This document shows positions 1 through 46,397 of a stretch of 46,397 bases of DNA, in pieces (positions within the stretch are counted from its first letter, which is position 1; every line of letters starts with the position of its first letter). The notes beneath the pieces were generated by a model. The model had not been told where the DNA came from, made no database searches, and worked only from the letters and a program-made list of their open reading frames with translations. The position numbers and the translations under genes are program-made. Source of the stretch: Thermodesulfobacteriota bacterium (GTDB taxonomy: Bacteria > Desulfobacterota > DSM-4660 > Desulfatiglandales > Desulfatiglandaceae); contig JANQDY010000104.1 in the NCBI GenBank assembly GCA_028278625.1, forward strand, positions 1-46,397, given 5' to 3'.

Positions 1-160
1 ATACAACGGTAGCAAGGATTGCGATTTGCACCTTGACAAAGGATAGACAATAGCAAATCGGAAGGCCCAAAACCGACCCGAAGGTTCCAGGAGCAAAAGG
101 AATCTTTCCGATAAATCCACCGGATGAAATGAACAGAACCGCTCTGTCGCTCAACTGCAT
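1..160 (-). CDS. pgpA: Phosphatidylglycerophosphatase A, N-terminal part (runs off the left edge)
   Basis: From the ATG at 158-160 the minus-strand frame is open to the window edge, 53 codons. The N-terminus contains GGFIGKIPFAPGTFGS, which matches the conserved start of the PgpA family (a Gly-rich stretch, then the PxAPGTxGS core), followed by a hydrophobic stretch. PgpA removes the phosphate from phosphatidylglycerophosphate to give phosphatidylglycerol at the inner membrane. It lies 42 bases downstream of larC on the same strand, so the two are probably co-transcribed. No strong ribosome-binding site precedes the ATG. The catalytic residues lie beyond the window. Identification rests on the N-terminal signature only. 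Confidence 0.75.
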   Translation of the reverse strand, partial: MQLSDRAVLFISSGGFIGKIPFAPGTFGSVLGLPICYCLSFVKVQIAILATVV

Positions 161-202
161 GGCTCGTGTCTAATATTCGCCATATTTTTTGTCAAGGCTT
201 TG

Positions 203-712
203 TTATTCGACCTCCTTTGAGATTCTTTCATACACCGTTCGAAGGGGCAGATCCTTCTCCATGGCTATCCGTCTGCACACCTCATATTCCGGCACCACCC
301 GGACGCTGCCGTCCGGATTCTTGATCTTTTTGACCGCAACATCACCAAATGCGGTTTTAATTTCGACATGCTCACGGGATAAGATACTCCGGCCCGCATC
401 GTAATATCTGACCCCGATGGATGTTGTTTCCGTAAGAATACGATTGGTAATGGCCTCTTTTTGATCCTTATGGCATAACACCTGAATCATGGTACCGGGA
501 CGATTCTTTTTCATGAAAATTGGGATCCAGTATACATCCAGCGCACCGTCCGCGAATAACCGCTCCATCAGAAAACCGAAAACTTCCGGATTCATGTCAT
601 CGATGCAGGTTTCAACGATGAGTATGTGATCGTTTTGAACGCCTCGTTCGCTTTCCCCGGTTTTGCCGATCAGGATCCGAAGGAGGTTCGGGCGCTGTTC
701 GAGGTCGCGGGA
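203..712 (-). pseudogene. larC: LarC (nickel-pincer cofactor biosynthesis), C-terminal fragment
   Basis: The minus-strand frame reads continuously from about 712 to the TAA at 203-205, about 169 residues. It contains RPNLLRILIG, then VETCIDDMNPEVFGFLMERL and MKKNRPGTMIQVLC, which are hallmarks of the LarC/DUF111 C-terminal half. LarC inserts nickel into the pyridinium bis-thiocarboxylate cofactor used by lactate racemase-like enzymes. Full-length family members are near 400 residues, so more than half is missing. Upstream, the frame meets a stop at 713-715, inside sequence that encodes an HDOD protein on the other strand. An internal ATG at 595 could start a 130-residue product, but the nickel-handling N-terminal region would be absent. 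The pgpA neighbour suggests this side of the join is in its native place. Confidence 0.8.
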
Positions 713-1142
713 CTACTACCACGAAACGTTTATCGCGGGCCTGCTCCACGATGTGGGGAAGCTCTTTTTAATCACCGTTTTAGACGACATCCGTGCCTCC
801 GGAAGGATCTCTTCCCGCCCATCCCCCGAGCTGATCGGCGAGCTGATGGATACCATGCATGCAAAATACGGCCACGCACTGCTCAGAAACTGGAACCTGC
901 CCGATGCTTATTGTGAAATAGCCCTCAGGCATCATGACGAGGAGTGCGGAGATGAGGACATCCTGATGCTGCTGGTGAGACTGGGAAACCATGCCTGCCG
1001 GAAAATGGGCATCGGCTTAAAAGAAGACCCTTCTGTCATGCTTGCGGCCACGTTTGAGGCCCATTCCCTCGGCGTCTCGGAACTGGTCCTTGCGGAATTG
1101 GAAATCAAGCTGGAAGACTCCCTCAAGCTCTCAGCAATATGA
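711..1142 (+). pseudogene. HDOD-domain protein, C-terminal fragment
   Basis: From about 711 the plus-strand frame reads DYYHETFIAGLLHDVGKL, the central HD motif of HDOD proteins. It continues with an ALRHHDEE segment and ends at TGA 1140-1142, about 143 residues. HDOD proteins are signalling-output domains related to HD phosphohydrolases but usually without activity; they often sit near chemotaxis or two-component genes. The usual N-terminal half of the domain is absent because the bases left of 711 encode LarC on the opposite strand. A TTG at 663 keeps the frame open but would add only antisense LarC sequence. The next gene is cheR, so the original context was probably a signalling operon. 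Confidence 0.75.
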
Positions 1143-1197
1143 TTACCACTTTCGTGGAAAAATATCGTCTTCTCCGGACTTCCCCGTGGTTTTGCCC

Positions 1198-2016
1198 ATG
1201 GATGATACACAATTTCGCCAGCTCCTGGAATCCCTAGGGCTTTCGTGGAAAGGGTACCGCAAAGTCAGAAAGGGGGTAAAGAAACGTGTGGCCCGCCATA
1301 TGCGGAGACTGGGTTGCGCCAGCCTGCGGGAATACTTGCGATGGTTGGAACAAAGAGAGGCGGTCAGAAGGGAATGCGACCGGCTCATGGGTGTTTGCAT
1401 CAGCCGCTTTTTCCGTGACCTGCGGCTCTGGGAGATCCTGGAAAACCAGATACTTCCCCAATTGCTGGACACCCATGAAAAAAGGACCATCCATCAAGAC
1501 AGGATCAATGTGTGGTCCGCGGGGTGCGCCTGCGGGGAAGAGGTCTACAGCCTTAAGATCCTGTGGGAGCGTTTGGGTCGGTCCTGTCTCCACTCTCCCA
1601 TGCTGGGTGTGACGGCCACGGACCTGAACCCGCTATCGCTCAAAAGGGCGAAAGATGCCTATTATCCTCAGAGCAGCCTGAAGGAGGTTCCGGAGAATTT
1701 AAAGGCAACCTGTTTTCAAGCGGAACCCGGGAAAAAAGGGTTCAGGGTGAACCCAGCCCTTAAGGGAGGCATCAAGTGGCTGGAACACGATTTTTTCTCA
1801 GGGCCCCCTGGGCCTAGCTTTCATCTCATCTTCATCAGGAACAACCTGCTGACCTATTATCAGGACGAACGCGTGGAACCGGCCCTTCAAAAGATCACGG
1901 ATGCCCTTTCCCCTTGCGGCTACATGATCATAGGCTCCCATGAAGACCTCCCTTTTCAGGTTTCGGGGCTTAAACCACATCCTTCACTTTCTTATGCCTT
2001 TAGAAAGGAGGGTTAA
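1198..2016 (+). CDS. cheR: CheR-type protein-glutamate methyltransferase
   Basis: A 272-residue protein, the normal length for CheR. The N-terminal part is the helical CheR_N domain, with ISRFFRDLRLWE matching the conserved FFRD element. The SAM-binding domain has SAGCACGEEVYSL (motif I), ATDLNPLSL, and IFIRNNLLTYY in place of the usual IFCRNVLIYF. It would methylate glutamates of chemoreceptor-like proteins using S-adenosylmethionine in the cytoplasm. The ATG at 1198 was chosen because the CheR fold begins there; the frame is open further upstream but that stretch overlaps the HDOD gene. The gene starts 55 bases after the HDOD stop and ends 4 bases before the next gene. No receptor or CheB lies nearby, so the substrate is unknown. 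Confidence 0.85.
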   Translation: MDDTQFRQLLESLGLSWKGYRKVRKGVKKRVARHMRRLGCASLREYLRWLEQREAVRRECDRLMGVCISRFFRDLRLWEILENQILPQLLDTHEKRTIHQDRINVWSAGCACGEEVYSLKILWERLGRSCLHSPMLGVTATDLNPLSLKRAKDAYYPQSSLKEVPENLKATCFQAEPGKKGFRVNPALKGGIKWLEHDFFSGPPGPSFHLIFIRNNLLTYYQDERVEPALQKITDALSPCGYMIIGSHEDLPFQVSGLKPHPSLSYAFRKEG

Positions 2017-2020
2017 TCCA

Positions 2021-3127
2021 ATGGGAACCTGTCGTTACTGCAGCAAAACATCGGCGGTTATCTCCCAGACCATCGGTTTTTGCGCCGATTGCATCCGGGA
2101 GAACTTTGAGGCGGTTTGGCCGGAGATCTGCAAAGTGCATGAGGAAAGCCGCCGGGCCTACAATCTGCCTGTGCGGCCGCCCCGGGCCCAGAAGGGGATG
2201 TCCTGCGTCCTGTGTGCCCAAGAGTGCCGGATCCCTGACGGGGGCACCGGCTACTGCGGCCTTCGAAAGGTGAGGGACGGCAGGCTCGTGGGAGGAAGAC
2301 CCCACGAAGGGAACCTCGCCTGGTATTATGATCCGCATCCCACAAACTGCGTGGGCGATTTTGTCTGTCCGGGTGGCACCGGGGCCGGGTACCCAAGATA
2401 CGCCCATGCCAGGGGTCCTGAGTATGGCCACAAAAACCTGGCGGTTTTCTATCATGCCTGCTCATTCAATTGCCTTTACTGCCAGAACTATCATTTCAAG
2501 GAAATGACCTTCAGTCCCACCGTATTTACCGCCAGGGAACTGGCAAATGCCGTGGGCAAGGATACCTCGTGTATCTGCTATTTTGGGGGGGATCCCACGC
2601 CCCAAATGCTGCATGCCCTAAAGGCCTCCAGACTGGCCAAAAAAAAGCGCGATGGGGGCATCCTCAGAATCTGCTGGGAGACCAATGGCGCCATGAAAGA
2701 CCCTTTCCTCCATGAGATGTCGGACATCTCCCTCCATTCCGGAGGATGCATCAAGTTCGACCTGAAGGCCTGGGACGAGGGCATCCACCTTGCCCTCTGC
2801 GGGGTCGGCAATGGCCAGACCCTTGAGAATTTCAAGAAACTGGCCAAAAGCGTCGGCGAGAGGCCCTTTCCACCGTTTCTCATCGCCAGCACCCTATTGG
2901 TGCCCGGATACGTGGACGAAAAAGAGGTGGCGGGCATTTCAAGGTTCCTGGCCGGGCTGAACCCTGATATCCCGTACCGCCTCCTGGCGTTCTACCCCCA
3001 TTTTCATCTGAAGGACCTTCCCACCACCTCCCTGGACCATGCCCATGCCTGCAGGGAAGCGGCCAAAAAGGAAGGCGTAAAAGAGGTCCATATGGGCAAT
3101 ATCCATCTCCTGGGCCGGGACTATTAG
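2021..3127 (+). CDS. Radical SAM protein, PflA/AmmeMemoRadiSam-like
   Basis: A 368-residue protein. An AAAGGAGGG ribosome-binding site at 2004-2012 fixes the ATG at 2021; an in-frame extension back to 1940 would overlap cheR and is rejected. The N-terminus holds a zinc-finger-like CRYC...CADC pair and a CVLCAQEC...CGLR stretch. The radical SAM motif is CSFNCLYC (CX3CX2C), which binds the [4Fe-4S] cluster that cleaves S-adenosylmethionine. CYFGGDPTPQ follows, as in pyruvate-formate-lyase-activating-enzyme relatives that have GGEP or GGDP. The combination of N-terminal cysteines and PflA-like core resembles the family annotated as AmmeMemoRadiSam-system enzymes. The substrate is not known, and no Memo or AmmeR partner is adjacent. 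Confidence 0.85.
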   Translation: MGTCRYCSKTSAVISQTIGFCADCIRENFEAVWPEICKVHEESRRAYNLPVRPPRAQKGMSCVLCAQECRIPDGGTGYCGLRKVRDGRLVGGRPHEGNLAWYYDPHPTNCVGDFVCPGGTGAGYPRYAHARGPEYGHKNLAVFYHACSFNCLYCQNYHFKEMTFSPTVFTARELANAVGKDTSCICYFGGDPTPQMLHALKASRLAKKKRDGGILRICWETNGAMKDPFLHEMSDISLHSGGCIKFDLKAWDEGIHLALCGVGNGQTLENFKKLAKSVGERPFPPFLIASTLLVPGYVDEKEVAGISRFLAGLNPDIPYRLLAFYPHFHLKDLPTTSLDHAHACREAAKKEGVKEVHMGNIHLLGRDY

Positions 3128-3151
3128 ACCCTTTTCAGATTATCCCCAAAG

Positions 3152-3265
3152 GCCGCGAGGGTTCGGGCCCTCATCTTCGGCCTTTTCGCCTCCACCCTCT
3201 TTACACTGGTGGTTGCGCCGGTGGTCTTCTATGCATTGCGGAAAAGCAGACAGTTCGGAGCGTAG
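3152..3265 (+). pseudogene. Remnant of the 3' end of an RND-transporter gene (copy 1)
   Basis: The plus frame ending at TAG 3263-3265 reads ALIFGLFASTLFTLVVAPVV followed by FYALRKSRQ. This is like the last transmembrane helix and tail of RND efflux pumps, whose C-termini commonly read GLxxSTLxTLxVxPVxY. Only about 37 codons remain and no start codon or upstream body is present, so it is a fragment. The frame happens to be continuous with the radical SAM gene through its TAG stop, which is taken as chance. A shorter, diverged copy lies at 4007-4063 beyond the toxin-antitoxin pair. Confidence 0.55.
3208..3253 (+). repeat. Imperfect 46-bp direct repeat, left copy
   Basis: By eye, 40 of 46 bases match the copy at 4015-4060. 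The shared core GTCTTCTATGCATTG is exact. The repeat coincides with the 3' end of the RND remnant. The two copies bracket the toxin-antitoxin genes at 3380-3984. Confidence 0.75.
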
Positions 3266-3315
3266 ATCGCTTGACACCGGTTTTTGCTGGATTGTGGAAG
3301 AAAGAAAGCTAAAGA

Positions 3316-3343
3316 TTGACAATCCCACTATGAGGCTGATAAA
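3316..3343 (+). promoter_or_regulatory. Candidate promoter of the first toxin-antitoxin pair
   Basis: TTGACA at 3316-3321, a 16-base spacer and GATAAA at 3338-3343 lie 37 bases before the antitoxin ATG. A second candidate is the perfect TATAAT at 3357-3362 with an extended TG at 3354-3355. Its start site would fall inside the AAGGAG ribosome-binding site at 3367-3372, so the upstream pair is preferred. Sequence inspection only. Confidence 0.4.
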
Positions 3344-3379
3344 TAGATAGGCGTGGTATAATTTTTAAGGAGATCAATC

Positions 3380-3634
3380 ATGGGATATTCCAAGATAAGC
3401 GTGACCATACCAGATCGAACCTGCAAGCAGATCAAAGAACTGGCAGCCATCAAACACATCAAATTGAGTCACCTGGTCGCTGAAGCCCTTTCAGAAAAAG
3501 TGCAAAAAATGAAAGAAGAAATGCTCCTGGAACAGATTAACGATGTTTTTGATGATCCGAATGTAAGAGCGGAGCAGATTCTCATGGCGGAAACCATTGC
3601 GGAAACGACCAATGTGGAAGAAATGCCATGGTAA
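3380..3634 (+). CDS. Antitoxin, ribbon-helix-helix type
   Basis: An 84-residue protein. Residues 5-15 (KISVTIPDRTC) look like the DNA-binding beta strand of ribbon-helix-helix (CopG/MetJ-type) proteins, followed by two helices (QIKELAAIKHIK, LSHLVAEALSEKVQ). The acidic C-terminus, rich in E and D and ending EEMPW, would be the toxin-binding tail. AAGGAG at 3367-3372 fixes the start. It overlaps the toxin gene by 7 bases (ATGGTAA), the usual arrangement for coupled antitoxin and toxin. It is expected to neutralise the toxin and repress its own promoter. Family assignment is from fold-like pattern and position. Confidence 0.75.
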   Translation: MGYSKISVTIPDRTCKQIKELAAIKHIKLSHLVAEALSEKVQKMKEEMLLEQINDVFDDPNVRAEQILMAETIAETTNVEEMPW

Positions 3635-3984
3635 AAGCAAGACAAGGGGATATTTGCTGGGTCATATTTGGTTCGCCGAAAGATTCCGGCCCATGCGGAA
3701 AAAGGCCGGCGGTTGTCGTTCAAAACGATTTGTTAAACAAAAGCAACATTCAAACGACGGTTGTCGCCTTAATCACATCTAACCGAAAGCTGGCAAAAGT
3801 ACCTGGAAATGTTATTCTGAAAAAGGGATCCGCCAATCTTCCGAAAACCAGCGTAGTGGTGGTCAGCCAAATGGCCACGGTGGATAAAGGCAGGCTTCTT
3901 GAAAAGATCGGAACGCTTACACATGAACTGCGGAAAGAAATAATTGAAGGATGCCGGTGGGTCATCAAAGCTGAAACCTTCTGA
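3628..3984 (+). CDS. mazF: MazF/PemK-family toxin (endoribonuclease)
   Basis: A 118-residue protein with the MazF/PemK signature near the start: RQGDICWVIFGSPKDSGPCG, then KRPAVVVQND and TTVVALIT. A later VVVVSQMATVDKGRL matches the second conserved block, with the typical terminal helix region (LTHELRKEIIEGC). MazF-type toxins cut mRNA at short sequence motifs in the cytoplasm and slow growth when the antitoxin is lost. The reading frame is intact and of normal family length, so it is probably functional. It overlaps the antitoxin gene. The second pair at 18412-18989 is a different subfamily, with an AbrB-type rather than a ribbon-helix-helix antitoxin. Confidence 0.85.
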   Translation: MVKARQGDICWVIFGSPKDSGPCGKRPAVVVQNDLLNKSNIQTTVVALITSNRKLAKVPGNVILKKGSANLPKTSVVVVSQMATVDKGRLLEKIGTLTHELRKEIIEGCRWVIKAETF

Positions 3985-4006
3985 TCTTTTCCGCGAAATC
4001 CGGATT

Positions 4007-4063
4007 CCGGCACCGGTGGTTTTGCCGGTAGTCTTCTATGCATTGGGGAAAAACAGACAATAG
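4007..4063 (+). pseudogene. Remnant of the 3' end of an RND-transporter gene (copy 2)
   Basis: The frame ending at TAG 4061-4063 reads PAPVVLPVVFYALGKNRQ, parallel to APVVFYALRKSRQ of the first remnant. Only 18 codons are recognisable; upstream sequence up to the toxin stop shows no further similarity. It ends 14 bases before the fumarase stop codon. Confidence 0.45.
4015..4060 (+). repeat. Imperfect 46-bp direct repeat, right copy
   Basis: Pairs with 3208-3253: six mismatches over 46 bases, including adjacent changes near the left end. Same orientation. The interval between the copies is occupied almost entirely by the toxin-antitoxin genes. Confidence 0.75.
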
Positions 4064-4077
4064 CTGCCCTTTGCTTC

Positions 4078-5469
4078 TCATTTCCCCGCAATCATATCAT
4101 CCAGAATCCGATCGATTCGGTCGTCGGGTAAGATCCCCATCTCTTTTGCCGTCTCCCTGACGGTCTTACCCGTCCCATGGGCCTTTTTGGCAACAGCGGC
4201 TGATTTGTCATATCCCATCTCCGGGACAAAAGCCGTGGCCAAAGAAAGGCTTTTTTCCAGATTAAAATTGCATTGCTCCCGGTTGGCGGATATGCCCTTT
4301 ACACATTTGTCGGCGAACAGTCGGGAGGATGCGGCGAGGAGCCGGACGGACTGTAGCAGATTGTAGACGATCAGGGGCATCATGACATTCAATTCAAAGT
4401 TGCCGGCTTGTCCCCCATGGGTGATGGCGGCATCGTTGCCCATGACCTGGCCGGCCACCTGGAGAATCACTTCCGGGACAACCGGATTCACTTTGCCCGG
4501 CATGATGGAAGATCCCGGTTGTAGATCCGGAAGTGTGATTTCTCCCAGACCGCATCTGGGCCCTGAAGAGAGCCATCGAATATCATTGGCGATTTTGGTC
4601 AAACCGACGGCGTATGTCTTAAGCGCACCACTTAATTCCACCGCGGTGTCCTTTGCTGCCTGGGCTTCAAAGTGATTCTTGGCTTCCCTGAAAGGATATC
4701 CGGTCTCTCGGTAGATCCCTGAAATGACTTTTTGGGCAAAACCGGGATAGGCGTTGATTCCCGTACCCACGGCGGTTCCTCCGAGAGGGAGTGCCGAGAG
4801 CCTTTTTTCAGTATCCTTGATTCTTGAGATACTGCTTTCCACCTGTGTTACATAGCCGCTGAATTCCTGACCAAGGCTCATGGGAACCGCATCCTGGAGA
4901 TGTGTCCTGGCGATCTTCCTGATCTCCATGAATTCCTCTGATTTTTCCCGAAGCCTCTTTCTCAGTGCCTCCATGGCCGGGACAAGATCCTCTTCCATTC
5001 CCATCATGGCGGCAATATGGATCGCTGATGGGATCACATCGTTGCTGGATTGACCCTTGTTCACATGATCGTTTGGGTGCACCGGGCGTTTGCCGCCCCG
5101 CTTCCCCGTGAGGATTTCATTGGCCCGGCCTGCGATCATCTCATTGATGTTCATGTTGGTGGATGTCCCTGAGCCCGTCTGGAAAACATCCACCACAAAT
5201 TGATCATCCAGCTTCCCCTGGATGACCTCATTTGACGCCTGGATCATGGCATCGGCCATGCCTTCCTCAAGGAGTCCCAGATCCCGATGAACCCTGGCCG
5301 CGTGCTTCTTTATCATTCCAAGGGCTTTATAAAAAAGACGGGGGAACCTGAGATCACTGACCGTGAAATTGTCCTTGGCCCTCTGGGTCTGGGCCCCGTA
5401 ATAGGCCGCTTCGGGCACCCGCACCGTTCCCATGGTGTCCTGTTCTTTCCTGAATTTCATATCCTGCAT
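4078..5469 (-). CDS. fumC: Class II fumarate hydratase
   Basis: A 463-residue protein, the usual length for class II fumarase. It interconverts fumarate and L-malate in the TCA cycle. The N-terminus has TMGTVRVPEAAYYGAQTQRA, the middle has TGSGTSTNMNINE, and the superfamily signature GSSIMPGKVNP is intact, with the catalytic serine in that loop. The class II enzyme has no iron-sulfur cluster, unlike the two-subunit class I fumarases common in anaerobes. The start at 5469 follows GAGGGG by 2 bases; the ATG at 5460 is the alternative. It lies 30 bases downstream of the aconitase gene on the same strand, so the two are likely one transcript. Confidence 0.95.
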   Translation of the reverse strand: MQDMKFRKEQDTMGTVRVPEAAYYGAQTQRAKDNFTVSDLRFPRLFYKALGMIKKHAARVHRDLGLLEEGMADAMIQASNEVIQGKLDDQFVVDVFQTGSGTSTNMNINEMIAGRANEILTGKRGGKRPVHPNDHVNKGQSSNDVIPSAIHIAAMMGMEEDLVPAMEALRKRLREKSEEFMEIRKIARTHLQDAVPMSLGQEFSGYVTQVESSISRIKDTEKRLSALPLGGTAVGTGINAYPGFAQKVISGIYRETGYPFREAKNHFEAQAAKDTAVELSGALKTYAVGLTKIANDIRWLSSGPRCGLGEITLPDLQPGSSIMPGKVNPVVPEVILQVAGQVMGNDAAITHGGQAGNFELNVMMPLIVYNLLQSVRLLAASSRLFADKCVKGISANREQCNFNLEKSLSLATAFVPEMGYDKSAAVAKKAHGTGKTVRETAKEMGILPDDRIDRILDDMIAGK

Positions 5470-5499
5470 TTCCCCTCTTAAAAACAGTGTTAAGAATGC

Positions 5500-7434
5500 T
5501 TATGCCATTATTTGGGAGCGGACAAAATTGAGACCGCCGCCTGCCAGGAGAAACCTGCGCTGGCGGTCAGATACGTCAAGGGTTGCCATGATCGGTTTTC
5601 CGTTTACCAGAACGGGAATATCCTTCTCCCCTTTCTCCATGAGATCCCGAATATTGGGCAGCAAGACCCTGTCGCCCGGGTTCATCCGGTCATAATCGCC
5701 GGGATTCTTGAATATGAGGGGTATGATGCCGAAATTGCACAAATTGGCCTTATGGATTCTTGCGAAGCTTTTGGCGATCTTTAAACGAACACCGAGATAC
5801 CGTGGGGCCATGGCCGCATGTTCACGGCTCGACCCCTGGCCGTAATTTTCGCCGCCCACCACCGCAAGGTTTCCTTTCCCTTTTTTGGTATGAAAATCCG
5901 GGTCAATGCGGTAAAACACATACTCGCTCAGGGCCTCGATATTTGACCGCAGGGGTAGAATCCTGCTCCCGGCGGGCATGATCCCGTCGGTTGTAATGTT
6001 ATCTCCCACTTTAATGCCCACAAAAGCTTCCAGCGTTTCTGGCAGCGCTTCCATCTCCGGCAGGGGCTTGATATTGGGGCCTCTGATGACTTCCCGGTCG
6101 CGCAGACCTTCCGAGGGACTGATAATACTTCCCTCATTTATTCGATATGTATCAGGGTCTTCTATTCTGGGGTATTCCATGTCCGCCGATAAATCCCTCG
6201 GATCCGTGATGACCCCTTTGATGGCCGCTGCCGCCGCTGTTTCAGGCGAGCAGAGATAGACTCTGTCATCTTTGGTCCCGGAACGTCCGGGAAAGTTGCG
6301 GGGAAATGTCCTGAGGCTCACCTGGCCGGTCCCGGGTGCCTGTCCCATCCCGATGCACCCGAGACAGCCGGATTCATGGATTCGCACACCCGCCATCAAG
6401 AGCAAGGATATTCCGCCGTTCATCCCGATATTCTCGAGGACCTGCTGGCTTCCCGGATTGATGTTGACATCCGTATCCGGATGTCTCCTTCGTCCCTCCA
6501 TGACTTTGGCCACGACCATGAGATCTCTGAAAGATGAATTCACACTGCTTCCGACGATCACCTGATCAACTTTGAGTCCCGCCACTTCCTTGACCGGGAC
6601 CACATTGCCCGGAGAAGAAGGGCATGCAATGAGGGGTTCAAGAGAGGACAGGTCGATTTCATCATATTCATCATATGCCGATCCCTCATCAGGAGAGCAT
6701 TCCGTCCAGACGGCTTCCCTCCCTTGGGCTTTTAAATATGACAGGGTGTTCTCATCGGAAGGAAACACCGTGCTCGTGGCCCCGAGTTCAGTGCCCATGT
6801 TGCCAATGGTTTCTCGATCCGTGGCGGACAAGGATTTGACGCCCGGACCGAAATACTCAATGACCTTGCCCACGCATCCCTTCACATCATAGCGTCGTAA
6901 CATCTCCAGGATGACATCCTTGGCACTTACCCAGTCGGGAAGGTTCCCCGTGAGGCTTACGCCAAAAACCCTTGGACAGGGAAAATGGTAGGGGGTCCCG
7001 GCCATGGCCATGGCCACGTCCAATCCACCGGCACCGATGCCCAGCATGGATACGCCCGCCGCTCCCGGCGTATGGCTGTCGGCTCCCAGAATGGTTTTGC
7101 CGGGAACGCCGAATCTCTCCATGTGCACCTGATGGGAAATACCATTGCCCGGTGGGCTGAAGTATATCCCGTATCTGGCGCAGGCGGTTTGGAGATACCG
7201 ATGATCGTCGGCGTTTTTATTGTCTCCCTGAAGGATATTGTGGTCCACATATTGCGCGGATAACGCCGTCCGGACCGACGCGAGCCTCAAAGCCTCAAAT
7301 TCGAGCATGGCCACTGTCCCGGTGGCATCCTGCAACAGGGTGTGGTCAATCCGAATGCCGATCTCTTCTCCCGGCACGAGACGGCCTTCAACGAGATGTG
7401 CTTCCAGAATCTTGTGAGTAAGATTTTTCGCCAT
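5500..7434 (-). CDS. acn: Aconitate hydratase, about 645-residue type
   Basis: A 644-residue protein of the aconitase/isopropylmalate isomerase superfamily. It isomerises citrate and isocitrate. Visible elements: DQ-like start with HTLLQDATGTVAMLEFEA, GADSHTPGAAGVSMLGIGAG, the iron-sulfur motif SGCLGCIGMG, and the swivel-domain loop NYGQGSSREHAA. Two of the three usual cluster cysteines are there (C-x2-C). The third, normally in GSCTNSS, is replaced: the sequence reads VGSSVNSSFRDL. GGGAGGAGGT at 7438-7447 fixes the ATG at 7434; the upstream in-frame ATG at 7449 lies in that ribosome-binding site. The gene is transcribed divergently from glutamate dehydrogenase and sits in front of fumC. Confidence 0.92.
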   Translation of the reverse strand: MAKNLTHKILEAHLVEGRLVPGEEIGIRIDHTLLQDATGTVAMLEFEALRLASVRTALSAQYVDHNILQGDNKNADDHRYLQTACARYGIYFSPPGNGISHQVHMERFGVPGKTILGADSHTPGAAGVSMLGIGAGGLDVAMAMAGTPYHFPCPRVFGVSLTGNLPDWVSAKDVILEMLRRYDVKGCVGKVIEYFGPGVKSLSATDRETIGNMGTELGATSTVFPSDENTLSYLKAQGREAVWTECSPDEGSAYDEYDEIDLSSLEPLIACPSSPGNVVPVKEVAGLKVDQVIVGSSVNSSFRDLMVVAKVMEGRRRHPDTDVNINPGSQQVLENIGMNGGISLLLMAGVRIHESGCLGCIGMGQAPGTGQVSLRTFPRNFPGRSGTKDDRVYLCSPETAAAAAIKGVITDPRDLSADMEYPRIEDPDTYRINEGSIISPSEGLRDREVIRGPNIKPLPEMEALPETLEAFVGIKVGDNITTDGIMPAGSRILPLRSNIEALSEYVFYRIDPDFHTKKGKGNLAVVGGENYGQGSSREHAAMAPRYLGVRLKIAKSFARIHKANLCNFGIIPLIFKNPGDYDRMNPGDRVLLPNIRDLMEKGEKDIPVLVNGKPIMATLDVSDRQRRFLLAGGGLNFVRSQIMA

Positions 7435-7543
7435 GTTACCTCCTCCCATGACTCACCATCCAGTTTTCAGCGGAATAGAATAGTGCCTGTCAATCGATAC
7501 GATATCAAATGGACCGAGTCTCGTAAAATCAATTTTTGATGCG

Positions 7544-7572
7544 TTGACAACCGGTTTTGCGTGGATTACAAA
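7544..7572 (+). promoter_or_regulatory. Promoter of glutamate dehydrogenase
   Basis: TTGACA at 7544-7549, a 17-base spacer and TACAAA at 7567-7572. The expected start site near 7579 gives a leader of about 47 bases to the ATG at 7626. This supports 7626 rather than the in-frame TTG at 7557, which would lie inside the promoter. Confidence 0.6.
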
Positions 7573-7625
7573 AAGTGATAAGGCAGGAAATCATAAAACC
7601 GAGTTTACATGGGGGTCGGCTGGTT

Positions 7626-8882
7626 ATGAAAAAATGCAAAATGCTTGAAACCGCGCATCGTTATCTGGAAATGGCAACAAAATATCTGGATATCAACGAC
7701 GGACTTCTGGCGCTTCTGAAGCATTGCAACAGAGAGCTTCTTGTCCATTTTCCGGTCAGGATGGATGACGGAACAATGAAGGTGTTTACCGGTTATCGCG
7801 TGATCCATAATGCCACATTAGGTCCCTCAAAGGGGGGGATTCGCTACCACCCTGAACTGAATCTGGAAGAGACCCGGGCCCTTGCCATGTTAATGACCTG
7901 GAAGGCCGCCCTGATGAACATCCCCTTCGGAGGCGCCAAGGGGGGGGTTCAGTGCGATACCAAGGTGCTGTCGGAAAAAGAGCTGGAAAACCTTACCCGT
8001 CGGTTCACCTGGGAAATCGCCCCTTTCATAGGAAAAGACAGGGATATTCCAGCGCCCGACATGTACACCAATCCGAAAGTGATGGCCTGGATCATGGATA
8101 CATATAGCATCCTGAAAGGACACTCGGTACCGGAAGTTGTGACGGGGAAGCCCATCGAACTGGGAGGTTCCGTTGGTCGATTCGAGGCGACGGGTAAAGG
8201 CGTTTTCATTTCGGCCCTGGAGGCCGTTCGCCACATGGGCCTTGGTAATTCCCTTGAGGGCCAGAAGGTCGTTATCCAGGGGTCCGGGAATGTTGGTGGC
8301 ACGGCGGCCCAGTTCTTTCACGACGCAGGCGCCAAGGTGGTGGCCATCAGTAACTCAAAGGGGGGCCGGTACAACCCCAACGGATTGAACATATCCGATG
8401 CCCTTAGCTTTAAGGATCGCTATGAATGCGCGATGTCCTACATAGATGACTGTGAAAGCGTGACCAACGAGGAACTTCTCCAACTGGAATGTGATATCCT
8501 GATACCCGCGGCGGTGGCCAACCAGATCCATGAAGACAACGCATCAAAGGTTCGATGCCGCGTGCTTGTGGAAGGGGCCAACAGCCCCACCACATCCGAA
8601 GCGGATGACATCCTGTTTGATCGTGGCATATTTGTGGTCCCCGATATCTTGGCAAACGCCGGAGGGCTGACCGTTTCCTACTTTGAATGGGTTCAGAATG
8701 TTCAGGAGCTGTTATGGACGGCGGAAAAGGTAGCGGAGCGTCTCGAACAGATTATTAAAAAAGCCTTCAGCCAGGTGGTCGGTATTGCGGAGGAAAAAAA
8801 GGTGAAGATGAGAACGGCGGCATACATGCTGGGTGTGGAGAGAGTTGCAAAAGCAATGGCCTTGCGGGGCATATATCCCTAG
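7626..8882 (+). CDS. gdhA: Glutamate dehydrogenase (Glu/Leu/Phe/Val family)
   Basis: A 418-residue protein of the hexameric Glu/Leu/Phe/Val dehydrogenase family. It interconverts glutamate with 2-oxoglutarate and ammonium. Substrate-domain motifs are present: GGIRYHPELNLEETRALAML and the catalytic-lysine signature PFGGAKGGV, with DIPAPDMYT for the second catalytic region. The Rossmann motif is QGSGNVGG, followed by AISNSKGGRYNPNG. The end of the second strand carries Asn where many relatives have Asp, so coenzyme choice cannot be read with confidence. The start is set by the promoter at 7544-7572. It converges with korB and the two stop codons overlap in one CTAG. Beside a probable 2-oxoglutarate:ferredoxin oxidoreductase, it would link amino-acid nitrogen to 2-oxoglutarate. 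Confidence 0.93.
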   Translation: MKKCKMLETAHRYLEMATKYLDINDGLLALLKHCNRELLVHFPVRMDDGTMKVFTGYRVIHNATLGPSKGGIRYHPELNLEETRALAMLMTWKAALMNIPFGGAKGGVQCDTKVLSEKELENLTRRFTWEIAPFIGKDRDIPAPDMYTNPKVMAWIMDTYSILKGHSVPEVVTGKPIELGGSVGRFEATGKGVFISALEAVRHMGLGNSLEGQKVVIQGSGNVGGTAAQFFHDAGAKVVAISNSKGGRYNPNGLNISDALSFKDRYECAMSYIDDCESVTNEELLQLECDILIPAAVANQIHEDNASKVRCRVLVEGANSPTTSEADDILFDRGIFVVPDILANAGGLTVSYFEWVQNVQELLWTAEKVAERLEQIIKKAFSQVVGIAEEKKVKMRTAAYMLGVERVAKAMALRGIYP

Positions 8883-9676
8883 ACCGCCTTGTAGACAACC
8901 CCCATGCTGAAATCATCTTCCAGCACCAGTTCCATGGCCCTTTTGCGATCCACGGGGTCATGATTGGCAGGAAGGGCGTGGACCTTGGTTTTCAGGTTAT
9001 CCCATGTCTTGAACTGCTTGTCAAAGGTCACACAGGAGGTATAGACGTGAAAAAAGGAAAATCCCCTGTGCTCTATTCCCTCCATGAGGGCCGCGGAAAT
9101 GCCCTTTGGATCCCCCGCGAAGAGGCGGGCCACAAAGGAAGCCCCATATGAAAGCGCCATCAGCGTTCCATTCAGAGGTACCCCTTCACTCCCTTGGGGT
9201 GACGCCTTCGTCTTGAATCCCACGGGTGAGCTGGGAGAAGGCTGTCCCTTTGTGAGGCCATAGATGGAGTTGTCAAACAGGATATAGTTGATATCGATAT
9301 CTTTACGGGCCGCGTGAGGCAGGTGTCCCCCACCAATACCGAGGCCGTCGCCATCCCCGCCCACGGCAAATACCATCAGTTCCGGATTCGCCATCTTCAC
9401 CCCCGTGGCCACGGGGAGAGATCTGCCGTGGGCCGCGTGAAGACCGTAGGTGTTTACAAAAAAGGGATATCTCCCCGCGCATCCGATCCCGGAAACCGTG
9501 ACCACTTTGTGATGGGGAATCACCAGTTGTTGAATGGCATCGTTGATCCCCTGATGGATTCCGAAATATCCGCAGCCTGGGCACCAGGTGGGGAGGTTTT
9601 CGGAACGAACGGAAAATCGCCCGGATTGTTGAATCTTCATTGTTTTATCGGCGGTGACGCTTCCAGGTGTCTTCAC
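8879..9676 (-). CDS. korB: 2-oxoacid:ferredoxin oxidoreductase, beta subunit
   Basis: A 265-residue protein carrying the thiamine-diphosphate and iron-sulfur subunit features. WCPGCG (Cys32, Cys35), SGIGCAGR (Cys66) and YTSC near the C-terminus supply the four cluster cysteines. GDGDGLGIGGGH at about 107-118 is the ThDP/Mg binding motif. With the alpha/gamma subunit it oxidatively decarboxylates a 2-oxoacid to the acyl-CoA and reduces ferredoxin, or runs in reverse. The start is the GTG at 9676, with AAGGAG 6 bases upstream; an ATG at 9640 has no such site. It lies 13 bases after the alpha gene. The 2-oxoglutarate assignment comes from the neighbouring TCA and glutamate genes, not from a residue signature. 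Confidence 0.88.
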   Translation of the reverse strand: MKTPGSVTADKTMKIQQSGRFSVRSENLPTWCPGCGYFGIHQGINDAIQQLVIPHHKVVTVSGIGCAGRYPFFVNTYGLHAAHGRSLPVATGVKMANPELMVFAVGGDGDGLGIGGGHLPHAARKDIDINYILFDNSIYGLTKGQPSPSSPVGFKTKASPQGSEGVPLNGTLMALSYGASFVARLFAGDPKGISAALMEGIEHRGFSFFHVYTSCVTFDKQFKTWDNLKTKVHALPANHDPVDRKRAMELVLEDDFSMGVVYKAV

Positions 9677-9689
9677 AAACAGCTCCTTC

Positions 9690-11474
9690 TCATTCTTTTG
9701 TGGTATCTTTCATTGAAATCACAGCACCGATCCTCTCGTATATATCCGTGGCCGACATGGGAAGACCCGTTGCCTGGTTCAACCGCAAAACCGGTTTGTG
9801 ACATAGATGGCCGATGAGATTCGCCAATTGGCCTTCAAAGTTGAGTTCCGGGATAAGAATATTGCTGCATTTCTTCATGAAGGAACTTATGCGATCGGCG
9901 TGGTAGGGAAATATGGCGCTGATTTTGAGTGCCCCTACCTTCAGCCCCTTTTCTTGGGCCCTTTGAACCGCTTCCAATGCCGCGCCGAAAGTTGATCCCC
10001 ACGTGATAACGCCAAGATCCAGGTCCCCCTCGGGTGAAAATTCAACGGGTCCGGGCAAGTCCCTAAGTGCCCCTTGGATCTTACGGTGCCGCTTTTCCGT
10101 CATTTTCATATGATTCATGGGCGTATAGTCCGGAAAACCCTTTTCCGTATGTTCAAGTCCCGTCGTCCAAAAGATGAAGCCTTCGGTCCCCGGCAGCGCC
10201 CGGGGCGAAATACCGGTCTCCGTATCTTCAAACCGGTGATAGGCGCCATGTTTCGATGGATCCGGATACACGTTTCCGTCCTTGATATCTTCCGGACGGC
10301 TTTTGGGGGGAGGAATATTTTCTACCCGGTTATTCAGGAAAAAGTCCGTCAGCACGATGACCGGCGTTTGATATTTTTCAGCAAGCTGAAAGCTCTTTGC
10401 GGTAAAATAATAGCATTCGTTCACATTGGTTGGGGCCAGAACAATGCGTGCCGAATCGCCGGGTCCTCCATAGACCGCTGCTTGCAGGTCCGACTGCTCG
10501 GTCTTTGTGGGAAGGCCGGTGGCCGGTCCTCCCCGCTGGGCGTCCACGATGACCGCCGGGATCTCCGTGACAGTGGCATGGGCGATGAGTTCCGTCATGA
10601 GGGCGAAGCCGGGACCGGAGGTGGCGGTCATTGCCCGCTTGCCGGCGTAGAAACTCCCCAGCACGGCCCCGATGGAGGCGATTTCATCTTCCATCTGCAT
10701 GACCGCCCCCCCCTTTTTGGGAAGTTCCCTGGCCAGATACTCCATGACCGGGGTGGCAGGCGTGATGGGGTAACCAAAATAGTGTTTCAGACCAGCGTCC
10801 AGGGCACCCAGGGATATGGCCACGTTCCCTGAAAGAAGCCTCCTTTCGCCCCTGGAATCACGGCTGCCAATCCGGGACAGTCCCTCTATCCTATCCTTAA
10901 AAATATCCAGACAATGGTCGTGTCCCGCATCAAAGCATTTCATGTTGGCATCGAGGACCTGTTCACCCTTTGCCTGAAATTTCTTCTTAATGGCGTCCTT
11001 AAAAGCCTCGGGCGGCAAACCGAAAAGAGCCGCCAATGCGCCCAAGGCCGATAGGTTTCGTCCCCTCCTGGTTCCGGACACCTCGGCGGCCAAATCACCA
11101 AAGGGGATTCCAAAAGGGTTCATTTCCGGTTCCAGGTGGGCGGCGATGGACTGGCCTTCACCCACATAGGTCACCGGCCTGTTGTCAAAAAGGACGACAG
11201 CGTCCTCTCTGAGGAATGGAATCCGGGAGCGGGACTGTTCATCGTCAAGGGAGACGAGGATGTCCGTCTTGTCATTTAAGGCCATCATCTCCCTTTCACC
11301 GGCCCTGGTTCTGGTGACGCATCGACCGAAGCCCCTTATCTCCGCCGGATAGGAGTCAAAGGCCAGGACCGAAAAGCCCGCCGTGGATAATCCTTCATTC
11401 AGGAGACCGCCGGCCGCGATGGTGCCGTCTCCGGACATTCCGCATATTTCAATGGTTACATCAACGGCTGCCAT
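9690..11474 (-). CDS. korA: 2-oxoacid:ferredoxin oxidoreductase, fused gamma-alpha subunit
   Basis: A 594-residue fusion. Residues 1 to about 190 form the gamma domain (ICGMSGDGTIAAGGLL, then SYPAEIRGFG). From about 215 on is the alpha (pyrimidine-binding) domain, with GYPITPATPVMEYLA, MQMEDEIASIGAVLG, ATSGPGFALMTE and RGGPATGLPTKTEQSDL, all typical of KorA/PorA. It pairs with KorB to form the 2-oxoacid oxidoreductase core. The gamma-alpha fusion is a known arrangement for KorAB-type enzymes. GGAG stands 7 bases before the ATG at 11474, and the upstream flavoprotein gene ends at 11476, so translation is probably coupled. No separate delta ferredoxin subunit is present. The iron-sulfur domains of the two upstream flavoproteins may fill that electron-transfer role. 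Confidence 0.9.
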   Translation of the reverse strand: MAAVDVTIEICGMSGDGTIAAGGLLNEGLSTAGFSVLAFDSYPAEIRGFGRCVTRTRAGEREMMALNDKTDILVSLDDEQSRSRIPFLREDAVVLFDNRPVTYVGEGQSIAAHLEPEMNPFGIPFGDLAAEVSGTRRGRNLSALGALAALFGLPPEAFKDAIKKKFQAKGEQVLDANMKCFDAGHDHCLDIFKDRIEGLSRIGSRDSRGERRLLSGNVAISLGALDAGLKHYFGYPITPATPVMEYLARELPKKGGAVMQMEDEIASIGAVLGSFYAGKRAMTATSGPGFALMTELIAHATVTEIPAVIVDAQRGGPATGLPTKTEQSDLQAAVYGGPGDSARIVLAPTNVNECYYFTAKSFQLAEKYQTPVIVLTDFFLNNRVENIPPPKSRPEDIKDGNVYPDPSKHGAYHRFEDTETGISPRALPGTEGFIFWTTGLEHTEKGFPDYTPMNHMKMTEKRHRKIQGALRDLPGPVEFSPEGDLDLGVITWGSTFGAALEAVQRAQEKGLKVGALKISAIFPYHADRISSFMKKCSNILIPELNFEGQLANLIGHLCHKPVLRLNQATGLPMSATDIYERIGAVISMKDTTKE

Positions 11475-11475
11475 A

Positions 11476-12492
11476 TCAGAACTCCATCCACCAGGAACTG
11501 TTCACCCGGACCCCCTGCACCTCGAAAACACGCGCCATCACCGGTTCCGCCTTCACCCTTTCGCCAATGAGGTTCAGGGCCGCTGTTCGGCCCAGAAGAA
11601 CCGCATTGTCATGGCCGATGGAAACCCAATAGTCCCGAAGATCGGGATGAAAGACCTGGGCACAATCGCCCGTGGCATAGACGCCCTCAAATCCCGTATG
11701 AAGATATTCATCCACCAGAATGCCTCTGTCAATCTTAAGACCGCTTCGTGCGAGAAAATTGATATCCGGCCTGAGGCCGAAAAAGGCTCCCACCAAACCG
11801 GCCCGGACCTTTTCAAGACCCGTGTTCACTTCAACCATGCCGTTTGAAAGGCGGCGCATTCCTTTGATGCGGGAGTATTTGAGCACTTCCACCCCTTTAA
11901 CGGAAAGCTTGTCCGCCACCTGATCAAAAAGATCTCCATCAAATCTGAGGGGCCAGAAGGCCTCTTCATTGAGTGCGAAATAGACCTTCTTTTCCATATC
12001 CATCAATTGCTTTGTGAGGGAGAGGGAGGTCAGATCTCCTCCGATCATCAGAACCGTATCCGTCTCATTCAGTTTTTGGATCCACACCTTGGCATCTTGG
12101 AGGGTCTTGAGTGTCAGCATGAGGTCTTTAAAGACCATTAAGTCCTCGGGAATCCGGGGTCTGCCGCCCACGGCCAAGATCAGGCCGTCAAAGGAGATGA
12201 TCTCTTTATGATCCAGAACAATCTCCCCCTTATCCGGATGGACTGCCACAACTTCCTGGCCACCGCGAAGCTTGATCCCTTTCTCCTTATATGACGTGGG
12301 AGTAGAGACATAGAGCTTCTCTAAAGCCAATTCGCCCGCGATAAAGAATGGCAGAAGATGAGGCCTGTAGCAACCGCCCCATTCTTTGCTGATAACGGTA
12401 ACCCGAGCCTTCGGGGCGTGATGACGAAGGGTCAGCGCGGCCTCATTTCCAGCGGGACCGTTCCCGATAACCACAAAATGCTGCTCAGCCAT
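11476..12492 (-). CDS. FAD/NAD(P)-dependent oxidoreductase (pyridine nucleotide-disulfide/NirB-like)
   Basis: A 338-residue flavoprotein. The N-terminal FAD-binding motif is IGNGPAGNEAA, with VISKEWGGCYRPHLLPFFIAG after it. The NAD(P) domain has VLMIGGDLTSLSL, where the third glycine of the usual GxGxxG is changed. A second FAD motif near the C-terminus reads GVYATGDCAQ. The fold is that of rubredoxin-reductase and NirB-like FAD enzymes, without a redox-active CxxxxC pair. Its place between a GltD-like iron-sulfur flavoprotein and the 2-oxoacid oxidoreductase genes suggests it moves electrons between ferredoxin and a pyridine nucleotide or quinone. The specific acceptor cannot be read from the sequence. 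Confidence 0.8.
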   Translation of the reverse strand: MAEQHFVVIGNGPAGNEAALTLRHHAPKARVTVISKEWGGCYRPHLLPFFIAGELALEKLYVSTPTSYKEKGIKLRGGQEVVAVHPDKGEIVLDHKEIISFDGLILAVGGRPRIPEDLMVFKDLMLTLKTLQDAKVWIQKLNETDTVLMIGGDLTSLSLTKQLMDMEKKVYFALNEEAFWPLRFDGDLFDQVADKLSVKGVEVLKYSRIKGMRRLSNGMVEVNTGLEKVRAGLVGAFFGLRPDINFLARSGLKIDRGILVDEYLHTGFEGVYATGDCAQVFHPDLRDYWVSIGHDNAVLLGRTAALNLIGERVKAEPVMARVFEVQGVRVNSSWWMEF

Positions 12493-12507
12493 TGTTATAC
12501 CGCCTCT

Positions 12508-14229
12508 TTAGATTTTTCGATCAACCAATTCAACCTTTGTTACGGATATGCAGTCCATGGGACAGACCCTGACGCATTCTCCACAACGGATGCATCTCCC
12601 ATTGTCAATGATAACGGCGTTTACCTTTTCCCAATCAGAGGTTTCAACAAATCCGGTAATGGCCCCTAGTTCATTGGTTTTTACGCGATGGACCAGCTTG
12701 ATGCAGTCCCTGGGCGCCACATCGATGCAATAGCGACAATAGATGCAGCGATCCATATCGATTTCATAGTGCAGGTAACAGAGGTAGCATCGTTTTGCCT
12801 CTTCATGGGATTGTTCTCTCAAATATCCGGTTTCCACTTCCTCATCCGGCACCTCAATACGGTTTTCCACGGGCAAAAGCGTCGGGATCTCCTGCCTTGG
12901 CAAGTATTCCCAGGCAGGCTTTCTGTCCGTGTTTTGGCTATCCTGTAGGCGGACGGCTTTCTCATAAAAGACGCTTCCCGTAAGGTCCTTGGAAATAAGG
13001 TAAGCCGCCTTTCTTCCCATGGACAGGGCCTCAATGACCGTGGAAGGACCGGTAAGGTAATCTCCCGTCACATAGAGTCCTTTAAGGGATGTGCGAAAAG
13101 ATGCCCTGTCGGCAAGGATAATGCCGTTTTCATCCTTTTCACCCGGGGCCTCAAAGGGGGCCGGCCTCTGCCCCACAGCCACGATCACGGCATCTGTTTC
13201 CAGGATAAAATCGCTTCCTTCAATGGAAGAAATGTCTCTTTTGCCGTCATCTCCCTTTTCACCCGGTCTTGTGCGAACGAACGCCACTCTTTCAGCGCGT
13301 CCTTTACCGAGGATCCTTTTGGCCAGCATGAGGGATTCGATTCTTATGCCCTCTCTCTTTGTTTCAAGGATTTCGTCTCGGGTAACCCTCAAATCCTCCT
13401 CCGTTCGTCGAAGGCAGATGCGCACTTCCTTTGCCCCGAGCCGCAATGCCGTTCGCGCGCAATCAAATGCGGTAAAACCGGCACCGATAACCAATACCCT
13501 GTCACCAAGTTGTACGCTTTCCCCGTTGCACACCTTCATCATAAATTCCAGTCCGGAATGCACCCCCGCCAGTGATTCACCGGGGATCTTCAAGGGGATG
13601 GACCGATAGCACCCCGTGGCCGATAGCAGGGCATCATGTTTATCCAGGAGTTCATCTACGTTAATATCCTCGCCCACTTTTACGCCTGTCTGAACCATGA
13701 CGCCCAGGCGCAAAATGGCCTCGATTTCCAAATCCAGGACATGGCGGGGCAGTCTGAAGCGGGGAATGCCGTACCTGAGCATTCCTCCGGGTTTTCCCAT
13801 GGCCTCATAGACGGTCACGGAAAACCCCATGAAGGCCAAATCATGGGCCGCGGCCAGGCCGGCCGGTCCGGCGCCGATGATTCCCACGTGCTTGTGGACC
13901 TTGGGTGCGGGTTGAAACGACGCTGATGCCTCTGTCCCAAAGTCCGAGGCGGCCCGTTTGATGTGGCAGATGTTCACCGGAAGCCCCAATTCCGGCTCGC
14001 CGTGCCGGCACCTGTCCTCACAGGGCCTGGAACAGATGCGGCCAAGGACCCCGGGAAGGATATTCGCCGCACGATTGATGTCATAAGACTTTCCATAGTT
14101 TCTTTCAAAGAGGGCGCGAATATAGGCGGGGATATTGGTATCGGCCGGACAGGCACTCTGGCAGGGGACGTTTATGTCCACGTAATAAAAATCCGCCGGA
14201 TCGGTCGAATAAATGAGGTTGTCTTCCAT
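12508..14229 (-). CDS. GltD-like FAD/NAD(P) oxidoreductase with C-terminal ferredoxin domain
   Basis: A 573-residue protein resembling the small subunit of glutamate synthase and the NfnB class. The N-terminal cysteine-rich domain has CQSACPADTNIPAY and CSRPCEDRCRHGEPELG. The FAD site is GAGPAGLAAAHDLAFMG, with GGMLRYGIPRFRLP. The NADP-type site is VIGAGFTAFDCARTALRLG. The C-terminus adds two ferredoxin-type clusters: CIYCRYCIDVAPRDC (the last cysteine is spaced unusually) and CIRCGECVRVCPMDC. It could couple NAD(P)H to low-potential iron-sulfur carriers. GGAGAG just before the ATG at 14229 fixes the start; the in-frame extension to 14271 would add 14 residues. It is the first gene of the korAB operon, with its own promoter at 14321-14349. 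No GltB is nearby, so glutamate synthase is unlikely. Confidence 0.85.
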   Translation of the reverse strand: MEDNLIYSTDPADFYYVDINVPCQSACPADTNIPAYIRALFERNYGKSYDINRAANILPGVLGRICSRPCEDRCRHGEPELGLPVNICHIKRAASDFGTEASASFQPAPKVHKHVGIIGAGPAGLAAAHDLAFMGFSVTVYEAMGKPGGMLRYGIPRFRLPRHVLDLEIEAILRLGVMVQTGVKVGEDINVDELLDKHDALLSATGCYRSIPLKIPGESLAGVHSGLEFMMKVCNGESVQLGDRVLVIGAGFTAFDCARTALRLGAKEVRICLRRTEEDLRVTRDEILETKREGIRIESLMLAKRILGKGRAERVAFVRTRPGEKGDDGKRDISSIEGSDFILETDAVIVAVGQRPAPFEAPGEKDENGIILADRASFRTSLKGLYVTGDYLTGPSTVIEALSMGRKAAYLISKDLTGSVFYEKAVRLQDSQNTDRKPAWEYLPRQEIPTLLPVENRIEVPDEEVETGYLREQSHEEAKRCYLCYLHYEIDMDRCIYCRYCIDVAPRDCIKLVHRVKTNELGAITGFVETSDWEKVNAVIIDNGRCIRCGECVRVCPMDCISVTKVELVDRKI

Positions 14230-14320
14230 TTCGGCTCTCCGTGAGGTCTTTCTAAAGGTGCGTATTAACAAAAGCGGCGGCGCTTCTGCGATTCATATGA
14301 CCGGAGATCAAGTGACACTC

Positions 14321-14349
14321 ATTCTACCCGGTTTCCGGCTTTCTGCCAA
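14321..14349 (-). promoter_or_regulatory. Promoter of the flavoprotein-korAB operon
   Basis: On the minus strand TTGGCA (14349-14344), a 17-base spacer and TAGAAT (14326-14321). The expected start site is near 14314, about 85 bases before the ATG at 14229. It lies in the 138-base gap after nqrF, so the korAB operon can be transcribed independently of nqr. Confidence 0.55.
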
Positions 14350-14367
14350 CACTTTTGAATCCGCCAT

Positions 14368-15483
14368 CTATTCAAACTTATCAAAGAAAATGCGGTCTTC
14401 CGGTATTCCCTTTTCAAGGATCATCTTCATGCACGCGTCTATCATCCCCGGTGATCCGCAAAGATAAACGTCAATCCGGGCGTTTAGGGGGACATACTTC
14501 TCTATAAGGGTCGTGACCCTTCCTGTCTCGCCCTCCCATATTTCGGTTTCAGAAGGCCGCGACAAAGTGGGGGTAAATGTGAAGTTGGGCATCTTTTCCT
14601 CAAACGCCCGCATTTGGTCATGGTAATAGAGGTCCGCCTTTGTCCTGGCCCCGAAAAAGAACCGGGTGTCCCTTCCGATCTTTTCAGATGCAATCCGGTG
14701 CAGTATGGATTTCATGGGCGCAAGACCTGAACCGGTGGCCACCAACAGGATTGACCTGTCCGAGTCCCGCAGAAAAAAATCCCCGTATGGTCCGTACATG
14801 GTAAGTTCTTGTCCTCCCGACAGATAATCATGCACATAGGTGGAAACCGCCCCTTCAGGCACCTTTGTTATGACAAGCTCCAGGTGATGGTTCCTGGTGT
14901 AATCAGAAGCAATGGAATAGGCCCTGTACTCCGGATTCTTGGTCAGTTTGTATCTTGGCACCTCCAATTGCACATACTGGCCCGGTTTAAAGACAATCCC
15001 CTCCTTTGGAGAGAGGATATCCAGGGACAGCCCTTTTATTTCAGGTGTCAAATCCGTGATCATGGCGACCCGTACCTTGAATTCCTTGATTAGGAAGAGA
15101 TCCTCGGGAAGGGTGATTTTCAAATCATCCTTTACCTTTACCTGGCAGCTCAGCCTGACGTTTTCTTCTATCTCCTCCTGAGATAGATAGGGCGTCTCGG
15201 TTGGAAGGATCGGTCCTCCCCCCTCCTCAACCTTCACCTTGCAGTATGAGCAGGTTCCCTTGCCGCCACAGGCGGACGGCACAAAGATCTTTTCCGCTTT
15301 AAGGGATGCGAGCAACGATCTTCCGCCCTCTAAAACGATCTCCTTTTCTTCATTGATCAGGATCCGCCTCTCACCATAGTCACCAAGATAGGCATAGGCG
15401 ATCTCCAACAAAAAGGCGAGGATCACGCCGATGCCGCAAACCACCAGGATGCTTGTGATGAATTCCACGGTGTGTGCTTCCAT
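14368..15483 (-). CDS. nqrF: Na+-NQR subunit F-like (NADH dehydrogenase, 2Fe-2S and FAD)
   Basis: A 371-residue protein. One N-terminal transmembrane helix (about 10-30) is followed by a plant-type 2Fe-2S domain with Cys72, Cys78 and Cys81 ([10 protein letters not shown]) and Cys113. The FAD domain has RAYSIAS. The NADH domain has [14 protein letters not shown] and [13 protein letters not shown]. This is the electron-entry subunit of Na+-translocating NADH:quinone oxidoreductase, where NADH reduces FAD and then the 2Fe-2S centre. Its presence, with no RnfB or RnfC, marks the cluster as Nqr-type rather than Rnf-type. It is about 35 residues shorter than the roughly 405 residues usual for NqrF. 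Its start overlaps the nqrE stop. Confidence 0.88.
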
Positions 15484-16076
15484 TACTGGATCTGAATCAT
15501 TCCGCTGAAAGCGACAAATGCCAGGGAAAGGATGCCGGTGATAATCAGCGTAATTGCCGGGCCCTCCAGTCCTTTAGGGAGTTTCGCGCTTTTTTGTATC
15601 TTCTCCCTGATGGCACCGATGGAGAGGATGGCCAGCAACCAGCCGATGCCGCTGCCGGCCCCGTAGGCCAAAGACTGCACCAGGGTATACTCCCTGATAA
15701 TCAGAAAAAGAGAGACGCCCAAGACCGCGCAATTCACCGTTATTAAGGGAAGGAAAATCCCCAACATATAGTAAAGGGGTGGAAAAAACCTTTCCACGGT
15801 CATTTCCACCAGTTGAACAAAGGAGGCAATGATAATGATGAACACGATGAATCGAAAGTGTTCCAGGTGGAACGGCTTTAAAAGGTACGTATAAACGAGA
15901 TAGTTCAAAACGGCAGTACTTGTCATGACGAACACGACCGCAATCCCCAGGCCCAGGGACGAACGGATCTGTCTCGATACGGACAGAAACGGACAGAGGC
16001 CCAGAAAATTGGTCAACAGAATATTGTTTGTAAAGATGGCCGCGAAAAAAAGCGTTGAACTGTCTATCTGATTCAT
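15483..16076 (-). CDS. nqrE: Na+-NQR subunit E (RnfA/NqrE family)
   Basis: A 197-residue, six-helix membrane protein. It opens with STLFFAAIFTNNILLTNFLG, which matches the NqrE/RnfA signature containing a conserved membrane cysteine region (LGLCPFLSVS). A second block, GAGSGIGWLLAILSI, is the matching pseudo-repeat. In Nqr and Rnf, subunits E and D (A and E in Rnf) form an inverted-topology pair that holds an iron centre in the membrane and takes part in Na+ transport. It overlaps nqrD by 4 bases (ATGA) and is directly followed by nqrF. Confidence 0.92.
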   Translation of the reverse strand: MNQIDSSTLFFAAIFTNNILLTNFLGLCPFLSVSRQIRSSLGLGIAVVFVMTSTAVLNYLVYTYLLKPFHLEHFRFIVFIIIIASFVQLVEMTVERFFPPLYYMLGIFLPLITVNCAVLGVSLFLIIREYTLVQSLAYGAGSGIGWLLAILSIGAIREKIQKSAKLPKGLEGPAITLIITGILSLAFVAFSGMIQIQ

Positions 16077-16702
16077 GATCCCTGCCTGGTGTTCAATTCT
16101 ACGGTTTCAGGGAAAATGGCCCTGACGATCCAGATGAAGACACCCAAAACAAAAAATGCGCCCGGAGCGATGATCATGATGGTCCAGGGGACAAAGCCCT
16201 CCGGCATAATCGGGAATCCCAAAATCGATCCGAACCCCAACAATTCCCGTATGACCGCGATAATGGTCAGTACGAACGCGTAGCCCAATCCCACCGCCAA
16301 ACCGTCCAGGAACGACGGTACGACGGGATGGTTCTGGGCAAAGGCCTCACACCGTCCCATGATGATGCAATTGGTGATGATGAGACCCACATAAGGTCCC
16401 AGTGCGTCGCTGATATCCGGCAGATATGCTTTTATCACGATGTCCACAATGATCACGTAGGATGCGATGATCAGGGTTTGAACCATCATACGGATTCGGG
16501 TGGGAATATGGTTCCTCAAAAGGGAGACCGTCATGGAACTCATGGAAGCGGTGAAGATGAGGCCTGCGTTCATCACCAGCGTGTTTACCAGAAGATTCGT
16601 AACGGCCAATGTGGAGCATATCCCCAGGACCTGCCTGAGCACCGGATTGTCTTTCCAAAGACCCGCTATAAAAATTTCGCGACCTGACATTCTTTTCTGC
16701 AT
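16073..16702 (-). CDS. nqrD: Na+-NQR subunit D (RnfE/NqrD family)
   Basis: A 209-residue membrane protein with about six helices. Conserved pieces include WKDNPVLRQVLGICSTLAVT near the start (L-Cys in the first helix) and LIITNCIIMGRCEAFAQNHP (the second cysteine-bearing helix), both typical of NqrD/RnfE. These cysteines ligate the intramembrane iron centre together with those of subunit E. GAGGGTG lies 7 bases before the ATG at 16702; an alternative ATG is at 16690. It follows nqrC after 6 bases and overlaps nqrE. Confidence 0.92.
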   Translation of the reverse strand: MQKRMSGREIFIAGLWKDNPVLRQVLGICSTLAVTNLLVNTLVMNAGLIFTASMSSMTVSLLRNHIPTRIRMMVQTLIIASYVIIVDIVIKAYLPDISDALGPYVGLIITNCIIMGRCEAFAQNHPVVPSFLDGLAVGLGYAFVLTIIAVIRELLGFGSILGFPIMPEGFVPWTIMIIAPGAFFVLGVFIWIVRAIFPETVELNTRQGS

Positions 16703-16708
16703 ATGGAT

Positions 16709-17356
16709 TCACCCTCTGGAACTTGCGTCTTTGATGCTTCTCCAGGTATTTTCTAGGAAAAGATCCAATTCCTCGTTTAGAAATTTCTCAACAGCACGGC
16801 TTGTTCCCGTGGCCCCGGTGATGGCATCCAACTCATTGGCTGTTTTTCCCATCCTTTTAGGGGTCAAATAAAACATCTTTTTACCGCCTTCCATGGGAAA
16901 AAGAGGAAGGCCCGCAAACTGCCCGGCGAACGCCTCCTCCGCGATTCTTCCACCCAGACCCGGGGTCTCAGAATGCCTGTAAAATGCAATTCCGAGTATC
17001 CTGGAGGCCGTGGGATCAACGGCCACCATTCCTTTTATGGGACCCCAAAAGCCTGGTCCGCCCACGGGAAACGCATAGCCCAGTATGGTCGTTCCGTCTT
17101 CCTCATAACCGACGTATATCTTCTTATCCCCGACGCTGATCACCTTGATGCGATGCTGGAACAGCGAAAATACGTCATCCGGAGAAGATTTCTCGTTAAC
17201 GGGGAGACCGAGAACCTGAAGAATCGTCCTTTGTAATTTGACCTGTTGATTCTTTAGAATCCTGTCTTCATTTACGAGCTTTACCGCGCTCACCAAAGAG
17301 GTAAAAAACAGGGCCACGCAAAACATGAATCCGGCGGAGTAGATGACCTTCTTCAT
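16709..17356 (-). CDS. nqrC: Na+-NQR subunit C-like (covalent FMN subunit)
   Basis: A 215-residue protein with one N-terminal transmembrane helix and a periplasmic FMN-binding domain. The flavin attachment motif S/T-G-A-T reads TGATGTSR, with Thr183 as the likely site of the phosphoester-linked FMN. SETPGLGGRI upstream is also typical. The attached FMN passes electrons from the iron centre to NqrB. The start is placed at ATG 17356, which overlaps the nqrB stop as ATGA; an in-frame GTG at 17383 would add nine residues without a membrane signal. The length is between NqrC (about 255) and RnfG (about 200), so the family call is NqrC/RnfG. Confidence 0.87.
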   Translation of the reverse strand: MKKVIYSAGFMFCVALFFTSLVSAVKLVNEDRILKNQQVKLQRTILQVLGLPVNEKSSPDDVFSLFQHRIKVISVGDKKIYVGYEEDGTTILGYAFPVGGPGFWGPIKGMVAVDPTASRILGIAFYRHSETPGLGGRIAEEAFAGQFAGLPLFPMEGGKKMFYLTPKRMGKTANELDAITGATGTSRAVEKFLNEELDLFLENTWRSIKDASSRG

Positions 17357-18297
17357 TGGACCGTCTTTCGCTTGTTCACCCACTTCCCCATTAAAAAGTC
17401 AATGAGCGGCACAAAGGCGTTCATCAGCAGTACGGAAAACATGAACCCTTCGGAAAAATTGGAATACGCCCTTAAGACCATGGTCAAAGCGCCGGTGGCC
17501 ATGCCGTAAACCCATTGCCCTCCCGGGGTTTTGGCGCCGGATACCGGCTCGGTGACCACAAAGACACAGCCGAACATGAATGAACCGGCCAGGAGTTCAT
17601 GCAAAACGACCACTGCCGTGGATATGCCGCTAAAGTGCAGGATGGCGCTCATGATGACGCCACCCAAAAGGCAGGAGAGCGCGAGCCGCCATGAAGCCGC
17701 TTTTTTAATGAGGATGTAGATCCCTCCCATGAGGATCAGCAACAGGGAAGTTTCACCCATGGAACCGGATACATTGCCGATAATGAGGTCATAAATGGCA
17801 GGTGGGGCGCTGCTCTCGACCATCGCCAGGGGGGTGGCCATGGTTACCGCGTCGATGGATGCGGTCCAAAAAGTGAAGCCTCCCAAACCATTCCAAGCCG
17901 GTTCGACCCAGTTGTTCGTCAGGGCCTCGGGAAAAGCGATATAGATGAAACACCGGCCGACCATGGCCGGGTTGAAAACATTTTGTCCGAAACCCCCAAA
18001 GGCCATCTTTCCAAAAATCACGCCGGCAAGGATTCCTACGATCGCCATCCAAAAAGGCACGGTGGGAGGTAAAGAGAGGGAGAAGATCAGACACGTCACG
18101 AAAACGGCCGATGTTACGGGTTTTCGTTTCCTGAAAGTAAAGAGTGCCTCGCCGGCGATCCCAAAGAGAAAGACAACACCTATGAGAAAAAGACATCTCC
18201 AACCAAACAGATAAACGGCCCCTATTACAATGGGCAGGAGCGCATAGCAGACCCGGATCATGGGTTTCTGCACCAGAATATATCTGTTCGAAGGCAT
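17353..18297 (-). CDS. nqrB: Na+-NQR subunit B / RnfD family
   Basis: A 314-residue polytopic membrane protein. FGKMAFGGFGQNVFNPAMVG is the family signature. The covalent FMN motif reads TMATPL, with Thr155 as the attachment site. Later blocks LHELLAGSFMFGCVFVVTEP and YSNFSEGFMFSVLLMNAFVP are also typical. It carries covalent FMN and, in Nqr, the quinone-reducing and Na+-gating functions. At 314 residues it is nearer RnfD (about 320-350) than NqrB (about 410), lacking the N-terminal extension of NqrB, although the cluster has an NqrF. It is the first gene of the cluster and the next upstream feature is a toxin-antitoxin pair, so nqrA is not in the window. Confidence 0.85.
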   Translation of the reverse strand: MPSNRYILVQKPMIRVCYALLPIVIGAVYLFGWRCLFLIGVVFLFGIAGEALFTFRKRKPVTSAVFVTCLIFSLSLPPTVPFWMAIVGILAGVIFGKMAFGGFGQNVFNPAMVGRCFIYIAFPEALTNNWVEPAWNGLGGFTFWTASIDAVTMATPLAMVESSAPPAIYDLIIGNVSGSMGETSLLLILMGGIYILIKKAASWRLALSCLLGGVIMSAILHFSGISTAVVVLHELLAGSFMFGCVFVVTEPVSGAKTPGGQWVYGMATGALTMVLRAYSNFSEGFMFSVLLMNAFVPLIDFLMGKWVNKRKTVQ

Positions 18298-18411
18298 TTT
18301 TTCCGCTCAGAATCAGATGATCAAAAAAAATGGGAATGAAAAGTGATACGATCGGAACAGACCTTATATGTCCAATGATCGACCTTAACGGCGATCAAAG
18401 AGGCGCTCATT

Positions 18412-18747
18412 TTACCATGCGAATAATTCTTGTAAACAATCAATCGTTTTGATTTGAGCGTTTTTGGAAATAACACCAAGTTTTTGAATCAGCCTTGATT
18501 TATCCACGGCTCTCGTTTGATCCAGAAGGACTAAGCCTTTCTTCCCCTTGAAAGAGCATGGAATTCTGGTTGGAAAATCGAAGCCTTTTGAGGTCATGGG
18601 GGCAACGATGGCGGTTTTGAGTGAGGCCATTTCATCCGGCGAAAGGACAACGCAAGGTCTTGTTTTTTTGATTTCCGAACCTTTTGTTGGATCGAGTTGA
18701 ACCAACCAGATGTCGAATCGATGAATCTTGTCTCTTACCATTCCCAA
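18412..18747 (-). CDS. mazF: MazF-family toxin (endoribonuclease)
   Basis: A 111-residue MazF-like protein. The conserved N-terminal block is HRFDIWLVQLDPTKGSEIKK, with TRPCVVLSPDE after it. AIVAPMTSKGFDFPTRIPC and GLVLLDQTRAVDKSRL match the later conserved strands, including the Thr/Ser region of the active site. It is expected to cleave mRNA. GAGG lies 7 bases before the ATG at 18747; the ATG at 18741 is an alternative. It overlaps its antitoxin gene by 13 bases. The reading frame is intact. It differs from the toxin at 3628-3984 in sequence and in its antitoxin type. Confidence 0.9.
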   Translation of the reverse strand: MGMVRDKIHRFDIWLVQLDPTKGSEIKKTRPCVVLSPDEMASLKTAIVAPMTSKGFDFPTRIPCSFKGKKGLVLLDQTRAVDKSRLIQKLGVISKNAQIKTIDCLQELFAW

Positions 18748-18989
18748 TCCTCATCGGTTGTCAAGGGCGCATTCAACCATTCTTGATCCGTCTCATTGAG
18801 GGCACTGCTTTCCAAGGCGTTGTCGAACTTCTCTTTCCAACCTTGTCGTGGTTTCTTGACCGGTTTTATGAGAAGGCCCTCATCAATCACTTTGAATTCC
18901 AATTCCTTATCATCCAGTTTCGCTTGCTCGATAATGGCTTTAGGTATCCGAATTCCTTGCGAATTACCAATTCTAATCAAGGTGGTCAT
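18735..18989 (-). CDS. mazE: MazE-family antitoxin (AbrB-type)
   Basis: An 84-residue protein. Residues 4-25 (LIRIGNSQGIRIPKAIIEQ) form the SpoVT/AbrB swapped-hairpin DNA-binding motif of MazE. The C-terminal half is acidic (TDEDWEW at the end) and would wrap around the toxin. GGAGG at about 18995-18999 precedes the ATG at 18989. It is expected to neutralise the adjacent MazF and, with it, to repress the promoter at 19018-19046, where repeated TTGTAATTA elements sit on the -10 region. Confidence 0.9.
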   Translation of the reverse strand: MTTLIRIGNSQGIRIPKAIIEQAKLDDKELEFKVIDEGLLIKPVKKPRQGWKEKFDNALESSALNETDQEWLNAPLTTDEDWEW

Positions 18990-19010
18990 GTTGCCTCCGT
19001 TTCTGGAAAA

Positions 19011-19046
19011 TAATTACAATGTAATTACAAGTTGCCGGGCTGTCAA
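19011..19046 (-). promoter_or_regulatory. mazEF promoter with overlapping operator repeats
   Basis: On the minus strand TTGACA (19046-19041), a 17-base spacer and TACATT (19023-19018). Two copies of TTGTAATTA in tandem cover the end of the spacer and the -10 box. The second copy and its flanks contain the perfect palindrome TGTAATTACA. This layout suits autorepression by the MazE/MazF complex. From 19047 to 19188 nothing else recognisable was seen. Confidence 0.6.
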
Positions 19047-19222
19047 GTATGATTTGGGCTTGGTTTTCTGTCTTTCGGATACGCCATGTGCCAAAATGGA
19101 GGGATGGGCCGCCAGGCGCCTTTAAATTCTACGGCTGGAGCCCCAGGCGATTGCCCACGAACATGGGAGGAGCGTGTGGTGGGTCTATTTAGTAATAGGT
19201 CAGTTTTTCCCAGAAATCCGGA

Positions 19223-19414
19223 TCATCCTTTTTCCACTTCCATATCCGAGACTTCGGGAAAATTCAGTCGGATCATCTCGAGGCTTGAAAGAATGCGTTT
19301 AAGATTCGATTCAAGGCACGGGTTGGCGTCGGCTGTGTCCAGGAGATTCAGGCACAGACCTCTCATGGATCGGACGGTCGTAACGACCGCTTCATACCCC
19401 TTTGGCACATCCAT
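19223..19414 (-). CDS. Small hypothetical protein, probably frameshifted near its end
   Basis: A 63-residue frame beginning MDVPKGYEAVVTTV, preceded by AAAGGGA and starting 25 bases after the paaK stop. It is not a family I recognise. It ends EVEKG-stop at a run of five A (plus-strand T at 19229-19233). Removing one A from that run joins the frame to KDDPDFWEKLTYY and a TAA at 19189-19191, a natural-looking C-terminus. The intact protein would be about 74 residues. This is either a genuine frameshift or a homopolymer sequencing error. The position suggests a last gene of the TRAP/ligase operon. Function unknown. Confidence 0.5.
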   Translation of the reverse strand: MDVPKGYEAVVTTVRSMRGLCLNLLDTADANPCLESNLKRILSSLEMIRLNFPEVSDMEVEKG

Positions 19415-19438
19415 AGGTTTCCCTTTTCGGCATGGTGT

Positions 19439-20773
19439 CTAATGGTGTTTCCTCAGGTCTTTGAAGCGTCTGGCTTTAACATCGTACCTGGGAAGGGTTT
19501 CGTGTTCGTGGGGTTCTATCCGGTACCCCAGATTGGTCTTCAATCGGAGTTGGTCTCTCAGTTCCGGCTCCAACTCCTTCCAGCGGTGCTCAAAATCAGG
19601 GTGGATTTCCACCTTCAGCGTTATCTGGTCCATATCTCCCTTCTTCTCCACAATGACCTCGAACTCGTCCCCCAACCCACGAATGGACCGGACCACTTCC
19701 TCGATGGCGGAAGGGGAGAGCAGCACCCCTTTCACCTTTGTGATGTCGTCGGCCCTGCCGATGACGCCCCCCTCGATCATGCGAAAGGTACGGCCGCACG
19801 GGCAGGGCTTACGGGCCCATTGAACAATATCCTTTGAATCGAATCGGACACACGGCTGGGCCTTCCGGTCAAATGCGGAGATGACCATCCTGCCGGGTTT
19901 CCCTGGTTCTTCGATCGGTTCCCCGGTCTCGGTGTCCTCGATTTCCACGAGAAAGAAGGCCTCATTCACATGAAGACCTCCGGACTGCTCCGTGCATTCG
20001 TAGGACCATGCCCCGATTTCCGTGGCGCCGGAGTGGTCGTATACCTTGGCGTTCCAGGCCTCTTCCATCCGCTTCTTGGTGCTGGGGATGCTGGCCCCGG
20101 GCTCTCCGGCGCATGTTATTTTGTTGATGCTCAACCCGGAAGGGTCCATGCCCATTTTGTGACGGGCGGTCTCCGCCATCCCCAGCACATAGGTGGGCGT
20201 GGCCATCATGGCCGTCGGAAGAATCTCCTCTATTTTGAGCAGCCGGGCCTCCGTGTTAAGGACCCCTCCCGGAACAACCTCACAGCCGATTTTTTCCGCC
20301 CCATAGTGGCCGGCCCAGAAGGCGACGAACACATTGTATCCGAAAGGGATGAAAACCCGGTCGGAGGGTCGGTATCCCTGGGCCCAGAGGATATAGGCCC
20401 AGCATTCGGACCACCATTCCCAGTCCGTCCATGTGTCGGGCTGGTAAACCGGCTGGCCCGTGGTACCGCTCGTCTGCCGGTATTCGGTGACCTCCTCAAG
20501 GGGAACGCAGAGGGCTTCCCCGTATGGAAAAGGGTCTTTCAGCTGGATGTGGCGCATCATTTCCTTTTCCACCTTGGGGATTTTTCGAAGGTCTTCAAAA
20601 GACCGTATGTCCTCCGGATGAACCCCCGCGTCGTCATAGAGCCGTCTATGAAAGGCCGAATTGTCATAGGCCCATTTGAACAAGCGCTTGAATTTATTGA
20701 GTTGCAGTCTCTTAAGTGACCTCTCCTCAAGGGTCTCCAAAAAGGGATTCCAGAAAGGTGTTTCCGTTTTCAT
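19439..20773 (-). CDS. paaK: Phenylacetate-CoA ligase family enzyme (AMP-forming)
   Basis: A 444-residue protein of the PaaK family, normal length about 430-440. It activates an aryl or other carboxylic acid to its CoA thioester with ATP. Visible motifs: YRQTSGTTGQPV (the P-loop, close to the family TSGTTGxP), ITCAGEPGAS, DHSGATEIGAWSYEC (A5-like), RFDSKDIV and CPCGRTFRMIEGGVIGRADD, then KGVLLSPSAIEEV. The ATG at 20773 is chosen because the conserved family N-terminus (TPFWNPFLETL) begins there; the 88-codon extension to 21037 overlaps dctM antisense-like sequence and is rejected. It lies 35 bases after dctM, so import and activation are probably coupled. The substrate is not known. Confidence 0.88.
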   Translation of the reverse strand: MKTETPFWNPFLETLEERSLKRLQLNKFKRLFKWAYDNSAFHRRLYDDAGVHPEDIRSFEDLRKIPKVEKEMMRHIQLKDPFPYGEALCVPLEEVTEYRQTSGTTGQPVYQPDTWTDWEWWSECWAYILWAQGYRPSDRVFIPFGYNVFVAFWAGHYGAEKIGCEVVPGGVLNTEARLLKIEEILPTAMMATPTYVLGMAETARHKMGMDPSGLSINKITCAGEPGASIPSTKKRMEEAWNAKVYDHSGATEIGAWSYECTEQSGGLHVNEAFFLVEIEDTETGEPIEEPGKPGRMVISAFDRKAQPCVRFDSKDIVQWARKPCPCGRTFRMIEGGVIGRADDITKVKGVLLSPSAIEEVVRSIRGLGDEFEVIVEKKGDMDQITLKVEIHPDFEHRWKELEPELRDQLRLKTNLGYRIEPHEHETLPRYDVKARRFKDLRKHH

Positions 20774-20808
20774 GAATCCAAGGGTTCCTTTCGCATCATG
20801 GGCCAAGG

Positions 20809-22122
20809 TCAATACATGAGTTCTGGGAGGAACAGGATGATCTGGGGAAAGATCATCATGATGATGATTCCCACCACCACGGCCAGCAGAAAGGGAAGTA
20901 TCCCCTTGAAAATGGATTCCAACGGGACTTCCCCGATGACGTTTTTGGCCACGCCATAGACCACATAAACGTTGATCCCCACGGGCGGCGTGATCACTCC
21001 CATTTCCGTGACCATCACGATGATCAGCCCAAACCATATGGGATCGTAGCCCAAGCCGGTGATCAGGGGAAAAAAGATGGGAACGGTCAGCATGACAAAT
21101 GCCAGCGCATCCATGAAACAGCCACCGAAAAAATAGATAAGGACCACCACCGTCAGGATCATGTAGGGGGGCAGGTCAAAACCGCCGACCCAGGTGGCCA
21201 TGTTAAAGGGGATCCGGGTGACGGCGAGAAACTTTCCAAATATGACGGCCCCGGCAATGAGCATCATGACCATGCAGGAGGTCCTGAGGGTTTCGTACAG
21301 GGACTTGACAAAACCCTCCCAGGTGATCTGGCGCCGGATAAGGGAGACGGCCAAGACGCCGAAAGCACCCACCGCCGCGGCCTCGGTGGGTGTAAACAGA
21401 CCGATGAAAAGACCGCCCATGACCAGGACAAAGACCAGCAGGGTTTCCCCCATGCCCAATAGGGATTTTATTCTCTGCCCCCAGGAAAATGTTTCGCCGG
21501 CGGGACCTTGCCGGGGGTTGAGCCGGCACCTGATGTATATGGAGATGATGAACAGGACCGTGACTAAAATGGCGGGGAGAATGCCCGCCACAAAGAGCGC
21601 TCCGATGGATTGTTCGGTGAGGACCCCGTACACGATCAACACGATGCTGGGCGGCATGATCATGCCCAGTCCCCCGCCCGAGGCAACGGCTCCGGTGGCC
21701 AGTTCATCGGCGTATTTGTACCGTTTCATCTCTGGCAGCCCAACGGTGGCCATGGTGGCAGCGGTGGCGGGGCTCGATCCGCACACGGCCCCAAAGGCGG
21801 TACAGGCGGATACCGTGGCCATGGCCAGGCCGCCCCGGGTGCTGCCCAAAAACTTGTATCCCGTATCGTAAAGCCGTCGGCTGATCCCGCTGTTGAACGC
21901 CAACTGGCCCATGAAGATAAACAGCGGAATCGTTGTCAGACCGTAGGAGGAAAAGACATCGTAGATGGCCCTTGAGAGCAGGGAAAGGGCCCCTTGTTGG
22001 GAAATCATGATGCTGAAGCCCAGATAGCCGATCATGGCCATAACAAATGCCACCGGCATTCTGGACAAAAACACGAGCACCATCACCGCGATGCCGATGA
22101 TACCGATCAGAGTAGGGTTCAT
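20809..22122 (-). CDS. dctM: TRAP transporter, large membrane subunit
   Basis: A 437-residue protein with about 12-13 transmembrane helices, the DctM/SiaM type and usual length. It begins MNPTLIGIIGIAVMVLVFLS. Conserved loop blocks include FGAVCGSSPATAATMATVGL and GGGLGMIMPPSIVLIVYGVL, the paired helix-hairpin regions of the DctM fold, and FTPTEAAAVGAFG. It drives uptake of an organic acid with a Na+ or H+ gradient, working with DctQ and the periplasmic DctP. Its ATG overlaps the dctQ stop as ATGA (22119-22122). Confidence 0.93.
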   Translation of the reverse strand: MNPTLIGIIGIAVMVLVFLSRMPVAFVMAMIGYLGFSIMISQQGALSLLSRAIYDVFSSYGLTTIPLFIFMGQLAFNSGISRRLYDTGYKFLGSTRGGLAMATVSACTAFGAVCGSSPATAATMATVGLPEMKRYKYADELATGAVASGGGLGMIMPPSIVLIVYGVLTEQSIGALFVAGILPAILVTVLFIISIYIRCRLNPRQGPAGETFSWGQRIKSLLGMGETLLVFVLVMGGLFIGLFTPTEAAAVGAFGVLAVSLIRRQITWEGFVKSLYETLRTSCMVMMLIAGAVIFGKFLAVTRIPFNMATWVGGFDLPPYMILTVVVLIYFFGGCFMDALAFVMLTVPIFFPLITGLGYDPIWFGLIIVMVTEMGVITPPVGINVYVVYGVAKNVIGEVPLESIFKGILPFLLAVVVGIIIMMIFPQIILFLPELMY

Positions 22123-22604
22123 GCGTCTCTCAACCGCTTGATGTTCCGGATCATATCCTGAAGGATGATAAAGGAGAATATGACAAAACAGAATGCGGTC
22201 ACGTAAATGATTGTGTACTCGGGAAATTCCAGATTCATGGAGACTTCACCGGACCGCTGCATATCGTGGGCATAGACGGTCATCCGCCACGTGGTAATGG
22301 CGAATAAGAGGAGGCTGAGTGTGCTGGTGCAGAGGTCGATAATGGTCTGTGTTCTTTGTGAGAAGATCCGTACCACGATCTCTACCCCGATATGTCCTTT
22401 GATCTGCTGGGTATAGGGCAGGGCCATGGCCACTGCAAGGGTCGCCATGTAGCCCACCAGTTCCACCGAACCGAAAATAGGGTGCCTGAAAAACCGCCCC
22501 ACAACGTCCGCGCAGGTTAAAAAGGTCATTCCCACCAGGCAGATTGCCCCGATCAACTTGAGCTTGTCCGTGATCCAATCGATGGTTTTCCAGAATATAT
22601 GCAT
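22119..22604 (-). CDS. dctQ: TRAP transporter, small membrane subunit
   Basis: A four-helix membrane protein of about 161 residues from ATG 22604, typical for DctQ. The core VVGRFFRHPIFGSVELVGYM resembles the DctQ signature (DVxxRyxfxxpxxxxxEl), and ALPYTQQIKGHIGVEIVV follows. It forms the membrane unit with DctM. The start is uncertain: 22604 puts the first helix at the usual distance, but neither it nor the in-frame ATG at 22676 (185 residues) has a clear ribosome-binding site. It lies between dctP and dctM in the same operon. Confidence 0.85.
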   Translation of the reverse strand: MHIFWKTIDWITDKLKLIGAICLVGMTFLTCADVVGRFFRHPIFGSVELVGYMATLAVAMALPYTQQIKGHIGVEIVVRIFSQRTQTIIDLCTSTLSLLLFAITTWRMTVYAHDMQRSGEVSMNLEFPEYTIIYVTAFCFVIFSFIILQDMIRNIKRLRDA

Positions 22605-22686
22605 GATCAAAACGCTTATCAGAAATGGTTTGCCGTGAAGGTTGTCAGGGTCGAATCCGGTGAATGACCCTGACATTGACGTCTAT

Positions 22687-23706
22687 TTACTGCTTTTCTG
22701 CCAGTGTCTGGATAGTGAAGCCGACAATCTCGTCACCCTTGAACCCTTTCTTATTGAGTTCCTGTTTGTACTCCTCAATAATAGGGGCCACGGCCTTTTT
22801 CCATCTTTGGGATTCCTTTTCGTCAAGACCGATAATCTGTCCGCCCTGGTTGAGGAAGTAGCGGATACCGACCATGTCGCTGCTATCCCATGCCTCACCG
22901 TGCTTTTTCACCCATTCCTCGTTGATCTCTTTGATGGTCTTCTTGACATCGTCCGGCAGAGCGTTCCATTTATCCTTGTTCATGACCACAAAGAAAGAGG
23001 TTGTATAGGCCGCCGGGAAATTGGCGGTAATATAGTCGGTCACTTCACCCAATTTCCATCCCTTGTCCGCTTCAAAGGGGAAGACGCCCCCTTCGACCAC
23101 GCCTTTTTGGAGCATTTGATAGGTCTCCGGCATGGGTTTGGGAACGGGCGTACCGCCCAGGGCCTTTACCACCTTGGCGCTGGTACCGTGACCCCTGAGC
23201 TTGAGGCCCTTCATATCTTCCAGCTTCCTGACGGGCTTTCCCTTAGTGTGGATGAGGCCGGGCCCATGGGCATGGAGATACATGACCTCGGTATCCATCA
23301 GCTCTTTCGGTTTGAATTTTTCGTAGACCGCATTGATCACTTCCGTGGCGGCCTGTCCGCTGGTATATCCTAACGGCAGGTCTACGGCGGACATCACCGG
23401 AAAGCGACCCCTGGTGTAGGCCAGGACCGAAAAGCCGAGATCCGACTGTCCGGTAACAACGCCGTCGTAGCATTGCTTTGCCTTGGTGAGGGTCCCCCCT
23501 GGATAATATTCCACCTTGACCTTGCCATTGGTCCGCTTTTCCACCTCTTTACACCAGGCCTCTGCCAGTTTGCTCTGGATGTGGGCCGGGGGAAAGAAAT
23601 TGCTGTAGGTGAGTTTTATGGGTTCCGCCTGGGACGGCACGGCCGCGGTGAGACAGAAAGACAGCGCAAAGCAAACAACTACCAAACAAAAAATTCCTTT
23701 TTTCAT
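22687..23706 (-). CDS. dctP: TRAP transporter substrate-binding protein
   Basis: A 339-residue periplasmic protein. The first 27 residues are a signal peptide (MKKGIFCLVVVCFALSF, then AVPSQA). The mature part has LTYSNFFPPAHIQSKLAEAW and VEYYPGGTLTKAKQCYDGV, typical of the DctP family. KLRGHGTSAKVVKALGGTPV includes the conserved arginine (Arg in LRGHG, usually LR.P/AG) that pairs with the carboxylate of the ligand. This supports a carboxylic acid as substrate; the specific acid is not known. AAGGAGGG 7 bases before the ATG gives a strong start. It is the first gene of the operon driven from the promoter at 23857-23885. Confidence 0.93.
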   Translation of the reverse strand: MKKGIFCLVVVCFALSFCLTAAVPSQAEPIKLTYSNFFPPAHIQSKLAEAWCKEVEKRTNGKVKVEYYPGGTLTKAKQCYDGVVTGQSDLGFSVLAYTRGRFPVMSAVDLPLGYTSGQAATEVINAVYEKFKPKELMDTEVMYLHAHGPGLIHTKGKPVRKLEDMKGLKLRGHGTSAKVVKALGGTPVPKPMPETYQMLQKGVVEGGVFPFEADKGWKLGEVTDYITANFPAAYTTSFFVVMNKDKWNALPDDVKKTIKEINEEWVKKHGEAWDSSDMVGIRYFLNQGGQIIGLDEKESQRWKKAVAPIIEEYKQELNKKGFKGDEIVGFTIQTLAEKQ

Positions 23707-23856
23707 GGTTCTGACCCTCCTTGTTGCTTTTATTGGTTTATCAAGGACTCCCTATCCACAATCATTCTCCCGGAGCGCCTCTCCGACGGGAAAGGGCCTG
23801 CCTTGGGAAAAACCGCCATGCTTGAAAACAGACCAACTTGCGCCCAAGTTTATTCA

Positions 23857-23899
23857 ATAATAGCCGCCATTTCGAGGCTTGTCTATGACGATCGTCATA
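23857..23899 (-). promoter_or_regulatory. TRAP-operon promoter with CRP-like site centred at -41.5
   Basis: On the minus strand the -35 is TAGACA (23885-23880), the spacer is 17 bases and the -10 is TATTAT (23862-23857), so +1 is near 23850. The 16-base perfect palindrome TATGACGATCGTCATA at 23884-23899 fits the CRP arrangement TGTGA-N6-TCACA with one change per half. Its centre falls at -41.5, the position of class II CRP/FNR activator sites. It overlaps the stop codon of the regulator gene 23895-24596. No other element was recognised in the rest of the gap down to 23707. Confidence 0.65.
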
Positions 23900-24596
23900 T
23901 CCAGAAGAATTCGTCCTGGAATTGTTCCAATTGCAGGGGCTCGAGGATAAAAAGCGCTCCTCTTCCGGAACGGATGATCCCCTTTTCACGAAGGTATCCG
24001 AGGCATCGAAGCGTGGATTCGGTGGTTGTTCCCGCGAGCTCAGCGATCTCCGAACTTGTGAAGGCCAGTCTGTCCCCGAATTTGTTGTTCAAGACATGCA
24101 GTATCTTAATGACCCGTTCTCTGACGCGCTTTTCCATCATATCGATGATGCGGGTGTTGGCACTGTCAATGGCCTGGCCCAAAATTTGAATAATATTGGT
24201 GATCAAGGCGGGGTTTCTGAAAGCAAAATCGACGAACCAGTTACGTTCCACCAGCAATAGCTCCGAAGTCTCAAGGGCCGTCGCATGCATCATCCGGGGA
24301 AGACCGGTAAACGGACCCACCAGATTCAGGGGCTCCCCCTTTTCCGCGAGCAGGTATGTGATGCTCGTCCCTCCGGCCGAACAGAAGGCAACCTTGACGA
24401 TTCCGCTTGCGACGATTTGGAAATGGCGGCACTCATCCGCCTGGTGGAAGATGACCTCGCCCTTGGCGTAGCTTTTTGGATGGGCCCGGCCGGCAATCTC
24501 CTCAAGATGTTTCTCGCCTATCCCTTCAAATCCCAGCGCCTGCCTGAAGAGTTCCACGTGAGCAGTAGCATTTTGGCGTTTGGTCATGACTTCCAT
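23895..24596 (-). CDS. CRP/FNR-family transcription regulator
   Basis: A 233-residue protein. A cyclic-nucleotide-binding-type beta-roll (about 20-130; KSYAKGEVIFHQADECRHF, ASGIVKVAF) is followed by a long dimerisation helix and a Crp-type helix-turn-helix (about 175-225). The recognition region reads TSSEIAELAGTTTESTLRCL, where the E-x4-R spacing is similar to CRP, which recognises TGTGA. No N-terminal cysteine cluster like that of FNR is seen, and the effector is unknown. It starts 20 bases after nuoN on the same strand, so it may be read through from the nuo operon; the start may be 24596 or 24587. The palindrome at its own stop codon suggests it activates the TRAP operon. Confidence 0.88.
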   Translation of the reverse strand: MEVMTKRQNATAHVELFRQALGFEGIGEKHLEEIAGRAHPKSYAKGEVIFHQADECRHFQIVASGIVKVAFCSAGGTSITYLLAEKGEPLNLVGPFTGLPRMMHATALETSELLLVERNWFVDFAFRNPALITNIIQILGQAIDSANTRIIDMMEKRVRERVIKILHVLNNKFGDRLAFTSSEIAELAGTTTESTLRCLGYLREKGIIRSGRGALFILEPLQLEQFQDEFFWI

Positions 24597-24615
24597 CCTT
24601 CATCATCAAAGAAAA

Positions 24616-26049
24616 TCATCCGGGCATCAGTATCGTTTTGACGGCCTGAAAAAAAGGGGATGGATAGACCCCTATCCACAGCAAAAGGATGGTGAGGCAG
24701 CCCAGGACGACCCAACCGCTCCATGGCACGGGCGCCGAAACCTTTGGCCCGGCTTCCTTCCCTTTGATTGGGGTGAACAGGATCACAATGACCCGCAGAT
24801 AGTAATAGAGGCCGATGAGGCTGCTTATAATCAGTGAAAGAACCAATCCCCAGAAGGCCTGGCTGACCCCGCCCGCCACCAGGATGAACTTTCCCATGAA
24901 CCCCGCCGTCAACGGAATTCCTGCCAGGGACAGCATTGAAAGCGTCAGGACCGCTGCCAGCCAGGGCCGTCGCCAATAGAGGCCGCGATAATCTTCCAAT
25001 GTTTCGGCCTCCTGTCCGGGGGCTGACAGGGCCATGAGAACCCCAAAGGCCGCGAGGATGGCGATAAAATAGGCTGTCAGATAGATGATGGCCGCCGTCA
25101 TGGCCCAGGGCTGGCAACTCAATACGGTCAAGAGCAGATACCCCATGTGCGAAATGGAGGAATAGCCCAGCAGGCGCTTTAGATTCTGCTGTTTCAACGC
25201 CAGGAGATTCCCCACGAACATGGAAATCACGGCCAGGAGGGCCATGGCCGTGAAGAGAGAGGGTGCATGGGGGATGTCCAGCATGATGGCCGCGCGCAGG
25301 AGGAAGGCGAACACGCCGCCCTTAGAGACGGTGGCGATGAAAGCCGTGGTGGGGGCCGGCGCACCCTGGTATACATCCGGGCTCCACAGATGGAAGGGGA
25401 CGATGGCCAGCTTGAAGCCGATCCCCGACAGGAGCAGTATCAGACCGGCAAGCCCCAGCATGCCGGCCTGGGGGGCGAATTGGTTCAGGTCGTTCAAACG
25501 CATAAGACCGGTATCCGTATAGATGAGGGCAATGCCAAAGGCCACCAAAGCGGTGGCCATGGCCCCCAGAACAAAATATTTGATTCCCGCTTCAAGGCCC
25601 CGGGTCCGGGCCGCCTCGTAGGCAATGAGGCCGTACAAAGAGACGCCCAGCAGCTCGAGACCCAAAAAGAACGTGGCAAGATGATGGCTGATGGTCAACA
25701 CCATGGCGCCCAGAATGGCCATCAGGAGCAAGAGATAATGTTCATCCCGCTGGGCCACGCCACGTTCCAGATAGATGTAGGAGAAGAGGGCCACAACAAA
25801 GCCCGCCACAAGGACCAACCCCATGAGGAAGAGACCGAAACCGTCCACCGTGAAGAGCGGGGTCACCGGGTGATCACCCAAACGGCCGGACAAAAACAGG
25901 GTCATAAAGGCCAGGCCCAGGCCGTCCAGGGTCAGTCCCGCTGTCAGGATGTGGGACCGGCGGACCGCAACCACCAGCAGGATGGCCACAATGGTTGCGG
26001 CCACGACCATCAGCGGAAGAATCGCCAATGCTTGGTCCATTGTCGCCAT
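24616..26049 (-). CDS. nuoN: NADH-quinone oxidoreductase subunit N
   Basis: A 477-residue antiporter-like membrane subunit, about 14 helices, close to E. coli NuoN (485). It begins MATMDQALAILPLMVV. The conserved proton-channel helices are present, with LLGVSLYGLIAYEAARTRGL (Glu/Lys-containing TM5-type helix), FKLAIVPFHLWSPDVYQGAP and KRLLGYSSISHMGYLL. It is one of three proton-pumping subunits of the membrane arm. GGGGGCGG is just before the ATG, whose first base overlaps the nuoM stop (TAATG); a long upstream in-frame extension to 26319 is rejected as overlap with nuoM. Confidence 0.93.
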   Translation of the reverse strand: MATMDQALAILPLMVVAATIVAILLVVAVRRSHILTAGLTLDGLGLAFMTLFLSGRLGDHPVTPLFTVDGFGLFLMGLVLVAGFVVALFSYIYLERGVAQRDEHYLLLLMAILGAMVLTISHHLATFFLGLELLGVSLYGLIAYEAARTRGLEAGIKYFVLGAMATALVAFGIALIYTDTGLMRLNDLNQFAPQAGMLGLAGLILLLSGIGFKLAIVPFHLWSPDVYQGAPAPTTAFIATVSKGGVFAFLLRAAIMLDIPHAPSLFTAMALLAVISMFVGNLLALKQQNLKRLLGYSSISHMGYLLLTVLSCQPWAMTAAIIYLTAYFIAILAAFGVLMALSAPGQEAETLEDYRGLYWRRPWLAAVLTLSMLSLAGIPLTAGFMGKFILVAGGVSQAFWGLVLSLIISSLIGLYYYLRVIVILFTPIKGKEAGPKVSAPVPWSGWVVLGCLTILLLWIGVYPSPFFQAVKTILMPG

Positions 26050-27614
26050 TACCGCCCCCACTCCAGGAAATCCGCCGCCTCGGTCCCGTGCCCGGTCAAC
26101 GGGGCTTTCCGGGGATATTTCCGAGGCGGGGCATCCGCTGTCATTGACTGAAGATGCGTCAACGATGGCTGCGCCGCGTCCAGCAGTGGCCGGGGATACA
26201 TTCCCAGACCCACCAGGAATGCGAGGATGACGGTCATGATGGCCAGCTCCCTTCCCCCATAGTCCGCAATACGCCACCCTTCCCGGTTCTCTCCCGTGAA
26301 AATGCGCTGGATCATCCACAGGGAATAGACAAGCGCCAGGATCAGCCCCACGGCGGCCACCATGGCCAGTCCCTGGTGTGCTTTATACACGCCCACCAGT
26401 ACCAGGAACTCACCCACGAAATTGATCAGGCCGGGCAGGCCCAGGGAGGCCAGGGCCAGGACCAATCCCACACGGCTCATTTTGGGGGCCAGGGTCCACA
26501 GACCGCCCATCCGGTTGAGATCCCGGGTGCCCAACCGGCGGTGAAGGTCTCCCACCAAAATGAAGAGCCCCCCGGTGCTGAGGCCGTGGGCCACCATGAT
26601 GACGACGGCCCCCTCCAGGGCCAGGTCATTCCAGGCAAAGACCCCCAGCAGAATAAATCCCATGTGGTTGACGCTGGAATAGGCGACCAGACGTTTTAGG
26701 TCCGACTGGGCAAAGGCCAGGATCGTTCCATACAGAATGCCGATGGCGCCCAGGGTCATGGCCACCGGCGAAAAGGTGGCGGCAGCCTGGGGGAAGAGGG
26801 GCACCAGGAAGCGCAGGAGACCGTATGCCCCTGCTTTGGACACGATACCGGCCAGAAGAACACTGGCGGCCGTGGGCGCCTCGGTGTAGGCATCCGGCAA
26901 CCAGGTATGGAGGGGGAAGGCGGGCAGCTTGACCGCGAAAGCCATGAAAAAGCCCCCCATCAGCCACGGGGCCCAAGCAGGAACCAGGGCAGCGGTCCCC
27001 AGGAGGTGCTGATATTCAAAGGTGTACACGCCGGTGGCGCGACCGTGAGAAAAAAAGAGACCCAGGATGGCAACCAGCATGAGAAGACCGCCGGCCTGGG
27101 TGAAAAGAAAGAATTTGAGGGCGGCCCGGGACCGGCCTTCATGACCCCAGATGATCATTAGGAACAAGAGGGGCACCAGCATGATTTCCCAGAAGCAATA
27201 AAAAAGAAGCAGATCCATGGACAAAAAGAGGCCGGTCACTGCTGTCACCACCAGCAGCAGATTGAAGTGGAAGAAGCCCGTCCGATCCTGGATCCGCTTC
27301 CAGGAGGTGGCCACCGCCAGAAAACCAAGCAATCCTGTGAGCGCCAAAAGAAGGAGGCTGATGCCGTCAAGGGCCAGATGAAAGCGGGCCCCGATCCGGG
27401 GGATCCAGGCATGGTCGAAGGTGAGCAGCCACACCGGATCAGCGGACAGACCAAAGGCGCCCCTGTGAACGACCCAAAGGGTCAGCACTGCCAAAAAATA
27501 GGTTCCAAGGGAAGCCAGGGAGATCCACCGGCACCATGCGGGACGGGAAAAAGACACCAGCCAGGCAATAAGCCCCCCCAGCAGGGGAAGGAGCAGCAAT
27601 CCGTTCAGTATCAT
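26049..27614 (-). CDS. nuoM: NADH-quinone oxidoreductase subunit M
   Basis: A 521-residue polytopic membrane subunit, near the E. coli length (509). It contains FYCFWEIMLVPLLFLMIIWG, with the conserved TM5 glutamate, FFMAFAVKLPAFPLHTWLPD followed by AYTEAPTAASVLLAGIVSK, and DLKRLVAYSSVNHMGFILLG with the broken-helix lysine region. It forms an antiporter-like proton channel in complex I. The ATG at 27614 overlaps the nuoL stop as ATGA; the 20-codon extension to 27674 is inside nuoL and is rejected. Confidence 0.95.
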   Translation of the reverse strand: MILNGLLLLPLLGGLIAWLVSFSRPAWCRWISLASLGTYFLAVLTLWVVHRGAFGLSADPVWLLTFDHAWIPRIGARFHLALDGISLLLLALTGLLGFLAVATSWKRIQDRTGFFHFNLLLVVTAVTGLFLSMDLLLFYCFWEIMLVPLLFLMIIWGHEGRSRAALKFFLFTQAGGLLMLVAILGLFFSHGRATGVYTFEYQHLLGTAALVPAWAPWLMGGFFMAFAVKLPAFPLHTWLPDAYTEAPTAASVLLAGIVSKAGAYGLLRFLVPLFPQAAATFSPVAMTLGAIGILYGTILAFAQSDLKRLVAYSSVNHMGFILLGVFAWNDLALEGAVVIMVAHGLSTGGLFILVGDLHRRLGTRDLNRMGGLWTLAPKMSRVGLVLALASLGLPGLINFVGEFLVLVGVYKAHQGLAMVAAVGLILALVYSLWMIQRIFTGENREGWRIADYGGRELAIMTVILAFLVGLGMYPRPLLDAAQPSLTHLQSMTADAPPRKYPRKAPLTGHGTEAADFLEWGR

Positions 27615-29524
27615 AGGACGATCACCCCCGTGAGTACCAGTACAACCCCTGCCGCAACGGCCAAGGCGTACCATCGCAACTGGCCCGTCTGGGTCGCTCT
27701 GAGCAAAGAGGATGCTCCCACATGGGCCCGGCCCAACAACGTGGGTCCAAGGTCCACCACATCGTTCTTATCGGCGCGGGTCAACCACAGGAAGGGTTTG
27801 ATGAACAGCTCATTGTCGAGCCAGTCAAACCCCCATCCCCGGAAACAGAGCCGGTGAAAAAATGCCACCACGGGGATCCGGATCAACCGTTTGAGCGCCT
27901 CACGCCATTGCATGACCATGAGATATGCCAGCCCCAGGCCGGACAAGGCCGCAAGTGCTGAAACCATGGCCATGATCCCTTCACCCACACCCCTGGAAAT
28001 GCGCTCCACCGGCGGCACCACCTGGTGCAGGAAGTCCGAGAGGGGGTGAAACCCGCCCATCCATCCGGGAAGACCCAAGAGGCCCCCCGCGACCGACAAC
28101 AGGGCAAGGATGACCAGCGGGATTCCCATGCATATGCTCAGCCGGGGAATGGGGGAGTGCTTTCGTACCAGGGGCTGGGGCGGACCGAAGAAGGTGAGAA
28201 AGACCATGCGGAAAGTGTAGAGACCGGTCAGGATCGCACCCAAAAGTGCCGCGGCCCACAACCAGGGCCCGCCCTGGGTGGAAGACCACACATCCCATAT
28301 GATCGTGTCCTTGCTGTAGAAACCGGCACTGATGAGGGGGAGGGCCGCCAGTGCATTGGCTCCCAAAAGGAAGGTCCAGAAAGTGAGGGGTAACTTCTTA
28401 CGAAGCCCACCCATCTTGAACATGTCGTGCTCCTGCTCCAGGCGAAGGATGATGACGCCGGCCCCCAAAAAGAGCAACGCCTTGAAAAAGGCGTGGATCA
28501 TGAAGTGGAAGACGGCCGCGCTCCAGGCGCCCACCCCCAGGGCCAGGAACATGTACCCGATCTGGCTGATGGTCGAATAGGCCAGGACGCGCTTGATATC
28601 CCGTTGGGTGACGCCGCTGAAACCGGCAAGCACCAGGGTCAGTGCCCCCACCACCGCCACCACCAGCATGACCGAGGGGGCCAGCAGATAGAGGGCGTGG
28701 GTCCGTATGATGAGGTATACGCCGGCCGTCACCATGGTGGCGGCGTGGATCAAGGCGCTCACCGGCGTGGGGCCGGCCATGGCGTCGGGAAGCCAGATCT
28801 GTAACGGCAGTTGCGCCGACTTGCCCACGGCGCCCCCCAAGAGGAGGAGGGCCGCCAGCACGGCCAGGGATGAACCCATCGGCCACTGCTCGGTTGCCCG
28901 GGCCATCAGGGTCTGAATGTGCAGGGTTCCCAGACTGTCGAACAGTAGGAAGAGGCCCAACAACAAGGCCGTGTCACCGATGCGGGTGACGATGAAGGAC
29001 TTGCGCGCGGCCCGGTCGTTTTTGGGGTCCTGGAACCAGAAGCCGATCAACAGATAACTGCACAGACCGACCCCTTCCCACCCCAGGTAGAGGAGCACCA
29101 GATTGTCCGCCAGCACCAGAACCAGCATCATTCCCACAAAGAGGTTCATGTAGGAGAAAAAGCGGGTGTAGTTCCAGTCGTTTTCATTCCCCATGAATTC
29201 CGATGAATAGAGGTGGATCAATGCGCCCACGAAGGTGATGATCAGGACCCAGATCAACGAGAGCGCATCCAGATGAAAGGCGATATGCACCGACAGATCC
29301 GCCACCTGAATCCAGGACCAGATGGTCTGAACAAAGATATGGCCGGGCGGCGGGGATGTGGTAAAGGCCATGGCGATCAAAATGGCCATGACCGCCGAAA
29401 GGGACACGGATCCAACGCCTATGGCGGCCGCCAGCTTGCGCGGGGGGTGATGGCTGCTCATGAAAGCCAGCACACCGGCCCCCGCCAGGGGGATCAGGGG
29501 AACGAGAAAAAGAAGGTCAAACAT
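27611..29524 (-). CDS. nuoL: NADH-quinone oxidoreductase subunit L
   Basis: A 637-residue membrane subunit, slightly longer than the E. coli 613. Conserved blocks: LYLGWEGVGLCSYLLIGFWF (TM5 glutamate), SAQLPLQIWLPDAMAGPTPV, SALIHAATMVTAGVYLI and DIKRVLAYSTISQIGYMFLA. NuoL carries the distal proton channel and the long lateral helix along the membrane arm at its C-terminus. It starts with MFDLLFLVPLIPLAG three bases after the nuoK stop. Confidence 0.95.
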   Translation of the reverse strand: MFDLLFLVPLIPLAGAGVLAFMSSHHPPRKLAAAIGVGSVSLSAVMAILIAMAFTTSPPPGHIFVQTIWSWIQVADLSVHIAFHLDALSLIWVLIITFVGALIHLYSSEFMGNENDWNYTRFFSYMNLFVGMMLVLVLADNLVLLYLGWEGVGLCSYLLIGFWFQDPKNDRAARKSFIVTRIGDTALLLGLFLLFDSLGTLHIQTLMARATEQWPMGSSLAVLAALLLLGGAVGKSAQLPLQIWLPDAMAGPTPVSALIHAATMVTAGVYLIIRTHALYLLAPSVMLVVAVVGALTLVLAGFSGVTQRDIKRVLAYSTISQIGYMFLALGVGAWSAAVFHFMIHAFFKALLFLGAGVIILRLEQEHDMFKMGGLRKKLPLTFWTFLLGANALAALPLISAGFYSKDTIIWDVWSSTQGGPWLWAAALLGAILTGLYTFRMVFLTFFGPPQPLVRKHSPIPRLSICMGIPLVILALLSVAGGLLGLPGWMGGFHPLSDFLHQVVPPVERISRGVGEGIMAMVSALAALSGLGLAYLMVMQWREALKRLIRIPVVAFFHRLCFRGWGFDWLDNELFIKPFLWLTRADKNDVVDLGPTLLGRAHVGASSLLRATQTGQLRWYALAVAAGVVLVLTGVIVL

Positions 29525-29527
29525 CTT

Positions 29528-29836
29528 CTAACCCTTGAGGGCGCCTGCCGCGCTTGAGTAAAGCGTTTTGAAACGGGTCCGGAAGCAGAGGGCCAGGGCC
29601 AGCCCGACGGCCAGCTCCGCGGCTGCCGTGGTGACCACAAAGATATACATCACCTGTCCGTCCGCCTGCCCCCATCGGGCCCCGCCCACGATAAATGCCA
29701 GACCGGCGGCGTTGAGCATGATCTCCAGGGAAATGAGGGTGAACAGCACATTCCGCCGCACCAGCAGCCCCAGCATCCCAAGAGTGAAGAGGATGGCTGC
29801 CAGCAAAATGCCATGTGTTACGGGTATGGTTGCCAT
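29528..29836 (-). CDS. nuoK: NADH-quinone oxidoreductase subunit K
   Basis: A 102-residue, three-helix membrane subunit, the normal size. LVRRNVLFTLISLEIMLNAA contains the conserved membrane glutamate in the second helix, and VMYIFVVTTAAAELAVGLAL contains the one in the third. These lie on the proton path between the quinone site and the antiporter subunits. It lies between nuoJ and nuoL with gaps of 9 and 3 bases. Confidence 0.95.
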   Translation of the reverse strand: MATIPVTHGILLAAILFTLGMLGLLVRRNVLFTLISLEIMLNAAGLAFIVGGARWGQADGQVMYIFVVTTAAAELAVGLALALCFRTRFKTLYSSAAGALKG

Positions 29837-29845
29837 ATGGGCCTC

Positions 29846-30352
29846 CTATGAATCCTTGTTCGTGGAACTGTGGCGGCCCAGATGATAGGCGCCCACCAGT
29901 CCGGCCAACAAGAGCATGGATGCCAGTTCCACCCCCAGGGCGTAGGGACCGAAAAGGGCAAATCCCACCCGGGCCGGGGAAACCGCCGTCCCCGGAACAG
30001 GGGAGGGTTCCCCGGCGGAAAGAACGTAGATGAAATCCACCATAAGAAGCAGGGTCAGGACAGCCGGGCCGAGCCACGACCATGGGCGGGGGGAGCGCGT
30101 TGCCCCTCCCTTCTTCCCGGTTCTCGGGATCAGGGTCATGATGGCGAAGAGGAGCATGACCATCATGGCCCCCGCGTAGGTGATCACCTGAAGTGCCGCG
30201 GCAAAGGGAGCACCCAGGACCAGGAATGCCACTGCAACAGCCAGCAGCGAAACCACCAGGTACAGGAGGCCATGGATCACTTCCCTGCGGGTGATGGCCA
30301 AAACCGTTGCCAGTATGGCAATTGCGCCGCTCACGTAAAATGCCGTGTTCAT
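29846..30352 (-). CDS. nuoJ: NADH-quinone oxidoreductase subunit J
   Basis: A 168-residue membrane subunit with five predicted helices, close to E. coli NuoJ (184). It includes FYVSGAIAILATVLAITRRE and LVVSLLAVAVAFLVLGAPFA, then AALQVITYAGAMMVMLLFAI, the conserved TM3 segment with the YAGA motif that is involved in the active/coupling transition. A GAGGG site is about 10 bases before the ATG. It follows nuoI after 17 bases. Confidence 0.94.
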   Translation of the reverse strand: MNTAFYVSGAIAILATVLAITRREVIHGLLYLVVSLLAVAVAFLVLGAPFAAALQVITYAGAMMVMLLFAIMTLIPRTGKKGGATRSPRPWSWLGPAVLTLLLMVDFIYVLSAGEPSPVPGTAVSPARVGFALFGPYALGVELASMLLLAGLVGAYHLGRHSSTNKDS

Positions 30353-30369
30353 TTTTTCTTACCCTCCCT

Positions 30370-30885
30370 CTAAGGCATGAGACCCCGCACATCCACCGGG
30401 GTTTCTTCATTTTCAGCCTGACCCTTCCCCTTACCTCGAATGGCAAGGCCCGATACCCTGTAGAAATTGTAGTCCGGGTGTTTGCCAGGGCCCCTGATCA
30501 GCAGGTCCTCCTTTTCATAGACCAGGTCATGACGGTGGTATTCGCCCATTTCGAAATCCTGGGTCAATTGAATGGCCAGGGTGGGACATGCCTCCTCGCA
30601 GAAACCGCAAAAGATGCACCGGGCGAAGTTGATGCGGAAGCTGATGGCCTGATGCCGGCCCTCTTTCACCACCCCTCCCTCAATGGCGATACAATCGGTG
30701 GGGCAGGCCGCCGAGCAGAGGTAACAGGCCACGCAACGTTCTTCTCCGTCCGGATCCCGGGTCAACACGATGCGCCCGCGAAACCGCGGTGGCGTGTACG
30801 GCCGTTTCTCCGGATAGGAGACCGTCTCACGCGGACGAAAGGCGTGGGTGAAAATCAACAAAATGGAGCGCAGAATCGAAAACAC
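30370..30885 (-). CDS. nuoI: NADH-quinone oxidoreductase subunit I
   Basis: A 171-residue protein with two ferredoxin-type [4Fe-4S] motifs, [15 protein letters not shown] and [15 protein letters not shown], which hold clusters N6a and N6b. They pass electrons from NuoG toward NuoB. GGAGG lies 5 bases before a GTG at 30885, which is preferred over the TTG at 30888. It ends in a charged tail. The gene sits between nuoH and nuoJ, the same order as in E. coli. Confidence 0.94.
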
Positions 30886-30897
30886 CAAGACCTCCCA

Positions 30898-31854
30898 TCA
30901 CCCGCGGGCCGCCAGCAAAATACCCGCGGTAACCAGCAGATTGATCAGGGACAGGGGCAACAACACCTTCCACCCCAGGGCCATCATCTGATCGTACCGG
31001 GGCCGCGGCAGGCTGGCCCGGATCAGGATGAAGATGGCGATGAACGCGAAGGTTTTGACCATAAACCAGACCACGGGCGGCAGCAAAGGGCCGTGCCATC
31101 CCCCAAAATAAAGGGTGACCATCAAGGCCGATATCAGGGTGATCCCCATGTATTCACCCAGGAAAAACATGCCGAATTTCATTCCCGAATATTCCGTATG
31201 ATACCCGGCCACCAGCTCGCTGTCCGCCTCGGTCAGATCGAAGGGGGTGCGATGGGTTTCCGCCAGCCCGGCGATGAAGAAGACCACGAACCCGAGCAAC
31301 TGGGGAACCACAAACCACATGTTGCGCTGGGCCGCCACGATCTCCCCCAGATTGAAGGACCCGGCCAGGATCACCACCCCCATGAGCGACAGTCCCATGA
31401 ACACTTCGTAACTCAAGATTTGGGCCGCGGCCCGCACGCCTCCCAACAGGGCATACTTGTTGTTGGAAGACCAGCCGGCCAGCACCATGCTGTAGGCACC
31501 CAGGGATGACATCCCCAGGAAGAAGAGGAGCCCGATGTTGAGGTCCGCCACCGTAAGGCCGGGTCCCACGCAAATCACCCCGAATGAGAGCAGCACCGGT
31601 CCCACCGCCAGAGCCGGGGCCAGCAGGAAGAGCGGTTTGTCGGCAAAGGGCGGGATCCAGTCCTCCTTGGTAAAAATTTTGATCATGTCCGCCATGACCT
31701 GGAGCAGTCCGAACGGGCCTGCACGGTTCGGTCCCAGGCGATCCTGCCAAAGTGCCAGGAGCCGACGCTCCAATAGGATATTCGCGGCGGCAACCAGAAG
31801 AGGCCCCAACAGCATGCCCAGAATGACCAGGATGGTTATGAGTGTGTCATTCAC
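30898..31854 (-). CDS. nuoH: NADH-quinone oxidoreductase subunit H
   Basis: A 318-residue, eight-helix membrane subunit (E. coli 325). It holds the quinone-access and coupling site where the membrane arm meets the peripheral arm. Signatures: [20 protein letters not shown], with the conserved RxGPNR loop, and [20 protein letters not shown], with the acidic loop (E, D, E) that faces the quinone site. It overlaps nuoG by 4 bases (ATGA). Confidence 0.95.
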
Positions 31855-34571
31855 GGTCTTCCCTTCCTATCCCTTATCCCTGTCCGGGCCCCTGCTGCAT
31901 TCAGCCGGACGGTCCTGGGAGCCATATATTCCAACAGCCCCGCGGGAAATCCGGCCACTCCCGATGGGAGGGAGGGCAGGGCCCTGATGGGGATGGCCGT
32001 CATACGGTCCACCAGGACCTCTTCACCCTCCGAAAGCCCCAGTTTTTCCATGTCTTCTTGGTTCAGGGCCACGTAAGGGGTTGGTGCCAGCCCGGCAATC
32101 CCAGGGCTTAAACGGCTCAGAGGCTCGGACCCGAACATGTGGAAAATGGGCACCAGAAGCCATTCTTCCGCTTGCCCGCAAAAGGACGGCGGCACTTCCT
32201 TGAAATAGGTCCATTTGCCAGAGGCCTGCGGTTCCATCAACCGCTCACCCGGATCCCCACCCTTGAGGGGGCCACCCACCTCCTGCTGAAATTTGTTGAG
32301 GGCCTGGACCGAGTTCCAGCCCGGCGCCCAATAGCGTGGAATCAAGGGCGACGGCGGCGGCCCGTGCAATCCCTCCATGGAAAAGGAGAAGGGTGCATCC
32401 GGGTCCTCCGGCGGCTTCGGGACATTGACGTCCAGGTCTGTGTGCATGGCGGTCCGTCCGCTGTAGCGGGGCGACTGTCGCGGGACCTTCATGCCTTTAA
32501 GCTCGCTTTCCGTCTTCATGATCCCCGAGAGCACCGGCGCAAAAACAGGTACCTCTCGGGCCAGGGAATGCATGAGGGCATTCACGTTGCCCGACACTTC
32601 ATTGCCGTTCACGTCAGTCATGGGGGCCAGCCATCCATGGGCCGGCAGTACATCTCCTGTTGGTTCAAAGACCTGGAAAAAGCGCTGGGCCCGCCCCTCG
32701 TAATTGACCAGGGTGCCGGTACACTCGGCAAAGGTGGCTGTCGGCAAAAGCAGATCAGCCTTTCGGGTGGTCCCGGTCTCAAGGGATTCCAGGACGACCA
32801 CCTGACGGCCCGCCAGCAATTCGTCCGCGGACTCAGGCGCCATGCGCTGGTACAGATCGTTTTCAAGGATGATGACCCCCTCGACGGCCCCTTGCAGCAC
32901 CTTTTCAAAAGCCGCATCCAGGTCCATTCCCCCCATCATGGAGACACCCATGGTATTGGCTTCAGGCGATAGAAAGGCCAGTCCGGCCACCCGTTCCACC
33001 TTACACAGGGAAAACGCCACGTTGGCCGCGGCCCGCACCAGGGCCGAATTCCTTAGGGAGATGCCGCTGACCACCAGGGGCCGTTGGGCCGCTTTCAGGT
33101 CCCCGGCAATGGCTTCCGCCAGAACCAGCACTTCTTCCGAAATGTCCGTGACAACGGGAGCCTTGGGATCAAGGGCATGGGCCACGGCAAAGCCCAGCCG
33201 GGCCAGGTCATCGGGGGCCCCGCGATAGGTGAGGGTGGCCACGTCGTCCAGACGGGTTTCATGAGGGGTGGCGATGAACAGGGGTCCCTTTTCATCCTGA
33301 ATGGCCGTCCGGACCCCTGCCGCCTGCCAGAGGGGGATGTGCAAGGGATCCAGTTCCTTGAGCGGCTCCTGCCGGACCGATTGCCGCAGGGCCAGGGCCG
33401 CGCGGGGCATCACCTGGGTCACGTCTTCTCCAAGGATCAGCACCGCATCGGATCGCTCCATGTCCCAAATGGAGGGGGATCTGGCCGGGCCTTTTTTAAA
33501 GATCTCCAGGATCAACTTATTAAGCCCGGCTTCTCCGGCCGACATGCCGGTGCAGAACCGCTCTTTGCCCACCAGTCTTCGTAGGGCATGGTTGGCTTCA
33601 AGGGAAGCCCGGGGAGATCCGATGCCAATGGTTTTCTCCTGCCCGGATAAGATTGAACGGAAGGCATCAACGGCTTTCCCGGGCGAAAGGGTTTCAAGGG
33701 GTGCGTTTTTCCGCGCACGGTGCCGCGCTTTCCTCGTCCGCTGTTCGCTGTTGACGAATTCGTAACCGAACCTCCCCCGGTCACAGAGAAAATAGCCGTT
33801 TACACCCCGGTGGTAGCGGTTCCTTATGCGGCGCAGGGTTCCGTATCGCTCACCGGGAATGGTATTACAACCGGCGCCGCACAGGACACAGAGGGAAGGG
33901 GCCGTCTGAAGATCCCACTTGCGTGCGTAATGACCGTGAAAGGTCTTGTCCGTAAACACGCCGGTGGGGCATATTTCCACCAGGTTGCCGCTGAATTCGT
34001 TTTCCAGGGGACCTTCTTCGAAACGGCCGAAAAAGACGTGGTCATGGGCCCCGAACACATTCAAATCACGGCCTCCCGCGTAATCCCTGTAGAAGCGAAC
34101 GCAGCGATAGCAGCTGATGCAGCGATTCATCTCATGTTTCAACAGGGGTCCCAGGTCCTGATTGTCATGGGTCCGTTTGGCAAACCGGTGATCCCGGTGC
34201 ACGTGCCCGCTCATGATTGTCATGTCCTGCAAATGACACTCGCCCCCTTCGTCGCATACCGGACAATCGTGGGGATGGTTCGCCATGAGCCATTCAATAT
34301 TGGCGGCCCGGAACGCCTTGGCCTCGGGATCATCAACTGAGATGCGCGTCCCTTCCTTGGCCGGGGTCATGCAGGCCATGACGATACGGCCCCGGGTGTC
34401 GTTTTCATCCTTGAATTGCCGGATGGCACACTGCCGGCAGGCCCCCGCGGACCCTAAAGCCGGGTGCCAGCAGAAATAGGGGAGATCGAACCCCAGGCCC
34501 AAACAGGCTTCCAGGAGATTTCGGCCCTCCGGAACCTGGTACGGTCTCCCTTCGATGAAAATGGTCGCCAT
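31851..34571 (-). CDS. nuoG: NADH-quinone oxidoreductase subunit G
   Basis: A 906-residue protein, almost the E. coli length (908). The N-terminal 2Fe-2S domain has [18 protein letters not shown]. Then follow the His-Cys ligated cluster (the GECHLQDM and [12 protein letters not shown] regions) and [20 protein letters not shown] at about 227-235 provides the extra N7-type cluster region, with a further cysteine in [10 protein letters not shown]. The rest is a molybdopterin-oxidoreductase-like domain without the cofactor. It is the largest peripheral-arm subunit. The start overlaps the nuoF stop (TGATG). Confidence 0.95.
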
Positions 34572-35992
34572 CAGACTGCCCCTCCATTCCCCTGCCAGGG
34601 GCAGCGTTTTTGGCGGATATGCATCAGGAAATCATCTTCAAAATATTTGAGTGCGCTCTGAAGCGGCTCCATGGCTCCCGGAGCCAGGGCACAGAAGGTG
34701 CTGCCCGGCCCGCCGATCAGACGGGCATGGTTGCGCAGGCGATCCATGTCTTCAAACCTTCCCGAGCCCGCCTCAATGGCACCGAGTACCTTGGAAGTCC
34801 ACGGCAACCCTTCCCGGCAGGGGGTGCACCAGCCGCATGATTCCCGGGCGAAAAAACCCATGACGTTTTTCACCATCCCCACCGGACAGGTCCGGTCATC
34901 CAGGACGGTCATGGTGCCACAACCCATGCGGCTGCCGAGGGCGTTTACGGATTTCACATCCATGGGCACATCCAGGTGCTCGGCAAGGAGGAATTCCGTG
35001 GAGGCGCCACCGGGTAAAAAAGCCCGCAGCCGGTACCCCTCCTCCATGCCGCCGGCGTGTTCTTCGATGATTTCCCGGGCCCTGGTGCCCATGGGGAGTT
35101 CCCACCATCCGGGCCGCCTGACCCTGCCACTGACGCCGTAGATCTTGGTGCCCCCCTCGTCGGTGTAACTGAGCCCCTTGTACCAGTCCGACCCGTTGCG
35201 GAGAATGTGCGGCACATTGCACAGGGACTCCACATTGTTGACATCGGTGGGCTTTCCCCACAAGCCGATGGCTGCCGTGTGGGGCGGCTTGGCCCTTGGG
35301 TTGGCGCGCCGGCCTTCCAGGGAATTGAGCAATGCGCTGGCCTCGCCGCAGATGTACCTGCCGGCGCTGGTATGGAGATGAACCTCCACAGAGAGATCCG
35401 TTCCCAGGATGTGCGGACCCAGGTAGCCTGCCTCACGTGCCTCATGGATGGCCCTTTCAATGCGCCGGGCCGCCTTTTTGTAGGCCCAGCGCAGGAAGAT
35501 ATAGGCCGTGCCCGCGCCGATGGCGTAAGCCGCGATGATGATCCCCTCGATCAACTGGTGGGGGTTCCCCTCCATGAGCACCCGATCCTTGAAGACCCCG
35601 GGCTCCATTTCGTCGGCATTGGCCACCACATAGGCCCGGGAATCGGCATGCTCACCCTTGGGCATGAAACTCCATTTGATTCCGGTGGTGAATCCGGCGG
35701 CGGCGTGGCCCCACAGATCCGGTTCCTCAATCATCATGACCATCTCGTGGGGAAAGATGTGCCGCTTGTGAAGATCCTCGTCCGGCACGAAGCTCCACTT
35801 CCTGCCGGTGGAAAAGCCTGCGCCGCCCCTTCCCCCCAGGGTAGCGTCCGAAACCACCTTGATGACCTGGTGCGGCGCCATCTTTAGGGCTCCGCGGAGC
35901 CCCTGATATCCTCCCACCGCCTCGTATTCTTGAAGGCTCAGGGCCTGGCCGTCACTGCGCATATGTTGGGTCAGGGGACGTTCCCTCGCCAT
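34571..35992 (-). CDS. nuoF: NADH-quinone oxidoreductase subunit F, unusual (internal duplication; GEASAL)
   Basis: A 473-residue protein; E. coli NuoF is 445. It binds NAD(P)H, FMN and cluster N3. Usual features are present: GGRGGAGFSTGRKWSF (FMN loop, 53-68), ANADEMEPGVFKDR with the conserved second Glu, and ESCGWCTPCREG plus FCALAPGA for N3. Two features stand out. First, a partial second copy of the FMN loop, AAGFTTGIKWSFMPK, lies 41 residues after the first, at about 98-112, without the GRGG. Second, GEETAL reads GEASAL, putting Ala218 at the position of E. coli Glu183. Codons were checked (GGC GAG GCC AGC). The rest reads as a sound NuoF, so it is probably functional, perhaps with NADPH. 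Confidence 0.93.
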   Translation of the reverse strand: MARERPLTQHMRSDGQALSLQEYEAVGGYQGLRGALKMAPHQVIKVVSDATLGGRGGAGFSTGRKWSFVPDEDLHKRHIFPHEMVMMIEEPDLWGHAAAGFTTGIKWSFMPKGEHADSRAYVVANADEMEPGVFKDRVLMEGNPHQLIEGIIIAAYAIGAGTAYIFLRWAYKKAARRIERAIHEAREAGYLGPHILGTDLSVEVHLHTSAGRYICGEASALLNSLEGRRANPRAKPPHTAAIGLWGKPTDVNNVESLCNVPHILRNGSDWYKGLSYTDEGGTKIYGVSGRVRRPGWWELPMGTRAREIIEEHAGGMEEGYRLRAFLPGGASTEFLLAEHLDVPMDVKSVNALGSRMGCGTMTVLDDRTCPVGMVKNVMGFFARESCGWCTPCREGLPWTSKVLGAIEAGSGRFEDMDRLRNHARLIGGPGSTFCALAPGAMEPLQSALKYFEDDFLMHIRQKRCPWQGNGGAV

Positions 35993-35995
35993 TGT

Positions 35996-36475
35996 TTATG
36001 TCCCTCCCCGGACATAGGGCCTGATAATGGCTTCCATGTCCTCGGGCCGGATGCGGGTGTAGAGGTCGTCGTCGATCATCATGGCGGGCGACTGTTCGCA
36101 GACGCCCAGGCAGCTCACCGGCAGCCAGGTAAACCGCCCATCCGCAGTGGTTTCACCTGGGACGATGCCCAGGAGCCGGGACAAATGCCCTTCCAGTCCT
36201 GTTTGGCCCATGATCCAGCAGGTGACGCCGTCGCACAGGCGGATGACATGGTCACCCACCGGCCTGCGAAGTATTTGGCTGTAAAAGGTGGCCAGGCTGT
36301 CCAGTTCGGCCGGCGTCATTTCAAGGAGGGCCGCCACCGCCTTCAGATCTTCATCCGACACCCAGTTCTTGGGTTCCTGAACGATTTTCAGCGCTTCGAT
36401 CGCCACGGCCCGGCGGGTGGGATAGACGCTCATCAGCGCTTGGATCTTTGATTGTTCATGGGAACTTATGGCCAT
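35996..36475 (-). CDS. nuoE: NADH-quinone oxidoreductase subunit E
   Basis: A 159-residue thioredoxin-fold protein (E. coli 166) that holds the [2Fe-2S] cluster N1a. The four cysteines are in CDGVTCWIMG (C-x4-C) and CLGVCEQSPAMMID (C-x3-C). It forms the NADH-input module with NuoF and NuoG. The ATG at 36475 is preceded by GGAGGGG; the in-frame GTG at 36490 overlaps the nuoCD stop and is less likely. It ends 3 bases before nuoF. Confidence 0.94.
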   Translation of the reverse strand: MAISSHEQSKIQALMSVYPTRRAVAIEALKIVQEPKNWVSDEDLKAVAALLEMTPAELDSLATFYSQILRRPVGDHVIRLCDGVTCWIMGQTGLEGHLSRLLGIVPGETTADGRFTWLPVSCLGVCEQSPAMMIDDDLYTRIRPEDMEAIIRPYVRGGT

Positions 36476-36486
36476 AAACCCCTCCG

Positions 36487-38232
36487 TCACCGGTCAATAT
36501 CGGCCAAAACGTAATCCACGGCCCCCAGAATGGCCATGAAATCGGCCACCATGGCGCCGCGGGTGCTGATCAAGGGCACCATCTGAAGATGGGGGAAAGA
36601 GGGGGCCCGGATCCGGCAGCGGTACGCCGATCCCGCGCCGTCGCTGATAAGGTAGTAGCCGTTGTTCCCCTTGGTCGCCTCGATGCCCTGGTGGGCCTCG
36701 CCTGCCGGGATCACCGGCCCCCAGGCAACCTTTACGAAATGGTTGATGAGGGTTTCGATGTCATGGAGCGTGCGCTCCTTTGCGGGGGGAACGGCCAGCG
36801 GATGTTCCGCCTTGTAACCGCCGTCCGGCATGTGTTTTAGGCACTGTTCCACGATGCGCAGGCTCTGTCGCATCTCTTCCATGCGCACCAGGGTCCTGTC
36901 GTGGCAGTCACCGTGAACGGCGATGGGGATGTCGAAATCCAACTGGTCATAGCCGGAATAGGGGCGTTTTTTTCGAAAATCCCATTCCAGGCCGGTGGCG
37001 CGCAATCCCGCACCGGTCACCCCCCATTCCATGGCCTCCTTGGTTGTGTAGGCCCCCACCCCTTGTGTGCGGGCCCTGAAAATGCGGTTCTGGATGACCA
37101 CCCGATCATATTCCCGAAGGCGCTTCGGCAGGTACGCCAGGAAATCGCGCACCAGCGGGTCCCAACCCTTTGGCAGGTCCATGGCCACGCCGCCGATGCG
37201 GAAGAAGCTGGGATGCATGCGCCCGCCGGTGATGGCCTCCACGATATCGAAGATACGTTCCCGGTCGTTGAAGGTAAAAAAAACCGGCGACATGGCCCCG
37301 ATGTCAGAGGCAAAGGTGCCGAGCCAGACCAGGTGGCTGGCCAGGCGGAAGAGCTCGGCCAACAGGATGCGGATCACCTGGGCGCGGGGGGGCGCTTCGA
37401 TGCCTGCCAGTTTTTCCACGGCCAGCACATAGGCGAAGTTGTTCATGACACCGCCCAGGTAGTCGATGCGGTCGGTATAAGGGATATAGGTGTGCCAGGT
37501 CTGGCGTTCGGCCATCTTTTCGGCGCCACGGTGGTGGAAGCCGATACCGGGCACCACCTTCCTGATCTCTTCCCCATCCAGTTGCAGCACAAATCGGATA
37601 ACGCCGTGGGTGCCGGTGTGATGGGGACCCAGGTTCAGAATCAGCTGATCCCCGGTGGTATCCGCGGCGGCCATTCCCCACTGGGCCGGATCGAATTGGA
37701 GCGCCTTTTCGTCTTGGATGATCTCCTCCTGGGATATGCGCGCGGGTCCCTTTTCCGTTGCCCGGGCCGGGTATTCCTTCCTCAGGGGATGCCCTTCCCA
37801 GGTGTCCGGCAGCAGGATGCGCCTCAAGTTGGGATGACCGTCAAAGGTGATGCCGAAGAGGTCCCAGACCTCCCGTTCGTACCAGTCGGCGGCAGGCCAA
37901 AGCCCCGTGATACTGGATAGGGAGGGATTTGGGTCCGTAAGCGGCACCTTAATGCGGATATCGCTGTTCCCCGCAAAGGACAGAAGGTGATAAACCACCG
38001 TGAAAGCGCTCTCCGGTTGACCCTGACGCTGTCGTCGCTCCCGCTCATCAATGGCGGTCAAGTCGTAGAGCATCTCATAGGGATGGGAGGCTTTTGTTTT
38101 AAGATACCGCAATACTCCCAAGAGTTCGTCCCGCCCTACCCAAATGGTGGGAGTTTTGTCCACGGTTGTCTGTTCAGCCAGGATATGCGGTCCAAGGCGG
38201 TTTTTCAGCTCCTGGATGATCCCTTTACCCAT
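36487..38232 (-). CDS. nuoCD: NADH-quinone oxidoreductase, fused subunits C and D
   Basis: A 581-residue C-D fusion (E. coli 596). The NuoC part (about 1-180) has [20 protein letters not shown] and [17 protein letters not shown]. The NuoD part has [40 protein letters not shown], and [13 protein letters not shown]; its C-terminus lines the quinone-reduction site. The single fused gene is the enterobacterial arrangement; many bacteria keep nuoC and nuoD apart. It starts with ATG 38232, five bases after the nuoB stop. Confidence 0.95.
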
Positions 38233-38237
38233 TCGAT

Positions 38238-38870
38238 TCAGACCTCATCCGGGGAACGCAGTGTTGTGGTCCCCTGTCGTTCCATGCGCTTTAGGTCCCG
38301 GCGGGCAGGCATCTTGGTTTGCACCACCCTTTGGGGTCCCAACACCCAACTAAGCGGCCTCTTTTCGTTGCCCACCCGGTCCTGAAGCAGGGTCAGCCCC
38401 TCCATGAAGGCCATGGGGCTGGGAGGACAACCGGGGACGTAGACGTCCACGGGCAGGAATTGATCGACCCCTTGAACAACACTGTAGATGTCGAACATAC
38501 CGCCCGAGTTGGCGCACGACCCCATGGAGATGACCCAGCGGGGCGCCATCATCTGCTCGTAAAGGCGTTTGACCACCGGGACCATCTTGACGAACATGGT
38601 CCCGGCGATGATGATCATGTCCGCTTCCCTGGGGGAGGGGCGTACCACCTCGGCGCCAAAGCGGGCAATGTCATACCGGCTGGTAATGGCGGTCATCATC
38701 TCCACGAAACAGCAGGAAAGGCCGAACCCAAAGGGCCACAAAGAGTGCTTGCGGGACCAGGCCACCAGGTCTTGCAGTCGGGTCAGTATAACGGAGGATT
38801 TCACCGCCTGTTCCAGGGTGCCGTCGCCCAACCGGGCAGTGGGGTCCGGTGGGTTACCTGAGGGATTCAT
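38238..38870 (-). CDS. nuoB: NADH-quinone oxidoreductase subunit B
   Basis: A 210-residue protein (E. coli 220) holding the terminal cluster N2 next to the quinone site. The tandem cysteines are in [10 protein letters not shown], the third in [11 protein letters not shown], and the fourth in VPGCPPSP. The start overlaps the nuoA stop as ATGA (38867-38870). Confidence 0.95.
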
Positions 38871-39301
38871 GAGCCATGGTCCTCTCTTCCGGTCATGCTC
38901 CGGCCGGTTTCCGGCGCTGGGGACTGTCCCGGACGAAAGGCTTTAGGTCCCCAATTGAGTGCCCCGGTTCGCCAGAAGTAGACAAGGGCTGCCAGGAGGA
39001 TGCCGATAAAGACCACCACGTGCCAGTAGCCGGACCACCCAAGGTCACGAAATGCCGCGGCCCAGGCAAAGACGTACACGGCCTCCAGATCGAACAGGAC
39101 AAAGGCCACCGCCACCAGATAGTACTTTACGGGGATGGGTCCTTTGGCCCGACCGGTGGGCAGGATCCCTGATTCATAGGGTTCCCCGGTGGTCCTCTCC
39201 CAATGGCGCTCCCCCAATAGGGATGAAAGACCCAGGATTACGGCCACCAGGAGCACCACCAGGATGAAAAAGATCGCCAGGGGCCACATGGCGGCGGTCA
39301 T
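38867..39301 (-). CDS. nuoA: NADH-quinone oxidoreductase subunit A
   Basis: A 144-residue membrane subunit with three helices (E. coli 147). [20 protein letters not shown] resembles the NuoA loop that normally contains CG (YECG); here the Cys is replaced by Ser, as in some relatives. [18 protein letters not shown] has the conserved Asp-Glu region of the second helix. GGGAAGGGA is near the ATG at 39301, which overlaps the gnd stop as ATGA; the 95-codon extension to 39586 is gnd shadow and is rejected. Confidence 0.94.
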
Positions 39302-40323
39302 GATGATTCCCTTCCCGGTTTTTCGTGATGGCCCCCGAACCCGTATCGCATGGCCGACATCACCTTGTCCGCGAATTCGTCCTGGCCCCTGGAACTGAAG
39401 CGGGCAAATAGGGCCGCGGTAATGATGGGGGCCGGGGTGGCCTCGTCCACCGCCGCCAGTACTGTCCAGCGCCCCTCGCCGGAATCGGAGACCCGGCCCT
39501 CGAATTGGGACAGCTGAGGGTCTTGCTTCAGGGCCGCCGCGGTCAAGTCCAGGAGCCAGGAACCCACCACGCTGCCTCGCCGCCACACCTCGGCGATGTC
39601 AGGAAGATCGAAACGGTATTGGTAGAATTCAGGATGGCGCAGGGGTGTGGTTTCGGCATCCAGGTCATGGCGCTTCATGCCCACGTCGGCTTTGTTGAGG
39701 ATATTCAAACCTTCGGCGATGGCGCCCATCATGCCGTACTCGATGCCATTGTGCACCATTTTGACGAAATGGCCTGCCCCGTGGGGGCCGCAGTGCAGAT
39801 ACCCTTTTTCCGCGGGAGTGGGGTCGCCTCTTCGGCCAGGGGTGCGCGGGGCCGCATCCATGCCCGGGGAGAGAGCTGAAAAGAGGGGATCGAGATGCGC
39901 CACCACCTCTTTCTCGCCGCCGATCATCAGACAGTATCCCCGCTCAAGCCCCCACACGCCACCGCTCACGCCCACATCCACGTAATGAATGCCCGCGGGC
40001 TGCAACTCCTTGGCCCGGCGGATGTCGTCGTGGTAGTAGGAATTCCCCCCCTCCACCACCACGTCTCCGGAATCCAGCAATGATTTGAGGTCCTCCAGGA
40101 CCCTATCCACGGCACCTGCCGGCAACATCAGCCAAACAATCCGCGGTTTGGGCAACATCTTGACGAATGCCTTGAGATCAGTGGATCCCCTGGCACCCTG
40201 GTCCACCAGTTTCTGTACGGATTGCGCATGTCGAGCATGGGCCACACACCGGTGCCCTGCCTTCATCCACCGGATTCCCATATTGGCCCCCATGCGCCCC
40301 AAACCGATTAGTCCGATTTCCAT
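39298..40323 (-). CDS. gnd: 6-phosphogluconate dehydrogenase (decarboxylating), short type
   Basis: A 341-residue protein of the short 6-phosphogluconate dehydrogenase class (about 300-340). It oxidises and decarboxylates 6-phosphogluconate to ribulose 5-phosphate. Motifs: GLGRMGANMG (nucleotide site), GGNSYYHDDIRRA, and GHFVKMVHNGIEYGMM with the catalytic Lys-x2-His-Asn. At the end of the second strand the sequence is VAHARH. The acidic residue used by NAD-specific forms (xYDxN) is Ala30, followed by Arg31, which lines up with the Arg of the NRT loop in NADP-specific forms. This leans toward NADP. AAAGGAG lies 8 bases before the ATG. The stop overlaps nuoA, making this the first gene of the complex I operon. 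Confidence 0.88.
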   Translation of the reverse strand: MEIGLIGLGRMGANMGIRWMKAGHRCVAHARHAQSVQKLVDQGARGSTDLKAFVKMLPKPRIVWLMLPAGAVDRVLEDLKSLLDSGDVVVEGGNSYYHDDIRRAKELQPAGIHYVDVGVSGGVWGLERGYCLMIGGEKEVVAHLDPLFSALSPGMDAAPRTPGRRGDPTPAEKGYLHCGPHGAGHFVKMVHNGIEYGMMGAIAEGLNILNKADVGMKRHDLDAETTPLRHPEFYQYRFDLPDIAEVWRRGSVVGSWLLDLTAAALKQDPQLSQFEGRVSDSGEGRWTVLAAVDEATPAPIITAALFARFSSRGQDEFADKVMSAMRYGFGGHHEKPGRESS

Positions 40324-40423
40324 AAGCGGATGCTCCTTTCTTTGTGGATAACCTTCGCTCTTGGCATTAAGCCCTGTTTCCCGTGCGGCTTGACAGAATG
40401 CGCCGGGCCGTAGCCTTAAGAGG

Positions 40424-40453
40424 ACGATACCCGAGGTTTTTTCTCCAAGTCAA
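40424..40453 (-). promoter_or_regulatory. Candidate promoter of the gnd-nuo operon
   Basis: On the minus strand TTGACT (40453-40448), an 18-base spacer and TATCGT (40429-40424). The expected start site near 40417 leaves a leader of about 95 bases to the gnd ATG at 40323. In the rest of 40324-40721 there is no recognised gene on either strand: the plus strand holds an in-frame open stretch from 40518 to the FmdE-fusion start (see that entry), and a 71-codon minus-strand frame at 40367-40582 looks like chance. Confidence 0.4.
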
Positions 40454-40721
40454 GTCCCAAAAGCGGTCATTCACCCTATTCGGTTTGTGGTGACCGATAA
40501 AATATTGGGCCAGAGGCTTGAAGATGTTTAGGGTTTCACAAATGACAAAATCTGAGAAGCTGGCCTTGAGCCTTGAAAGCAAAAAGGAACAAACGTCACT
40601 TTTCGATTCTCAGGAAATCGAAAGGTTGTCCAAAGATGTGGTTTCCTGCTACATTGATCCTTGCGTGTGCAAAGCATGTATGATTTGCGCAGAGAATTTT
40701 CAGATTACGAAGGAATGCAAT

Positions 40722-42356
40722 ATGAATATCGGCCCATATACCTATGAAGAGTATCTCGATCAGGTGAAGCGGTTTCACGGCCATCTCGCTCCCGGCCTCC
40801 TGCTGGGTGGCTTCATGGTGGACCTGGCCCTTAAAAACCTGCCCGAGGGAGAGTTTTTCGATGCCCTGTGCGAGACCCGCACCTGTCTCCCCGATGCGGT
40901 CCAGTTGTTGACCCCCTGTACCATCGGCAACGGTTGGCTCAGAGTGATCAACATGGGGCGCTACGCGGTGACCCTTTATGAGAAATTCGGGGGCGCCGGT
41001 ATCAGGGTCTATGTGAAGGCATCCCGCACCGACGACTGGCCGGAGCTTAAGTCGTGGTATTTCAAAGAGAAACCGAAAAAGGAACAGGATTTTGGAAGGC
41101 TTCTGGCTGAAATAAGGGATGCGCGGAGTGACGTTCTGGGGATGCAGACGGTTCAACTGGACCCCAACTTCATCAAGGTACGGCGCCGGAAGGGATTCAG
41201 GGTCTGCGTGATGTGCGGGGAGGCCTATCCCGTGACGGACGGTGCCATTTGCAGGGGTTGCCAGGGGGATGCGCCCTATGTGGATGTTGACGGCGGATCA
41301 AATGATCCCACCCGAAGACAACCGGACCTTAAGACAGTGCCTGTGGAAGAGGCCGTGGGCAAACACGCCCTCAGTGACATGACCCGAATCATTCCGGGCC
41401 GGGAAAAGGGGCCGGCCTTTCGCCGGGGCCAGGAATTGAAGGCGGGAGACGTCTGTCGTTTGCAGCAGATGGGACGCGTTCGGGTATACACGGTGGAGGA
41501 TACGCCACCGGGCAACATCTGGATTCACGAAGATGAGGCCGCCTTGGCTTTCGGCGGGGCCATGGCCGGAGAAGGGGTGGCCCACGGAGAGAAGCCGAGC
41601 GAGGGAAAAATCGATTTTATGGCGCTTCAGGACGGTCTTCTGATGGTTGAAAGCGATCGGCTGGAGATGTTCAATCTGGTGCCGGGCGTCATGTGTGCCA
41701 CACGGCAGGGGTTTTCAGTGCTCGTCAAGGGGCTTCGTTTTGCGGGCGCAAGAGCCATTCCATTGTATCTCCCCCGCGGCGATTTCGAGAAGGCCATGGA
41801 AGTGCTGGCTTACGGACCCCTCTTCAGTGTACATCCCCTGAGATCGGCAAAGGTGGGTGTTTTGGTGACGGGAACCGAAGTCTTTAGAGGCCTGGTGGAG
41901 GACAAATTCATTCCCATTATCAAGAACAAAGTGGAAAAACTGGGGAGCCGCATTCAGGACGCCCTCATTGCGCCGGATGATAGGCAGGCCATTCTGGAGG
42001 GGGTAGAGCGGTTGGTTGAGGCCGGTTGCGACCTGATTATCACCACCGCGGGCCTCTCCGTGGACCCGGATGATGTCACCCGACAGGCGCTGATCGATGC
42101 GGGAGCAAAGGATATGATTTACGGTGCACCGATCTTGCCGGGGGCCATGACCCTCATCGCCCGCATCGGAGCCGTCCCGGTTTTCGGCGTGCCCGCCTGT
42201 GCCCTTTATTTCAAGACCACAAGCCTCGATCTGCTGTTGCCGCGGCTGCTGGCCGGCATACCCGTAACGCGTCGGGATCTTGCACAGATGGCCGAAGGAG
42301 GGTTCTGCCTCAACTGCAGAACGTGCACTTACCCTAAATGCCCTTTTGGAAAATAG
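40722..42356 (+). CDS. FmdE-family domain fused to a MoeA-like molybdopterin-binding domain
   Basis: A 544-residue fusion. The N-terminal FmdE domain has FHGHLAPGLLLGGFMVDLAL, and a zinc-ribbon-like CVMCGEAYP...CRGC at about 165-185. The C-terminal MoaB/Mog-type domain has VGVLVTGTEVF and TTAGLSVDPDDVTRQA (molybdopterin phosphate-binding), then a cysteine-rich tail CLNCRTCTYPKCPFGK. It probably binds or matures a molybdenum or tungsten pterin cofactor for a formate or aldehyde-type enzyme; this is inferred from the domains. AAGGA lies 7 bases before the ATG at 40722. The frame is open back to a TTG at 40518, adding 68 residues with SCYIDPCVCKACMICAENF; that stretch is more AT-rich, so the longer form is possible but less favoured. 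Confidence 0.82.
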   Translation: MNIGPYTYEEYLDQVKRFHGHLAPGLLLGGFMVDLALKNLPEGEFFDALCETRTCLPDAVQLLTPCTIGNGWLRVINMGRYAVTLYEKFGGAGIRVYVKASRTDDWPELKSWYFKEKPKKEQDFGRLLAEIRDARSDVLGMQTVQLDPNFIKVRRRKGFRVCVMCGEAYPVTDGAICRGCQGDAPYVDVDGGSNDPTRRQPDLKTVPVEEAVGKHALSDMTRIIPGREKGPAFRRGQELKAGDVCRLQQMGRVRVYTVEDTPPGNIWIHEDEAALAFGGAMAGEGVAHGEKPSEGKIDFMALQDGLLMVESDRLEMFNLVPGVMCATRQGFSVLVKGLRFAGARAIPLYLPRGDFEKAMEVLAYGPLFSVHPLRSAKVGVLVTGTEVFRGLVEDKFIPIIKNKVEKLGSRIQDALIAPDDRQAILEGVERLVEAGCDLIITTAGLSVDPDDVTRQALIDAGAKDMIYGAPILPGAMTLIARIGAVPVFGVPACALYFKTTSLDLLLPRLLAGIPVTRRDLAQMAEGGFCLNCRTCTYPKCPFGK

Positions 42357-42435
42357 GGGGAGCAGGGCTAAATCGCGGACGCATTTCTTTTTCAGGTTTT
42401 TTTGTTACATTTCGCAAAAATTATGCTTTACAAAC

Positions 42436-42456
42436 AATAAAAGGGGTGCCCGCCCC
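42436..42456 (-). terminator. Weak candidate terminator of the cyclase gene
   Basis: Read on the minus strand, GGGG-CGGGCA-CCCC (42456-42443) can form a four-pair GC stem and is followed by TTTTATT. The stem is short. It lies 56 bases after the cyclase stop, in the convergent gap 42357-42511, where nothing else was recognised. Confidence 0.25.
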
Positions 42457-42511
42457 GCAGGAGCGCATTGAAGTCTCGGAAGTATGGAACGAACCGTCTT
42501 TTTGGAAGTGT

Positions 42512-43705
42512 TTATATTGCGGCTTTCAGCGGATTTTTTAACAGAGAGTATACGTTCTGCGGCTGATCGATGCCTTTCATATGGACGGCCCCCGCGTCAA
42601 ATACCGGCCACAGCCCGTTGATCAGCTTTCGGGTTTCTTCACCAATGAGGATGTCGCCTCCTTTTGCATGGTCAGCCAGCCGGGCTGCCAGGTTGGTGAC
42701 CGGACCGGTCGCCGTGTAGGTCATACGGGTTTCAAGGGTTCCCTTTAGCACCGTCATCCCCAGAAGCGCCACCCCCGAATTGATGCCGATGTTCACATTG
42801 ACCGGCTCAAAGCGGTCGCTCAGCTTCCGGTTGAGCTGGCGGTTTCTTTCGTGAATGTCAAAGGCGGCCTTTACCGCATGGACGGCATTGGTTTGGGCAT
42901 CGCCATCCTTGAATATGATCATGAGCCCGTCCCCGGCGGTCTCATTGATTTCTCCGCCCGAACGGTGAATGGGATCCACGAAATTGGAAAACATCTCTTC
43001 CACCATATCGTTGACCTCCACCGCGCTCTTGTTGGTGCTCAGCCGGGTATACCCTTCCAAATCGAGAAAAAGGACGGAGACATCATGGCTTTCCTTTTCC
43101 TGATTGAGCAATTCCGGATTGGTTTCAACGATTCGCCTGACCGATTGGGGCACGAAGGGGGAGAGGTGGGCGAGCTTCTGGCTGATGTCTATTTTTTCCT
43201 GTGTGATGGCCCAGTTGTTCTTGGCATTCATGATGGCATTGGCGGCGATTTCAGAGAGGTCCTTCATGAAATAGAAATCCTTTTTCGTGAATCTCGCCCC
43301 CGGTCGGGACACCACGTTGATGGCCGCCAGTATATCATCGTCCACGAATACGGGGATGGCGGCTTCCGGACCGGTGGGCACGGCGGTGCCGTCGGGCCTT
43401 ACAATGGGGTCGGTTTTGGAGATGACAACCCCTTTTCGGGCTGAAAGGGCCTTTTGAATGGCGGCCCGGTCTTTCTTGCAGGAAAGGCAGTTGACGGGCC
43501 TGTCGTACAGGGCGCACTGAAGGGGCCGGGTGTACTTCTGCGCGTCCGGATCAAGCATGATGATGCACGCTTCCATGGATGATGGGATCAGATTGCGCGC
43601 TTCTTCCCGCAATATTTCAAGGATTTCATTCACTTCGACCGTTTTGGCGAGCTTTTTTGTGAGGCGCCTTTGTGCCTCAAAGCGTTCTCGGTAATATTTC
43701 TTCAT
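42512..43705 (-). CDS. GAF-domain class III adenylate/guanylate cyclase
   Basis: A 397-residue protein. Residues about 20-170 form a GAF-like sensor domain (AAIPVFVDDDILAAINVVSR) that includes a Cys pair (NCLSCKKD). From about 205 on is a class III cyclase catalytic domain. VLFLDLEGYTRLS has the first metal Asp, and GDGLMIIF has the second. INSGVALLG follows, and TGPVTNLAARLA keeps the catalytic Asn and Arg. The substrate-choice residues (usually Lys and Asp) read differently (ETAGDG, YTATG), so cAMP versus cGMP is unclear. The start is ATG 43705; an extension to 43723 adds six residues. It lies 27 bases after oleD in the same direction and may be co-transcribed with it. Confidence 0.85.
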   Translation of the reverse strand: MKKYYRERFEAQRRLTKKLAKTVEVNEILEILREEARNLIPSSMEACIIMLDPDAQKYTRPLQCALYDRPVNCLSCKKDRAAIQKALSARKGVVISKTDPIVRPDGTAVPTGPEAAIPVFVDDDILAAINVVSRPGARFTKKDFYFMKDLSEIAANAIMNAKNNWAITQEKIDISQKLAHLSPFVPQSVRRIVETNPELLNQEKESHDVSVLFLDLEGYTRLSTNKSAVEVNDMVEEMFSNFVDPIHRSGGEINETAGDGLMIIFKDGDAQTNAVHAVKAAFDIHERNRQLNRKLSDRFEPVNVNIGINSGVALLGMTVLKGTLETRMTYTATGPVTNLAARLADHAKGGDILIGEETRKLINGLWPVFDAGAVHMKGIDQPQNVYSLLKNPLKAAI

Positions 43706-43732
43706 TGGGTAGGATCCCCGCAAAAGACGTCG

Positions 43733-44716
43733 CTATTTCAGTGATTCCGCCAACCGAAAAAACCCCTCTTCCATTGAAACGGCGGGGCTGTATCCCAATT
43801 CCTTTCGGGCCGCGGTAATATCAAACCAGTGAGACGTCGACAACTGTTTCGCCAGAAAACGTGTCATGGGAGGTTCTTTTTGGATGTTAAGCATACCATA
43901 AATCAATTCAAGGAGCCACCCCGCTCCGTATGCCATTTTTTCGGGAACAATGCGATCAATGGGATCAAGGCCCGCGGCGGACAGAATCCCGTTCATGAGA
44001 TCAGCGATATCCATGGGTTCTCCCTGGCTGATAAAATACGGTTTCCCTGAAATAACCGATCCCGGAAAAAGACGTTCCAACGCCATCATGTGGGCATCCA
44101 CCGCATTGTCAATAAAGATGGAGTCCACCAGATGGCTTTTTTTGCCGACCCGTGCCAGACGCCCGGATTTTCGCCGTTCAATGAGCCGGGGCAGAAAATT
44201 GGGGTCCCCCGGTCCCCAGATCAGGTGGGGCCGAAGGGCCACGGTGGCAAGCATGTTGCCGTTGGCTGAGAGTACCGACCGTTCGGCCATGGCTTTGGTC
44301 TTGGGATAATTGGCCAGATAGGTGCGGGGGTAGGGGGCAGACTCATTGACCCCTTCCATGCTCCCGCCGTCAAAAACCACGCTGGGTGAACTGGTGTAAA
44401 TGAGTTTCCGAACGCCGTTTTCAAGGCATGCGTCGATCACATTTCGGGTGCCCGTAACGTTGGTTTGGTGGTATGCGCCGTACCTGCCCCATATGCCCGG
44501 TTTGGCGGCCACGTGGAAAACCGCGTCACACCCCTCTGCAGCCCCCTTGACCGCCGCCTTGTCCGCCAGGTCACCCCTCAGAACTTCAATGCCTAATGAG
44601 TGAAGTTCGGGATATTGGCCCCTGGAAAAAGAGCGTATACGGTGCTTCAGGCTGGTGAGCCGTTTGACAATGGCGTTCCCCAAAAAGCCGCCGCCGCCGG
44701 TCACGAGGATTTTCAT
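43733..44716 (-). CDS. oleD: NAD(P)-dependent 2-alkyl-3-oxoalkanoate reductase (OleD-like)
   Basis: A 327-residue short-chain epimerase/dehydratase-family protein. TGGGGFLGNAIVKRL is the nucleotide-binding loop, VFHVAAKPGIWG and YTSSPSVVFDG are typical family blocks, and YPKTK is the catalytic Tyr-x3-Lys. OleD reduces the 2-alkyl-3-keto acid made by OleA to the 3-hydroxy acid in long-chain olefin synthesis. The OleD assignment rests on the adjacent, ATGA-overlapping oleC; alone it would be called only an NAD-dependent epimerase. GGGAGATC before ATG 44716 fixes the start; the 15-codon extension to 44761 overlaps oleC. Confidence 0.82.
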   Translation of the reverse strand: MKILVTGGGGFLGNAIVKRLTSLKHRIRSFSRGQYPELHSLGIEVLRGDLADKAAVKGAAEGCDAVFHVAAKPGIWGRYGAYHQTNVTGTRNVIDACLENGVRKLIYTSSPSVVFDGGSMEGVNESAPYPRTYLANYPKTKAMAERSVLSANGNMLATVALRPHLIWGPGDPNFLPRLIERRKSGRLARVGKKSHLVDSIFIDNAVDAHMMALERLFPGSVISGKPYFISQGEPMDIADLMNGILSAAGLDPIDRIVPEKMAYGAGWLLELIYGMLNIQKEPPMTRFLAKQLSTSHWFDITAARKELGYSPAVSMEEGFFRLAESLK

Positions 44717-46386
44717 GATCTCCCTTTTTTCTTTTCCCTCGAAAGCTTTCTTGCGGCCCAAACCCCCAGCCGGTCCCGGTAGATTTTGGCGTTATGACGA
44801 ATGTCCACGGGAAACCCCTTGTGAAACAGAACTGTTCTGATGGCTTCTGTTTGGGGATGGCGGGCGCCCAGGTCGAGCAGTTCCCGCCGGATGGTCCCCC
44901 ATTGATCTTTTTTGATATGGGCCTCCAGCTCAACACAGAGAACGGGGTCGACTGCGCCGTTTTGTTTGACGCCCGCAAGGGCCGTTCTGAAAACGGCCGG
45001 ATGGGTGTTGAAGATCCCTTCCGAGGGGATGGTGAAATACGTTTCCAAAGGGGTGATGACCCGATGTGCTTTTCGGCCGAAAAACCACAATCTTCCCTGG
45101 TGGTCCATCGTTCCCAGATCGCCCATGCGGTGCCAGAACTCCCCGTTATTCCGATTGATGATTTTTGCGAGCCTTGTTCCGTATCCGTCCCGGTAATAGG
45201 CGTTAGTGACCACGGGTCCCTTCACCGCAATCTCGCCCACTTTTCCGGGGGGCAGCTTGAGGGAATCCTTCCATTCATATATGGGGTCGTCACTGATGGG
45301 AACAATGCTGATTTCAATGCCATCCACCGATTTTCCCACACAGACGCCCTTTCCCGCATCAGTGCCATATCTGGTTTCACCCAGGATTTCTCGGCTTCCT
45401 ATGGATGATACGGGCATGGCTTCGGTAGCGCCGTATCCCGTATGCACCTGGGCATCCTGTGCCAGCATGGAACAGAAACGCTCAAGAACAGCCGGAGGCA
45501 TGGGAGCGCCCGCCGCGATGACACGGCGAAGGGTCGGCAGTTTGATGCCATGCATGAGACCGTACCGCCCAACGCGGTTGATGAGTGCCGGTGACCCGAA
45601 CATGTTGGTAACACCGAAATCAGAAATGGCTTCTATGATTTTCCCTGGGTCCACATGGGCCGGCCGGGTGGGGTCCATGTCAGGGATGACAATGGACATT
45701 CCGAGGGCCGGACTGAAAAGGGCAAAAAGCGGAAAGGTGGGCAGATCGATTTCACCCGGTTCGATGTGATAGGTATTTCGAATGGATTCCACCTGGGCCT
45801 GGAAATTGCCGTGGGTGTAAATGGCTCCTCTGGGGGGACCGGTGCTGCCGCTGGTGAAAAGAATCGCCGCAGTTTCATCCTTGCCCGTTTGGGCCATGGG
45901 GCCGATGGCGGCGTTACGTCCCATTTGTCGGATTTCCCTTAATGTGAACCCTTTAAAAATGGGACGTTTTCCAACGGTTACCAGTTTTCGAATGGTTTTG
46001 CCGCCCCATCCCAACACCATGCGGGCCGCGTGGGCTTTGGGAATGCCGATGAATGCTTCGGGCTCTGCCCGGGCAAGGCATTTCTTGATATTTTTGAGGC
46101 CGATGCCGGGATCGATCAGCACCGGCACTGACCCTGCTTTAAACAGGGCAAAAGTCAGCGCGAAGAACTCAAGGCTCGGTTTCACCATGAGTGCAGTGCG
46201 AATCCCCCGCCCCATGCCGGCTCTTTCGAGACCCCGTGCGATCCAATCACTTTCGCGGTCCAGTTGCTTGAAGGTGTAGTGGGTGTACTTGACCCTGCCG
46301 TTTTTGTCACGACCCGCCGGAAACCGCACCGCCGGTGCGTGAGGCTGAAGCCCTGCCATTTCAGGGAGATAAGATGCAATGTTCAC
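44713..46386 (-). CDS. oleC: OleC-type beta-lactone synthetase (AMP-ligase family)
   Basis: A 557-residue ANL-superfamily enzyme. ILFTSGSTGPPRGAIYTHG is the P-loop, IPDMDPTRPAHVDP matches a block strongly associated with OleC, and GYGATEAMPVSS is the A5-type motif. The C-terminal domain has WFFGRKAHRVITPLETYFTI. OleC converts a 2-alkyl-3-hydroxy acid to a beta-lactone with ATP, which OleB then decarboxylates to a cis-olefin. The proposed start is GTG 46386, only 11 bases from the window edge, so a longer start outside the window cannot be excluded. OleA and OleB would be expected to the right of the window. Confidence 0.85.
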   Translation of the reverse strand: MNIASYLPEMAGLQPHAPAVRFPAGRDKNGRVKYTHYTFKQLDRESDWIARGLERAGMGRGIRTALMVKPSLEFFALTFALFKAGSVPVLIDPGIGLKNIKKCLARAEPEAFIGIPKAHAARMVLGWGGKTIRKLVTVGKRPIFKGFTLREIRQMGRNAAIGPMAQTGKDETAAILFTSGSTGPPRGAIYTHGNFQAQVESIRNTYHIEPGEIDLPTFPLFALFSPALGMSIVIPDMDPTRPAHVDPGKIIEAISDFGVTNMFGSPALINRVGRYGLMHGIKLPTLRRVIAAGAPMPPAVLERFCSMLAQDAQVHTGYGATEAMPVSSIGSREILGETRYGTDAGKGVCVGKSVDGIEISIVPISDDPIYEWKDSLKLPPGKVGEIAVKGPVVTNAYYRDGYGTRLAKIINRNNGEFWHRMGDLGTMDHQGRLWFFGRKAHRVITPLETYFTIPSEGIFNTHPAVFRTALAGVKQNGAVDPVLCVELEAHIKKDQWGTIRRELLDLGARHPQTEAIRTVLFHKGFPVDIRHNAKIYRDRLGVWAARKLSREKKKGRS

Positions 46387-46397
46387 GAGGCTCGACA

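Follow-up and report, generated by a model that had tools for sequence, protein, structure and literature searches.

We put at even odds a broad proposal: some bacteria naturally possess a class of complex I that pumps protons as an NADPH:quinone oxidoreductase. The class would have emerged on three or more occasions, each time with the loss of one and the same Glu, would be linked at the genomic level to the oxidative pentose phosphate pathway, and would allow direct, energy-conserving respiration of sugar-phosphate NADPH without a transhydrogenase. The case starts from the window, by which we mean the whole 46,397-nucleotide stretch analyzed here (Thermodesulfobacteriota bacterium, GenBank assembly GCA_028278625.1, contig JANQDY010000104.1). 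Encoded in it is a full complex I of the proton-pumping kind, and the NuoF of that complex is rather probably retuned for NADPH, either in preference to NADH or alongside it; binding and turnover of NADPH, preference for it over NADH, and the accompanying physiology are predictions.

Textbooks present complex I as an NADH enzyme, and to our knowledge its NADPH version comes from mutants only; among the titles and abstracts listed by literature searches, none was recognized as describing a natural NADPH complex I or nuo genes adjoining pentose-phosphate genes, which is a weak negative. If the proposal is right, NADPH in the host bacteria would be an energy source besides a biosynthetic currency, and maps of redox balance would change. 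Nature would also be offering sequence sets for pocket changes that have been tried singly or in pairs in the engineering of NuoF-like diaphorases. NaphS2, the nearest named relative, makes the NADPH question testable in a named strain: of its two operons of the Ala form, the first has an intact nuoF, and the nuoF of the second reads in two frames in the assembly.

The nuo operon

A full set of subunits, NuoA to NuoN, is encoded together in the window, NuoI and NuoM being assigned through general domains and operon position:

39298..40323, (-) strand: gnd, short-form 6-phosphogluconate dehydrogenase, 341 aa, loop HARH, first gene of the operon
38867..39301, (-) strand: nuoA, its ATG sharing bases with the gnd TGA (ATGA)
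38238..38870, (-) strand: nuoB
36487..38232, (-) strand: nuoCD, fused
35996..36490, (-) strand: nuoE
34571..35992, (-) strand: nuoF, the subunit for NADH and FMN (473 aa), of the Ala form and carrying the insertion
31851..34571, (-) strand: nuoG, 906 aa
30898..31854, (-) strand: nuoH
30370..30888, (-) strand: nuoI, Fer4 domains only; top BLAST match of relatives' ORFs at the same operon position
29846..30352, (-) strand: nuoJ
29528..29836, (-) strand: nuoK
27611..29524, (-) strand: nuoL
26049..27674, (-) strand: nuoM, Proton_antipo_M domain and operon position
24616..26319, (-) strand: nuoN

Every subunit of the E. coli-type NDH-1 (NuoA to NuoN, with fused NuoCD) is present. NuoF is recognizable as a complex I subunit by its FMN loop GRGGAGF, intact in the first copy of a repeat (see below), and by Cys386, 389, 392, and 434, which we take to be the ligands of its 4Fe-4S cluster and which are unchanged in 13/13 members of the window clade; its model is 53% identical to E. 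coli chain 7awt_F over 415 aligned residues. Differences from E. coli NDH-1 are the Ala in place of Glu183, a His replacing a Phe, Arg64, a 41-residue tandem duplication following the Gly-rich loop, and gnd at the head of the operon.

Residue 218 and its partners in the NuoF pocket

The initial annotation had read GEASAL in NuoF and aligned its Ala218 with E. coli Glu183. Codon and alignment bear this out: the codon is GCC, and HMMER pairs the residue with 183 of 7awt_F and 185 of T. thermophilus 2fug_1, such that Ala218, Lys235, and His238 correspond to T. thermophilus Glu185, Lys202, and Phe205. Ala218 lacks the carboxylate that is also lost at Glu183 in engineered NADPH-oxidizing E. coli complex I, where Ala at this very position is reportedly effective for NADPH as well.

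Among the NuoF proteins listed, Ala is found at this position in 7/194 and Glu in the other 187; among genome loci, Ala is found in 1/80 and Glu in the other 79. Six of the seven listed Ala-form proteins, that of the window included, belong to the clade bearing the window's insertion, and the seventh (P0074) lies outside it. Judged by these sequences, the Ala218 pattern is more than chance, given the near-invariant Glu elsewhere. The same near-invariance argues against an ordinary NADH-oxidizing complex I in which loss of Glu is tolerated drift that the duplicated loop and the rest of the pocket changes offset, the neighbors being central-metabolism genes grouped for common expression. We consider that reading improbable.

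Three further pocket residues, passed over in the initial annotation, accompany Ala218 in 7/7 Ala-form and 0/6 Glu-form members of the window clade:

35339..35341, (-) strand: codon of Ala218, the counterpart of Glu183 in E. coli NuoF and of Glu185 in T. thermophilus
35801..35803, (-) strand: codon of Arg64, position from frame; Arg in all 7 Ala-form clade members, whereas the 6 with Glu have Ser, Lys, or Gln
35276..35281, (-) strand: codons of His238-Thr239, position from frame; Phe-Pro in the clade's 6 Glu-form members

Arg64, His238, and Thr239 are candidate ligands of the 2′-phosphate, present and covarying, in a pocket that the fold models leave at low confidence. Outside the clade, P0074 combines Ala218 with His64 and Ser239; Ser239 is unique to it among 187 aligned rows, the remaining 186 having Pro. 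His238 is also found in 16 of those 187 rows, every one of them a Glu form, and a Lys preceding Lys65 is seen in four Glu-form Desulfobacterota NuoF, so neither feature is diagnostic alone. In the Ala forms of type 2, alignment places His at 238 in 8/11; their apparent loss of Lys235 depends on the alignment, 8/11 having a Lys one position earlier.

On a tree of 44 NuoF built with the pocket columns masked, the Ala label needs three changes, and supported branches force three. The pocket changes within the window clade split off one branch, indicating a single event there. Three changes on the tree, with charge-fitting partners, are a further difficulty for the tolerated drift of an ordinary NADH enzyme.

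Precedents and a possible route for NADPH

Engineering of a NuoF homologue, R. capsulatus FdsB, offers a guide (PMC10671435). Glu259 of FdsB bonds the ribose 2′-OH; changing it to Gly, Gln, Arg, or Lys gained NADP+ activity, and changing it to Asp gained none. NADP+ activity also appeared when Lys276 was replaced by Ala, and again when Leu279 was replaced by Arg; combining changes (K276A/E259R, K276A/L279R) brought no gain, K276A/E259G was unexpressed, and the variants retained low NAD+ activity. Work cited in the same text found that E. coli complex I gained affinity for NADPH when the equivalent Glu became Gln or His. By matched spacing, FdsB 259 and 279 are NuoF 218 and 238; on this match, the positions of E259 and L279 are changed in the window clade, as is that of E259 in the type-2 Ala forms, with that of L279 in 8/11 of them.

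These likenesses have limits. The engineered E. coli Glu183 variants (Morina 2011, as cited in PMC10671435 and in the references of PMC6560083) concern the same residue with the same predicted effect, whereas the window NuoF is natural, has extra pocket changes, and is predicted from its sequence to use NADPH. FdsB is an engineered diaphorase subunit of a formate dehydrogenase, in which combined changes were without gain. Natural use of NADP(H) by a NuoF homologue is seen in HytB of C. autoethanogenum, which belongs to the NADP-specific electron-bifurcating hydrogenase HytA-E (PMC5861303); unlike the window complex, HytA-E is soluble and without a proton pump.

In the proposed mechanism, the Glu that bonds the ribose 2′-hydroxyl and would repel a 2′-phosphate is replaced by Ala, with Arg64, His238, and Thr239 perhaps holding the phosphate. 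Hydride from NADPH would pass to FMN and on through the Fe-S chain to quinone by the usual route. The oxidative pentose phosphate pathway, represented here by a 6-phosphogluconate dehydrogenase of the same operon, could thus supply NADPH for direct respiration, with energy conserved and no need for a transhydrogenase.

How exclusive NADPH use might be is a separate matter. We rate dual use and preference roughly equal in likelihood, since low NAD+ activity persisted in the FdsB variants and combined changes did no better. A complex with NADH and NADPH at near parity, linked to pentose-phosphate genes because both cofactors must be disposed of, overlaps with our preferred explanation and is somewhat unlikely as a separate account. 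Single changes at the homologous Glu that add NADP+ activity while NAD+ activity is kept (PMC10671435) speak for it, and the residual NAD+ activity is equally compatible with an ordinary NADH complex I. Both of these alternatives gain from genome content: a Glu-pattern search covering nine Ala-form genomes found no Glu-form match in eight, in which case NADH oxidation may fall to the Ala complex too. What counts against parity is that several coordinated changes occur in the natural forms, seemingly beyond the needs of tolerance.

Pentose-phosphate genes near nuo

Linkage to the pathway that would supply the NADPH was noticed first and counted afterwards. Pentose-phosphate genes lie near nuo in 7/12 Ala-form Desulfobacterota loci, against 0/12 Glu-form Desulfobacterota loci and 3/79 Glu-form loci from elsewhere. 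With kinship ignored, Fisher tests gave p = 1.3e-6 on an earlier count (7/12 Ala-form versus 2/91 Glu-form) and p = 0.0023 when the 7/12 were set against the 12 Glu-form Desulfobacterota loci only. In L014 and L015, pgl is matched only weakly, with a lax BLAST cut-off and not with strict ones; this match is included in the 3/79 and so scored against the hypothesis. A motif scan for pentose-phosphate genes served as a screen and was not the source of the counts.

The strength of the linkage varies between loci. In one genome, tkt-rpiB-tal-HAD-gnd-zwf-pgl plus rpe adjoin an Ala-form nuo; in NaphS2, pgl lies ~5 kb from nuoA beyond a cyo operon; and a transaldolase-like fragment in G133 falls below the NCBIfam cut-off. 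An ordinary NADH complex I would fit the 5/12 Ala-form loci that have no pentose-phosphate gene, but sits poorly with 7/12 versus 0/12.

A complex running in reverse, spending the proton gradient to reduce NADP+ for biosynthesis with the pentose-phosphate genes as an anabolic unit, is very improbable. Complex I is reversible in principle and NaphS2 is an anaerobic sulfate reducer, both of which fit; however, the linked zwf and gnd make NADPH themselves, and the NaphS2 nuo genes come after a cyo quinol oxidase operon, which suits forward electron flow.

The idea that the cell may feed pentose-phosphate NADPH directly into complex I, raised in the initial annotation, draws indirect support from the pocket co-changes, the repeated loss of Glu on the tree, and a pathway linkage counted with controls; the specific pairing of gnd with nuoA did not hold as a conserved trait.

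The leading gnd gene

Within the window, the pairing is as first described: the TGA of gnd overlaps the ATG of nuoA, and the translation confirms Ala30-Arg31 (residues 29-32, HARH). Neighborhood counts led us to reject gnd-nuoA as a conserved pair. No match to the window gnd was found at 80 NuoF loci; conversely, 57/395 genomes had a short-gnd match, and none of the 30 loci examined had nuoA, nuoB, or nuoCD within ~1.5 kb. NaphS2 gave only distant matches; its top hit, at 35%, is a gnd of the classical long form on a different contig.

The gene itself, with NAD_binding_2 and 6PGD domains in ~340 aa, is a short-form decarboxylating 6-phosphogluconate dehydrogenase. Asp stands at the Ala30 site in the four best-matching solved chains, by alignment, and its loss suggests a bearing on NADP use: an NADP-dependent enzyme would be expected to lack Asp where the second strand ends and to have Arg beside it, and Ala30-Arg31 stand there. 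Ala30 is less special than had been supposed, occurring in 36/120 listed homologues with the query counted. Reading the cofactor from family models was dropped: TIGR00872 (425 bits, cut-off 297) and NF007161 (454 bits, cut-off 271) both score above cut-off and are named for opposite cofactors.

The tandem duplication and structure models

In NuoF the Gly-rich loop is also duplicated in tandem, over 41 residues, a feature likewise absent from the initial annotation; the duplicated loop directly follows the Arg64-bearing loop in sequence:

35783..35875, (-) strand: repeat copy 1, residues 40-70, helix and Gly-rich loop, GRGGAGF kept
35660..35752, (-) strand: repeat copy 2, residues 81-111, degenerate loop GHAAAGF

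The copies are identical at 14/31 residues. In the first AlphaFold model of NuoF, pLDDT falls below 50 at residues 61-65, 70-117, 216-220, and 227-250; supplying 13 sequences that bear the insertion gave a poorer second model (mean pLDDT 59.5). Structure comparison gave no information on the insertion and returned NuoF-type chains, mostly from complex I with some from hydrogenase and Nfn. Chain 9mqx_B is among the listed solved-chain matches of NuoF.

NuoF residue 218 and a possible adaptation to NADPH

The complex I encoded in the window is fairly likely to be adapted to NADPH, with or without preference over NADH, a predicted activity to which changes in NuoF point. Its operon and the divergent neighbour of that operon are as follows.

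40323 to 24616, minus strand: gnd, nuoA, nuoB, nuoCD and nuoE to nuoN, in gene order
40518 to 42356: FmdE-like protein fused to a molybdopterin-binding domain

By their coordinates, adjacent genes from gnd through nuoH share a few bases or have at most 5 between them, and the overlap of the gnd stop with nuoA claimed in the initial annotation is confirmed as a shared ATGA. No terminator-like site was found in the gnd/nuoA region (38800-40600). At NuoF residue 218 the codon GCC (35341-35339) gives Ala, and HMMER aligns this residue with Glu183 of E. coli (7awt_F), as that annotation had also held, and with Glu185 of T. thermophilus (2fug_1). When the NuoF of relatives was aligned at this position, as it had proposed, the residue was Glu in 187 and Ala in 7 of the 194 proteins listed (best 120 of each search, each scoring ~8,000 candidates), six of the Ala proteins lying within the window clade and one, P0074, outside; at the best 80 of 512 genome loci found, it was Glu in 79 and Ala only in NaphS2, the nearest named relative.

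In FdsB, a NuoF homologue of R. capsulatus, Glu259 bonds the ribose 2'-hydroxyl; NADP+ activity appeared when Gly, Gln, Arg or Lys took its place but not with Asp, and it also appeared on changing Lys276 to Ala or Leu279 to Arg; low NAD+ activity remained in the variants, and combined changes brought no gain (PMC10671435). The same study records that the diaphorase of E. coli complex I has a raised NADPH affinity when the equivalent Glu is Gln or His (PMC10671435). FdsB 259, 276 and 279 (spacing +17, +20) correspond to window 218, 235 and 238 and to T. thermophilus 185, 202 and 205, matched by spacing rather than by an FdsB alignment. Because changes at these spacing-matched positions conferred NADP+ activity, the change in NuoF points to NADPH. 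In E. coli complex I, Ala in place of Glu183 reportedly works as well. The literature searched yielded no assay of a complex I of the Ala form.

A probable tandem duplication and co-changing residues

The window NuoF exceeds the usual length by ~41 residues. HMMER places query residues 40-78 and, again, 81 onward on one part of T. thermophilus Nqo1 that begins at residue 50. Residues 40-70 and 81-111, taken as the two copies, agree at 14 of 31 positions and score 91 against each other with BLOSUM62, compared with a maximum of 23 among 20,000 shuffles; the insertion is therefore best read as an old tandem duplication of the helix and Gly-rich loop. GRGGAGF is retained in the first copy and lost from the second. 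Eleven of the 194 listed proteins, the window's included, carry the insertion, as do NaphS2 and one Anaerolineae genome among the best 80 of 512 loci. At a third locus (L006, 9042-10439), an Anaerolineales NuoF carries another insertion there, comparable in length but different, in which a stretch resembles a diverged second Gly-rich loop; this protein groups outside the window clade on trees.

Among 13 members of the insertion clade (7 Ala, 6 Glu), 17 columns separate the groups, with no residue common to both and at most two letters in the Ala group. These are column 64 (Arg in the Ala group vs Ser, Lys, Gln), 238 (His vs Phe) and 239 (Thr vs Pro), together with 218, 240 and 241, four inside the insertion (74, 88, 97, 102), two immediately after it (112, 114) and five elsewhere (194, 279, 296, 426, 461). 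P0074, which is without the insertion, combines Ala218 with His64 and Ser239, the latter found in it alone among 187 rows outside the clade (Pro in the other 186). His238 by itself is not diagnostic of the Ala form, because 16 of those 187 rows carry it and every one is a Glu form. Structure predictions gave the pocket and insertion only low confidence.

Recurrence of the Ala form

Across 395 Desulfobacterota genomes, a DNA pattern for GRYxCGEA gave 12 matches, spread over 11 of the genomes (reversed control, 0). NaphS2 accounts for two, one in its window-type operon and one in a second operon; the other ten lie elsewhere. Those ten and the second NaphS2 NuoF make up type 2, mostly accompanied by an apparently fused NuoBCD, judged by long ORFs and the lack of a nuoB match apart from them. 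A tree was built from 44 NuoF after masking of the pocket columns. Three changes are needed to explain the Ala label on it, and its supported branches make three unavoidable: the window clade (98/93), P0074 and type 2 (11 rows, 100/96) each adjoin Glu forms. The Ala form may thus have been gained three times, which is the simplest reading and not proof because of the midpoint root and hand-chosen sample.

When residues are counted back from the conserved GLW, 8 of the 11 type 2 proteins have His at 238; in these the preceding stretch is one residue shorter and Lys235 has no aligned partner, and the other three have Pro at 235. Loss of Lys235 in type 2 is not certain, since the same number (8/11) have Lys one place earlier. 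Nine of the 11 have Arg or Lys immediately ahead of Lys65; four Glu-form Desulfobacterota NuoF have Lys there as well. In NaphS2 operon 2 (L098, 5344-9106), the nuoBCD-like gene and nuoF each lie in two frames, from sequencing error or decay. UbiA-like genes adjoin Ala-form nuo at four loci (L143, L146, L147, L149), three of which also have a cytochrome-b5-like gene (named by eye).

Pentose-phosphate genes near Ala-form nuo

The adjacency of gnd and nuoA, whose persistence in relatives the initial annotation had made a check on its idea, is not kept: it occurs in the window only, at none of the best 80 of 512 NuoF loci and none of 30 fetched short-gnd loci. The cofactor of the window gnd may be either NADP+ or NAD+. 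Other sugar-phosphate genes do lie near Ala-form nuo. NaphS2 has a glucose-6-phosphate isomerase gene (PRK00179, 860 bits) between nuoA (named by eye) and the nuoB-like gene of operon 2, and a 6-phosphogluconolactonase gene (TIGR01198, 227 bits) upstream of the cyo operon and nuo of operon 1, in the opposite direction. Beyond the nuo genes, genome G393 has tkt (tested separately), rpiB, tal, a HAD-like gene, long gnd, zwf, pgl and later rpe (rpiB, gnd and pgl by BLAST only; zwf to rpe >10 kb from the Ala site). G359 and G139, sisters on the tree, have tkt, a HAD-like gene, NADP-type gnd and zwf (by BLAST) facing away from nuo; G355 has tkt, rpiB and tal; and G133 has, ahead of nuoA, a transaldolase-like fragment that the contig end truncates and that scores under the family cut-off.

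With a single BLAST recipe over ~10 kb around the site where the contig allows, such genes were nearby at 7 of 12 Ala-form loci, including two short contigs (10.1 and 8.5 kb) that can only hide genes. The counts were 0 of 12 same-phylum Glu-form loci (GEE pattern, 317 genomes; 6 full complex I, 2 with nuoE, F and G only, 4 other NuoF-like enzymes) and 3 of the 79 Glu-form members of the best-80 set of genome loci, mainly Bacteroidota by title and some on short contigs. With kinship ignored, Fisher tests gave 1.3e-6 on an earlier count (7/12 vs 2/91), 0.0023 against the 12 same-phylum loci alone and 0.010 against the 8 complex-I-like ones. The linkage idea came from NaphS2, and some reference proteins were taken from Ala-form loci; among the ten loci fetched after the idea arose, 5 were linked, vs 0 of 12 Glu.

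The Glu pattern search covered 9 Ala-form genomes; 8 had no Glu-form NuoF match and the ninth had a non-complex-I match only, so the Ala complex may serve NADH too.

The HAD-like gene (~205 codons, by eye) adjoins gnd in three Ala-form genomes (L144 1988-2602, L145 16980-17597, L178 4391-5014), lying between gnd and tkt in two. In genome G315 (L182 7786-10471), the Desulfobacterota gene that best matches the window gnd (71%, HARH loop) has pgl and rpiA after it on its contig, and an Ala-form nuo operon lies on another. NaphS2 leads an anaerobic life; a cytochrome o quinol oxidase operon directly upstream of its Ala-form nuo (L001, 1688-6534; cyoA, B and C by family model, small and CyoE-like genes by eye) is unexpected for a sulfate reducer.

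An Rnf/Nqr-like cluster

Elsewhere in the window (8879-18297, minus strand), RnfD/NqrB-, NqrC-, NqrD/RnfE- and RnfA/NqrE-like subunits and an NqrF-like flavin subunit, three of the five below every NCBIfam cut-off of theirs, form what looks like a mixed Rnf/Nqr system. They are followed by a GltD-like Fe-S flavoprotein, a pyridine-nucleotide oxidoreductase and a two-gene 2-oxoacid:ferredoxin oxidoreductase.
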